Below, piece after piece: positions 1 to 64,000 of a stretch of 64,000 nt of DNA. This DNA comes from Cenococcum geophilum 1.58. Its lineage: Eukaryota > Ascomycota > Dothideomycetes > Gloniales > Gloniaceae. The notes below the pieces were generated by a model that did not search any database, was not told the DNA's origin, and saw only the letters and a list, made by a program, of their open reading frames with translations. Made by a program: the position numbers and the translations under genes. The stretch is from assembly GCA_001692895.1 (NCBI GenBank), contig KV748231.1:729888-793887 (forward strand), read 5' to 3'. Numbering within the stretch: position 1 is the first letter of the stretch; each line of letters begins with the position of its first letter.

Positions 1-3000
1 TAAGGCCCCTAATCCCTTTTAAATTCTTTTTAAAAACGGCTCTTTAAAGGTTAGGTCTGCTATATTATATAAAAGTGTCTATATTTTAGTAAACCCTAGC
101 TATCTACTAAAAATGAGGTTTAAGGTTCTTATTATAGTTCCTTAGTTATTTAAAACTACTTATTTAAAATCCGTATATAGGTAATCATAGTAGGGCTTTT
201 ACGCGTATTATTTTTTATAAATTACTAACTTTAATTCTAGCCTAGAATCATACAATCTTTTTCTTTTATAAACGCTACTTTTTTTAATTTTTAAAGGGCT
301 TTAGGTCTATCTATTAAGTATCACAGTTTCTATAAAAGTTTATAACTAGCGGAAGTCTTAAAGTCTAACTATTATAGTTTTTAAAATTGTTTTAATATTT
401 TATATTATATAATATAAAATCTTAGGTCTAATCCTTTAAGGAAGGTCTAATAGATTATACTAGTATATAAAAGTCCACGGACACTGACCTGGACGCATAC
501 TATTTCATACTGTGTACAGTTTCCTACGTTGGCTTGGCCCACCACTAACGACTTGGCGGCCTCGGCCCTATCTATTGTATACAATACCCCCTTGTCCTTT
601 ATTTCCCCTCTTCAATATCCACAACGTAGTTATTAAGTCTACTTTATTAGCATGTGACAGTTTATAGTTCTGTTAATTTGCGCCCTTCAGATATACGTAA
701 ATTCCCGTACCTAAGCTAATAACCTCCGCCCCAGAGCAATCGCGAAACCGTACACGCCGCCTCTACTAAAACGCAGCTCTGACCAGTCTCCCCTGCATGA
801 CTACAGTTCTCAATTCGCTCTCTACGGTTATCACCCGTGCCCTCTATAGCGCCTAGAATTATGGCGACACTAAATAACGCCCAATGCTAAAAATAAACCC
901 GAGAACGTTTTGTAGACCTTATTTTATAGAGAATACCCTAATCGCGTAGATAATTACCGCTGCTTCTACTAATACATTAAACTTTAAGCCTAAGCCAAGC
1001 TTACTACCCTTGTTAACTATATAATGAGTTCCATTTAACATATTAAAGTAGGACTATAGTGTATATTTAACACAAAACTACCCTATATAGACCAACCTTA
1101 TTTTGTACACAATAAAGGAAAGCCACTTACCTTCATTCTCTTTATATATTACCTCCTTTACCCTACCTAGCTTCCCTAAGAGGAACTAGGTTAACTCCCA
1201 GCAGCCAAGACGGCCAAGATAGTTACGAGGTCCTCATTTAAACTAATGTAAACATCACGACTCAGTACGCTAGCAGATACGTAAGACTACACAGTCAGCA
1301 CAAAAATCAAAGAATCCTAGACACATAGAATGACCCCAACTACAATCAGTCTGCTCAAAAAGACAAATGAAAAGGCACCCGTAAGAACGAATAAGCTATT
1401 TTAACTGTCCAGAGACTCTATTAAAGACAGTAGCTAAATGGCACCAGGACCCTTTTACGACACGACTGGGGATACTACAAACCAAGTACTGACTCCCAGA
1501 GTTTCGCTATGATATATATCTCGGACATACTAGACAGCATGTTACTAGGCATAACTAAGACGACTCTGTTATTAATAGAGCGTAGACGATCCGGTCGCAG
1601 AACGTGACGTACGAGGCTTATACCGTTGCTTAGGCCTAGATAAGACGTACCGTACGTGCTAGAACCAGCTAACAAGCAAACTACGATCGACTAAGCTAGA
1701 CAGAATGGCCTACACACAGTTAGCTAATACGAGTGATACGCGTCTAAGATATGCGTTCACCTAGAGCCAGCACCAACCTTATAAGATGTCGCCTCTCAAC
1801 ACCTAACAATTGCGCGCAAAGAGTTTGCAAGAGCTGACCCATTGTCCACACAAGGAGACGCGAATTACACCAACATTACACAAGGCACTAGAGAGTACAG
1901 CAGCTAAGACGTACGCCGTAGTAAAGATAAGAAGACGTAAAGCGATCCACGTTGTCATACTCGACAATTAGCTCTGCCTAGAACTAAAGACTAGAAGAGA
2001 CCGTCCTGGTACTAGAAACTATAGCGTATGGCGCATAGAAAACATAGATACGAACAATAGCTCGTCTCAGACTAGACAGACCGTTACTGGGAGGAATATG
2101 CTAGGACGATAAAAACCCTTTATGATGATAGCTAGTCAAGTATACGTACAGCGAGAAACCAAAAGTACGGTTCGAATTTAACGCGCAAGACCAGTAAGAC
2201 CAAACCACTATAAAGAAGAACGTTAAGCCTACGAAACGAGCCCCGTTACGCCAGAACTAGTATAGCATATAAGCCAATTGCTAGCGCGCTAACAGTAACT
2301 AAACCATTCCCTCACCCATCCCGTATAAGCAGGAAACTAAAGAACCCTAGTAGTACCTTAATCGAATCTTAGGACCGGAGGCTAAACGCCGACGTTAAGC
2401 GTAATGCGATGCAAGTGCCTGTGCCTTACCATATGAACTAAGCATAACTATTCTTAAAGTCTAGAAGACCCGTCGAAAGACTAAAGACCGTGTCTATAGG
2501 AACTAACAACCGTCGCTAGAACGTTCAGACGATCGTCTATTCTAGTTACTATACGGACGACGTCAGTTACTATTCTGATTAACCGTTATATAGTATCTAT
2601 ATTACAAACGTTACCTAGTAACTAGACGACGCCTGCTACAGTCCTAAACGATAACGACAAGCCAGCGAACACTTATAAAGTGCTAGTTAATCCAATATAA
2701 ATCAAATATAATCGGAGTATGAGGGTATAGTAGCCATAAATAAGTAAAATGCTAATAGGCGGTTAGGCTAGATACCTAGGAAGTATGGTAGGTAGAATAT
2801 AGACAGGTAAGGTAAATAATAGATACGTACCTAGATAAAGTAGCAGGGTAATAAATATATGATAAGCCTAGCAGATAGTAAAGTAATAGAGTAGGTAGAT
2901 CGCGAAAGTAGGTACATATAGAGATAAACGTACTCCTAGATATAATCAGCTAGTAAATTATATAGCTAGATAGATATAGATACGTAAGTAGATATATGAC

Positions 3001-4079
3001 ACGTAAAGCAGATATAGAATAACGGAACGTAGATATTACATGCCAGTACAGGTAACATATACGTGTAGACTACACCACCTAAGCCCATAACTATCTTATC
3101 AATAAGATAGGTAGATGTAGATAGGTAGACAATAAGTAAATAGGTATGGGTACCGATACAGTATAGGTAGCATATTACTAGATACCTTAGCTAACTAGTA
3201 TAATAAATAGCTAGAAGAGAACCCATCACCTATAATTATACTTAAATTATCTAAAATAATAATATTTATTATGCTAGCTTATAAGATAAGCTAAAATACT
3301 TATACTTATTCTAAAATATGCTATTATATAATAAAGAAGGTAAATATAAGTTACTTGGTTATAGTAAATGCGCAGATTGCTGTAGGTTGCACTTATAAGT
3401 TACGTATAGGTTACACGGGAGCTACGCTGCAGGCTGCGTGTCAAAAATAAAGACGCATAGCATAGTTGTAAAGTAGCCAAAATGACCTCAATACGCGCTA
3501 GATTGCGTAAACTACCAACCATTAAAGGCCATTAGACAAGCCGAGGTACCATATATTGCCTAAGACACTTAGTTATTAATCTTTATGCCTATAAAGCTCT
3601 TAATTATAGCGATTATAACTATTTAATAACGCTTGACTAGCCTATGATACCTAGTTATCTCCTAACGCTAAGCTTAATATTATAATAAGCGCTTATTAAT
3701 ACTTAGTTAGTATAGATAGAATAGAATAATTAATACCTATAACTAAGTGGAATAAGCTGGCCTAATTAGTTAACCTAAATATTTTAAAATTACTATAAAC
3801 GTAGAGAACTATCTAATGTAGGAGACTATAGACCTTTTAAATACACAATCTAACTCTAAAGATTCGTTAGGTACATTAATACGTTAGTAATAATAGTATA
3901 TTACGCATACTTAACTCTTATATGCTACATACTAAGTTCATTATAACTTGTTATATAACCTAGCTACCTTTTATCCTAAGAATATCGTCTCTAGCGCCCT
4001 ATATACTATATTAACCAACCTATTTAGGTATCTCTTCTTTAGTAGGTTATACTAGCTATAATATAAGTCCGTAATAAAG
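1..4079. other. AT-rich, RIP-like decayed repeat DNA, no gene seen
   Basis: No reading frame of useful length or recognisable domain was found on either strand. The DNA is rich in TpA and in TAG/TAA triplets in all frames, as expected after RIP. A stretch at about 500-2700 is less AT-rich and may be an older element that I could not assign. From about 2780 to 3200 there is a loose short-period repeat built from TAGATA/GGTAG words. The call rests on composition only. Confidence 0.5.
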
Positions 4080-4430
4080 ATCTATTATTAAGAGCTTTAT
4101 AGAAGAAAGAATAAGCTAAAGGGATTCTTATATAAATAAAGCCAAAGATTTAATATAAAAGGAACTAAGCTAGCAAACTTATTAGATTATAGAAGCCTAT
4201 AGGAACTATTCTTAACACTTTAGCACTAAAGAAGTCTAAACCCTAGCTTATAGAGATATAAGCTAATAGGTTAGAAACTACTAATTTAGAAGTATAAGTA
4301 CATATTCCCTTAAGCTAGCAAGATTTACTAGTAGACTATAAAATATATAGAGATTAGAATTAATAGCAATAGCTAAATAAAAGGCTATACTAACTTATAT
4401 AAAAGGATTACTATAGACTATACAACCATA
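4080..4430 (+). mobile_element. Possible Ty3/Gypsy gag fragment (fossil)
   Basis: The stretch resembles, by eye, the gag start of the second Ty3/Gypsy copy near 58860-58990, sharing a KLKGFL-like peptide and recognisable DNA similarity around it. It is a broken fragment with many breaks and no LTR that I could find. It ends where the TIR-bounded satellite element begins. Family assignment is tentative. Confidence 0.3.
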
Positions 4431-4649
4431 GCTATAGATCTACATCCAGGAAATTTTTTTTTTGGGCACGAGTTGTCGCAAGCGAAAATCGGGTTGCAAA
4501 CTGCGTAAGTCCGCGAATTTTAGCGATTTGCGGCAACTTGCGGCGATTTGCTACAAAATACATAGGCCTACCCATATAAACGCCGCAATTGCGACTTAAG
4601 TAGACCCTAATTTTTTGGGCTGGCATAAAACGCAACAAAAATACTATAA

Positions 4650-5960
4650 AAGCTCTACACGAAGCTCTTACACAAGCTCTGCACGAAGCTCTGCACAAGC
4701 CTCTACACGAAGCTCTGCACGAGCTCTGCACGAGAGCTCTGCACAGAAGCTCTACACGAAGCTCTGCACGAAGCTCTATCACGAAGCTCTGCGTATAGAG
4801 GCTCTGTACGAGGCTCTGCACGAGCTCTACACGAGGCTCTGCACGAAGCTCTACACGAAGCTTTGCACGAAGCTCGTACACGAGCTCTGCACGAAGCTCT
4901 ACACGAAGCTTGCCACGAAGCTCTACACGAAGCTTTGCACGAAGCTCTACACGAAGCTCTGCACACGAAGCTCTACACGAAGCTCTACACGAAGCTCTAC
5001 ACGAAGCTTTGCACGAAGCTCTACACGAAGCTCTACACGAAAGCTCTACACGAAGCTCTACACGAAGCTCTACACGAGCTCTGCACGAAGCTCTACACGA
5101 AGCTCTACACGAAGCTCTACACGAAGCTCTGCATAAAGCTCTACACGAAGCTCTGCACGAGGCTCTGCACGAAGCTCTACACGAAGCTCTGCACGAAGCT
5201 CTGCACGAGGCTCTACACGAAGCTCTACACGAAGCTCTGCACGAAGCTCTACACAAAGCTCTGCACGAAGCTTTACACGAGGCTCTACACGAAGCTCTAC
5301 ACGAAGCTTTGCACAAGCTCTGCACGAGGCTCTACACGAAGCTCTGCACGAAGCTCTGCACGAAGCTCTATACGAAGCTCTGCGTATAGAGGCTCTGTAC
5401 GAGGCTCTGCACGAAGCTCTACACAAGGCTCTGCACGAAGCTCTACACAAAGCTCTACACGAAGCTCTACACGAAGCTCTGCACGAAGCTCTACACGAAG
5501 CTCTGCACGAAGCTCTACACGAAGCTCTGCACAAAGCTTTGCACGAGGCTCTACACGAGGCTCTATACGAAGCTCTGCGTACAAAGGCTCTGTACAAGGC
5601 TCTGCACGAAGCTCTACACAAGGCTCTACACAAAGCTCTACACGAAGCTCTGCACGAAGCTCTACACGAAGCTCTACATAAAGCTCTACACGAAGCTTTG
5701 CGCGAGGCTCTACACAAAGCTCTACACGAAGCTTTGCACAAGGCTCTATATAAGGCTCTACACGAAGCTCTACACGAAGCTCTACATAAGGCTCTACACA
5801 AAGCTCTACGTATAGAGGCTCTATACGAGGCTTTGCGCAAAGCTCTATATACGGAGGCTCTACACAAAGCTCTGCACAAAGCTCTACACGAAGCTCTACG
5901 TACAGAGGCTCTGCACGAGGCTTTACGCGACATACAGAGGCTCTACACAAAGCTCTACAT
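4650..5960. repeat. 12-bp minisatellite, about 100 copies
   Basis: Tandem copies of a 12-mer close to GAAGCTCTACAC, with G/A exchange at one position (CTCTGCAC or CTCTACAC) and occasional GTATAGAG variants, run for about 1.3 kb. Because 12 is a multiple of three, frames stay open and give repeated four-residue peptides on both strands (ALHE, LYTK and SSTR forward; CRAS and VELR reverse). None of these looks like a gene. The variant copies recur as blocks, suggesting higher-order duplication. Confidence 0.9.
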
Positions 5961-6110
5961 CGGGTCCCCGCTATATTCCCAATAGCCTCTACACATGCCT
6001 CTACCAAGTGTACCCCTTATCTATATACCTAGGTAGCCACCTTATTTTTTACCCTTCCTTCCTTACATCCTCCCTACCTAGGGAGGCACCAGAACGGCAG
6101 CCAGCTAAGG

Positions 6111-6297
6111 ACCGTCGCCAGAACCAGACGACCGTCGACCGTCGCCAGAACCAGACGACCGTCAACCGTCGCCAGAACCAGACGACCGTCGACCGTCGCC
6201 AGAACTAGACGACTGTCGACCGTCGCCAGAACCAGACAACCGTCAACCGTCGCCAAAACCAGACAACTGTTGACCGTCGCCAGAGCCAGACGACCAC
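6111..6297. repeat. 27-bp minisatellite, about 7 copies
   Basis: Seven imperfect head-to-tail copies of a 27-bp unit that starts ACCGTCGCCAGAACCAGACG and ends with a second ACCGTCG-like half-repeat. The copies on the right diverge mainly by C-to-T and G-to-A changes. Confidence 0.85.
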
Positions 6298-6410
6298 TGT
6301 TCGAATATATAGCTAGCGAACGGCCGTAGAGAACGATTCGAATTAATATAATTAATCGATTAATTAAATCAGGCGGAGCCTTCGATCGGGCCAACCTTTC
6401 CCCCAAATTA

Positions 6411-6655
6411 CAGACAGGTAGGCATAGACAGTAGCACAGATAGGAGGCACAGACGGTAGGCATAGACGGTAGGTATAGACAGGTAGGCATAGATAGGTAG
6501 CACAGATAGGTAGGTACAGACAGGTAGGCACAGACAGTAGGCACAGACAGGTAGGCACAGATAGTAGGCATAGACAGTAGGTATAGGCAGGTAGGCATAG
6601 GCAGGTACAGATAGACAGACAGACAGGTAGGCAGGCAGGCAGGCAGGCAGGCACT
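6411..6655. repeat. Short-period GGTAGGCA(C/T)AGAC minisatellite
   Basis: About twenty imperfect copies of a 10-14-bp unit (AGGTAGGCACAGAC and shorter AGGCATAGAC forms), ending in a pure (GGCA)n run at about 6628-6655. It lies inside the TIR-bounded element. Confidence 0.85.
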
Positions 6656-6887
6656 AGGCCTAGTTAGGAAATCAATACACAGCCAGCAGATCGTTAGGAA
6701 TACCGCTAATTAATAATTTGGAGCCTTTATAAAGGGTATCCCCCTTATCTTAATTGCTTAATAAATAGCTCTACATTTTATATAGTTATATAGGAATATA
6801 AAATATGCAAAATATAAAATGTATAAAATATGCAAAATGTGCAAAATATATAAAATATATAAAATATACAAAACGTGTAAAATACAC

Positions 6888-7003
6888 AGGCTCTGCGCGT
6901 TTGCTGCGAGTTGCTATAAAATGCGTAGGCTCTATGCAATTTACTGCAAGTTGCTGCAAAATACGCAGGCTCTGTGTAGTTTGCCGCAAAATGCGCAAAC
7001 CGC
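6888..7003. repeat. Three degenerate ~40-bp subterminal repeats
   Basis: Three successive copies begin AGGCTCTGCG or AGGCTCTATG and end in GCAAAATGCG or AAAATACGC. They carry TTGCTGCGAGTTGC-like cores that also occur in the left end of the element near 4520-4560, so they look like subterminal repeats of the TIR element rather than a separate satellite. Confidence 0.5.
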
Positions 7004-7092
7004 ACAAGACCATATACGACTGCCGCGACCGTACAGTTTGCCGCAAATTGCCGTAAACTGCAACAACGAGCCCGAAAAAAAATTTCCTGATG

Positions 7093-7937
7093 TATACCCT
7101 TCTACGTCTAGTAGAGGTCTATTAGGGCAGTAATATAATTATAAACTAAGCGCTAGGAGAGCCGCGTCTTATCCTAGGGTATATTATTACTAGCCTTACA
7201 GCTTTTTACTTTTAGTAGCTAGCCTATAACCTCCTTAATAAGGAAAAGAAGTAGCTTCTCTTCCGTAATAGTATTACTATTATAGTACTACTTCCGCTTA
7301 TAAAAGGCCTAGGAAGACGCGCGTTAGTTATAAGTATATTACTCCGTAAAGCACCTACCTACTTACCTTAAACTCTTTCTACTTTAGCTTATAATTTAGA
7401 GACGTATTTTTAGGTCTCTTAGAATACATAAAGGTAAGGATACTCTACGCGTTAGCGCGTAGTTCGGCATTATTTATAACGTTAATCTTTACGCGACTAA
7501 TTAACGGCATTTTTAAGATATGTAGGACGCTGCTAGAGAAGCTGCGCCCTAAGGGGGGGTTTTTATTTTCCTATATACGCAGACATAAACCGGGGAGGAG
7601 AGGTAGAGAAAGCATACCTACTGGATAAGTAACCTTACCGCATAGGGTAAATAAACGGGCGCACGGCTAGGCCAATAGGCCAATAGTACGCGCGCATCAG
7701 CAACTCGATTAGTAGGGGTAAAGACATTCGAAGATGTCCACGGCTTGGCTGCAGGCTCGGCCGTGGACATCCGCGAATGTCGACGGGGGTTGTATGTGTC
7801 ACGTGCGGCTCAGCGACTGATCGGGCGCTCAGCCGAGCCGTGAACACCAACTATTCTTCGATTCAATGCTAATTACTCCAACCTCAGTCATCAATCAACC
7901 TGTTCCAACCCCAAAGGCAATCACATAATCGCAGCCA
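7093..7937. other. Intergenic, decayed on the left, GC-richer on the right
   Basis: No gene is seen. The left part to about 7550 is AT-rich and RIP-like; from about 7560 the composition becomes normal, marking the border of the small gene island. A strong hairpin sits at 7725-7779. Confidence 0.5.
7725..7779. repeat. 20-bp inverted repeat (hairpin)
   Basis: The arms at 7725-7744 (CATTCGAAGATGTCCACGGC) and 7760-7779 pair at 18 of 20 positions around a 15-nt loop. It lies about 160 bp beyond the stop codon of the minus-strand repeat-protein gene. It could be a tiny MITE or a structured 3' end; the sequence does not decide. Confidence 0.6.
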
Positions 7938-9017
7938 TTAAATATCAAGCACTCTTGCGATGATAAAGATTGCACCCCGTCCAGGACGATACAGAACGAT
8001 GCGAGTAGGTTTCCCGCTCACCCCGGCCAAAGCAAATGCTGTATCAGCAGGAGACCTCAAATCATACCCACCAATTCCCGCACCAGGGTCCCCTTGCGCA
8101 TACACAGCAACAAATTTGTCGCCCTGCCTTTTGATAATGAAGATGGCCCCTTTGCCCGGTCTGTACAAAACTAGGTGATCGAGCTTGCCGGAGCCGGAAA
8201 GGTCGTAGGCGAAAGCACGGTCGAGGGGCGATTTCAAGTCATATCCACCGATTCCGGACCCAGGGTCTCCCTCATGATATACCGGGGTGAACAATCCCTG
8301 GTCGTTGTTGAGGATCCAGAATGTTCCTGTTCCTGGGCGGTACAGGGCTATATGGTCCTGCTTCCCGGAGCTGTTGTAGTCGAAGGCAAAAGCGAGATCC
8401 TGAGGGGATCTGAGATCGTATCCGCCAATTCCAGACCCTGGGTCTCCTTGGTGGTAGATCGGGAACCATGCACCCTTCACCTTTCTAAGAATCCAGATTG
8501 TGCCAGTGCCTGGTCGGTAAAGAGCAATGTGGTCCTGTTTTCCGGAGGAATTATAGTCGAACGCAAAAGCTCGGTCAGCAGGAGATTTGAGGTCATATCC
8601 TCCAATCCCAGTGCCTGGGTCTCCCTGCTGATAAACCGGAGAGAAAGCTCCTTTGTCGTTCTTGAGAATCCAAAATGTTCCTGTCCCAGGCCTATACAGT
8701 GCGAGGTGGTCCAGTTTTCCAGAGGAATCGTAGTCGAACGCAAACACACGGTCGTTGGGAGATTTGAGGTCGTAACCTCCAATTCCGCTACCGGGGTCTC
8801 CCTGTTGATAGACCGGCTTGTAGTTCGTATCCCCAGTGTCCTGCAGGATCCAGATTGTGCCGGTTCCAGGGCGGTACAACACCAAATGGTCGAGCCTACC
8901 AATGGAGTTGTAGTCGAATGCGAATGCCTTATCCGCAGTCGACTTCAGATCATAACCGCCGATACCGGAACCAGGGTCGCCCTGGCTGTATAGGGAAATA
9001 TATCTTGGTTGCGCCAT
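7938..9017 (-). CDS. Six-repeat beta-propeller-like protein, 359 aa
   Basis: The protein is built almost wholly of six copies of a ~59-residue unit with the core QGDPGSGIGGYDL, then DRAFAFDYNSSGK, then LYRPGTGTIWIL. The repeats resemble FG-GAP/VCBS-type units found in fungal and bacterial lectin-like proteins, and six such units would suit one propeller or ring. There is no signal peptide, membrane segment or enzymatic motif. The first ATG in frame is at 9017; the frame stays open further upstream only with non-ATG codons. It is a single exon, intact, with a TATA-like run about 120 bp upstream. It sits alone between decayed repeats. Carbohydrate binding is a guess from repeat style; the function is unknown. 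Confidence 0.8.
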   Translation of the reverse strand: MAQPRYISLYSQGDPGSGIGGYDLKSTADKAFAFDYNSIGRLDHLVLYRPGTGTIWILQDTGDTNYKPVYQQGDPGSGIGGYDLKSPNDRVFAFDYDSSGKLDHLALYRPGTGTFWILKNDKGAFSPVYQQGDPGTGIGGYDLKSPADRAFAFDYNSSGKQDHIALYRPGTGTIWILRKVKGAWFPIYHQGDPGSGIGGYDLRSPQDLAFAFDYNSSGKQDHIALYRPGTGTFWILNNDQGLFTPVYHEGDPGSGIGGYDLKSPLDRAFAYDLSGSGKLDHLVLYRPGKGAIFIIKRQGDKFVAVYAQGDPGAGIGGYDLRSPADTAFALAGVSGKPTRIVLYRPGRGAIFIIARVLDI

Positions 9018-9133
9018 TGGGTTCGTAATGGTCTGCGCTATTGATTTGGATTGCAGTAGAGGAGGCTTATGCAAGAGGTGTTGTGGAAGTAGGTACTATG
9101 GAAGTAAACATACCTTCGGGGGGGGAGAGAGGC

Positions 9134-9146
9134 ATATATATAAAAT
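9134..9146 (-). promoter_or_regulatory. TATA-like element upstream of the repeat-protein gene
   Basis: On the minus strand a TTTTATATATATG run lies about 120 bp upstream of the ATG at 9017, a plausible core promoter position. It is a sequence match only. Confidence 0.35.
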
Positions 9147-9282
9147 CTCTCTGCTCAAGTTCGAGAAGCGCATTGTGCTTAGGATGGAATTAGACGCCGA
9201 CGGCTAGACATAGTTGGCTTTCAGCCGAGTATACAGAGCAGAGGACTCCCCTAGAACCAGTGTATACGCATTACTTCTCACG

Positions 9283-9443
9283 CCAGATAGGAAACAGATG
9301 CCGTGAGCACGCCATGTTGAGTACTCAGTCAGCCACACGAGACGAAACCTCTCCACAGTACACCGCCTCTTTACATCTCGTAGTAGGTGAAACAGGAAAC
9401 GGGTGTTATGAACTCGTCACGATTCGTACTCAGCCAGCCACAC
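9283..9443. repeat. Imperfect ~60-bp direct duplication
   Basis: Copies at about 9283-9338 and 9382-9443 share a GGAAACRGRTG-like start, a TGAGCACG/TGAACTCG middle and a GTACTCAGYCAGCCACAC end. It lies in the upstream region of the repeat-protein gene. The flanking 9450-10190 shows no gene. Confidence 0.45.
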
Positions 9444-10193
9444 TCCACTATCCTATGACGTGGTCCACTTTTCTAAGTCCCAAGAAACGCCATCACAATT
9501 AAGCAGATTAGAGGGGTTCTGTGGTTCTAATATTCGGTTTTCGATATCTACTACTTCACCAAATTAGCAGCTTACTACGAAGGAGTGATATTTTATAGAA
9601 ATTTAGAGATTTGTGCCCTAATAGAGACTCACTTCCCATATCAATTTCGAATATAAGCGCCACGTAACACATTAAACTGCCTAATAACCAAATTGCAGCA
9701 TTAATTTAGGAAGCAGCGAAACAAAATTCAGCTAGCCATTTTGCGGAGTATCCCGTTAAGAATTATAGGTAACACGCCACTATACAGGTCAGCTGTACAC
9801 ATTAATGCGCCTGCATTTCTATGCTATGCGCTGGTGAGACACGTCCATTTTTAGTGGACCAGATCGCTTAGATTTTATATCCTCATCGTCGAATTGAAGC
9901 CGTAGGTTTAATCGATTAATTGAAGCTTGATGGAGCTGCAATGAAGCCCAAATTTAATATATATTGATACTATAGAGACTTAATTCGATCGAGGTGTTCC
10001 TGCCAGCAAGGTCCTTCCTTCCAGTTGGTGAAGACGATTGTTAGTATTTTGATGTTCACGCACAGGCCACACGCTAAAAAGGGACGTCACCAGCGCATGG
10101 GATACTCGGGCCGCTGATCGATCGCGATCGCACTTACCTCCGGTAAGTGCCGGCCAGCTCAACGCCAAATTTGCCAAGACAGTGATTTTAAAG

Positions 10194-10527
10194 CTATCCC
10201 TTACATACAAGGGGGTAACACGTACGGGGCAGACGCCCTCCCTGTTAGTATGCTAGCAGAATAATACAGCCCAACCATTTTGCAAGGGCTCACTTATTTG
10301 AAAACATACTAGTAGGGAGGGCGTCTGCCCCGTTCGTGGTCTCCCTTGTAAATAGATGCGTGCTCAAGATAGTGGCCCGTGCTTAGCCAATTAATATTGC
10401 GAAAATCCGATTAAGCGAGCCTCACCTAAATTTAATAGGTGAGGCTCGCTTAATCGGATTTTCGCAATATTAATTGGCTAAGCACGGGCCACTATCTTGA
10501 GCACACATCCATCTATGCAAGGGATAG
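10194..10527. mobile_element. MITE family B, copy 1, with long palindromic core
   Basis: The outer ends read CTATCCCTTRCATA and the inverse TATGCAAGGGATAG. Inside, 10360-10504 is a near-perfect palindrome of about 145 bp centred near 10432, with arms that start GTGCTCAAGATAGTGGCCCG. The left arm of the outer repeat is split by a family A MITE at 10208-10348. A relative with the same ends and the GGCCCGTGC core lies at 29358-29525. Confidence 0.75.
10208..10348. mobile_element. MITE family A, copy 1 (141 bp), nested in MITE B
   Basis: The TIRs are about 45 bp: left CAAGGGGGTAACACGTACGG, right (inverse) CAAGGGAGACCACGAACGG, both continuing GGCAGACGCCCTCCCT and ending near AGTATG. TA flanks both ends (10206-10207 and 10349-10350). 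Removing it restores the left end of MITE B. The same family is found at 39598-39736. Confidence 0.85.
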
Positions 10528-10798
10528 AGCTCCACCTAACAGTCGAATATGTAGAATCTTATAGTATAGTACTAGTTTCTTAATAAGAGGTCTATATAAA
10601 ATAGATTAAGGTTCTAGCCGCCTTATAGCTTTTTAAAAAGAGCAGCTTTATAATTACTCGTTCCTTTCTTAATAATATATATACAGCTTTTATAAGGTGA
10701 CAGGCTCCGCACCACCCAGCCACGGTATAAACCCCAAAAGGTAAGCGAGTGACTGGCAAGATGCCAGGCACGGCGGCTATGCGGAACAATATATATAG

Positions 10799-10906
10799 TT
10801 GTCTTAGCATGCTTAGACTATATAGGAGGCCGGATAAATCCGGCCCGATGGCACTAAACCAGTTTAGGCTATCTGTCCCTGTGTAGTCTAAGACACTTTA
10901 GCAGAC
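10799..10906 (+). repeat. Left terminal inverted repeat of the helicase/DUF6589 transposon
   Basis: It contains the outer block at 10799-10820 and the inner block at 10886-10903. CTTAGACTATATAG and the inverse copy CTGTGTAGTCTAAG inside it can fold into a hairpin. Compared with the right end it carries more T where the right has C, as after RIP. Confidence 0.6.
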
Positions 10907-13043
10907 GTTTATAAAGCACGCCGCGATATCTATATGGCTGATATTACGGATATTTACTTCTTATTCTTACGATAAGTTTAGGCAGCTTAAAAAATCTATT
11001 AATTATATACTAGGCTCCGGCAAATTAAATAGTCTATATAAAAAGTCTCCCCGCCTTCCCATTCCTAACATTAATTTTAAAATAGCTGTAACGCGGTTTA
11101 CTAAAGTAAATAATTAGCAATATCCGCACCAATAATGCGTTAATCTTAACTACCCACTCTCTATCTATTATATCCATAATCTAATAATTAAAACCTATTA
11201 AGATCTATCTATTATAACGTATTTAAGTCCTCCTTACCTTTATCTAACCCTCTATTCTCCCTTTACTACTTTTAAACGCTATTTACTAATACCTCTATTA
11301 AAGTAAATAAGGTAAAGAGGTTATAAACTATAAGCCAGTTAAGCAGATTAATAAGCTAGTAGTATGTAATAGGCTAGGGATTATATTAAAATAGATCTCT
11401 AGCTATCTCTATAGCTATATAGCCTATAAAGGGAGCTACCTTAGCTTATAAGCAGCTTTTATAAACTTTAAATAAGTAAGCTAGATAAAGCTATTACGGA
11501 GATATATCTATACTACGGTTATACGGAGCAGCTTAAGGCCCTAAGGGTGCTAATATTTAAGCGGCGAGATCTTATACTTATAGCAAAGACGTCTTTTAGT
11601 AAGAGTATAATAATATAAGTACTACTATGTCTTATACCTAATACAGTTATTATTATTATTCTTTTACTTAACGCGATTAGGTTAGAGCAAGTAAAAAAGA
11701 TTATAAAGCTACCTTATGTTCGACCTATTTATATATAGGAGAAAATAATATCCGCTAAGCTAATTAAGGATATCCGCACAGGCAGCTATATATATATCCT
11801 TATCTCCCTAGAGCTTTTAGTTAGTAATAAGCTATATAAGGTTCTAATAGACCCAATATTTCGTTCCTATATTACCCTTATAGTAGTTAATAAAGTATAC
11901 CTACTTACTAATTAGGGAGAGACCTTCCGTATAGCGTATATATAACTCTTTAAAGTATGTTTAGTCTTAGTTAATAAGCCTTAGTTTATATATACCGCAA
12001 CACTAGACCTATCTACGTTTTAGACTATATATAAGCTAGCTAGGTTTAAACCTAATATATAAGTTATTAAAACCCTAATTAATTGGCCGGAGCTAAAGAT
12101 TATATAGAGGGTTATAACCGCGCTAGAGAAAAAGGACTTTTAAACTCTTTACTTTACTATTGCTGCTGCTCTAGTATATTTATATACTGCTAGTAATAAT
12201 AATTAAGGAGAAGGTAAGTAATTAAGAAGCCACTTAATATCCGTATAGTAGATATACCGCTAATAGTTTAATTAACTTCAGCTAATTCTAAAGATAATCA
12301 TCTTCTTTAATTCTAAAGAGTGGATAGCTGCCTATTGTAATACTATTCGCAGCTAGTTAATCTATCGCGGCTATAATGCTGCTATTACTAAAGAAGCGGT
12401 GTAGAGCTACTATATAACGCTTACGGATATTAATAAAGACCGCTTATACGCCAAATACGCGCGCCCAACGTCTTAAATTCGAATTTTTATTATATTAGAT
12501 GCAGTAACATACGGTATAGATATCCCAGATATCTACCGTTTAATCTAATATAGAATACCTCGCCATAAATCCTATAATATGCTGATATAGCGGTTTAGCT
12601 AGGCAGGCCAAGGAGAAGGCCTCTTAGGCGAAGCAATCTTTATAGTTAAGAGCCGCTAATAGGGTCCTTGCGATAAATTAGGTAGTTTTAAGTATACACA
12701 ACCTTAGTGTAAAGGCGATCTTCGCGTAAGCGCGCTGCGTAATAATATCTGCGGGCGATAAAACGTAGAGACTGCGGATATTACGGGCGATACTTTATCT
12801 ATAGCGTTAGTTAGTACTAAGCAGTTGGTAGATATAAGAAGCGGGCGTAGGTTAAGCCCTAGTAGTTCTATAGCACGCCTACCTAAAGAGCTTATTATAC
12901 TAACCCTACGCCTAAAAAAGCGGTTAACTAATGCGCAGTTATATAGTAAACTACCATTCACCCTATAGCAGCTAGTTAATAAGGATTAGGTATACTTATA
13001 AGCAATATAACTTATACACTATAGAGACCCACAGTCTACTATT

Positions 13044-13268
13044 TGTTACGGCACTGGCAGAAAGCGGCAGCTATGGTAGACGTTATAGTAGACGCAGGGC
13101 TTACGTGACTCTTACGTGACTAGGGATTGTATATAACTCCTCGCGTTGCTACTTATCCTTTCCTTTCCTTTTCTCTAGCTTTAGATTCTCGTTTATAGAC
13201 AATCCAATCGTACAGGCTTACGCGACCCTTTTGCCGTGCTTATGTCTCGATTGACTAAGTCGCTAATA
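13044..13268 (+). repeat. 5' LTR of the Ty3/Gypsy copy
   Basis: 225 bp, TG...TA ends, matched by 18720-18944 at about 97 percent. Preceded by CTATT. Confidence 0.9.
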
Positions 13269-16200
13269 TTATCTAAAGCTCACTCTACTCTTTTTTCCTA
13301 AGAAGGAACTTAAATATATCTATAAGAACACAGAACAGGACCCTAAGGACATTAATAGGACCACAAGGACAGGACCTAAAAGAAAAGGACAGAACCCCAA
13401 AAAAAGAACCTACAAAATACGCACAGACTAGAACCCCTAAAGAAATTACCCGGAATTACCTAATACCCCTACCACCATGCCACAAACCATAGTAGCAGGT
13501 AAAGCAGCTATAGGACCCTTAAATACTTCAGACAAAGAAATAATTAACGTTTTAACCCCCTAGGCGGAGCTTACGGCTGCTAATGCCGAAATTAAACAAC
13601 TACAAGAGCTGCTCAAAGCTAGAGATACCCCTATATCTAATAATAAGTCATCATTAGACAACTAAAGACTTGCTATAGTCCTTTAGGCCCTATTTTAGCG
13701 CCTTAGTAAACCTACTAAGGCCTATATAGCACCGAGGCGGTTAGTAAAGGTTGCGGATCCCCCGCTACTTATAAATGGAACTAACCCTACATTTAACAAT
13801 TAGAAGCTTTAATTGCGGGATAAGCTTAAAGTTAATATAGACTACTTCCCTAACGCCCAAGCCAGAATAGCCTATGTTTTCGGCCGTACTGGCGGAGACG
13901 CCTAGATATATTTACGCCTATAATACACTAAAGACTTAGTAAACCCCTTTATCTTTAAAGAAGAAATAATTAAACACTTGTCTTCTATTTATAAAGACCC
14001 TTTTAAAGTATAAAACGCCCGCCTTAGCTATAAAAGCCTAAATATAAAAATAATGGAGACCTTTTTGGCCTTCTAAACCCGCTTTCTACACCTGGCCAGA
14101 TAGGCCTAGATCCCCCAGAAAGACCTACTACTAGACCTCTTCAATAAGCTTACCCTAGACCTATAGCGGGCCGTATTACTAGCTTATACTACGGCATAGA
14201 CGTTAAAGGAACTTACGGACTATTGCCTGGCTATTAACTAAGGCCTTTATTAAATTAAGGCACGCGCCAACTGGCTAAAAACTAGAAATCTTGCAAACCA
14301 GGCCGCAAGTACTATAAGTACGGCCCGTAGTGCCCCGGTATAATTAGCAACTTCTATAGTTAACCTAGCAGCTAGCTACGTAGCTACCCCTACTACGGGC
14401 CCGGTATACACCCGGCTTATATACAGCGACCCCTATATATAGGCCCTTAGTGATTAAGGAGCTTGCTTCTTGTGCGGTTAAATAGGCTACCCTATAAGGA
14501 ACTACTTAATAAAGGTAAAGATAAATAAGGTTTTATTAATTTAGGAGGATAGTATAGAGCCGGAAAAAGAGGAACCCTAGAGGAAGACTCCTCTTTAGGG
14601 TTAAAAGGGATTAATATGTTATATATTAATCTGGGTTAGCTAGTTAGTAGAAGAAACTGCACTATCCCTTATACTTTATTTCGTAATAAATATTAAGTTT
14701 TAACCTCTGCTTTAGCTAACTTAGGAGTAAATGCCTTTACCTTAATTAATATAAAGTGCGCTATAAAACTGGCTAACTTTTTAAATACACCCCTTAAAGA
14801 ACTACCTAAACTAGTCCCTATTCGCGGTTATAACGGATAGATAGAACTACCTATTATAACTATCTTGCGGATCTACCTCCGCGTTAACGGACGAAGGTAG
14901 TATAATATCCCCTTCCTTATTACGGACCTTAGAAGCTATAATATAATCTTAGGAAGAAAATGGCTAGCCTATTTAGGCTTATAGCTTAATATATAGAATA
15001 GGCAGCTTATCTAGCCTAAAACTATGCCCCTAACGCCTTCCTTTATAAAAGAGATTAGTATTATAATAAAAAACCTTATACGGCCGCAGATAAACACCGT
15101 TTACTAGGCTAATACAACGCGTAGGGACTAGGCTTTTAAGAAGGATATACAGCTTAATCCATAACAGATCTATATACTACGCCGCCCCTAAACTACCTAT
15201 ATTATACCACCCGTACTAAAGACTTAGGAAGTTAATAGTGGCCTAACTAAGTCCCTAATAGAGAACTTAGGCCCTACGTAGCCATAAAGAAAGGCTAGGG
15301 ACTTTAGACAATATACCAAACTAATAGACCGGAAGGATAACTTACGGAAAATAGAATGTAAGCTAAGGAAGACTATAAACCCTATACCGTAAAATACAGC
15401 CTAATAAATATCCGTAAAGAAACCTACAGACCTCCCGCCAGTTAATATCTGCTATATTAGCGCTATAGGATTTTACTAAAACCTGGTTTAGCCTAATACC
15501 GTTACCTTTACAACTAGCTTATATAAAATTAATTAAATAATTAAAGAGAAAGAAGCCCTAGCCTAAGAGAAAGGTAAGCTTATAGACAAGGAGCTAGTAG
15601 AATAGAAACTGCCCTATTAATACCAGAAATTTAAAAATACTTTCTCTAAAGCAGCGTCTAATATACTCCCGCCTTACCGACCGTATAACTATAAGATTAA
15701 AATTAAGCCGGACAAGGTAATTACCCTTAGCTATAGCCCCCTCCAACAGTAATCTACTGCCAAATTGCAGGCTATAAAGTAGTATCTTATTAATAACCTA
15801 GATAAGGGCTTTATTAAGCCTAGTTAAGCCCCTTTTAACTTACCTATTCTCTTTACCAAAAAGCTAAATAGAGGACTTCGTTTCTATATTAACTACCATA
15901 AGCTTAATAATTTAACCCTTAAAGACCGCTACCTACTGCCTTTACTTAATAAGACTTTGGCCCAAATAAATAGAGCTAAGATCTTTACAAAGCTTAATAT
16001 CCGCCAGGCTTTTTACCGAATTAGAATGGACCCTAAATTAGAAGACCTTACTATATTTCAAACCTGTTACGGAATATATAAATATAAAGTACTACCTTTT
16101 AGGCTAACTAACGGACCGGCTATATACCAACGATATATAAATAACGTACTATTTAACTACCTTAACGACTTCTATACAGCATACCTAGATAATATTATAA

Positions 16201-18719
16201 TCTACTCTAAAAACGAACTGGAATATAAAGAGTATATCTATAAAGTCCTATAACGGCTTTAGGAAGCTAGCCTCTAAGCCAATATTAAGAAGTTAGAATT
16301 TAGTGTTAAGCATATAAAGTACTTAGGGTTTATTATTAGTATAAACGGGATTAAGGCAGACCTAAAAAAGACGGCCGTAATTAACTAATAGGTACCCCCA
16401 AGGACCGTAAAGGGGGTGCAGTCATTTTTAGGGTTCTGTAACTTCTACCGACGCTTTATTAAGAACTACAGCAGAATTACCCAGCCACTAAGCCTACTTA
16501 CCCATAAGGACCAGCCCTTTTACTTTAACACCGTATATAGGCAGGCCTTTAACGAGCTTAAGAAACAACTGGTCTCTGCTCCCTTACTCGCCTACTTTAA
16601 CCCAAAACGGCCCTTAATGCTAGAAACCAATGCCTTAAATAGTATTATAGCTAGCGTTTACTCCCAAAAGCAGATAAACGGAGAATAGCACCCTATTGCT
16701 TACTATTTAAAGACTATAGTAAATGCTAAGCTAAACTACCCGATTCATAATAAAGAAATATTGGCTATTATTTATAGCTTTCAGCACTGGCGAGTATAGC
16801 TAAAAGGGACCCCCAAACCTATCCAAGTGGTTTTAAATTATAAGGCCTTAGAATATTTTATAATAATAAAAGCCCTTATAGCCCGGCAGGCGCGCTAGGC
16901 GGATATCCTATCTTAGTTTAACTTCCTAATTATATATAGGCTAGGCGCTACTAACTATGCGGATACTCTTATAAGACGTAAATAGGACCTAAATAACCAG
17001 ATAGCCGCAAAGATCTTATTACAGACCTAGACGCTACTATAACCAGAGCACCTTAACCCTTAAATACGGGAAGAACTAAGTACTAAATCTTTAAGCGCCA
17101 AGATATATTTTATCGACCCTATAGAATTTGACCTTATTAATAAACTACTACAAGTAAACCGTACGGACCCTTCTCTACAGGAGTACCGCGAAAAGGCAAA
17201 GGATGTTACTAGCCTATGGTCCCTTAAAAATGGACTACTTAAGCACTAGGAACGGCTAGTAGTAGTAAAAGAACAGAACTTACAAACCCGGCTTATTACC
17301 AAAGCACATACCCAGGTCTCTACGGCCTACCCTAGAAAAAATAAAACCCGTAAGATTATTAGTAACCATTACTACTGGCCCGGAATAGTTACAGATATTA
17401 ACCGTTATATACGGAACTGCAACAACTGCCATAGGTCTACAATTCCACGAGATAAGACCCCAGGACTATTAAAGCCACTCCTAATACCAGAGCGCCCCTA
17501 GCAGCATATCTTTATGGATTTCCATAAACTACCAGTAGACCGTGACGGGTACGATATGGTTATAATCTTAGTTAACTATTTTAGCAAACGCCCTTTCTTA
17601 ATCCCCTATTACAAGAATATCGATGCTAAAGAAGCGGCCCAACTATATATCTATTACATCTACCAAATTTACGGACCATTAGATACTATTATATCGGACC
17701 ACAGACCATAGTTTATATTAGCTTTCTAGAATAAGTTTACTTAGATCCTAGGAATTAGGCTAAAGCTTTTTACGGCATACTACCCCCAGACAGACGGTTA
17801 GACGGAGATTATAAATCAATACTTAGACCAGAGACTCCGGCCCTTTATTAACTACTTCTAAGATAACTAGGGCAAACTGCTACCTCTAATAGACTACACC
17901 TAGGCGACCCTACCCCACAACTCTACGGGATTCGCACCTATCCAACTAAAAATGGGGTATCTACCACAAATAAGCTTTAACTGGGATAGACCAGAAGGAC
18001 CACGGACCATACGCGAGAAACTATCTTATAAGGAAGCCTAGCAGTACGCCAAGCGCTTAAAGAAAGCCTAGACGGTAGCCCGTATAAATCTAGAAAAGGC
18101 CCAAAAATTAATAAAACAGTAGGCAAACAAGCATAGGCGCGAGCCCGACTTTACCGTAGGTAATATAGTCTAGGTTACAACAAAGAACTAGAAGACGGAA
18201 CGGCTAAGTCATAAGCTCGATTATTAGATAGCAGGACTATATAAGGTCCTTAAGAAAATAGGCAACTCGTATAAAGTAGAGCTCCCAGATTCAATTAAGG
18301 TTCACCCTATCTTCTCGCTGGATAAGCTACGGAAGGTAGCGAACGACCTATTACCTAGACAAAAGAACGAACCCCCCCTGCCGATTTAAGTCAATGGCGA
18401 CAACAAATGGGAAATTAAAGAGATACTAGCCTGTAAGCTAGTAAGGAAAACGCTAAAGTACCGCGTTAGTTAGAAAGGCTATAACCTAGATCCTACCTAG
18501 TACCCTACATGGAACTTTATTGGCAGTCCCTATAAGCTTTAAGAATTTTATAGCTGTTACCCTAACAAACCGGGACCGCCAAAGTACCTAGACAAATAGA
18601 TGGAATGCTAGCATAATAAAGATAATAAGCTACCGGAAGAGCATAAAGATAAGAATACCCTATGGGCATAATACGGATATATAAAGCCTAAGGGCAGGCT
18701 TTTACGGAGGGGGGGGTAA

Positions 18720-18944
18720 TGTTACGGCACTGGCAGAAAGCGGCAGCTATGGTAGACGTTATAGTAGACGCAGGGCTTACGTAACTCTTACGTGACTAGG
18801 GATTGTATATAACTCCTCGCGTTGCTGCTTATCCTTTCCTTTCCTTTTCTCTAGCTTTAGATTCTCGTTTATGAACAATCCAATCGTACAGGCTTGCGCG
18901 ACCCTTTTGCCGTACTTATGTCTCGATTGACTGAGTCGCTAACA
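18720..18944 (+). repeat. 3' LTR of the Ty3/Gypsy copy
   Basis: 225 bp, TG...CA ends, preceded by a G-rich polypurine tract and followed by the CTATT duplication. Confidence 0.9.
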
Positions 18945-19999
18945 CTATTAGTAAAGACTTATATTACAGTAACTGCAACCTAGCAATATTTATAGATTAT
19001 AAGTATAATATCCGCACTAGCCATAGTACGGATATTACGAAAACCCGCTAGGAGCCTATATTAAGTAATATATAGAAGTAGTTTATATAATAGGCGGAGG
19101 CTAGGTATTAGGATATATTATAAACGCCTATAGTTAATTATATTATACCGGATAAGCAGCTTTATTGCCTCTATAATATAAGATAGGTTCTAAATACGGC
19201 ATTATTAAGGCAAGTAATGCCTAAGTAGGATCCTAATATCCTTAGTAAGGAGCTTCCATTCCTTATTAAGCTTTTAGCAGATAAGGAATAAAAGCAGAAA
19301 TAGAAAAAAATAGGGCAACTCTTAGGTTCTTCTAGGTTAATTATATAGATATTAGAGCGGTTTTCCTAAGCGTTAGAGCAGTACGCTACTATAGATAAGC
19401 GCTTATTATAGGCTCTTATATAGGCTTTGCAGGTTTTAGATAGAAGATTTAAAATATTAGCGCCTTACTATAGCGCTAATATATTATAGGCTAGTTAATA
19501 ATTAGCTATAGACCTCTTACCAATAACTTAGAAAGAGGATGTACCTATGCCTTTACTAACTCTTAGGTCTCTAGCTCCTACTCCTCTATTATTACCCTTA
19601 TACTAGCCGTTAGATATATCTATACCGCTAATAACCCGCTAGTTAGATACGTCTTTATTAGTACTATAAAGGTAGTTAGCGCGATTAAATAGAAGTAAAC
19701 GTATATAAAGAGCACTATAGGAAATTAACGGCAACGCTAATTAGTATATAGCGGGCTAATATTAGGCGAGGTTAGTTAATATTAGGCGGGGTTAGCTAAT
19801 ACTAGGTAAGTTTACCTTATATCCGCTAAGCGGATATTATAACTATAGTAGCTAATATCTATTAGGATAACGCCCCCCCTTCCCCTTATACCCTATACCC
19901 CTAGCAAGCGCGGCCTAGGAACTAAATAGATTAATTAATTAATAATATTAATTACTTGGGAATATATACTAGTGCTACTAACTATAGCGGATATTAAAT

Positions 20000-22852
20000 A
20001 GTTATAGTAATAGCTTATAGCTAATATCTTATATTACTTATTAAGTAACTTATACGCAGGTTAAAGCTAGGTTTAAGTAAAGTTGGTAGGGAGTATAAAG
20101 CTATCTAGCTTATTATTATTGTTATAGAGATTAAGCTTATTAAATATAGCGGAAAGATTACCGCCTAGCCGTAAATTAAACTCATTAAGGGCAGATTAAT
20201 TAAGTCGTTTAATACCTAGTTATAGTAGAGGCGGCGCTTCTATCTTTACTTGCCGTACCTAATAATAGATAATAAAACCTTTGGCAATTGTATTAGTAAG
20301 CAATTAAATATTTGCTACAGGAGATTTAACAGTATATTAAGTAGACATCCGTTCGCCGAATATAATCTTAAACTTTACACGTAGTAGCCCTATATAATTA
20401 GTTATATAAATACTCTAGCGGAAGAGTAAGTCTAGGTTAAATGTTAAATTGCCATAAGTGTATATAAGCTGCTTTAGCTCCCTATTAAGTAGCTTATTGT
20501 CAAGATCTATTGGGTAATAACTATCCTATTTACCGCGGATATTTACTAGACTATTTACTAGGATAGCTTACTAGAGCTTAGGGGAACAAGCATCTATTAA
20601 AGTTAACTAGAAAAAACGTAATATTTCTAGTAGATAGTTCTTATTTTAACTACCTATAAAATAGGTATAAATGTAGGGGAGTATATAGCTAAGCAGACTA
20701 ATATCCGCAAGCTTAATGGCGTGCTTAAGGACCTTATATATCTCTACTAGTTATAAAAAGCGGACATGCGTTAAAAACTCTGTATTAGTAGGCTTAAAAA
20801 GTGTTTATAAGGATATAGTACTACCAGCCTACTTAAGGTAACCCTTTTACTATAGTTCCGTAAGCTAGCTAGTATAGTTAGCCGCCTAAGAGACTTCCTA
20901 ACCAAAAACCGCTATGCAGATATTCTTAACTACTACTAATAGACGTTGCGGAGATAGGCTTTTAAGGTACCGCTTAATATCTATAGGCGATTTAGTATTA
21001 TAAGACTCCTTAATCTAAGTATAGAGTAACGCTATAATACAAGCGTTAAAGCTATAGAGAATTAGCTCCTCTATATAATAAAATAGCGCGCGCTTGGCTA
21101 GGATATTTCTTTAACCTAGGTGGTTTATATAGGTATACAGCATAGAGTACTCTTAGGCTAATTGCTTGCTACTATAGTAATACCGTATAACTATATATAG
21201 GTAGTTTAGCTTTAGGTGCTAAAGAGCTAAAATAAGTAAAGCCTAACGCAGGCTATTATAGGCGGATATTAACTTAGTACGTTCTCCCTAATATAACCAA
21301 ATAAGCTTTACGGTCTTTTAATTACCATAGATTAGAAACAGTCGCTCCTTAAATACTTTATTGGTATGTTATAGATTTATTTAATAAAGAAAAATATCGT
21401 CTAGTACCTTATAGGTTTTAGATATAAAAGCCTCTTTAGTTATAATAGGTTCTAGGTTAAACCTAGACGTTTATATAGCGGGTATTACATTAATAGAAGG
21501 TATACGTAATGTTTAAACCGTAGGTTTTTGCTAAGTAATATATTAAGGCCTAGGTACACCTCTATAATGGCTTTATAAATTAAAGCTATTAAGATCTACT
21601 TTTATATCTCGTTTTATAAATTACCTAAAGCCTCTACAATATCCAAAAACTTAATTAAAATATCCACACAAAGCATGCTCTATTAAAGCCTACTATTAGG
21701 TATACTTATACTAAAGATAAGCTTACTAGTTATGCGCGAATAGAACGTCCTAGTATCCTTAAGTATTTAATACTAAACTCGTTAGAGGTAGTTAAAGTTA
21801 TTATAGACAATAATAGTATTAGAAGCTGCACCTATTAAGCGGATTTTTACCTATATATAGGTTAGTATATACCTGCACCGCGGAGATTATAGGCTAAACC
21901 TTAATTCCTAGGCTATCCGCTCCTTCTGCTAGTTTAAAATAGTATAACTATTAATTAATCTAAGCCTATAGAGCATAGAAAGCACGCGGCGCTTAACGCC
22001 GTTAGCTTAAAGATATATCCCTAGCAGCTATAGGATATAGTTTATAAAGTTTTATAAAAGGCTAAATATAAGCGTAGAAGCTATTAGAACCGCACGGCCT
22101 TTATATAAAGAATATTTATATTAACCCTCTTAATATACTGTAATTATATGCTTTAGTATAGGTGCGTAAGTCTTTACGGCTTGATAGTACTGCCTAAGGT
22201 TAAGCTACTTAATATCCGCATATTAGTTAAAGCTACCAAATAGTAACTCTTTCTCCCTTAGCTCTTTAAGCTCTCCCTAAATAGTAAGAGTAATACTAGC
22301 ACCCACTATACCGCGCTTCTCTATCTCTTTAGTATAAATATTTAAAATATCAGCATCCTCTAGAAGTTTATTAAGGAGCTCCCTTACTTTTTTTTTCTTT
22401 AGTACCTTGCGTAAACCTTCAGCCATTATAATCTATTTAAGCGCTAGGTCTCCTATAGACATCCGCTATAGCCTAAAACGGTTAATAATTACCTAGACCT
22501 TCTCTATAGCGGATATCTTCTTGGCGGATATTGCGGATATTATAGGTATTTTATTAACTCTTACTTCTTTATCCTCTTAGGGATCTATATAGTTTGGTAG
22601 TAGTAAATAGGCTATTAAGGACCGCCATTAAGCTGCGGATAGCAATAGGGAAGATAATAGGGGAGATAATAGGGGAGACGATAGGGGTGGGACAAGACGG
22701 CTAATGCCCTCGGGCACTATATCCGCTGTATCTCTTAATCCTCTAGCGGTATTAGTTAATAGAGAGGGTAGTTTATTATTAAAAGCTTAAGAAGACTAGC
22801 TCCTACTAGACGAAATAGAGGGGTTTCTTTAACGCCTTTTAGATACGCCCAT
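20000..22852 (-). pseudogene. DUF6589-type gene remnant, minus strand
   Basis: Reading on the minus strand from an ATG at 22852 (MGVSKRR...) gives a long, lightly interrupted frame. It passes a Ser/Pro-rich N-terminus with the peptide GISRLVPPLS, then a charged stretch GLRKVLKKKKVRELLNKLLE (about 22420), then GVKRRVLSMLYRLRLINSY, then YNNFNYL followed by a TSKLIF-like peptide, the order seen in fungal DUF6589 proteins. Stops are scattered, mostly TAG/TAA, as after RIP. The C-terminal end near 20000 is not defined. The length would suit the ~900-1000 aa of the family. Its place just inside the right terminal repeat, facing a helicase remnant, suggests it is the mobility gene of the 12.3-kb element; that role is inference. 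Confidence 0.55.
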
Positions 22853-23013
22853 GGCTGGCAGTTGGTTCTGGAAAATCCATTAATTAGAGAGCTGATTAAG
22901 GCAATTCTAATGTAGGTATTAACAGGATAATAGACATGGCGGTTGCTTACATTAATTTCGTTAAAGTTAATGGTTTGCCTTATATAAACAGACCAGCTTA
23001 GCTTCTAAAAGCT

Positions 23014-23131
23014 TGCTAAAGTGGCTCAGACCAAGAAACAGATGGATCGATCGAATAGGTTAGCTTGCGGATATTCGATTATCCGCGCAGCGGATATTCA
23101 TCGGTTTCTTGGTCTGAGCATGCTGAGTCAA
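23014..23131 (-). repeat. Right terminal inverted repeat of the helicase/DUF6589 transposon
   Basis: The inner block is at 23014-23031 and the outer block at 23110-23131. A CTCAGACCAAGAAAC/GTTTCTTGGTCTGAG inverted pair forms a stem around a loop holding GCGGATATTC, ATTATCCGCG and GCGGATATTC, that is, three copies of the dispersed motif within the terminus. Confidence 0.65.
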
Positions 23132-23731
23132 TACATATAGGCGAGGTGACTTCGTCACCTGACAACGGCCCTAACGTCGTCACAAATATCTTTTATCTAT
23201 TTTTTAAAAGTAAACCCTTTTTATTACTGCCGGAAATATATTATTTAGCGATATTTAAATAGACAGAGACAAATTTACAGTCTTCCCCTTTAGCAAAAAA
23301 CAGGTTCGCTACAAGCATTTAATTTCGCTAGATTACCACAGCAATCCGCAGTGTCGCGATCTTTGTCAAATATCGTGAGGGTTTTTACCCTGTACGATAT
23401 TACCAAATTTCATCGACCTCTCTGTAGAAACAGCGTTGTATTCGAGTTTTGGCGGCCACAACGGAGGTAGGTAGAAAAGAGGAGAAGAGGAAGCGGACGT
23501 CAGGCAACTTCTTTCTTGCTTTAATTCGATTCTCCTGGCCAACCAAGGCGATTCTCCAGGACAACCAAAAAGGCCCTTGCGTGCAGCCACAGCCGTTCGC
23601 TACAATTACCACGTAGAGTTGGTGGCGATTGAGCGAAATTTGATGCGCGTACCGAATTTAAAATTTTGGAGCGCTCCCTAAAGGGGGGGAAGCTGGTCGT
23701 GCACAAGACTGAAAGAGTTACAAAGACATTA
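23132..23731. other. Intergenic, no gene seen
   Basis: Normal to slightly AT-rich DNA between the right end of the transposon and MITE D. Short frames on both strands lack recognisable features. Confidence 0.5.
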
Positions 23732-23865
23732 ACGTGGACGGTGTTTTGACCCCTGGTTAGAAAATCAAAATTAGCCGAAATGCTAATTTGGTGGTAAACA
23801 ACTAACTTAACAAAAGTTCAAATCGGTCATAACTAGGGGAGCAGTCAAAACCCCGTTAACCACGT
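23732..23865. mobile_element. MITE family D (134 bp)
   Basis: Imperfect TIRs of about 30 bp begin ACGTGGACGGTGTTTTGAC on the left and ACGTGGTTAACGGGGTTTTGA on the inverse of the right. TA flanks both ends (23730-23731 and 23866-23867). No coding capacity; TA target suggests a Tc1/mariner-related parent. Confidence 0.65.
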
Positions 23866-23970
23866 TATATTAATACGTATCGACGTAACAGGCAAGCATG
23901 CCACGGAACTGCCTTTGAGACATTTTCACACTTGCTGGTTGGGCGTAGGTCCATTCGTAATTGTAGCATA

Positions 23971-24219
23971 ACGTAATCCACAAGCAAGTGGCCAGCACAA
24001 GCATNTGGCCACGCTACCACGCTACCGCGCTGTTGTGGCAGATTGAAAGCTTGTAAATTGGCCTTGCTTGTGGGCTTTGATAGCTAGAACAAGTCTACCT
24101 TTTTGAAAAAGAGTATTCTGCTGTTGTGGTGTGGCTATTATAGATAGTAGTTAAGGAACGCGTCGCGTTTTGGTGGGGCGGCCACATGCTTGTGCTGGCC
24201 ACTCGCTTGTGGATTACGT
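23971..24219. mobile_element. MITE family C (249 bp), Fot1/pogo-like ends
   Basis: TIRs of about 40 bp start ACGTAATCCACAAGC on both sides and pair nearly perfectly through GGCCAGCACAAGCA. TA flanks both ends (23969-23970 and 24220-24221). ACGTAATC ends are typical of Fot1/pogo-type elements. It lies 34 bp upstream of the tRNA gene. Confidence 0.8.
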
Positions 24220-24253
24220 TATAGACTTAAAAATTTTACCATTTAAACTGTTC

Positions 24254-24324
24254 GCATTGATGGTCCGGCGGTAGGATTCTTGCCTTCCAAGCAAGAGGCT
24301 CGGGTTTGACTCCCGGTCAATGCA
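24254..24324 (+). tRNA. tRNA-Gly (anticodon UCC)
   Basis: A 71-nt cloverleaf with a perfect 7-bp acceptor stem (GCATTGA/TCAATGC) and discriminator A, D stem GTCC/GGAT, anticodon stem CTTGC/GCAAG with loop CTTCCAA (anticodon TCC), and T arm TCGGG/CCCGG with loop TTTGACT. No intron. Confidence 0.95.
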
Positions 24325-24950
24325 TTATTAGGTGAAGAAACTATATCGTTTGAAGACCATTTTTGCCACTTTTCGTTCAGTATATGGGCTCTTTTTATTG
24401 AGGGTTAAGGAGTTATATTTGCGATTTGCGATCTTCTCTTGCGCAACCGTAGCCGCTGGAAGATCCCGAGCCCACCGTCAAGGCCGCACGAGGGGCTTCA
24501 CAATACCACTAACCGCCTCTACACTCATTCCTCCTACCAAGCTACGCCCTCACCGCACAACCTTGGAGACAGGTTCAGCTGCCTTGCCTGATTACGGGAA
24601 GCATTCTGATGGGCAGAGTTAAGTCTAGACCTCCAAAACTCTTCCAATAGATGGGTGTGCCTAGAAGGCCAAGCCTCCACGCGCTCCTAAGGCCGTCTCA
24701 AGTGGAGAGTTTTGCTATCAGGTGGCTCAATAATGGCTCGCGATGATGTAAGATTAGAAGGGCGAATGAAGTCTGCCTCACGCCCTCTATATATTTCTTT
24801 ACGCGTTTCTGCCGTTCTAGTCTTCAGCTCATACTCGCGTTCGTCCTTTCTTGACTTGGCGGTCTTGTGGCTGCCTCTTTCTCAATTCCAGCCTACAAAA
24901 TCACTATATCCCTACGTTTTGTCCAACCACGGAGTCTCTTTGCTACAATT
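24325..24950. other. Intergenic, no gene assigned
   Basis: A GC-richer block about 24430-24750 has open frames without recognisable motifs; it may be leader sequence of the DUF2235 gene or an old insertion. Confidence 0.4.
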
Positions 24951-26385
24951 ATGGCCTCGCAAGAACCCCTGCCGCACAGCGAGCCCCCAAAGGATCGAAA
25001 TAGAAAGCGTCTCATAGTCCTCTGCGATGGTACTCATCTAAAGCCCGAGTCGTTTTTGCAACAAGGATTTCAGATAAAACTGACTGCAGCTTTCAGGAAC
25101 ATGGCGAGACTCCACTTCCGACAACGAAAAGGCCAATCCATCAAATGTAACTCGGTTTGCTCGTGCTCTCAGCAAATGGGTCCGAATCAAGAAGGAAGAC
25201 GGCACAGATGAAGACGTCGAGCAAATTGTATATTACCAACAGGGAGTTGGTACCGGGACTCTGGATCGACTTATCGGTGGTGTTTCTGGCCTAGGTGTCT
25301 CCGCCAATGTTCGTGCTGCATATGGCTTCTTGGCTAACAACTACGATCCTGGCGATGAAATTTTCTTCGTTGGCTTCTCTCGTGGAGCCTACACTGCACG
25401 TTCGATTGCGGGGCTTGTTACTTCATGCGGGTTGCTCACTAAAAAGGGCATGGATAGTTTTCCTATTCTATACAACCTATATTACAAGGACTACAAGAAG
25501 AAGGGATATGCGGAGAAGGAGACGACATTTTTGCGCAGATTGCATGAAGATAGGCTGTTAGAACCGGCCGCAGCACTTGCAGTGGAGGCTATCGCCGTTT
25601 GGGATACGGTTGAATTCCATCAGACTTGGATTTCAACGACATGGATAGCGAAAATGCTAGGAATACAGCAGGAAACGATTGAATTCCGTGATAAGGAGCT
25701 GTCCCCGAAAGTCAAGTATGGGTTTCACGCCCTTGCGCTGGACGAGACGAGAAATCCATTCAAACCAACGCTCTGGCAGATGCCCAAAGCTCCAAACGGT
25801 GCCACGTCAGATGGGTCGAACTTCAGATTGAAGGAGCTGAAACAAGTCTGGTTCTCTGGTAAACATTCAGATGTTGGCGGCGGATATTCCCAGCGCTGGC
25901 TTTCTGACATCACTCTTGCATGGATGGTGGCACAATGTTCGCAAAATAACCTGCTCGGATTCGATGAGGATTATCTACTCAGTCTCCCCCTGCCTTCTAC
26001 TCCCGCAACAGACAAGCCTTGGGGCACCGCGAAGGGCCAAACCACGAGCGACAAGCAGGGTATATCTTGGATAATTGACAAGGCGTCTAGGACGTTACCG
26101 CTTCTTAGTTCTTACCGTGCGCCGCTTAGCCAGCCGGATACGAATGAGACCATCCATTGCTCAATTGAAAGTCGCAAGTTCGGCCAGTATCCCGGTTCCG
26201 ATAAAGCGAAACTATATCCGTGCGGCGCTTTAACGGGTTCCAAAGGACACGGCGGGTGGCAACTGAAGAGGATAGCCGACCTTTATCTTCCTGAGGCCAC
26301 TGCAAGTAAACTCGAGCAAACCTTTAAGGATCAGATAAGGCCGCCTACGAATCCTTCCGTTATGAATCTTGAACACCATAATTGA
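24951..26385 (+). CDS. DUF2235 family alpha/beta hydrolase-like protein, 455 aa
   Basis: Two exons, 24951-25029 and 25097-26385, with a 67-bp intron (GTACTC...TTTCAG, CTGAC branch) that joins LCDG to TWRDS. The protein starts MASQEPLPHS, carries the N-terminal CDGTW motif, the conserved QIVYYQQGVGTG stretch, the serine-elbow GFSRGAYTAR at about residue 130, an AVWDTVEF segment and GKHSDVGGGY, so the Ser, Asp and His positions of the family are all present. DUF2235 proteins are serine hydrolases or phospholipase relatives found in fungi and as bacterial effectors. No signal peptide or membrane segment is seen, so a cytosolic enzyme of unknown substrate is likely. It converges with the permease gene on its right. 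Confidence 0.9.
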
Positions 26386-26677
26386 TCACTAGCCGGGATA
26401 TCCCAAACCCTAGTGCATACACCATTAATATACGCTGGCCTAGTTAATAAGTTTTCAACACACTCTTTGTACGATGGTTGATACATGATTATAGCATGTA
26501 AAAGTGTTGCTTAGGATTTGGTTGTTATTTTTATTAAGAAGAGTGCTCTTAGTCAATCCCACTTATTGATTGCCAAATGAAGGCAAAATTCTTTGCAGAG
26601 CCAGAGAGACAGATGTACACCGTTGATATTTATCTCCATTATACGTTCTATACAGGACAAAATTCTGAATTGCAAAT

Positions 26678-29238
26678 CTATTTCATTAGGCTCCATGCCT
26701 CCCAACCCCAGCGTTTCATTTTCTGCGCAAAAGGCTCCGGCGGACCACCAGGGCCAGCAAAATTTGACAGGGCTGTCGAGGCTCGGTTCCCACTAATTTG
26801 TACTTGACTTTCAGAGTCTCCTGCACTGACCGTCGCTTCTGTTTTCTCCTCATCACCAGGAAATTTGTCTTGTAGTATGTAGACATTAAGGCCGAGAGAC
26901 GAGACTGGGCGGATGTGCGTCTTATGCCACAGTTTCCATCCCGAGTAGAAAATGCAGAAGAGAAGAGGCTAAGATGCCAGTCAGTGTACGGTTCCAAGTA
27001 TATCGAATTTAGAGGCGTACCCCAGCATAGGCTCCAATCAAGTCAGCGGCAAGCTGCGTATTGGTTTTAAGATCTTTATCAGCTGCTAAATGGTGTCTGG
27101 AATGCAGAATATAAATGGTCGGCCACCCCGAGAAAACGACGATCATTACGCATCCAATAAGTCCTATATAGGCCCACATTGGTTGCCAATGTGCCCGGTA
27201 ATGCTTACTCATGTAGCGACGTTGGTCTCGTGAGTAAACTTGACGTTTGTGTAGGTAGTCCAGACTTTTTACATTAGTTATTGGTTGCAATTAGGTAGCC
27301 TAGGAAACTCACCCGGCTTTGAAACGTAGGAATGCTATACACTCGCTAGCATACACACAGGCAACCGATCCCGTGAAGAAAGCAGAAAGAGATAAGATTG
27401 GTTGGTTGAAGGATACATCTGCAAGACCAAGCAATGCTAGGAGGCCGAAGGATGAACAGCAAAGAATAGCTGCGATTGGTGTGTGGCCATTGTTTGTTTT
27501 CCCGAGCGTGGACCTCAGGAATTTGTTGCCGTACTGCTGCGCAAGTGCAAAGAGAGTTCTACTCGAGACGAAAAGGCCAGTATTACTAAAAATTATCATT
27601 AATATGATATTAAGCCTTAAGGGTATTGTGTATACATACGCTGCAGAATAACCTGATATTAGAAAGCACGCGTTCAAGAAATTGGGCAGGACTTTAATTG
27701 CAGTTGACTTGACAACTATAATAAATGGCGAGTGCGAGGTATTCGTATTGCTTAGAGAGTAGGCTCGGAAAAGATCCGGATCTGCGAAGTTGATGTTGAA
27801 GCCTACACAAAGGGACGCAAAGAAGTAAAGACTCAGTGGAACCCAATACATGAAGCGTGTAGCAGGTGGGAGGTCCTTGCGTGGTCTTTTAGCCTCACCC
27901 GCAGTTACGACGACAATATCTCCACCCTAACACAAGATTAGTACGTATTTGAGATAGCCCGGGAAAAGGTCCCCTTACCATGCAGGCAAACATAGCCAGA
28001 GTAGCGGAAGTCCTGCGGGTATCTCGTAAGTTTGGAGGGTCCTTACATGGCACTAAATACGTACCAAACAGCTAAAAATCGCCCGGGAGATCCAGAAATG
28101 CCTAGTGACTCATTGTCGTCTGACAGTTCCAGTGTACTTTTGGTTTCGTTGAATCCAGCTGGGTTGAAGTAAGGAGGTAGGGCGTTTTCGCTGTAGTCTA
28201 TACCCAACAGTTAGCGTTTGATAGCTCTAAACTAGATTCAGGAATACTTACTGCCTACAGCAGAGCCAGTTCTTGCCCCGCCAACTGCTCAAAGAATGTT
28301 TAGCTCCTGCTTATCCCGTATAACACAGAATGTTTACCTCCAAGGTTGATTGCGACCATCAATATGCACAAACCAGTGATTAGTAAAAGCTTAAACCATT
28401 TAATGACGCGCTCCAATCTTCCGTATGTCTATAAATATTAACCATTGCATTAACTAATATTTTAATTAATCGTCTCACCTTTACCCCGCAAATATTCGAA
28501 AGTAATGTTAATGTGAGCAGCCCTACGACAATACCGGCTCTCTTGCCTTTATCAAGTGGTGGGCTTCCTGATGGCGCAAAGTCGTTCGCAATTCTTGCAG
28601 CACCTGATGTTAGAGCAGCCATACTCAGACATTGGGCAAGCCAGTACGTAACCGCTACTGCAAACCCCAGGGCAGGATCAACCTCCAACGTGTCAGTAAG
28701 AGTAAAACTATCAAGCAACACTGTTTTATACTTACGAAAGTGTGAGGATAGTCAATGAGAGCCCCTGAGAGCGGGCGCACTGAAACTAGCTCAGCCAGCG
28801 AACGCATAACTCCAACGACTACGAAGCTTGCGAGTATGAATCCTAAGACACAACCGCCAGAGCCTGCTATAGCTATAAGTTCTCCCGAAGTGACGAATAG
28901 CCCAATGCCAATCGTTCCAGATATGGCAATACCTATGTCGCTGTTAGATCCTTTGTTCAGATTCACAACTAAATCTTTGGCTTACTCGTGATGTGATGTC
29001 GTTCCAGGGCTCTGTCTAGGTAATCGCGGTGGAAGATCCATTGAGCAACATGGTCGAAAAACCAATTGCTATGCTCATTGCCATGGGCTTCTGATCCGTC
29101 GGTTTGGATGGAGTGATCGCTCTGATTGTTGCTGGTGTTGTAAATGGTGGTAGACTGAACATTGGCCACCGTTTTGGCCGGGATAGCGGGTTCGACCGAA
29201 TCATAGTCATGATCAAATTCTCTTTTATTGGTGGCCAT
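26678..29238 (-). CDS. APC-superfamily amino-acid permease, ~697 aa, one apparent frameshift
   Basis: Ten exons (29238-28736, 28682-28479, 28428-28338, 28284-28252, 28197-28065, 28012-27979, 27926-27640, 27585-27313, 27264-27021, 26968-26678) are joined by 48-54-bp introns, all with good splice sites and preserved frame. The product has a ~95-aa hydrophilic N-terminus and then permease segments starting SDIGIAISGTIGIGLFVTSG, through GGDIVVVTAGEAKRPRKD, to AYAGPLLFCIFYSGWK and a hydrophilic tail ending WSLMK. This is the fungal amino-acid permease pattern. Near 28967, between HHITSKPK and DLVVNLNKG, the frame shifts by one base; adding one base in an A-run would restore it. It could be a sequencing error or a fresh null allele. 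The 17-nt GTAAG...TTTAG there is too short for a normal intron. Confidence 0.8.
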
Positions 29239-29357
29239 TTTCTAGCTGAGACCTACAGATGGAGCAAAAAGGCAAGTGAAGCGGAATGGGCTGTGCGTTC
29301 TCGTGTCGTCCTGGAGTATGCCTTGCGGGCTTCGATGGCGGACGAAGACAGGCTGGC

Positions 29358-29525
29358 CTATCCCTTGCACAGATAACAACGCTCTATAAAATGCGGCCCG
29401 TGCGCACCAATTAAAGAGGTGCATGTATAGGCGGTAAGTCGTTCTGCCGCATCACCAAACCAAAACTCTTGATGTTCTCCGCGCACGGGCCACAAAATAT
29501 AGCACCTTATCTGTGCAAGGGATAG
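29358..29525. mobile_element. MITE family B, copy 2 (168 bp)
   Basis: Ends CTATCCCTTGCACAGATAA and the inverse TTATCTGTGCAAGGGATAG, with the GGCCCGTGC(G)C core also inverted inside. It sits in the promoter region between the divergent permease and WD40-like genes. Family shared with 10194-10527. Confidence 0.8.
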
Positions 29526-29726
29526 CCTCTGTCACAAATCACAGAACTCAGCCCCGGAGGTCGAGCTACTTGACGCCAAATATTGGGAACGCTGTTAGCC
29601 TCGTGCAAAAGGCTGGAGGGGCGCTTTGCTCAGCCGCAACTGTTTTAGGAAAAGTTCAGCAACATTGCAATAATTGATAGAAGGATACCTCAGCATTCCT
29701 TCAGCCCTCCCTAAACAACAGCAAGC

Positions 29727-32637
29727 ATGAGCCTCGAACATCTTCAGCGCGACCCAGCGTGGTATTCGAAATGGATGTTTGAAGACGTGGGCTTTCGCCG
29801 CAAGGTTTTAGAGCAGCTTCGCCAAGCCATCACGAGTCGGAACTTCGACGATCAGACCACGGCGGAACTTCAGCAACTTCTCGATCATGAATACCTCAGC
29901 ATCCAGTATGGACGACCTCAAGTCTTACTGCGCAATGGAGTTCCCGATCGATACATCATGGAGAGTTGGACAGCGGAACTTCTTGACCAAATCCCCCAGT
30001 GTATTGTCCAACCCGTCAGCGGGCCGTCACCGCTGGAGAAAGAGATTCTGTTTCGAGCGCTGCTCTCCACCCTAAACCTCATTCGAGCTCAAGGAGCAAT
30101 CCAAAACCTAGATGCGTATCGCAGGCAACTCTATTCGCACTTCGAATATGAGCTCAGAAATTTACAGCCTCAAGAGCGTAAAAACCCTCCAAAATTTACC
30201 TCGGATTATTTTCGCATTGTCCAGTGCTCCTTCTTGCTTCGTATTGCTCTAGATTATGCCCAAATACTTGTTTCACCGCTGCCGGAGCTTATTACTCATT
30301 TATTGGGACAGTGGATTGCTCGTGCCTTCAGTGTAGCACATCCTGTAAGCAGTCTTCTCTAGACACAACTTCTAACTACAACTAATAAAAAGCAGGATAC
30401 CAATCCAGATATACAGGGACAAGCAGCCATCTCTTTTCAATCACTAGAGAAAGAGCTTCGTGAATTCTGGTGGCAACTAAATGAAAAAACTCAAACCTTA
30501 CTCGCTTTTCAGGAACTCAGCCGGGTCGCTGTTGCGTTACATCTTATTGCAACAGTGTCAAATCAGGCCCGTCGGCCAAACTCCTGTATGATGATACGTC
30601 ATGCCCAAGACTTTGCAAAAATGATCTTGGAAAGACTTTCTCATGTAATAATACAAGACGAGCAGGTTGACCTTCCTATTCAACCACTATCTCCGCTGAA
30701 GTCAATGAGTGCAGCATTGCCATCATTGGATATTTCTACGTACTTTTACGGAATTCTTGACTGCGCTCGACAGCTCAGCAAAGTTATCGAACAAGATAGT
30801 CTTCCTCTAGCGTTCCCGGCTTTGATGACCGGAATAATCGCCAGGGCTAAAGAACCCAGATTCCGCTGGAAAGCGGTGAGTTTCTTAAGAGGGGATACCT
30901 CACCCTTGAGTGATCCAATCTAACTTTATTTTAGATTGAAATACGTATTTCGAATGCCAGTGATCGAGAGTCTTGCTCAAAGAGCATCATTTCGAGTGTT
31001 TCTGAGAGCTATTCGCTCGAGATGAAACAGCCATTACCGCAACTACAGAAAGAAATCACGAAAATTTGCCAATTTATCTTACTAGAACAAGGTCATTACG
31101 TTCAGCAACGACGACAGTCGAGAGCGTTTTCAATTTCAAGCAGTCTTACCCCAAATGATGGACCAAAATATCGTTTGAAGCTTGATTCTTGGATTGAGGA
31201 TGGCATCCAACCTATGGAGCGATCATCCGAACGCCAGACTATATTAGCTGAGCTTGAAAGACCACTAAAATCCTCAAAGATGCCACGATTCATTAAACCC
31301 CGTATGGAATGTATTTCCGCTGGCCTTTCCCCGAACTGCGAGGCTGCATTCCTGTTGCATAGAAGTCGCCTAATGCTGTATGACGTTCGTAGCCTAACTA
31401 GCAGAGCTGTTGTCCGACACGGGGCAGAGATACCTAGCCCGCATGGACACATGAAGGAAGCAATACTTTCCGATACATTTATTGCCTTCATCTTTGACTC
31501 CAGCCTTCATGTTCATGAATATGTATTCCCACTTCGGACTCAAAAGGTAGGAAAGGAGCATGTATTCGAACGGGAGGCGGGCCATCAGTGGGATCCAAGC
31601 TGCATCGCAATTCATGAGGATTCAGATCGCGCGTGGGTAGCGGTTGGTGGCGGTATTGACTGTGGTGAAGATATCTACGGCGACATTAAAGTTTTCCATA
31701 TCGATAAACTCACTAGTAATAAGACACTTCTGCCTCAGGTAGCCAGGTTTCGCAGGTCACACCCCGATCCACTTGCGGGCGGTCCTATCAAAGGGCTCAG
31801 TTTTAGCCCTGACAAACGAAAACTAGTCTGTATTACGAACAACAATCACATCCTTGTATGGACGCTTTCGAACAATTCAAAGCCTCGTGGAAATCCGTTC
31901 AAAATTGAGAAGTTCTATCATCCGGTATGTTCTTGGTCTGTCTGTGAACAGTTTAGTCTCACGAGATGATACGCGAATTTTCAGGTTTTTTCTAACGCCT
32001 GCCGCCCGTCTGTCTAAGCGCTTATTTCCAGGACCTTCTAACACATATATAGGAAACTGCCGCGGATGGTGTAACATCTGCTACAATATTCTTCGCCCCT
32101 TCAACGCGACTCTACATTCTCACTACAACTTCACCCTCTTTCCAACGAGCTGCCAGTGGTTCGTATGGAGAATGGTCTTATATATCGCCTGTGGCTCCAT
32201 GCTCGACTGAAGTGCCAGAAGCAATGGTACACAATATCACTGAACTCCGAAAGAAAATCCTGGTCGGGACGGTTACTACAAACGGGGGTCTTGTTGCAGT
32301 TGTCGAAAAATCAGGTAAAATAAAGATTCTCGGTCTTACCGAGGGTTTATCCTGTGGTATTTGTTGTGAAAGAGAAGTTAATGAAGTGTATGGCGTCCAG
32401 CTGTGCTCTTCAGGGGAAAAAGCATCTCCAACCTCGCTACGCTTTGAGGAGACTGATCAAGGATTGTTTATCGTCGCTGTTGATACAAATGGCAAGTTAG
32501 TCAGGCACAAATGGTCAGGATCTCCTGTGAAGAGTGTGCTGCCAGACATCCCTGGCCTGCCTGTTGAACTACCGTCCATCGAGATCGTTTCTTCAACACC
32601 AGAGCTACCAACTTCAGAAATATGGGAACTTGCATAA
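29727..32637 (+). CDS. Uncharacterised 890-aa protein with WD40-like C-terminal half
   Basis: Four exons, 29727-30344, 30396-30875, 30935-31924 and 32053-32637, all in phase 0; introns are 51, 59 and 128 bp, the last with a CTTCTAAC branch before ATATATAG. The N-terminal ~430 residues are helical and charged with no domain that I recognise. The C-terminal half has weak WD40-like strands, for example GPIKGLSFSPDKRKLVCI followed by NHILVWTL near residue 640, and an earlier ECISAGLSPNCEAAFLL. No signal peptide or membrane segment. Similar architectures exist among conserved hypothetical fungal proteins, some with N-terminal death-fold or ankyrin parts, which are not visible here. Function unknown. 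The third intron is the least certain boundary. Confidence 0.75.
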
Positions 32638-32742
32638 CAGCATCATTGCAAAATTGTCATATAAACCCCTTCAACGGAGCAAAACCGGTAGCCATCTGAG
32701 ATTCAATCGCTAGATAAGGTTACTTTCCGTATGTTCCCGGAT

Positions 32743-33478
32743 CTACGCGCCGGCTTTCCAGATCCCCGCAAATGGGTCGTCATTTGGGTCCACATGCCTC
32801 TCATACTCACTAGCATTCGCAATATCCTCCGCAATTTTCCCGCTATAAACATGCTCTACAAAGGCATAGATCAAATCCATTCCGACTGTGATCCCCGAGC
32901 TTGTCCAAATATTACCATCCACAACCCACCGTGCTTTTGGGACCCACTCAACTTTCGGGCCTTGCGCTGTCACCTATTTGTATTACAACGAACCTGAATC
33001 AGCATGATTGAAAAATAAAACAGGAAGAGAGAAGGCCGCTTACCCAAGCCCACGACTTTTTATTACTTGTGGCCCTTCTTCTATCCAAAATTCCAGTCCT
33101 TGCCAGGACCGCCGATCCCGTGCAAACGGTCAATAGATAACTTAGCTTTGAATACGTATCCCTCACAAAATAAACCACGGGCTTCATAGCCTCCTCGTCT
33201 CTTGTACCTCGCCCTCCTGGAATGAGCAACACTTCTAGATCCACGGGTGGATCCGTAAACGTATGTGTCGGCACTACGGATTCTCCAAAATCGGACGAGG
33301 GACAGCCGGACATGTTATGCTTTGTTGATATGGGATCAAGGGAAGCGGCAAGGATGTATAAGTTGAGGTGGCGGGAAGTGGAGAGGATGTTGAGGACATC
33401 TAGGGTGCCAAAGACATCAAGAGCTTGGAAACCGGGGAAGAGAATTACGCCGTAGTTAACCGGGGGTGTGGGCTGCAT
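32743..33478 (-). CDS. DJ-1/PfpI family protein (GATase1-like), 221 aa
   Basis: Two exons, 33478-33044 and 32973-32743, joined by a 70-bp intron that fuses KSWAW to VTAQG. The fold markers are an N-terminal GVILFPGFQALDVFG, the PGGRGTRD turn, the nucleophile elbow TVCTGSAVLA (Cys at about residue 119) and WTSSGITVGMDL near the C-terminus. This pattern is closest to the isocyanide-hydratase/AraC-associated branch of the superfamily rather than to chaperone-like DJ-1. Likely cytosolic. It converges with the WD40-like gene, 105 bp apart. Confidence 0.88.
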
Positions 33479-34008
33479 GGCTGAATTCTGGAAAGAGAGA
33501 ATAAGTTCTTGGAACTGGTGATATTGTTTGGTTGAGTTTTAGAATAATTGTAGGATGGGTTTATGGGCGAAGGGCTCCACGAAACGGATTTTGAACGTCT
33601 GGAGGAATATGGTTTGGGTCCTCAAACGCGCAATTAGGATGTAATATACCTTTTTTTTTGAACTACGCCAAAGCAATACAGATGCTGTCAGGAAAAGACT
33701 AAGGTCCGACTTGGTTGAATGAGTCACATTATAGTGATTGTAGAACCCCGCCACTTGTTCTTCGAAGAGCGTATTTGCCTGCATGTCTTGGCACTACTTA
33801 TACGAAGATGGTGGACGCCGAACATTTCTAAGGAAACGAAGTTCTTGAAGCTTGTAAAGTGAGCATATTCATTTTAAGTTGGTGATTATCTAAATGTCAG
33901 CAACTTTTCTTGTGTCAAACCTTGATTGCATGTTTCAAGATAATCAATCCAATTCTGCATCGAATACCTAACTTCATATCTCCAACATATATCTAAATCT
34001 ACAGCTAC

Positions 34009-35650
34009 TTAGAGGTAATTAATCCCTAAAGTTCCTTCCCTATCTGCTACCTCGACCGTTGGCAGACATCTCGCCCTTTCCATCCTTTCACGACTAATCA
34101 GATAGCTCTTTGGTATCTTCCCATCTTTAACCAACCTTTCTTCTACTAGCTTCACATCTTCAGAGTTGAGTTCTGCCAAAGCCATATCTACAATTGCCTT
34201 CCCGCATAAAGTCCCATTGGGCATCCCGTGCCCCGTATACCCTCCGCAAAGCCACAGCCCAACCTGATCCGGCACGCCACCGACCCAGGGATGATTATCC
34301 CGACTGTGGCCCATTATGCCTGTCCATTGCTGTACTGCCTCCAACTCCTCCAGCTCTTCAGCCTCCCCCCCGAGATCCAGAACGCGTAGGAGCGCCTGTC
34401 GAAGGTAAGCGGCCGCTCCCTCATCGTTCACACTGTCATCCGAAATACCTATGCACGGTAAGGCGCAAGAGCCACGCCCACCCCCAAACATAAGATGCCC
34501 GGCGGGATTAGGGACCGAGGAGAATGGGCGCTGGATCAGATAGTCGTCGTTATTTGCTGGTTGGTTGAGCGCGCCAANCATGCCGTACGAATTGGGCAGC
34601 AGAGTCGAGTTTTTGGGTGGGAGAAGCGCGGACATTTCACCACGTACTGGGACAATGAGATCGGCGAAGGAAGGGAGGATGGCGGATGTATAAGCATTTG
34701 TAGCGAGAATGAGGGTCGGAGTGGTAATAGCGCCACGAGGAGTGTATACTGTGTGTCTGCCGCTGGAAGACTGGCTTCCATAGCCCGTAGATGTGAGCAT
34801 GGAAGAAATTTTGGTGACAGGGGTGGTGGTTTGAAGGTTCAACCGGCCATCTTTGATGAGTTTTTCCAGGATAAAAGCCACATATTTGTACGGCCACAGG
34901 CTGCCAGCGCCTTCTGTTATTGTAGCCCCAGCGCAGGAAGTTTTGACACGATATTTACTCAATTCGGCGCTATCTTTGATAACTGTGACCAACTTTCCAA
35001 TCTCTGGGGCTTGTTGTTTTAACGACATAACTTTTTGTTCCGCCTGGGCAACCAGCTCTTTGCTCCAGAAAGTCCTGCATCCAGATACGCTACGCCACTC
35101 GCAGGGAATGTTATGCGCCTCGATATAGGACTTCACAGCGCGGACATTGCAAAGCTCGAACGCTGCTACGTCGGGTCCGCGGTCGAAGAGAAGCGGCTGG
35201 CAATGACCTCCGTTCTACAATCCGCAGGCCCAATCAGCAGTAGAACATATGTATTAAACCATCAAATGGAGCCTCGAAGATTCCCTGAAGATTTGCCGGA
35301 CCATGGCCGACTTCTTAGATTGCTACTCGCGGCCGGCAAGATTCCCTGAAGATTTGCCGGACCATGGATTGAAGACTCACCCTGCCGGTCGCGCCCCAGC
35401 ATGCCTCCCTAGCCTCAAGCATCACGATGGTCTTGCCATTTGCCCGTTCATCTTCGGCAAGAAAGCGCGCGATGGAGGAACCTGTAATGCCGCTTCCTAT
35501 TATCACTATATCGGCAATCGATGGAAGGTCGTATGTTGTTCGATGCCCTAGAAGGAATTCGGATGGCTCGCTGTGCCAGAATGAAGCTGTGGAGTTTGGA
35601 CTCGGTAAATTGGAGCGGCCATCCGTGGGGGATAGCGCTCCCGTCGTCAT
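34009..35650 (-). CDS. FAD-dependent oxidoreductase, DAO family, 491 aa
   Basis: Two exons, 35650-35381 and 35214-34009, separated by an unusually long 166-bp intron (GTGAGT...TTGTAG) that joins ATGR to NGGHCQPLL. The N-terminal Rossmann motif IVIIGSGITGSSIARFL lies near residue 47, followed by EAREACWGATGRNGGH, and the C-terminal LWLCGGYTGHGMPNG closes the FAD site. This is the order in glycine/D-amino-acid/sarcosine-oxidase-like flavoproteins. No targeting signal is obvious. One codon (near 34578) contains an N. The intron holds a 28-bp tandem duplication. The substrate cannot be told from sequence. Confidence 0.88.
35279..35367. repeat. Short duplication inside an intron
   Basis: The 28-bp stretch starting GATTCCCTGAAGATTTGCCG and ending ACCATGG occurs twice about 60 bp apart (near 35279 and 35340) within the DAO-family gene's intron, which explains much of that intron's extra length. 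Confidence 0.75.
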
Positions 35651-36363
35651 GGCGAATTGATGTGTTTGGAATTGGAGGTGGGAGCTCCATTGACAGGTGC
35701 GGGGCTCATCACTGTTGGGAATTAGGTTGATAATAGCTGTGCGACATTGGTATGCTTGTCACGACAAGTGTAATTTTCAGTGTCGGCGTGAGATTAAAAC
35801 CCAAGAAGAGCTTGGGCCTGCCATGATACATATGTAAAGGCGCGCTACGATCATATGAAGGTCACGCTGCTTTATAAAGCCATGCATTAAGAAACATTAT
35901 TTTCCAGAGCAGACACGAATTAACTAACAGGACCCAGACATCTAACTACAAATGCGCAATAATTGGGCCTCCAGTAAGAAAATATCCTCGTAAATAGCGA
36001 TTTTTTTTCTCAGTAGGGGTATCAGGCTAATATACAATCCATAGTGAATAAAATCCTCCAGGCCGTTCGATTCAATCATACCAAAGCATATGGGACAGCA
36101 AACATTCATCACAAGAACCCGATTGCTTAAAGTTGTAAAACAAAAGAAATAAAACCATGCTTTTTCTGAGAGCAATTGACTCGAGCCAGCGAGATCCTCT
36201 ACCACGTCACATGGAACCTCTCTGTCTATATGCTGGATATGATGCCAATTTGTACGCCATTATATGCTTCATCTAGAAGCACTGAACCGCCCAGCAGCAT
36301 CCTAACATATATACCATTTAAACAATTTTAATCAAACGTAGAGAGCACCAGTGCTCTGCTGCA
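35651..36363. other. Intergenic, no gene seen
   Basis: AT-rich spacer between the start of the flavoprotein gene and the stop of the Ser-rich gene; short frames only. Confidence 0.5.
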
Positions 36364-36921
36364 TTACGGTCGGGAATTCTTTCCAATGTGGCAGAATTCC
36401 TTGACGTGGTCCGTCACACTGAAATCGTTGAAAAGCCAGGAATTCGAATGCCTTCCACGCCACGGATCGCTGCTTGCGGTGTTCCTCCGAACAGGACCCG
36501 GGACCGGTTGCTTTGGGTGATCATTGCTCGAATTTGTTGAAGAACGACTTGCGTCTGAAAAGTGTCGCGACTGCTGTTGAGCTCTCGGAGATGAAGGTGG
36601 TGACATTTGCGAGAACTCCGAAGAAGATACTGGGAGTTGTTCTGGAGGGAGTGGTGATTTTGAGCGATGACGCGGGACACCTTTACGGGACCTACTTCGG
36701 GAGCGGCCTCTCCTTACTTTCGAAGCAAGCGCCTCGAAGAAGCTTGAATCGGTGGGCGACAGCGAACCCTGGGTGCTGCCACGGGAGATGTACGATTTAG
36801 GAGAAGCTTGAGCGGAGTACCCAGGCGACATTGGTATGGAGGATGTCTGTGAAATCGAGGAGTTTGTTGAAGTTCGAATTGGTGGGGGTGGTTGTGAATC
36901 AGTAGTCGACATTGGAGTCAT
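36364..36921 (-). CDS. Ser/Pro-rich conserved fungal protein, 185 aa
   Basis: Single exon starting MTPMSTTDSQPPPP. It is Ser/Thr/Pro-rich and mostly disordered, with a basic RRGRSRSRSRKG patch near residue 72 that could act as a nuclear or RNA-binding signal, a run of SPP/SP phosphorylation-type sites, and a more ordered C-terminus RRNTASSDPWRGRHSNSWLF followed by NDFSVTD. The C-terminal block looks conserved in style among filamentous fungi. No known domain; the function is unknown. Confidence 0.7.
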   Translation of the reverse strand: MTPMSTTDSQPPPPIRTSTNSSISQTSSIPMSPGYSAQASPKSYISRGSTQGSLSPTDSSFFEALASKVRRGRSRSRSRKGVPRHRSKSPLPPEQLPVSSSEFSQMSPPSSPRAQQQSRHFSDASRSSTNSSNDHPKQPVPGPVRRNTASSDPWRGRHSNSWLFNDFSVTDHVKEFCHIGKNSRP

Positions 36922-38085
36922 CTGGTCCTAAAGTTGGACGGTGGAGGTGCGGGGCACACGACTGAGGAACGATGGCCCTAAGGGAATTCTTGCGAGGAGT
37001 AAAATGATTGCGACAGTCTTCCAGGTATTAGGCGTTAGAATTGGGAAGAATTGTTCAAATAGTTGTGAGAATTGTTCTGGACAGATTTGCGGCTCATAGC
37101 AGGATGCGGCGCCTGGCCTTAAAAAAGTTGGGATTGTGAAGGACACACATGCCCTGATCACGCTGCAATATCTTGGCGCATCTCACAGGTGGATTGTGTC
37201 GTATCGGTGAGGGTTGAGGCCAAGAGCCAATCGTTGGCCGTGTTAATGACAAGTCGCGCAAGCCGAGCCTGCCTGGAGGACGACTGGGCTGCGGGTTCAC
37301 CGACTCTCGACTCTTCTGACTGTGGGCGAGGCGGGGGGACAGTGCCCGTGTAGAGTGCTAATGCAGCTTTGTCCTTCAGCGATGCAAGAACATGCAAGAA
37401 CAACACATTCTGTCCGATAACCCTGCCCGTCATCCAATCGCCGTCTATGCTTGTGTGCAGCTGGCCACGCATCAGGCATGGCTTCCGTTGCTCAGTAAGA
37501 CGCTCTGAGCCGACACCTTGTCTTCCAGACTGAGTGACTGATAGCCAAGTCGCGGCTCTGCAGCTCCAATCGTTCTTTGATCTGCTCTCTTGTAAACGTT
37601 GTGCCAACATAGGAGGAACCAAGGGAGCTGGCGAAGAGAGAAAAAGAGGCACGAGAGTGATGATTGTAGGTTGGTGGAAATGTGGAGAATTGGCGATTGG
37701 AGGACAACTGCTGCGTCAGCATTCTTCGCCAGAACTCGCTCAGCTACCAACTTCGCAAAGAGGAAATGGGAATCGCAAGCCCGCCAGTAATGAGTACCTA
37801 TTGGATGGCGTTAACGACACGACTCGGTTTGCAATAACGCAGCGTGGCAGGCATGATTTGTGTGACCAGTTCATATGTAAGATAGTCTAGGCACTTAAAA
37901 AGGCACAGGAATTTTGATTACTGCTCCAATCTATCTTCTGTAAATTACATCTACCTTGTGGTTTCGAAGCCCATCCTCATAGTATTCACTTGTGCCGGCC
38001 CCAATGCCATTGACCAATTTGAAGTTAGTCGTACAGCACTACGACTACAACAACCTTTAGCACGTCCTCCTGTATGCTACATGGT
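36922..38085. other. Intergenic, no gene assigned
   Basis: A minus-strand frame at 37652-37158 (164 codons) is open but starts at no convincing site and has no domain; overlapping frames exist on both strands. The region may be long 5' leader and promoter of the Ser-rich gene. Confidence 0.4.
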
Positions 38086-39283
38086 TTAACAAGCAAGGTT
38101 GTATATTGGTTTACGGTTTGCATCTACAACCCCAAACGAAGGTGAATCAGAATAGTCCTGATACGCGTACCTATTCAGGCATGAGCTAACGACCTCTCAA
38201 AGTATATAAAAGCATCTTACCAAAAAGTGTTGGCCTGTTCAAACGCTGCGCAGGCCACATTGGTCCAATAGGCCTGAGCATTCGAGATTGAGGGAACCGC
38301 CGAACCATCGTTAGCTCCGCTGACTGGCCATCCCGTTTCAGTAATCCAAACCCAGGTTCCTGGCTTGACGGAATTCACAGCATCTCGAGTAGCCTGAACG
38401 GACTGCCAAAAGACATTTGCACCATCTTGAATTGCTGCACCTTGAAAGTACGGATACCCATCCAATCCAACGAAGTCACTGGCCATGATGACGGCATTGT
38501 TTGTCGAGTTGACCCTACTGCGGTATTAGTCCTGCTCGTTCACCTTAAACTAATATTACTTACCAAGCTGTCCAGGTATCGACTGTATGTACGGGATGTG
38601 ATTAGCAGATAAAACCCAGTCAGTAACGTAGAAAAGAAGATATATACATGAAGTCCTTCTAGACAAAATAGACTTGTAGCGGAGGATATGTGACCTGCCC
38701 TTGAATGTCGTAATCAAGGTCACAACGGAGGCAAAGAACATACTACACCCGAGCAAAAGGCGCTCGCGGAATTGCAAGTGTGCAAATCAGAAATAGTTAA
38801 CTCACCATGGCCGACTTCTTGGTTTGCGCCTACAGATCGGATCATGCCCCTGACATCGTTTATCTGTGATGCAAGCTTGGCTGGATTAGTGTCTCCGCGG
38901 TAGAGATCTTCGCTACCTACGGAGACAGCAATAATCCAATCGGAACCATATTGTTGGATGGCGGCCAGAAGCGCTTGTTTTTCATTGTTAAAATGAGTGT
39001 CGTCCTCAGTCCAGACACCCACCAAGATCTGCATTCCCGTAGCCAAAGCGGCTGGGACGGCATTCTCCAGAGTGTTGCAGTCGGAAGAGGCATAGAGTCG
39101 AACCGAAGTGAAGTAGCCCGGTAGGCCTTTCAGCGTGTTGAAGGTAGTTTTCCAATCTGCCTGGCTTTTGCATGAACCATCTGGATTGTTTGCGCCAACA
39201 TTGAAGCCTTTCCAGTAGGCTTCAGCACCAGATATCCCTGAGAGGGCAGTAGTGATGAAGGTAGCGAGCGAAAGGAATTTCAT
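38086..39283 (-). CDS. GH17 endo-1,3-beta-glucanase/glucanosyltransferase, secreted, 291 aa
   Basis: Four exons, 39283-38806, 38582-38564, 38514-38221 and 38170-38086. The second is a 19-bp micro-exon encoding DTWTA between QEVGH(V) and WVNSTNN; introns are 223, 49 and 50 bp. A signal peptide (MKFLSLATFITTALSGISG) is followed by the GH17 barrel: NPDGSCKSQADW, VRLYASSDCNTLENAVP, AVSVGSEDLYRGDT (acid/base Glu) and WVWITETGWPVSGA (nucleophile Glu). It ends GVVDANRKPIYNLAC with no GPI or Ser-rich tail, so it is a soluble secreted or cell-wall enzyme acting on beta-1,3-glucan. Both catalytic Glu are present. Confidence 0.92.
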
Positions 39284-39597
39284 TTCGATGAACGAGTGGT
39301 TTAACGGAACAGAGGCTGCAGAAACAAAGTGAAATTATATTAAATAGCGAATGGAAGTTGAATTGAAGAGGGTATAAAGAGAGAAGGTGAATTCTTTAAA
39401 AATCTCGCTCGACGCAGGGTTTTCAAGTTTCCAGATGTTCTGCAGTGAAGCGTGGCTATCCCATAGCCAGCCGGTCATTGGTAGAACGTCACCCCTATAT
39501 AAGCGGGTGGCGTGTGTGACATTCTTTTGCCTGGGCTTAGGTCGTGCGAGCTGGCAGAATAACACTTGTACAGACCCGCTTAAGGATAATACTTGTA

Positions 39598-39736
39598 CAA
39601 GGGACCACAAAACGGGTCAGACTCCCCTGCTAGTATGTGTCAGAATAAGCGAGCCCCAAAGAGTATATAGGGGCTAAGTTATTTTGCTTACCTTACTAGC
39701 AGAGGGGGCGTCAGACCCGTTTGTGGTACCCCCTTG
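39598..39736. mobile_element. MITE family A, copy 2 (139 bp)
   Basis: TIRs read CAAGGGACCACAAAACGGGT on the left and CAAGGGGGTACCACAAACGG on the inverse of the right, ending CTAGTATG/CTAGTAA. TA flanks both ends (39596-39597 and 39737-39738). Same family and length as 10208-10348. It lies about 315 bp upstream of the GH17 start. Confidence 0.85.
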
Positions 39737-39738
39737 TA

Positions 39739-40917
39739 TTCACGGCAATAGTTTTTACGCAACATAACTGTCAGCATATGTAACAGCTTGAAGACTCTGC
39801 CTGTGAACGTTCGCATAGCTCTGCCGATCGCGCCGCTAGATAAAAGCGAATAATGTCCGACTCGTATTGAAATTGGCCAAAAAGAGATTGCTCACCAGCC
39901 CGGAATTTGTGGGCTGGTCGAATATTGATGACGTACAGTTTGCAAGGATCTCGGAAACTATTTATAGCAATTCAGGAACGTAACGTTGTATGGTGCAAGG
40001 GCGCTCATTGCATTTTCTTCAGCTGCTTGAAATGCAGTCTACTGCAAGACTCGCTGCACAACACAAGCCGATAACAATTATGAACCATTGGAAAAGAAGG
40101 CCTTTACTATAATTGCCCTCCGGATAGTATGTGATGCGCATACTTAGTATCGTAGATCGGAACGGACCCTTTTTCCCAACAATCTCTGTCGTTCAATGCA
40201 AAGCATGTGAAGTGGCCGTGCTTTGGATTATGATCAAGGTACAAACGGTTGTGTATCTTTACTAGAAAGAACGGAGTTTGGAAGCAATGAGCATCTGGGC
40301 AGAGCTGAGAGCTTTCGAACATCTTCAGCATCCAGATCAAATAATCATGTGTTATGGAAAAGTTCATGCTTCAAGTGCCTTTCAGAGCAACGGAAATTCT
40401 CATGGTCTCATAGAATAACGTCCCTGACCGAGTGCATAGTGTTCATTATGTGTCTCGGAACCCTTCGGATATGGCTAACCGCTAACTTGTTAGACCACCC
40501 CACGGGTTCTCGAAAATGGCTTGCCCAGTTCTGTCGGATCTTTCGAGTGAATATCATGATACACGAGTAGATCCGAGTGTATCCTTAACCCGTTAAGGTC
40601 CTTAGCGTAAGTGGTCTGTGCGGAACATTGTTCTCAACGAAGTCAAAGGCTTCGTATTTCTGAGAACGGCGGCTTGATTCGACTGGTTTGATTGGTGGGC
40701 TCTTATCGATATCGTAAGGACCAATTTTGACGAGTTAAGGGATAATGCATGGCATTCGGACAAGCAGAGAGGAAATTTTAATTCATATGAAGGTAGTCGT
40801 CTAGAATTGTGAGGGATTTTGTGGCTCTTCTGCGATCTCGACGGCTTTTGTTCGAGTTCAGTCTGGCTATTGGCCGACTTTCTAACATGAGTGGGGTCTC
40901 TGGTTCCCCTTTGATGT
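39739..40917. other. Intergenic; one weak small ORF
   Basis: Mostly non-coding. A minus-strand frame at 40367-40107 (86 aa) contains HNPKHGHFTCFALNDRDCW, which has a protein-like look with spaced Cys, but there is no signal peptide and no confirmed family. I do not call it a gene. Confidence 0.4.
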
Positions 40918-41990
40918 CTAGCTAGATGTCTCTGCCACTGCAATGATGTCCTGCTCGAGATTCAAACTTGCAAACTTCGGGAAATCATTAAACGGTAGCT
41001 TTGATGATGGCTTCGCGGCAATAGCGATCATAAAGTTTTCCTCAAATGCTTGGATTTCCATCTTGACGTCCTCCAATTTCTTTCGATGGAGCCAAACTTC
41101 TACGTCGTCAACACGCTCGCCCCAGGAGCCAAGCGTAGAACATCTTGCAATGGTGCCAGCTACTGGTGCTCGTACATTGCGGAATTCCAAATTTTTGATC
41201 CATTTAGCCAGCAGTGCTTCGCCTGTGAGCTTAATGAATGCTTCCTTGTAGCACCAGAATGTGTAGAAGCGGCGTAGTTTCGCATCAATGAGTAGATCCG
41301 AACTAAATCTTCTCTCTTCTCCTGATTTCAGCACTACGGTGAGCTCCTTGTCCCTCGTGCAGCAACGATCGTTCCGGCCAACATCAGCTGGAGAAAGCTC
41401 GGTGCCATCCAGTAGTTTAAAAGGATCGGTGTTGTACTTCATATCCCAACTTTCTTCCGCAGAGAATATTTCTTGGTAGACATCCACCCAACCATCAAAA
41501 CCATCCTGGTCAATTACCCGGTAGTCGTTACGTTCGTTCACACAGACGATATCCGCGCCAAGTTCCATATCGGCAATTTGGCAGCCCACCAATGCTACTA
41601 AGCCGGCCTGATGAGAAACATTGAATTCGATAGGGGCGGTACTACCATCAGGCAAAAGGCAGCATGGCTTTCCGTGTTTAGGATCACCTTTGCGGCCGAA
41701 CCGTATGTCTAGCCATGGTAATCCAAGTGACTTAGAGACAAACAAGCGCTTCAGGAGCGCAGAGCCAAGGGCCATTTTGGCATCTGCAATATGATATTTG
41801 CGTTTAGCATTCTCTCTCTCCTCCGGGCTAACTAATTCAAGGGCTTCTGATGCCTATGGAGAGTTAGTTCTGGTACAGTCTGCAGAGATAAAAAAAAAAG
41901 ACAGACAGAATGGTCTATATTATCGCCAGGCCAGAGGGACCTAGTATCTAAAAGCCAACAGGTTATAGCGGGGATTTCAAGCTGATCCAT
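40918..41990 (-). CDS. npgA: 4'-phosphopantetheinyl transferase (Sfp/NpgA type), 339 aa
   Basis: Two exons, 41990-41907 and 41853-40918; the 53-bp intron has an unusual GTCTGT donor and a CTAAC branch before CCATAG. The enzyme transfers 4'-phosphopantetheine from CoA to carrier proteins of PKS, NRPS and lysine biosynthesis (alpha-aminoadipate reductase). Motifs: FNVSHQAGLVAL near residue 105, GADIVCVNER near 127 (Mg/CoA Asp) and FWCYKEAFIKLTGEAL near 228 (the WxxKEAxxK signature). Length agrees with A. nidulans NpgA. The gene is divergent from the PdxT gene with 161 bp between start codons. The symbol is by family resemblance. Confidence 0.9.
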
Positions 41991-42151
41991 AGCGTCATGA
42001 GAGAGTTGTGAAGCCGAGGGGCTACGGAGGTGAGAACATAAGCCCGCAATTTAGGGTTATCGATAACCGATAACCATCCTTGCTCAAAAAATTCCAGGGC
42101 AGACTTTCTTTCGCATACCAAATCATTAGCACGTATATTGCAAGCCGTGTC
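41991..42151. promoter_or_regulatory. 161-bp divergent promoter between npgA-type and PdxT genes
   Basis: The two start codons face away from each other across 161 bp, so core promoter elements must be shared or overlapping. No clear TATA box is seen. Confidence 0.5.
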
Positions 42152-43059
42152 ATGACGCATAGCATTCAACAAGTCACTGTTGGCGTTCTTGCGCTCCAGG
42201 GTGCTTTCAGTGAGCACATTCAGCTTCTCAGCCAAGCTGCATTCTATCTAAAAGAGAATGGTGCAAATGACTCAGAGTGGCGGTTTATCGAAGTCAGGAC
42301 AACGGAGGGGCTAGGCAAATGCGATGCGTTGATCATACCTGGTGGAGAAAGTACAACGATGTCTCTCGTTGCGGCACGTTCAGGGATGCTTGGGCCGCTC
42401 CGTGAATATGTAAAGTCTGTTTCCCTGGTTGCAGATGTTCTGGTTTCAACAACTAAAGAGTTTATAGGGTTCTTCGCAAGCCTACATGGGGCACTTGTGC
42501 AGGACTCATCTTACTCGCGGAGTCTGCTAATCGAACTAAGAAAGGTGGACAAGAGCTGATTGGAGGTCTTGACGTTAGAGTAAACAGGAATCATTTTGGC
42601 AGACAAGTTGAGAGCTTCCAGGCAAACATTGACCTGCCTTTTCTCAGAAATTCACGAACCTTGACGAACGACGAGGCCAATCGACTATTCAGGAGTGTTT
42701 TCATCCGAGCTCCAGTAGTGGAGAAAATATTGCCACGTATGAAAGGCATACAAACTGAAGAAGCTTCAAGAGAAGCTACTATTGTTGCGCCTTCTAAGGT
42801 CCCAGCAGACGAAATAGCAAAGGAATTCGAGGCTGAGGTTGAAGTTCTCGCAAGACTCCCTAACCCAGCGACGCCTCAACCAAAGCAGGATGATGCTAAC
42901 CCAGTTCCGAGAAATGAAGGAGATATAATAGCCGTCCAGCAAGGCAACGTCTTCGGCACAAGTTTTCATCCAGAACTGACTGGGGATCCGAGGATCCATG
43001 TTTGGTGGCTAGAACAGGTCTTGACCGCACTAGGGAGAAGGACGCTGCAAGGCTCTTAA
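42152..43059 (+). CDS. PdxT/Sno-type glutaminase subunit of pyridoxal 5'-phosphate synthase, 284 aa
   Basis: Two exons, 42152-42414 and 42468-43059, with a 53-bp intron (GTCTGT donor, ...TTTATAG). The glutaminase releases ammonia from glutamine for the PdxS/Snz synthase in vitamin B6 synthesis. VGVLALQGAFSEH opens the protein, IIPGGESTTMSL gives the oxyanion loop, KPTWGTCAGLILLAES holds the nucleophile Cys, and GTSFHPELTGD the catalytic His-Glu. The protein is longer than bacterial PdxT because of a ~50-residue acidic insert (VPADEIAKEFEAEVEVLARL region) before the HPEL block, as in other filamentous fungi. Cytosolic. Confidence 0.92.
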
Positions 43060-43308
43060 GAATTAGATGTACATTTAGGACCGCATGTATAAGGGGCTTG
43101 GCCCCTGCGCTGGGTGCACAATCATTTAATATTTAAGAGGAAACAGTTGTCTTTTGGGGTATCAGATTTGCGTACAGAGTATCTTAGATGTGGCAGGCAA
43201 CACCCGATTCCCACCTTGATATGCTGAAAATATTATGACTCCTCCGAACGCCCGGCCCAAGGTAGTTTGAAGAACGAGAATCCTAGTCCCGCTTGAAAGA
43301 TCCCCAAT

Positions 43309-44068
43309 CTACCTCAAGTCTCGGTCGTCTCCCAAATCTTCACCGATAGCTCTGCCGTATCCGCCACGGCCAGGATCGTATTCATCACGGTACTCGTCCC
43401 GCACTTGGCCACCGGATTTGCCGCGCCTAAGATGAGTCAACAAAACCGCACCTTTGAGGATAGATGAACTTAACATACCCATATTGTCTCCCCTCGGTGA
43501 AGCCTTCATCTAAATCTGTCCGAATTATACGCTCATCCAATTTGGTGCCTCCTATATATTNCATGCAATCCAATGCGTCTTGGTGGGTATAGTATTCTAC
43601 AAAGCAGAAGCCGCAAGGTGTTTTCTGATATCTGTCAAGACCCATAACGAGGCGTTTGATTTCACCACACCTTAACCAGGTCAGAAAGAAATCGAACTTT
43701 ATTGAGTGGAAGACTTACTTTGCAAAAAGCTCGTGGATCTGCTCCTCGGTTGTGTAGAAGGAACTGTAAGTTGTTCAGTTGTTAGATCCTAGAGCATGTA
43801 TGGTGTGGAGCATATACAGATTCCCAACGTAAAGCGTAGTGGCTTCTTTTAACTTGTCCTCAAAGTCCGGGGTCTTGTCACGACCCCTATCTGCATCATC
43901 GCCGTCCCTATTGTACTTGCGCCTCCTGTTCTGCATAGCTGTTAGCACCCGCGAAAGTTGCTATACATCCGTTGAAGAAGAAGAAAGGGCCATGTAGTTC
44001 ACCTTACTAGCAGCATATGAGCTTGGCTTATCTAGTCGGTCCACTGTATTGCGTGTAGTAGGAGNCAT
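43309..44068 (-). CDS. Nuclear cap-binding protein subunit 2 (CBP20), 177 aa
   Basis: Five exons, 44068-44003, 43930-43818, 43763-43719, 43670-43479 and 43426-43309, with introns of 48-72 bp. The protein binds the m7G cap of nuclear transcripts together with CBP80. The RRM runs from [20 protein letters not shown] (RNP2) to [17 protein letters not shown] (RNP1), followed by [20 protein letters not shown] and the conserved C-terminal [20 protein letters not shown]. Two codons contain N (near 44065 and 43561). Intron density is the highest in the window per coding base. It converges with the PdxT gene. Confidence 0.93.
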
Positions 44069-44281
44069 GGCATTCACAATGAGCAAGTGTATTGGTGAGC
44101 GTGTGCATATCGTGAAGCTCTTCGCGAATGCTTGCCGAAGTTTACCCGGCTACGCATTTACATTCATTATTCGTTCGACATCACAACCGACCTTCAACCC
44201 GTACTTTGTCTTCCCAGTCTCACGTCCTCCTCTGATTTACTGACGCACTGCTTCCACATATTTCTTCGCTTTCCTGCGAAG

Positions 44282-47007
44282 ATGCCCCGAGTCATCAGCT
44301 ACACGCCTTCGTGGCTCTCCAGGCCATCCCCCGGTTTCGATCTGTTCACATCAAAATCCAAAGCATCTACTAGAGCCACCAATGGCCCTAGTAACGCAAG
44401 CGAATACTCCGGCCCTCACAGAACAATCGCTTGTAGAGGCAGCGAAATATTTGTAGCCACTGGGAACGAAATACGGTGGTCAGACTTAGTCCTGCTTCAA
44501 GAGACTTGCAGTGCCCAGAAGTTCAGCCAGTCGCATTCACAAGCTGGACAAACAACTAGCCGAGATGAGACCAGGCCGTACCGTGTGAGTGCCAATAATA
44601 CCATGAAGTACCAGTCAAGTCTAATTATAAGTTTTAAGCTCTTAAAAGTTACAATTCATGGACCAATCAGGCAGTTGGTGATATCACCACAAGGGGAATA
44701 TATGGCCATTGTCACAGCACATACAATCTACATCGCCGTGCTTCCAGATCCGTCGCATCTCAATACAGAAGATACAAGCCCTCTAAAGCTGAAAACCTTC
44801 CAGCTTGGTCCCACTGCCCACGTTTTAGAGCAATCATCAATTGCATCTGTTATTTGGCATCCGCTAGGATACCGAGGCCGATGCTTGGTTACTGTGACAA
44901 AAGACGCTGTGGTTCGCTTGTGGGAGCTGAATCGCGCAGACCGATCGACGTTCAGTGAACCAACATTAGCTGTAGACTTGAAAAAATTAGCAAACGCCAC
45001 CAGCGCTGATGAAAACCTTAGTGCATCAAAATATGGTGCTAGCAAAGGATTCTCCCCAGACTCTTTCGAGCTAGAGGTTGCTGCAGCAAGCTTTGGTGGT
45101 TCCCTCAACCAGGAGGGTATACACGGCTGGGCTCCGATGACCCTATGGGTAGCTATGAAAGAGGGGGATGTATATGCTTTGTGTCCTCTCTTGCCCAGCA
45201 GGTGGCAATTGAAGAAGACATCATCGGCGTCCACATTCATGCAATCTTTAATGGCATCCATTCACTCCAAATATGCATCGACCCAGGAAAACCCTACTAC
45301 ATCTGCAGACGACCGGCGAGCATCTCGGCAACAGCTCTCATGGCTCTTAGATATCACTTCTCAAGAACCTTTGATTGAGGGCGAATTTTTCGAAGAAACC
45401 ATGGAGGTGTATTCCCGACCAGCCAGTACACCTCCAATTCCTAAACTACAAGGGCCTTTTACACTGGCTCCGGACTTCGGGGAAGACTTCGAACTTACAG
45501 ATATCATAATTTCAGGGCTTAAGATATTGGATGAGGGTAAGGGAGATGGCAGAAAAGACGGTATACCGGCATCGGTTGTTTGCTTGCTTACAAGTAACTG
45601 CGATGTCCATATATGCCTAGACCTCGAGGGAATAGAAGGCCAGTGGTTACCTTCAGGCAAGGCATGTTTTCATCCTGGATTATAGATATTGATATAATTG
45701 CTAACATTATACAGAGTCAACACTTTCTACCCACAGATGATCCTGAGCATAACTTGATAGTCTTTGAGACTATCCATATTCTTCCTAGCGCAGCCGAAGG
45801 CAAGCCGGAATCATCGCATCCGACTATGACAGCTGATATTCATTCGGATTATTCATTTTTTGTAACCCATGAAAGAGGCGTCTTCTATCTCTCGATGTCA
45901 TCGTGGATACAAAAGTTAGAGCGGGAGCTCAGTACTGCCCAAAACGAGGGTGCCGAGTTTCGATTAAATATATTCCTGGAAGATGCACGGTCGGTGGTAG
46001 AACACACGATTCGCATACCAAAGGAACGATATGAAAATACCTCTACCAATATAGCATCTTGTGTTATCATTGACGATTCTGACATTGGGTACTTCTTGCT
46101 AACGGCTGTGCATGGAGAACCATACGCCGCGAACCTCGATATATCCGCAGATGATGTTTTCCTTGATCCTGCCGTGGAGCGTCATATGGCTCTGGATATG
46201 GACGACTTGCCCCAAAGATTAGAACTTCGTCAATCATATCAACCACCGCGGACCTTTTGGATGAGATCAGAACTCGCAAGCTTCATCGAGCAAAAGGTAC
46301 CGGCCCGGAGGAGAGGCTCACTCAAGGAAGAGGTTAAGCTTTCAGAAGCAACTCTTAATCTTTTGATAAAATCACACCAAATTCTCAGCCAGGAGACGCA
46401 TCAACTAAGCCTTGCTGCGGCGGACTTATTTCGGCGATGTGAGCGACTCAAGGACGAGTTCAGAGATCAGATATTCAGAGCGAGCCAATTGGCGACGAGG
46501 ATTGATGGAGTTACCGGCGATGATGAAGAAGATTTTAATGCTGATGAGGAAAGGATTGTTGGGAGCGCAAAAATCGAGAAGCGTCTCGAGGAAGTTAAGC
46601 TGAAACAACACTACCTGGTCACACAGCATGAGCGAATAAGGAAGAAGCTAGCTAAGATCGGCGGGCGCGAGCTCACCGAGAAAGAAGAAGCCTGGGTGGT
46701 AGAGCTTGATATAATGGATCAGTCAATTGATTATGACAGTCAAGCCAACAACGTGAATCAGGAGAACGGAGGGGTTCCGACTTGGCAACGTTTTGACGAA
46801 GTCAAGCGTTTAAAGGATGACTTGATGATGCTGGCAAAGGAGGCAGGGACTGATACTGAGGACGAAGGTGCTAACGGCACCGTCAAAGTGCCTTCAGAGT
46901 TTCGAAAGCAGCGGGTTGGGAGAGTCATGGAGCTCCTAGAACGGGAAACGGCTTTGGTTGATGCAGCTGCACAACGGTTGAATCGACTAAATGTCCAAGC
47001 CCTGTGA
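44282..47007 (+). CDS. Nucleoporin of the Nup82/NUP88 family, 872 aa
   Basis: Three exons, 44282-44584, 44639-45661 and 45715-47007. The first intron (54 bp) is in frame and stop-free; the second (53 bp) uses a GC donor (AAG then GCATGT) with a GCTAAC branch and ...TACAG acceptor, joining LPSGK to SQHFLP. The N-terminal ~450 residues form a beta-propeller-like part (IRQLVISPQGEYMAIVTAHT, SSIASVIWHPLGYRGRCLVT, DAVVRLWEL), and the C-terminal ~300 residues are coiled coil (EVKLSEATLNLLIKSHQILS to RVMELLERETALVDAAAQRL). This is the layout of the cytoplasmic nuclear-pore subunit that helps mRNA export. Its start faces the CBP20 start across 213 bp. Confidence 0.9.
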
Positions 47008-48869
47008 TATCTCGTAGCACCGACCTTTGTGGTTTTCAATGAGGGACTTTCAGCATATGTCCTATAGTCGACAACAACTTCTGAGTTTCCTGTAGAACGG
47101 ATGTGGACTCCGATATATCAATCATGAATTTGAGGAGTTGGGAAGTGGTGAGCCTCATGGCAAGAAGCAGTTAATGAGCAGGGTTATGCTTTCATAAATA
47201 TGCTAAGAGTGAGTGACCTGTTGAGAATATTAAACTATCAAATGAGAAGCTAGTGAGACTTTGAGCATACTAAGGGCCGATTGAGTCTTGATATTGATAT
47301 TAACCTAAGGATATAAATCCTTGCGGCTCCTTTACTATTCTCATACATTTGGGTAAAGGAATCGATACTGGCAGACTACATAAGTATGTGCGCCTACTGA
47401 AGAAGGCCTCACCACCAGTCCCGTTCGATGATGCCATACATTCTCCACTAGATTGGCAAAGTAGGATGGCACAGAAAATGAGCGAAGGCAGTACGTAAAA
47501 AGACGGGCGAGTTAAGCTTACTATCATGCAAGATGTGTGTGGTGACTATCATTTGTTGCCCAAACAATACCGAAAGGGTTACCAAAATGCATCGGCTAAG
47601 AAGTTCCTGAGAAATCCCACATATTGAGTTCATTCAATAGCGGCTGCAACGCTCGGCTGCGATAATAACGAGTCTCTAAATCGATGCCATCACCAAACCA
47701 GATATAAGGCATGGCTGATATCGATCCTGCGGTGGATGAGAAGTCCTCGCCCACTGGCTATTTCCAATTACTGCATCTGGGCATGATTGAATTAGATGGA
47801 TGCCCCTGATGCTTGGGCTCAGCATTATTCAGAGCAGCATCTAGAACTCGAGAATGCTTCGGTTCACCCAACACACCGTGGTAGGTTCGGTTGGCTTGGT
47901 GTGGTAACCGTGCTTTTATCCAGGTACGCTGGTCCCAATGAAATCGGGTTGTCGATCTCTCCTCTTCCTGCTAGTGCAACCACTATCAACATGGGTTGAG
48001 GTTTGAACTAAACTCTGCAGTCTGACAGTTTCCTGTCACTTTGTATCACCAACCTGTCACACCAGCCTTCAATTGCGCGCGTCTGGTACAAGATCAAAGG
48101 CTCCCGAATGGTTGAAATGGCATCCTCACCAAAGCGACCGTGAGAGGGGCAATCCAAGGGGCCGCCAAAGCGGTCATCGAACGAAAAAGCTTTCAGGTTC
48201 CAGATGTGGCAGGGCTAGCTTTATGTCACTCGTTCATCACATCACAATTCGAATCGCGCGCGAGATAAAGCGGTCGTGGTAACGGATAGCATCTTTAACA
48301 TTCGTTCTCTCCACGTTCTTATGCAGTTGCAGGCAAGGCGTGGATGTGCGATATGCCCGGGCGCTTAGAAGTGGCGGTGGTGGGCCGACCCTGATGGCCC
48401 CTTACCGGAGACTGCAGAGGTCATCACATCGCCGGACCCAAGTCAAATCACTGCCATCAAAGGTTCCGGCCTTGGCCGCAGGATGCCTTTGAGAAGGCCT
48501 CCGAACTTAGCTAGCCCTCCCGCACGTCAATCACAGAAGTTCGTGCCGGCACCATTCAGTGGTTGCTGCTCCCCATGCCATCCCTGTCATGTCAATATGA
48601 GAGCAGGTCTCTCATTCGCTGCCGTATGCTCCCCAGAGCTGACATGCACACGCAGACCAGCCATGGCCCCATTCCAGCGGGCCATTCGTTCTCTGCAGAA
48701 CACGGAAAAGGCGCACGACAAATGGATCGCACCCATAAGTGCTGAAGCCCCCGCCGCGATTCCGGCCGTTGTCGAGTGCGCTACATGTTAGTTCTCCACG
48801 CCTACCCACCCGGCATACTGTGTTGAAAGAGCTTGGAACGCAGTTCTCTTCTACTTGGAAGCTTTCGCC
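47008..48869. other. 1.9-kb intergenic region, no gene seen
   Basis: Short frames on both strands lack recognisable features. The right part (48000-48850) is GC-richer and probably holds the promoter of the X325 gene. Confidence 0.5.
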
Positions 48870-49718
48870 ATGCCGAAACTACTGTCGCTTATCGTCTTCG
48901 CGACGAGTTTGGCTCTGGTCTCTGCTCACACCATCATATCATATCCCGGATGGAGAGGAAACAATCTCCACGCCAACGGAACGTATCCGGATGGCAGCAT
49001 CGTACCGGGTTCGCTTGGAATTAACTACGATAATGGTACCGCGAGTTTTCCATACGGAATGCAGTGGATGTATCCATGTCAGTATCTTTGCCGGAAGCGA
49101 AAGAGTGCTATTGCTGACTGTCGCGCAGGTGGCGGGATGCCAACGTCCAGCAACCGAACAAAGTGGCCCGTCGGGGGTGGTGCCATCGCAATCCAGCCCG
49201 GCTGGTTTCCCGGGCACTCTTTTGCCCTGTTCTACATCAACTTGGGATATGGAACCGAACCGTTGAACATGTCCCACAACATGGTTCCGGTGTTCCAGAT
49301 TGTGGGTCCTTCAAACTTACAATATCCTGGAACTTTTTGTCTACCTCAAGTCCCCCTTCCGGCAAATTTTACCCCGAATATTGGAGACAACGCCACAATC
49401 CAGATCGTTGAGATAGCCCAGCATGGAGCAGCTTTGTACAATGTTAGTCTTCTTGTTCGCTTTGATAAATCAGCTCAGGTTTGCTAACTGAGCGTTTGGC
49501 AGTGCGTTGATATAACTTTTGCCGACCCTTCGGAAGTCGCAGAAGTCAATTCTTCCAATTGTTTCAATTCTACCGCTCCGGGCCAAAAGATCGGCTTTCA
49601 ACTTGTATTTACATCGACAAGTTTACAGTCAGCAGCATATCCAACTTTAGAAATAAACGGCTATATCTCCATCCTCTGTCCTTTGGCTCTCTTCGTGGCT
49701 ACTCTACTATGGTTATGA
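48870..49718 (+). CDS. Secreted X325/BIM1-type copper-binding LPMO-like protein, GPI-anchored, 245 aa
   Basis: Three exons, 48870-49077, 49129-49442 and 49503-49718, introns 51 and 60 bp (the first in frame). A signal peptide (MPKLLSLIVFATSLALVSA) precedes His, which becomes residue 1 (HTIISYPGWRGNNL), the copper-brace position. Then follow PYGMQWMYPCGGMPTSSNRT, HSFALFYINLGYG, PGTFCLPQVPLP and NATIQIVEIAQHGAALYNCV. The C-terminus is Ser/Ala-rich with a hydrophobic end (ISILCPLALFVATLLWL) for GPI addition. X325 proteins resemble LPMOs in fold but are linked to copper acquisition (Bim1 in Cryptococcus) and lack shown polysaccharide oxidation. Likely on the plasma membrane outer face. Confidence 0.92.
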
Positions 49719-50300
49719 AGCGCATGTCTAAGAGACCTTTTTAAACTACCTAAGAGTACTTTTTATTCCCTTTGACGGCGCTATGGTCAGTATATCCGGT
49801 ACATTCTTCTGTACAGCATTTGGCAAAATGGTTTTGGTTACGGCGACATTGGGGTCGGTGGAGCCTGGATACTTGGGGGAGTACGTGAAGGTTCTGCATG
49901 CACAGCTCCATTGTATATAGCTCGGCGCTGGGGTCCTTCTCTAATTTTGGAACGGGATGACAATCCTTTCTTTCCAATTCGAAGACGAGTATAGCACTTG
50001 TAATTCGTTAAGTGAGCTCAGCTCCTGCCTTTGTTCTTTGACAATCTAAGAAAAGAACTATATTGCAAATTAGCCTATGTCTCTGTATGAAAAAGTGTTC
50101 CATTATGACGAAAGCGACGGTTGTGGCGGCGTCAAGTTTCGCTGCCGCATGCACCGAAACGTTTCATCGTCCCGCTCAACGTCAACCCTGCCTTCCATAC
50201 CTCTCACCAACTACCTCACTCCTCAGTAACCTTCAAGGTATTTTTCAGAGCCCATGGAAATTACAAAGAGTAGCAGATACCCCCAACTATATATCCGTCA
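49719..50300. other. Intergenic, no gene seen
   Basis: Spacer containing the 3' end of the X325 gene and the leader of the SRR1-like gene. Confidence 0.5.
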
Positions 50301-51138
50301 ATGACTCACTCTACGACCAACCGCAATGTCGCCCGCGCAAGCCACGTAAAACGCGTTACGGTCCCTCTCGAGGACGGCTGGAGCATGGTTACGCATTCAT
50401 CCCCCCGTGGGCGCTCGAACATGCTAATAAGTCATGGAGCGCTTTGCGGCACTACCGAGCAAACGGACGATTTGACAAGAGCAAGTATTACTGAGGAGGC
50501 TTCGAAGCAAGCTAAGCAGGAGCACGAGCGCTTGTACCCGAGGTGCATAGTAAATGGTCTCACGGTGGAAAAGCTTCTTGAGGAATACCATCAATTGAAA
50601 AAGCGTTGGGATGAAACACTGTGTGCTAAACAGCTTGAGGCAATGTTGGGAAGTAGAAAGTGGAATGTGAAGGAGGCTTTCTGCCTCGCAACAAGCAGCT
50701 TCTCCTTCGACTGGGAAAATAGGACGAGAGCGCTTTGGCAGCTCGTGCTGTTTATGGATGTCGTCCAGAAGGGTAAGATACGAATTTCTGCTGATCTTAT
50801 GCACTCGGGCCATAGCTAATACAGAGTCCCACTTCCCCCCAGTCTCTAGGGACGGTGAAACCATTTCGCTATTTGCGCAAGAACCTATATTTAACGACCT
50901 CGATAAGAGCTTCCTGCATGCACTGAAAATCACCGTACTGCAAGGAGAAACATCCAGAGTGGTCCCCGGAGATGTCAATACCTATATCACGCGTCGTTCC
51001 TTTGTCTATGCCCCCTTCCTGCAATGGAACGTCCTCCTCCCCTACGTACTGAAGGACAAAGACCCAGCTCTCTACATAGGGAATGACATTTCCCACACCA
51101 TTCATCAGCTTCAGCGTCATCTAGCCGATACCTCGTAG
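50301..51138 (+). CDS. SRR1-like domain protein, 261 aa
   Basis: Two exons, 50301-50772 and 50825-51138, with a 52-bp intron (GTAAGA...CTAATACAG) joining DVVQK to ESHFPP. The C-terminal half carries the SRR1 pattern: ENRTRALWQLVLFMDVVQ, ISLFAQEPIFNDLDKSFLHA and FVYAPFLQWNVLLPYVL with ALYIGNDISHT. SRR1 proteins (plant SRR1, yeast Ber1) affect light/clock responses or tubulin and ribosome-related stress; the molecular activity is not settled. The N-terminal ~90 residues are basic and poorly structured. No targeting signal is clear. Confidence 0.82.
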
Positions 51139-51792
51139 GTTGACTGTTCAAAATTGGTAAATCCAATCTTTGCTATAGTTATAATAACGAGCATTTCCAG
51201 GTTAGCTTTGAGTAATATCGAGGAATGGCTTGCTATTGCAGAGAAGTTTCGGCTGGGACGATTCACAACGGCTATTCCAAGCTTCGAGTTACTCCAGCAC
51301 AGTTTGGAGGGCTTGATGATCTACTGGAAAGATTCTTCTAGGGATCAATTTACTTGAACCTATTCAAAGGCCGTGCTATCTTCACCGCTATAAACATAGA
51401 GATTAGTCAGCGTCTCTTGTCTTTATACTCTAGAAAATCCCGCGTCTGCCCGCTTTGCCGAGCACGATTTCTCTTGATTCACTGGCTACCCCGCGCCATC
51501 TACGCCGGTACGTTTTCACAAACTACAAAAGATAGCACTTATTAAAAGTTCAAACATTCAGTGCATAAGAGACTCTAGTTGTTATGGGACTGGTCACCTT
51601 TCCGAAGGAAAAGTGCGGCGTGCCAATACTCGATAAACAAAATTAGTATCTTGCCGGATGCTTGACCAAACTCTCTATCTTTTAAACGCCTTTACCAACC
51701 ATGCTTTCTATTATTACACCTGCTTCTCCTTAGTCTCGCTGGAAAGCATCCCCTCATTTGAGCCACTGTATCCGTCCAAAGGCACTCTAACT
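51139..51792. other. Intergenic, no gene seen
   Basis: Spacer between the convergent SRR1-like and MFS genes; only short frames. Confidence 0.5.
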
Positions 51793-53513
51793 CTAGGCTT
51801 CGCTCTTGCCCTCTTTCAGCTTGGCCTCCCCAGTCTTCGGAGAACCTTCAGAGCCCATTTTCCCCTTGATGCTCTTCCACTCCACGGCCAGGGATCCCAG
51901 AATCATACAGAGGCTCAGGGCGGTAGCCATGATGAAGACTCGGGTCAGTGAGTAATTGTATGCTTCTACAACAGTGCTGAGCTCGCTCGCCGGCACAACG
52001 CTGCGCAGATCGGTTGCACCCGTGTTGACAATAGCTTCGGCGTCGAGGCCCGCAACCCCAGAGAGGCGGTCCACGAGTTTGTTCGAGAGGATGTTTTGAC
52101 TGACAGAAAGGAAGATGGAGCCACCAAGCTGCTGCATAAAGAACAGCATGGCCATGCCGAGAGGGACGTCAGCGCGTGGCAAAACGTTCTGCGGGGCCAG
52201 GTTGGAAGTCTGGAAGCCACAGCCAATGCCAAACCCATAAAGGACTCGGTAGCCGATCCATTTGCTGTGGTCTGAGCTCGGCGTGAGGGTTGAAAGCAAA
52301 CCAACGCCAGTGGCGCAGAGAACTGGGGAAAGCAGTAGGGCCGGAACATAGTACCCAATCCTCTCTGTAAAAATGGCAGTCGGGATGCTTAGGATGACCA
52401 TGGACAAGACCAATGGGATCGTGCTGACGCCAGAGTGTATGGCTGAGTCGCCCTTGACGACTTGGAACCAAATCGTCAGATAATAGACGATGGACATCAA
52501 CCCCCCGGAGAGTAGGAACATGAAAGTGATGCTCCCAGCAACGGAACGGTTCAAAACGACTCGGGTTGGGGTCATCGCAGTCTCTGGCATTAGGACCTCA
52601 ACGACGACGAAAATGACGAGTAAGACGGCAAAGGTGACAAAGAGGCCGATGATCTTCGGTGCCAACCAGGAGTAGGTGGAGCCTCCCCACTGAAGAGCGA
52701 GGATGAGGCATACCATGGATGGAACGAAGAAAAAAATTCCGATGGGGTCAAGATTTTTGATTTGGGCAATAGCAGTGAGCTTCTCGTGCTTGGGTGATGG
52801 GATGTGGAGGAAGAGGAGTATCGCAAGGACTGTAAAGCCACCAATCGGCAAGTTGATGTAGAAACACCATCTCCATGTCCTAAGAGGAGTCAGCAAAAGA
52901 GCTTGCTAGGCGCCGCGTCGACTTACACTTTGTCGGTAAAGGCACCGCCCATGACAGGGCCAAGCACCGATGCAACACCAAAAACCATACCGAAAAAGGA
53001 GGTGTAAGTAGGGCGTTTGCGAAGGGGAATGAGTGGAAGTATGATCATCATGCCGCCAGTGAAGATGCCAGCCGACCCCAGACCAGCAATAGCACGTCCA
53101 ATAATGAAGGCGACAGAGCTGGGAGCGGCGCCGCAGAGGGCCGAGCCGGCCTCGAAGATGACAAGGGAAATAAGGAAAACCCATTTTGTCGAGTAGAGCT
53201 GGTAGATGCGGCCGGAAATGGGAAATAAACAGGCGGCAGTCAACATGTAGGCACTGCCATACCAGCCGATATCCTCGATGGAGTTGAATTCGTCAGTGAT
53301 TTTTGGAATGGCGGTCGCAATAATGGTCCGATCCAATGCGACGAGGAAAATAGACAGATACATGCCAATCATGATTGTCCAGAACTTCAGGGATTTTGGT
53401 TGGTAGTTCCTTTCGGCATCTTCATATTGGTCGTCGACTAACTGAGCCGGCTTGTCTGCTGTGGGTGCCTGGTCGGCGGACGATTGGCCAAAAGAAGCTG
53501 TGGAAGAATTCAT
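51793..53513 (-). CDS. MFS transporter, DHA2 (14-TM drug:H+ antiporter) type, 557 aa
   Basis: Two exons, 53513-52927 and 52879-51793, with a 47-bp intron joining FTDKV to TWRWCFY. An acidic N-terminal tail of ~45 residues is followed by about 14 membrane segments. Motifs: FLVALDRTIIATAIPKI (motif D1), the GRIYQLYSTKW loop (motif A region) and GVASVLGPVMGGAF (motif C, antiporter). This is the aflT/Tri12/Fnx-like group exporting toxins and drugs with H+ exchange. The charged tail ends KTGEAKLKEGKSEA. It is divergent from a Zn2Cys6 gene about 515 bp away, suggesting local control. Confidence 0.92.
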
Positions 53514-54028
53514 GGTCAGTTCAGTGCAGGTAGAATGAGTAGATATATGAATGCAGTTTCAATGGAGGTTGAGTGATGTTTGTTTTGTCTGACCAGGTGC
53601 GTGATGATGCTGCTGCTGTGCAGCGGCGAACTTTGTTTTATATACATTTCTCTCATATTTTGATGCGGACAGAGTTTGAAGGTCGAGTCCGCCAAATGAA
53701 CGCGCGATGATAATAACGGGGAGGGCCAAGAACCCGTGTGGATGAGTGGAAGAATGGAGTAGCTTTTCGGACTCTTAGTAAAAGCCCGAAGGCAGATGTT
53801 TGTCACGTGACATCGCCAGTGGTCTACCCAGCTGCTAGCGTCGTCCCCGCTCTCCCAAGCGCGTACTGTATGTATCGACCCTAATTCCCGCGCGGCTATC
53901 GTCTAATGAGTGACGTTCAGTTCCCTGTTCCTTCTTTACTGTCCTTAACCATTGAGCTTCCAGAATTGCCTAGGTACGCATATTTTGGCGTCAAAGGGTG
54001 TCGCCGCGACCCCGCCAGTGCTGCAACC
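53514..54028. promoter_or_regulatory. Divergent promoter between MFS transporter and Zn2Cys6 gene
   Basis: About 515 bp separates the two start codons. If translation of the factor starts at the in-frame ATG at 53906 instead, the gap is about 390 bp. No single operator could be fixed by eye. Confidence 0.4.
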
Positions 54029-56390
54029 ATGTCGACGGTGCTGCCCACGTCAGAGCAAAGTACGAGTACCCCAGACGTGTCTCCGTCGGCGCCTTCTCCG
54101 TCCTCTCAACCTTCGAAGCCACAGCGGGTGCTGGCGTGTGTACGCTGTCAGCAGCGCAAGGTCAAGTGTGATCGCAGGTTTCCTTGCGCAAATTGCAACA
54201 CGTCCCGCGCGCAATGTGTGCCGGCGACGCTGACCCCACGCAGCCGGCGAAGACGCAGGTTTCCCGAGCGAGAGCTGCTGGAACGTCTCCGCAAGTACGA
54301 GGACCTGCTCCGTCAAAATAATATCAAGTTCGAACCACTCCACAAGGATCCGACTGTAGAGAAGGAATCTCCCAACACGCGGGGCGGCGATGAATCGGAC
54401 GACGAGCAGCCAGAAGCTGTGGGGGCGGATCGGTCGTCTCCTTCAGCAACTGTCAAGTCTGAAAGAGTATATGAGGCCAAGTACGTGCTCTCCAAGAAGC
54501 CATCTCAAGATGACTAATTCCCTCAGGAACTTCTGGCACGCCCTGAACTCAGGAGTAGGACTACGGCGCGTGCGATTCAAGCTCTACTGACAATTGAAAT
54601 AGTTCCGAGACCCCGGCAATGACAGTGATTCTTCGCACGATGATGTGCCTGAGGTGGTGGTCAGGAAGGGGTGGGTCCAGTTATTTGGAGATAACGACCA
54701 CCTTCTATTTGGCTCCCCTAACACAAACGTCGACCTCTCTACTCTACACCCTGAACCAGTCCAGATTTTCAGGCTTTGGCAGATTTACCTGGACAACGTC
54801 AACCCGCTGCTCAAGGTCACACATACTCCCAGCCTGCAAGGACGCATCATAGAAGCTGCCAGCAACGTGACAAATATTAGCCCCACCCTAGAGGCGCTCA
54901 TGTTTAGCATATATTGCATGGCCATTCTTAGTCTTGTCGTGGACGACTGCCAGGCCATTTTTGGCTCGCCAAAGGAAGATCTTTTGACGAGGTTTCAGTT
55001 CGGCTGTCAGCAAGCTCTATTGAACTGTGGGTTTTTACGGTCCAGCGATCGCGACTGCTTAACCGCATTATATCTCTATCTAGTAAGTCTGTCGGGTGGT
55101 TGTGTTTATGCTTTCTAATGATTTTAGGTCTCGGTTAGACCCAGTACAGTTCCTCAATCTCTGTCCGCCATGCTTGGCGTTGCGATTCGCATTGCGCAAC
55201 GTATGGGTATTCATAGCGAGTCGGCCCTAGCTAAATGCACCACTCTCGAGGCCGAACTACGCCGAAGACTTTGGTGGTCACTCGTACTCTTCGACACTCG
55301 CATCAGCGAGATAGCCGACCACCAGACCGCAACGTTAGCTCCCACCTGGGACTGCAGGATTCCTCTCAACGTGAATGATTCTGACCTCCGACCAGAGATG
55401 AAGGAGCCACCAGCGGTTCAGGGGAAATCCACCGATGCACTGTTTGCTGTTGTGCGCAGCGAGCTTGGGGAGTTGGTCCGCCACACGATGTTCCACCTTG
55501 ACTTTACCAGTCCGGCTCTGAAGCCCATTTTCAAGACTGTTCAGCACGGTCTCGTTCCAGAAATTGCTGAGCTAGCCATCCTAGAGAAGATGATTGAGGA
55601 CAAATATCTCAAATTCTGTGACCCAGAGAATCCACTCCACTTCATGACGATCTGGTGGACGCGAGCATGCCTTGCTAAATGCCGCCTCCTGGAACACCAT
55701 TCGAGATATTCTAGCTCATCCGTGCATCAGACGGACGCGCAGCGCGACGCTGCCATTTCCCATGCGCTTCGCATGCTTGAGTGCGATACTAAGTTCATGA
55801 CCTCACCCCTTACCAAGCGATTCCTTTGGCTGGCTCACATCCACTTCCCATTTCCCGCATACATTCAAATCGTTCAAGACCTGAAAATGCGACCTGGCAG
55901 CGAGCAAGCTGAGCAGGCTTGGGAGGTTATGAGTGACAACTACGAGGTTCGGTTCGTTTTTCTATACTACAGAGGCGAAAATCCTTTCTTCAAAATTTTC
56001 ACCAAAATTGTCCTCCAGGCTTGGGAGGCTCGCGAGGCAGCTTACAGTCAATTAGGAGAGTCGTTGATGCCACCAAGGATTGTGTCATCCATCAGACACA
56101 GAGTGGCTCAAATAGCCCAAAATGCACAAATTGCTGACACACAACAACCCAACGGTGTTATGGGCATGGGCATTGACAACTTTCCGATGTCGATGCCGAT
56201 GGGCTCTGGTAGCCACGGCCTGCTGTATAACATGGGAGGGCAAGGCGAGCACGGAGTAATTGGGCCGGGAGTATACCCTAACATGCCCGGACAGGCTCCG
56301 TTAGACGTTGATGTGAATCATTTGGACTGGGCTGCGATGGACTGGGGTTTTGGGGGTGTGGATCCGGGGGTCTGGGATGCGGAGCTTTGA
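54029..56390 (+). CDS. Zn2Cys6 transcription factor with fungal-specific TF domain, 740 aa
   Basis: Four exons, 54029-54480, 54527-54554 (28-bp micro-exon), 54603-55082 and 55128-56390, introns 46, 48 and 45 bp. The binuclear cluster CVRCQQRKVKCDRRFPCANC plus NTSRAQC fits C-X2-C-X6-C-X5-C-X2-C-X6-C near residue 40, followed by a basic RRRRRFPERELLERLRKYED linker/coiled coil. The middle domain runs from PVQIFRLWQIYLDNVNPLLK to ELRRRLWWSLVLFDTRISEI, the PF04082 signature, and the C-terminus is Met/Gly-rich and acidic, as in an activation region. The ATG at 54029 has a good context; 53906 is an in-frame alternative adding 41 residues. It probably controls the adjacent MFS gene. Confidence 0.9.
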
Positions 56391-56760
56391 CGTTAGATAC
56401 TGAGGGGAAAGGAAAGGATCCATTTGGTTGAACCTTGTTGGCCTTTCATTCCACATCAGGTCATCGAGGTCGTGAAAGTTATTCTCGTCGTGGGGGCTAT
56501 ATGATGTCTATGCTAAATAAATAAGACAAGAATAATCAAATTATGGTGATCATGTGGTGAATATTCATGAAGATGCGAAGGCAAGATGATGTTCTAACTC
56601 CGTATTTTTTACTCGTACTCGTAACCAACAAGCGAGATGACTACACAGCTTAATCTGAATCATAATGCGCACTTGCCGTCTAATCGTTTACTGGAATTTA
56701 TATTTGAATTTACGAAGGAGTGCCTTAGTGTGAAAGATATGTGGGTTCTTAAAGTTCCAT
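56391..56760. other. 3' flank and border to the RIP-decayed block
   Basis: Normal composition to about 56750, then an abrupt turn to TpA-rich repeat DNA. Confidence 0.5.
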
Positions 56761-56789
56761 CCTTTCCTTTTAGTTTCTCCTATTTATAA

Positions 56790-58220
56790 CGTTATAAAAT
56801 AAGTACTAATGCTTACCTGCTAACTAGAAATACCTTCCCTATCCCTGAAATTATCTACAACCCGTCCCTTACCTTTAGCCCCTATGTTTTCCTTCTTAGT
56901 CTCCTTTTTACTAATTGGGCGTTTATAGTATATAACCTTATATCTCCTAAGGAGCTAAGTAAGCTCTATATTAAGCTAGGCTATAATAAGCTACCGTTAT
57001 GGCTGAATTGGAAACTAGACGATATTCCCGTGTTCCGCCGGTTAGTAAAGACTCTAAATAGCTGGACCATTTCTCGTAACGAACCTCTTTTATATTCTAC
57101 CCTTGTACCCTAGACCAAAGGGCTTAGGGAGATTATTGGCTTTGCTTAGGTCTCTTGCCTATATTTGCTTAGATATGGTGCCGGAAAGGCATTTAATAAG
57201 AATAGTAAGCTCCGTTGCGACCGGCCTTTTTATTAAAAGAACTAAAGAGAAATATAGGCAATATTAGCAAGGCTATATAAAACCTAATAATGCAGCATGC
57301 CGATATACGAACGTTCTTAAGGTACTACCTATCGCGGCGTATTATAGCAGACACATAGGCGATTATCTAAGGCCTTTAGCCCTAAGATATATTAATGCGG
57401 GCCGCTTATACTATAAGCTGTTTAATTAATCCTTAATAACCGCGGCGGCTTATAACAGAACAATCTTTATTAGTTAACAATTATTCTACTATCCGTTCTC
57501 TACTTAAGTAAAGAAAGTAACTTAAATACCGTTTTAAAGGTAAAGCTATAAAATATCTAAAGTATAAGGCGCTTAATGGCGAAATTAATAGCGAAAGGTA
57601 ACGTTAGTGATATACACTTCTTAAAGATATTAAGAAGACTTGGGAATAGGAGCAACTAATACGTAATATTAAACTGCAGCTTACTGGCGATTAAGTTAAT
57701 ATAGAGGCTGGGGTAATAATAGATCTCTATAAAGGCATGTTATTAAAATAGAAGGAATTAGTTAATGCGGTTGTTAGCCTACTAGGTACTATATTTAAAG
57801 AGGAGATTTATTAACGCGATAGGGCTAATTATATGGTTATGCAATACTATAAGGTTAAGGAAGGTAGAATATACCCTACCGCTTTTAAACTTTATAAATA
57901 ATCTAGTGGTTATATAATACTAGTTAAGACAATAGATAAGGCTAAGATTAACTCTTAAGTTAAAGCCTTAGAAGTAGTTAAAGTGTTAGTATATAGTAAG
58001 AAGAGGCTAAAGATATATTTTCTTTATCTAGGTAACGAAAACCTATTAATTAAATAGCGTATATATTTGTTTTATACCCTAGGTAATTTTAGTAAATACT
58101 TTAAGTAGAAGTACCTTGCGAATATTAGGGAAGGGGAAAAGATCTAATACAACCTCTATTAGGTTATTTTGGCGCATAAAATGCACTTATAATAATATTG
58201 TTACGGACCTTGTATTGGCA
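56790..58220 (+). pseudogene. DUF3435 tyrosine-recombinase-like gene remnant with C-terminal C2H2 finger
   Basis: Conceptual reading on the plus strand shows, in order, NPSLTFSPYVFLLSLLF, LNWKLDDIPVFRRLVKTL, LRYGAGKAFN (near 57170), ADIRTFLRYYLSRRIIADT (near 57310), LITEQSLLVN and a C-terminal C2H2-like LAHKMHL near 58170. This is the DUF3435 family, fungal tyrosine recombinases related to Crypton-like elements and to the captains of Starship giant elements. Many TAG/TAA stops remain, so it is dead. No element boundaries were found. Confidence 0.65.
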
Positions 58221-58319
58221 GTAGTAGAACTACTAAGGAGAGATATAAATGGACTAGTAGTAGAAGTATGGGAGGTGCTGGAACCAGTTAAACTATAGGA
58301 CGAGGGGTAGCCAAGTTAT

Positions 58320-61300
58320 ATAGCTAGTTACGTTATAAGTTCGGAACGTAAAAACGTAGGAACGTAGAAACGTAATATACTAACATACTAACGTACCAAC
58401 GTACTTAATACATTTCTTAGGCGTAGTATTGTATATTTAAAGGACTACAGTCCCTACTTAAATAGTTCTCTTCTTTATAGTAAATCTTAGAATATAATTA
58501 GAGTTAATCTATTAGGTAACCACTCCATAAGTTATTATTATATTATTAACTTCTTATTTACCTATATACCTAGCCTATTAATAAATCTACCGTAGTTTCT
58601 ACTATAAGGCTTTATTATATATTTACTACTATAGTTATAGTATTAATAAAGTTAAATAATATGCTACTAAAAGTAGTAGTTATAATAGCGTTAACGGCAG
58701 CAACTATTAGGATTAAGTAATAATACTAGTATAGCAAATACTAACTCTTAGCTAGTTACGGTTGGACAACTATAGGAAATAGTTAATTAATTAATAAATA
58801 ATAATAGGATACTTAAAGAAAGAATTAATAGAATTAGAGTAGTAAAGGTTAAGCTACTATCTATTAAGCAATTCTTAGGGAAGAAGTTAAAGCTTAAGGG
58901 ATTTCTTACATAAATGCACTTTAAGGTTACGTAAGAAGGAGTAAAGCTAGTAACGCCTATAGATTAAGTCGTATATATAGAATTGTTTCTAATAAAAAGG
59001 GCACTTAAGTAGTTTAAGCCTTATTTAACAGAGGTATAGGAAAACGGTATAGTAACTATTAATTAGGAGGTATAGTATATATTTACTAGTTAGAACGGGT
59101 TTGCGGAATACTTAATATAAATATATAAAGACTTAGAGGTAACTACTATAGTAAAAAGAAAGCTTTAAAACCTAGTATAAAGAACTTTAGTAATTAAGTA
59201 TATAATATAGTTTTAAATATTAGTAATATAAGTTAAATAGAATAATAAGGCGCTTATAGTATGGTATAAATAGGGACTTAAGGCAAAAGTTTAAAATATA
59301 ATTATCCTAATAGAGGATACGGATACCCTTAAAGAGTTAATTAACTAAGTAATTAAGATTAATAATAGGATCTACTAGAGGGAATAGACTAAGAAGGGTT
59401 AGAATAAAGTTTTATAGTTATATAAGGCGTAAAGCACGTATTAACTAAGTTAGAAACTATAGTATAGTATAAAGCTAATAGACCTAAGCGGTACTAAAAA
59501 GGGCTATAAGAGATGGACTAAGCAACTATAAAAATCTAGAGGATAAAAATTAAGTAATTAAAGGTCTAAGGAGCAGAGGCTAAATAAGGGATTTTAGTAG
59601 TAGAAGATATTTAGGCGGACTTTATAATAAGAAAAATAGTTTAAAAATGAAGCTTATTTAAATTATAGGAAATAGGGTTATTTTACTAGAAATTATAAAG
59701 ATAGTTAAAGTAATTATATGGTAAAGGAAACTAGACTAGTAAAAGAGATATATATATATATATAAAGGGATAATAGTATACTATAAGGAATAAAAGAGTA
59801 TTTAATTAAGGGTATTACGTTTTATAATAATAACATATACTAAATTTATAAAGATACTAAGTATGACGTAAGCTATTAGCTATAGGAGCTAAAATTATTA
59901 AAGTTTAAAGGAACTAATAAACTATCTTATAGATTAGATATTAAGGATAATAAATTTTAATATAGGTAAAGTATTTAGCGATAATAAGGCAATAAAGGCA
60001 GCTTACTAAAAATGTATAGACCTTAGAATAGTTATATTAGAAGTAAAGACTAAAACCTTTATAGAATAAGGATTAGTAATAGAAATTATAACACTATTAG
60101 ATACGGTATTTATCGCTTTATAAGACGGAAGGAGAAATATCTAATAGAAAGGATTAAGTAAGTAAACAACTACTAGTGCTAGCTTACCACTTAATAGAGG
60201 CAAAAGGCTATAGGATTAAGACTCTTAAAATAAAATAAGACTAGCTTAAGGACCTATAATAGACAACAACCAATAGAGCAGAGTAGTAGCTTAGTTTAAA
60301 GATATATAAATAAGCTTAGGGTAGAGTTTCCTAAAGGTATAAGATTCTTAAAGTAAGATAAGTAAGATTTAAGACTTTTAAAATAAGATAAAAATACTAT
60401 AGAAGCCTAGTTAGACTAAGGCTAGAGTACAGCTTAAGAAAGAAGTAAGCTTAGGACTAAGATTTTAGCAATAGAATAAGGACTATTAAAGAAATTGTAA
60501 GTAAGGCTTAGTAATAGGATTAAAAAGTTAATACTATAGTTAGAAAGTAAGAAGACTTTAAGGATCTACTTATAAGGTAAGTAAATAAAGAAACTATAGA
60601 AGAATTTAGATAGAGAATTATTATATAGTAAGAATAGAAACTAGATAAGAAATCTAGTATACTAGGTTGTATAAGGAATAGAGCACCTATATAAAGAATT
60701 ACTAATAGGCTAAAGGTAGAAACGCTAAAAGCAAAATAGCTAGACGAACTAGAATAGGAAGAAGACTTAGGAATTTTAATTAGATTTAAAGAATAATATA
60801 TAAAGGGCTGTTATAATATAGTAATAAGAAGATACTTCCTTATAGATAGATTGTATATACTTAGGGAGCTATACTAAAGGTAGTATAGGCAGCAATATAA
60901 TAATAAGTAGGAAGATTTCTATATATAGCTAGATAAATAGGTTATTTAGAACCACCTAATTATAGAGAAGGCTATAACTTATATTAAGGGAGCCTTAATT
61001 ATAATATTAAAAGATCTAAAGGAATAATTAGAGGACTAATGAAGTAAAAGATATATCTTAGTACCTGCGAATAAAGTTATAACGTTTAGATTAGATAGAT
61101 AGAGGTTTAGACTTAAGGATAAAGATAAGCTTAGAGTTAACCTAAAGCACCTAGTGTATTATATATTGGCGTAGATTATATATATAGTATATATAAAAAT
61201 CCAAAAGAAAAGAATTGGAAATACCCTATAAGAATATATTAGGCGCTAAAAGAGTAGTAATACTAGAATGCTAAGTATATATATAAATAGCATTTAACAG

Positions 61301-63325
61301 AGGTCTAGGAGTTAGGAGGTTTAATATTTTAACTAAAAAAATTCCTTACGAAGAATGCTTAAATAGATAATAGTAGTAGGAATACCTAAAGAATATATAT
61401 CTATAGTATATTAAGGATAAAAAGCGAACTAGGTATTGGCTAAAAAAGAAGCTAAGTATAATAGGATTAAGTAGCTAATAGTTGGGAAAAGTAAAGGCCT
61501 ATAAAACTAAAGAAAGCTAGTAGTAAAGCCTTAAACCCTTAAAAGAATTTAAGGACAATACCTAAATTTATAAGTTAATTAGCAAGATTAGCAGTTTAAA
61601 GCACTAATAAATAGTAAAGTAATAAGAAACTATATCTTACTAGTAGTAGTAAAATAAATAGGACTACCTTATAGATAAAGGAGTATCTATATCTATTAGT
61701 TACAATTTTAGAAGATATAATAGCCTATAGAGGAGGCATTATTAACCTTAAAACAGGACCTATTTAGATAACTATTAAAGGGAGATAAATTAAGATATCT
61801 TTTAATATCCTACTATTAGGACAGGATAAGGCAGTATAAAAAATACCTTAGTTATAGTAATATAATCTAAAGGTTAATTAGGTTATAGGTTAGGTTAATA
61901 TTAGAGATATATAACAATATAAGAGGCGTATAGTAACTAAGTTAGTATAGTATTAAGTTAGAGCGATATATAAGGAAACTAAGAAAGGGTTATTCTATAT
62001 ACTAAGGAGATACTATAAATATAGTAAAAGCTATAGAGCCTAAAAAGCTGTTAAAGTATATAGTATAGAACTATAAGATAGAATTAGAACTAGAAATAAG
62101 CCTAAAGTTCTTTCCAATCTATAAGCTTACTAAAGAAGAGTTAAGAGCACTTAAAGAGTTTATCTAAGAAAACTTATAAAAGGGATATATTAGACTATTG
62201 TAGTTATTAGTAGGATATCTAGTACTATTCGTACTAAAGAAGAATAGAAAACTTAAGCTATATATTAACTATAGATAGTTAAATAGTATTATTAGGAAGG
62301 ATAGGTATTCTTTACCCTTAATTAGTAAAATCTAGAATTAGATAGGTAATGCGTAAATTTTCATAAAGATAGATCTAAGATAGGCGTACTATTAGATTAA
62401 AATTAAGGAAGGTAATAAATAAAAGATAGCCTTTAGGTGAAAGGAAGGACTATATAAACTATTAGTTATATAATTTAAACTTATAAACGCATTAGTAATA
62501 TTCTAAAAGAGGATTAATAGCGTATTAGAAGAACACCTTAATAACATTATTATCTACTTAATAACTAAGGAAGAATATGAAGAATACGTTAAATCGGGTT
62601 TAAAGAGACTATAAGAAAAATAGATGCTAGTAGTAATTAAAAAATGCAAGTTCTTTACTAGGAAGACCAATTTTATTAAATTTATTATTAGGCTAGGTTA
62701 TATTAGTATAGACCTAAAGAAAGTAGAAGGTATAGTAAGTTAGCAAGAACTAGAAAACGTAACGTAGTTAAGGTTATTTTTAGGGGTTTATAAATACTAT
62801 AGGAGGTTTATAGTATAATAGTTAAAGAATATTAAACCCTTTATAAGGCTTATAAAGAAGAAGGAACTATAAGTTTAGGGAAATAAATAGAAAAAATTAT
62901 TTAAGGAACTTAAGGAGTTATTTACCTAGGAACTAATTTTTAAAACCTATTAACCAGGATTAGGGATAGTTATAAAAATTAATATATTAGACTTTATACT
63001 AGGAGTATATTTACTATAGAAGTATAAAAATGCATAGTATTTAGTAGCATACTATTGTTAGAAGATAATACTATTAGAGTTAAACTATAATATCTATAAT
63101 AAGGAGCTATTAGATATAGTTATAATACTTAAATAATAGAGAGTATTCTTATAAGGTATAGATAAACTATTTATAATTAGGATAGAATATAAAAACCTAA
63201 TAGGGTTTTTAATAACAAAAGAACTTAACTAGAGATAGGTTAGATAGGTAGAGATACTTATAGAATACCATTTTAAGATTTAGTATACTAAAGGTACTAA
63301 GAATATAAAGGTATATAACGGGACT
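58320..63325 (+). mobile_element. Second Ty3/Gypsy copy, truncated (fossil)
   Basis: Order of parts: a leader with GAACGTA/TAACGTA tandem words (58340-58405, possibly LTR), gag from about 58880 to 59650, a long linker and protease region, reverse transcriptase about 62080-62780 and RNase H about 62860-63310. It stops before integrase at an abrupt junction near 63325. It is badly broken, with many dozens of breaks, and much more decayed than the 13-19 kb copy, so older or more heavily RIPed. The left boundary is approximate and no 3' LTR is present in the window. Confidence 0.65.
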
Positions 63326-64000
63326 AGCCCAGTTACAATAGGAATGTCTTAGTGAAACACTCGATAGATAAATTCTAACGCTTTAACCGAATTCTGCCAG
63401 ATTAATTAAATTTTACTAAAGTCCGTTAAAGACCGCGTGCGTATATGCGCACGTATTGACCACTAAGCCCCTAACTATTTAATTATATAATTCCCTTATT
63501 ATTCCCTTCTCTTCTTTACGCAACGTCCTCTTCTTAGCGAGAGCTATATACCCTTAGATTTAGATAGAATTTATATCGTTCCTTTAAATATTCCCTAAAG
63601 TCTCTTCGCGCCCTTATAAGGTAGACGTATTAAGTAGAAAAGCTAAACTATAAAATAATAAGAAGCTATTAGGGGTAATACTACGCAAAGATAGTAATAG
63701 ATTAATTAAGTATAATTATTCTAAGATTATAGTAACCTAGAAATATAAGTTACCGGAAAGTAATTAGATAAGGAGAATTTAAGAGGCGTAATTTAAGAAT
63801 TTAGAAATAGACTAGTATAAGTAGAGAATAAATATATATATCCTAAGGGGAATAGTAGAGGAGTTTATTAAAGATTTTTATAGGGGAATAATATAAGGAC
63901 ATAATAGAATAATAGGCTTAGTATTAAGACTCTAAGAGGAGTATATTATTTATAGAATCTAAGGCTTAGTAAGAAAAGTTATAAAGAAGTATCTAGATTG
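63326..64000. other. RIP-like repeat DNA, unassigned
   Basis: Begins ACGGGACTAGCCCAG at a sharp junction with the truncated Ty3/Gypsy copy, which suggests the start of another inserted element running off the window. No coding signal was recognised. Confidence 0.4.

Follow-up and report, generated by a model that had tools for sequence, protein, structure and literature searches.

Here we show that positions 10799-23131 of the window (the whole stretch of 64,000 nucleotides analysed) are a copy of a DNA transposon whose complete copies at unrelated sites share both end coordinates. Very probably, this is a RIP-inactivated cut-and-paste element of the AcademH kind, with a DUF6589 protein as its DDE transposase, a helicase as partner and directed insertion. 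Insertion shows a preference for a set distance from the palindrome RTCACGTGAY, and this preference is apparently new. The insertion record suggests that targeting by a eukaryotic cut-and-paste transposon can follow a fixed spacing from a site of transcription-factor type. In addition, a testable function, that of a DDE transposase, can be proposed for DUF6589, a large family of fungal proteins that has no functional name. The view that a RecQ-like helicase in fungal repeats may belong to a transposon also gains support.

The features of the window are as follows:

7776..7851, minus strand: empty homologue of the site occupied by copy L038, with one 9-bp copy and CACGTG at 7800
10790..10798, no strand: left target-site duplication TATATATAG
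10799..23131, no strand: whole transposon copy, RIP-mutated, its ends common to complete copies elsewhere
10799..10820, plus strand: left 22-bp outer terminal block TTGTCTTAGCATGCTTAGACTA
10811..10901 (approximate limits), plus strand: left subterminal hairpin-capable stretch
11517..19741, plus strand: RecQ-like helicase gene, RIP-broken and split by the Gypsy element, matched parts 11517-13043 and 18941-19741
13039..13043 (left) and 18945-18949 (right), no strand: CTATT duplication of the Gypsy element
13044..18944, plus strand: nested Gypsy LTR element, foreign to the transposon, LTRs 96% alike
20037..22852, minus strand: DUF6589 gene (PF20231), RIP-broken in the window, predicted DDE-type transposase
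23024..23119, no strand: right subterminal hairpin with 24-nt arms, 92% complementary
23110..23131, minus strand: right 22-bp outer terminal block, complemented TTGACTCAGCATGCTCAGACCA
23132..23140, no strand: right target-site duplication TACATATAG
23154..23163, plus strand: RTCACGTGAY-like motif of the window copy, GTCACCTGAC, its CACCTG core starting 15 bp beyond the right duplication

Without the nested Gypsy element and the Gypsy's own duplication, the transposon measures 6427 bp (~6.43 kb). Its left and right outer blocks match, two of their differences being C-to-T on the left, and inward of the block at both ends lies a stretch capable of forming a hairpin. The left stretch folds at -30.7 kcal/mol in copy L022 and the right hairpin at -34.2 kcal/mol in copies L022 and L028 (ViennaRNA; raw values without a shuffle baseline, the use of a DNA parameter set being unrecorded). 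The two 9-bp duplications of the window copy are identical at 8 of 9 positions. Within this genome, all 13 copies whose two ends are regular have a flanking 9-bp duplication, exact in 9 and differing at one transition position in 4; copy L045, which has an altered right end and no duplication, was left out of the 13. Short copies of 1139, 1428 and 3801 bp also bear proper duplications, and two empty sites each hold a single copy of the 9 bp. The initial annotation had proposed a ~6.4-kb DNA transposon between matching structured inverted repeats, with a probable target duplication, and had advised a search for empty sites with one 9-bp copy and for independent copies with the same ends and gene pair. 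The shared ends, the duplications and the empty sites bear out this proposal, and the independent copies were found in the same genome.

The Gypsy element, 5.9 kb in length, splits the window transposon, and the earlier statement that no other gene lies inside holds once this insertion (13044-18944) is set aside, but fails if taken literally. Neither transposon gene is intact in the window copy, which outside the Gypsy element has no stop-to-stop frame of at least 120 aa, and an RNA family search of window positions 8000-26000 returned one tRNA and nothing else. At least 40 right ends and at least 40 left ends were scored in this genome. Among 49 scored DUF6589 matches, 42 have stops (RIP) and 7, at contig ends, are intact. 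The transposon has probably been active recently, and intact, near-identical copies are present. Some copies are older: with RIP changes set aside, divergence from L028 amounts to 1.8-3.1% for L035, L037, L042, L043 and L044. At 36 of 40 scored places the right end is over 30 kb away from any contig end, contig ends not being known to be telomeres; at the remaining 4 the contig breaks off within the element.

That DUF6589 is the likely mobility protein, as previously suggested, is supported by a predicted RNase H fold and conserved candidate DDE residues. Counted from the first Met, the protein of copy L028 has 939 aa; its predicted structure combines the RNase H fold with DDE order and an all-helical insertion, and D351, D511 and E743 form a predicted, conserved catalytic triad. 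The best Foldseek matches, to ISCth4, Hermes and the P element, are weak (best E 2.3e-3 and 3.8e-2), and comparison with PDB sequences gave no match better than E 0.11 and none to hAT, P or IS256-type proteins. On these structural predictions, DUF6589 looks like a DDE transposase. A protein search with the whole DUF6589 sequence gave at least two relatives; a second, with a region of the Trametes relative as query, gave at least 300 proteins at E<=1e-3, and the named ones among the 120 listed are presumably from mushrooms. No relatives were confirmed in viral_contigs and genome_contigs. In the mechanism that we propose, DUF6589 would bind both ~100-bp ends, each comprising the 22-bp outer block and the hairpin-capable stem, would excise the element and would then insert it with a 9-bp stagger.

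Insertions of the element favour a spot near RTCACGTGAY, a motif that we take to be of the bHLH kind. The 9-bp target lies 15-17 bp from such a site in 38 of 85 flanks, compared with a control mean of 1.4. Of these flanks 45 are left and 40 right; each set includes one from L045, and the left one of L088 starts at a truncated end. At paired sites, for which both flanks are known, the motif occurs at the set distance in 19 of 25 (control 0.9). Because pairs were accepted when their duplications had no more than one mismatch, the 18 of 25 that are exact represent a biased rate; odd cases among them are L081/L039, 284 kb apart, two pairs that span different contigs, one duplication with an N (L009) and one with a transversion mismatch (L084/L060). 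The motif is also present at the diverged copies L035, L037, L042 and L044 and on the left flank of the site of L043. It is missing at the set distance from 6 of the 25 paired sites, of which two have CACGTG in exact form at offsets of 31 and 45. It is also missing from the sole flank read of three insertions free of mutation, at the starts of C74 and C42 and at the end of C41. RIP-altered variants of the motif were found in 1 of 47 motif-less flanks, against a control mean of 1.4, and therefore give the motif no extra support. We found no report of CACGTG-directed transposons in the portions of the literature searched.

Insertion thus placed would be directed, perhaps via tethering to a host bHLH factor. 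The duplicated 9 bp would lie about two helical turns from the RTCACGTGAY-like site, centre to centre, in either orientation of the element, and a protein on the palindrome, whether a host bHLH factor or a transposon protein, would place the transpososome. We lean towards the view that a host bHLH protein (Cbf1-like) on RTCACGTGAY steers a Tn7/Ty-like cut-and-paste reaction by the mushroom-expanded DUF6589 family. Direct recognition of the motif by a transposon protein, through the N-terminal region of the transposase or the C-terminal region of the helicase, is a weaker yet serious contender. It would agree with the narrow spacing, mostly 24-26, and with the lack of orientation bias at paired sites (10 right, 9 left). 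Against it, the 5.7 kb examined of an intact copy contain no CACGTG and one TCACCTG, and the motif is of bHLH kind and over-represented in this genome (1984 sites versus 791 for the reversed pattern). That the signal is an artefact of insertion into a few CACGTG-bearing repeats is scarcely credible: some motif flanks do share repeats (groups of 5, 3, 2 and 2), but grouping leaves 30 contexts (L022 contributes one from either side), two copies flank one CACGTG from both sides at the L038 site, and flanks outside the discovery sites have the motif in 25 of 58 (12/27 right, 13/31 left).

The second gene encodes a RecQ-like helicase with DEAD (5.9e-12) and Helicase_C (1.9e-8) domains in Pfam and with RecQ and WRN as best PDB relatives; RecQ_Zn_bind (Pfam) stayed below the cut-off (E 0.088). 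Its open frame in intact copies is 883 aa, so the window gene, located with a query without the N-terminus, starts ~0.3 kb further left than 11517. Alignment in viral_contigs gave 3 matches of 21-30% identity. As first described, the window genes lie tail to tail, helicase on the plus strand (11517-19741) and DUF6589 on the minus strand (22852-20037), and the same pair, tail to tail and within 15 kb, is present for 47 of the 49 DUF6589 matches scored. The proposal that these are the transposon's two genes is supported. We infer a role of the helicase in transposition: as a conserved partner, it would perhaps open the hairpin-capable ends or strand-transfer intermediates. Sequence alone reveals no role, and the short copies moved too, presumably in trans, as might be expected if the helicase were passenger cargo; this is nevertheless unlikely given the conserved pair and a helicase frame that is stop-free in all 8 unmutated copies among the matches listed. 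Excerpts of PMC4522978 and PMC5576322 report subtelomeric RecQ helicases in fungi. By domains and position, on which the comparison was made, these resemble ours in RecQ-type DEAD and Helicase_C domains and in their location in repeats, whereas the copies described here are dispersed over contigs.

The initial annotation saw a candidate new transposon type, which is probably wrong because a helicase, a DDE transposase and a 9-10 bp duplication have reportedly been found in AcademH. AcademH DNA transposons are said to be the subject of Kojima 2020, Mob DNA 11:15. Excerpts of PMC10045372 and PMC10799480 present AcademH as a helicase-encoding lineage with 9-10 bp duplications that is present in fungi, the latter source describing it as low-copy. 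Our element has the duplication in the 13 two-ended copies, the helicase beside the transposase at the 47 places, and a DDD/E transposase as predicted from fold and candidate residues. AcademH membership is suggested by these reported hallmarks. As far as the excerpts extend, likeness covers the helicase gene, the DDD/E transposase, the 9-10 bp duplication and fungal hosts, including Ascomycota; the differences are high copy number, insertion beside RTCACGTGAY and a transposase with Pfam DUF6589. That the element belongs to an undescribed superfamily of its own, similar to AcademH just in having a helicase and a 9-bp duplication, is improbable: the name DUF6589 was not found in the literature searched and the copy number exceeds that reported in the PMC10799480 excerpt, but the helicase, the DDE fold, the occurrence in a fungus and the length of the duplication fit AcademH as excerpted (PMC10799480, PMC10045372).

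A Kolobok element with a RecQ helicase (KolobokH or similar) is very improbable, even though a RecQ helicase lies within a fungal DNA transposon. Kolobok duplicates TTAA, and we set it aside because the duplications here are 9 bp long and varied in sequence. In excerpts of PMC9587614, the RecQ helicase domain of KolobokH lies downstream of its transposase domain, whereas ours is a separate convergent gene, and a Kolobok from a rhodophyte resembles our element in that the complementary strand encodes the RecQ helicase; the shared trait is a RecQ helicase in a DDE transposon, and the length and variety of duplications differ. A Helitron was set aside on structural grounds, namely the terminal inverted repeats and duplications.

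On the structural prediction, DUF6589 may share the RNase H fold, DDE order and all-helical insertion of Hermes (hAT), the P element and ISCth4 (IS256-type), and our element differs by its accompanying helicase and 9-bp duplications; hAT and P element duplications are 8 bp. Tn7, directed by TnsD, which recognises its target directly, and tethered elements of the Ty/Tf1 type integrate at a set distance from, or beside, a protein-bound sequence. The insertion pattern described here is similar, with the difference that it involves a eukaryotic DNA transposon and a bHLH-type palindrome that a protein may occupy.

Window positions 10799-23131 hold one copy of a DNA transposon that is repeated in this genome, with discrete ends, a 9-bp duplication, empty sites, a linked gene pair, near-identical copies and a motif at a fixed distance from its insertions. 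Across 177 Mb in 162 contigs (the window is G000:C56:729888-793887), a right-end search gave 40 strong matches and one weak inverted match (best 40 of 205 candidates scored) and a left-end search 40 matches (best 40 of 106 scored), a lower bound of at least 40 right and at least 40 left ends. Complete copies with limits equal to 10799 and 23131 were found at 8 of the 20 places fetched first, so the element and its coordinates in the initial annotation were right to the base. Other copies run uninterrupted across the 13043/18945 junction, and net length is 6427 bp in the window copy and 6443 bp in copies L022, L026, L031 and L041.

Features of the window
4650-5959: 12-bp unit in tandem, about 108 copies
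7938-9095, minus strand: 385-aa frame built of repeats carrying the motifs YDLKS and LYRPGTG
10212-10345: inverted repeat near the following palindrome
10349-10515: near-perfect palindrome (7-nt loop; 80-nt arms, 96% complementary)
10799-23131: the transposon
Between 13043 and 18945: nested Gypsy element, 5.9 kb, flanked by CTATT
23968-24222: inverted repeat, 52-nt arms 90% complementary
24254-24324: tRNA-Gly (TCC), about 1.1 kb from the transposon
57000-64000: RIP-type composition (GC 25-35%, GC skew up to +0.43, strands strongly uneven)

Both ends carry TTGWCTCAGCATGCTCAGACCA; next to it come stems, about 90 nt (left) and 96 nt (right), with a common base, TCAGACCA/TGGTCTGA. Beyond this base the letters diverge and pairing is kept; therefore the ends have hairpin capacity, not letters, in common. 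The stems of copy L022 fold at -30.7 and -34.2 kcal/mol (ViennaRNA, parameter set unrecorded, without shuffled controls).

The first gene encodes a helicase with DEAD (5.9e-12) and Helicase_C (1.9e-8) domains, whose closest solved structures are RecQ and WRN. A segment with CLR and CCSNC, kept in its relatives, resembles the RecQ zinc-binding region, and the Pfam RecQ_Zn_bind match falls below cut-off. The second gene is PF20231/DUF6589 (1e-68). A tail-to-tail helicase match lies within 15 kb of 47 of the 49 scored DUF6589 matches, and within 1 kb of 38; two have no helicase partner, three gaps measure 1.3-1.5 kb, and six of 6.0-7.8 kb look like nested insertions. Conversely, 12 of 59 helicase matches lack any of these 49 within 40 kb; one of the 12 is the window copy, whose own DUF6589 gene fell outside the 49 scored, so the scoring limit inflates this count.

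Compared with the unmutated reference copy, L028, the window copy carries 440 C>T and 360 G>A changes and 7 others, with 283 of 367 CpA sites hit; it is mutated by repeat-induced point mutation (RIP). Over more than 5.7 kb, L031, L038 and L041 differ from L028 by C>T or G>A changes only, and five further copies (L035, L037, L042, L043 and L044) show 1.8-3.1% differences of other kinds, indicating a recent spread, followed by RIP inactivation, for some members of the family and a greater age for others. Stops interrupt 42 of the 49 scored DUF6589 matches; the seven stop-free ones, all reported 100% identical, are complete on contigs C41 and C43 and cut by the contig end on C88, C9, C42, C74 and C149. 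Stop-free helicase frames, likewise reported 100% identical, occur on the same seven contigs and on C70, and span 883 aa where uncut. All eight lie at contig ends, where the assembly was probably interrupted by young copies of identical sequence. Together with C45, these eight are contigs that end within copies of the element, mostly unmutated ones; judged by matching duplications, C88 would belong with C43, and C149 with C45. A ninth stop-free helicase, with a frame of 1184 aa at C75:763018-765069 adjoining L045, shares 47% identity with that of the transposon and may belong to another family or stand on its own. Under source label lgn, the protein database also lists an entry (39 contigs, 17 member sequences) that is identical to 64% of the DUF6589 protein.

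At the places read, two regular ends occur in 13 copies (three of them short), and all 13 are flanked by a 9-bp duplication, exact in nine and with a single transition difference in four. Copy L045, whose right end is altered and which lacks a duplication, was left out of the 13. Empty sites with one copy of the 9-bp flank, which the initial annotation had proposed to look for, were found twice in this genome. Copy L021 occupies one arm of an inverted repeat, the other arm of which (L021:4968-5054) is uninterrupted and contains the 9 bp once, with a one-base difference; the uninterrupted homologue of the L038 site, at window 7776-7851, likewise has a single 9-bp copy. The repeat hosting the L021 insertion is 77% identical to window 24035-24171, which overlaps the inverted repeat at 23968-24222. 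On contig C3, a left end (225134) and a right end (509660) 284 kb apart share an identical 9-bp duplication, TGATCCCCT, which may reflect a copy separated by rearrangement or a coincidence.

Insertion is probably directed. TCACGTG lies within about 50 bp of 8 of the first 13 sites versus 0.5% of 5000 pieces drawn at random from window 24000-56911. Among right flanks it occurs in 15/40 within the first 60 bp, 0/40 at 60-120, 1/115 pieces at 120-300 and 2/347 at 300-900. Counting offsets in bp from the element end, exact CACGTG starts at 24, 25 or 26 in 13/40 right flanks (far-flank expectation 0.006 per offset), and with at most one mismatch in 18 of 45 left flanks, 31 newly fetched, versus 0.17 per offset further out. 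Excluding the 13 discovery sites (L064 and L038_2 are counted with them), the motif is at 22-27 in 12/27 right and 13/31 left flanks. All told, 38 of 85 flanks have it, or 30 contexts once similar flanks are grouped (two being both sides of L022), with core starts at 24, 25, 26 and 23 in 13, 12, 4 and 1; the same test slid outwards gave a mean of 1.4 and a maximum of 6 on the 85 flanks. Without preselection, CACGTG is the top 6-mer at offsets 22-27 (22/85), and the five other six-offset windows peak at 3 to 7. At positions not used in site choice, the motif widens to RTCACGTGAY (R 26, T 21, A 20, Y 23 of 30), a 10-mer with 1984 genomic sites versus 791 for a reversed control pattern. When sites were paired by matching duplications, 19 of 25 had the motif on one side (right 10, left 9, L022 counted by its exact right one of two; slid controls, mean 0.9, maximum 3). 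The remaining six lack it at the set distance, although two of them carry an exact CACGTG elsewhere, at offsets 31 and 45. At three unmutated insertions it is absent from the one flank read. At L038, two copies flank one same CACGTG from opposite sides, both ends at the preferred distance.

We propose that DUF6589, predicted to have the DDE fold and residues, would excise and insert the element, that the helicase may assist with hairpin-capable ends or intermediates, and that a protein bound to the RTCACGTGAY palindrome would set insertion about two helical turns away. The motif is of the bHLH type (CDEI/Cbf1), and the intact-copy sequence read, 5.7 kb, contains no CACGTG; both points favour a host bHLH factor as the placing protein. 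Direct recognition of the motif by a protein of the transposon is a possible, though less favoured, alternative.

The initial annotation had proposed a new transposon type; the type has probably been described already. AcademH elements are reported to encode a helicase, to make 9 or 10 bp duplications (PMC10045372) and to occur at low copy in Basidiomycota, Ascomycota and Mucoromycota (PMC10799480). Compared on these described features, our element shares the duplication length, helicase and ascomycete host, but not the low copy number, with at least 40 right and 40 left ends. Kolobok elements duplicate TTAA at their targets, in contrast to the 9 bp here. A RecQ helicase is also present in KolobokH and in a rhodophyte Kolobok, where it lies on the other strand (PMC9587614). 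PMC4522978 and PMC5576322 deal with the RecQ helicases found in fungal subtelomeres. The name DUF6589 was not found in the literature searched. As far as the literature searches reached, the identity of the transposase and, above all, directed insertion appear new.
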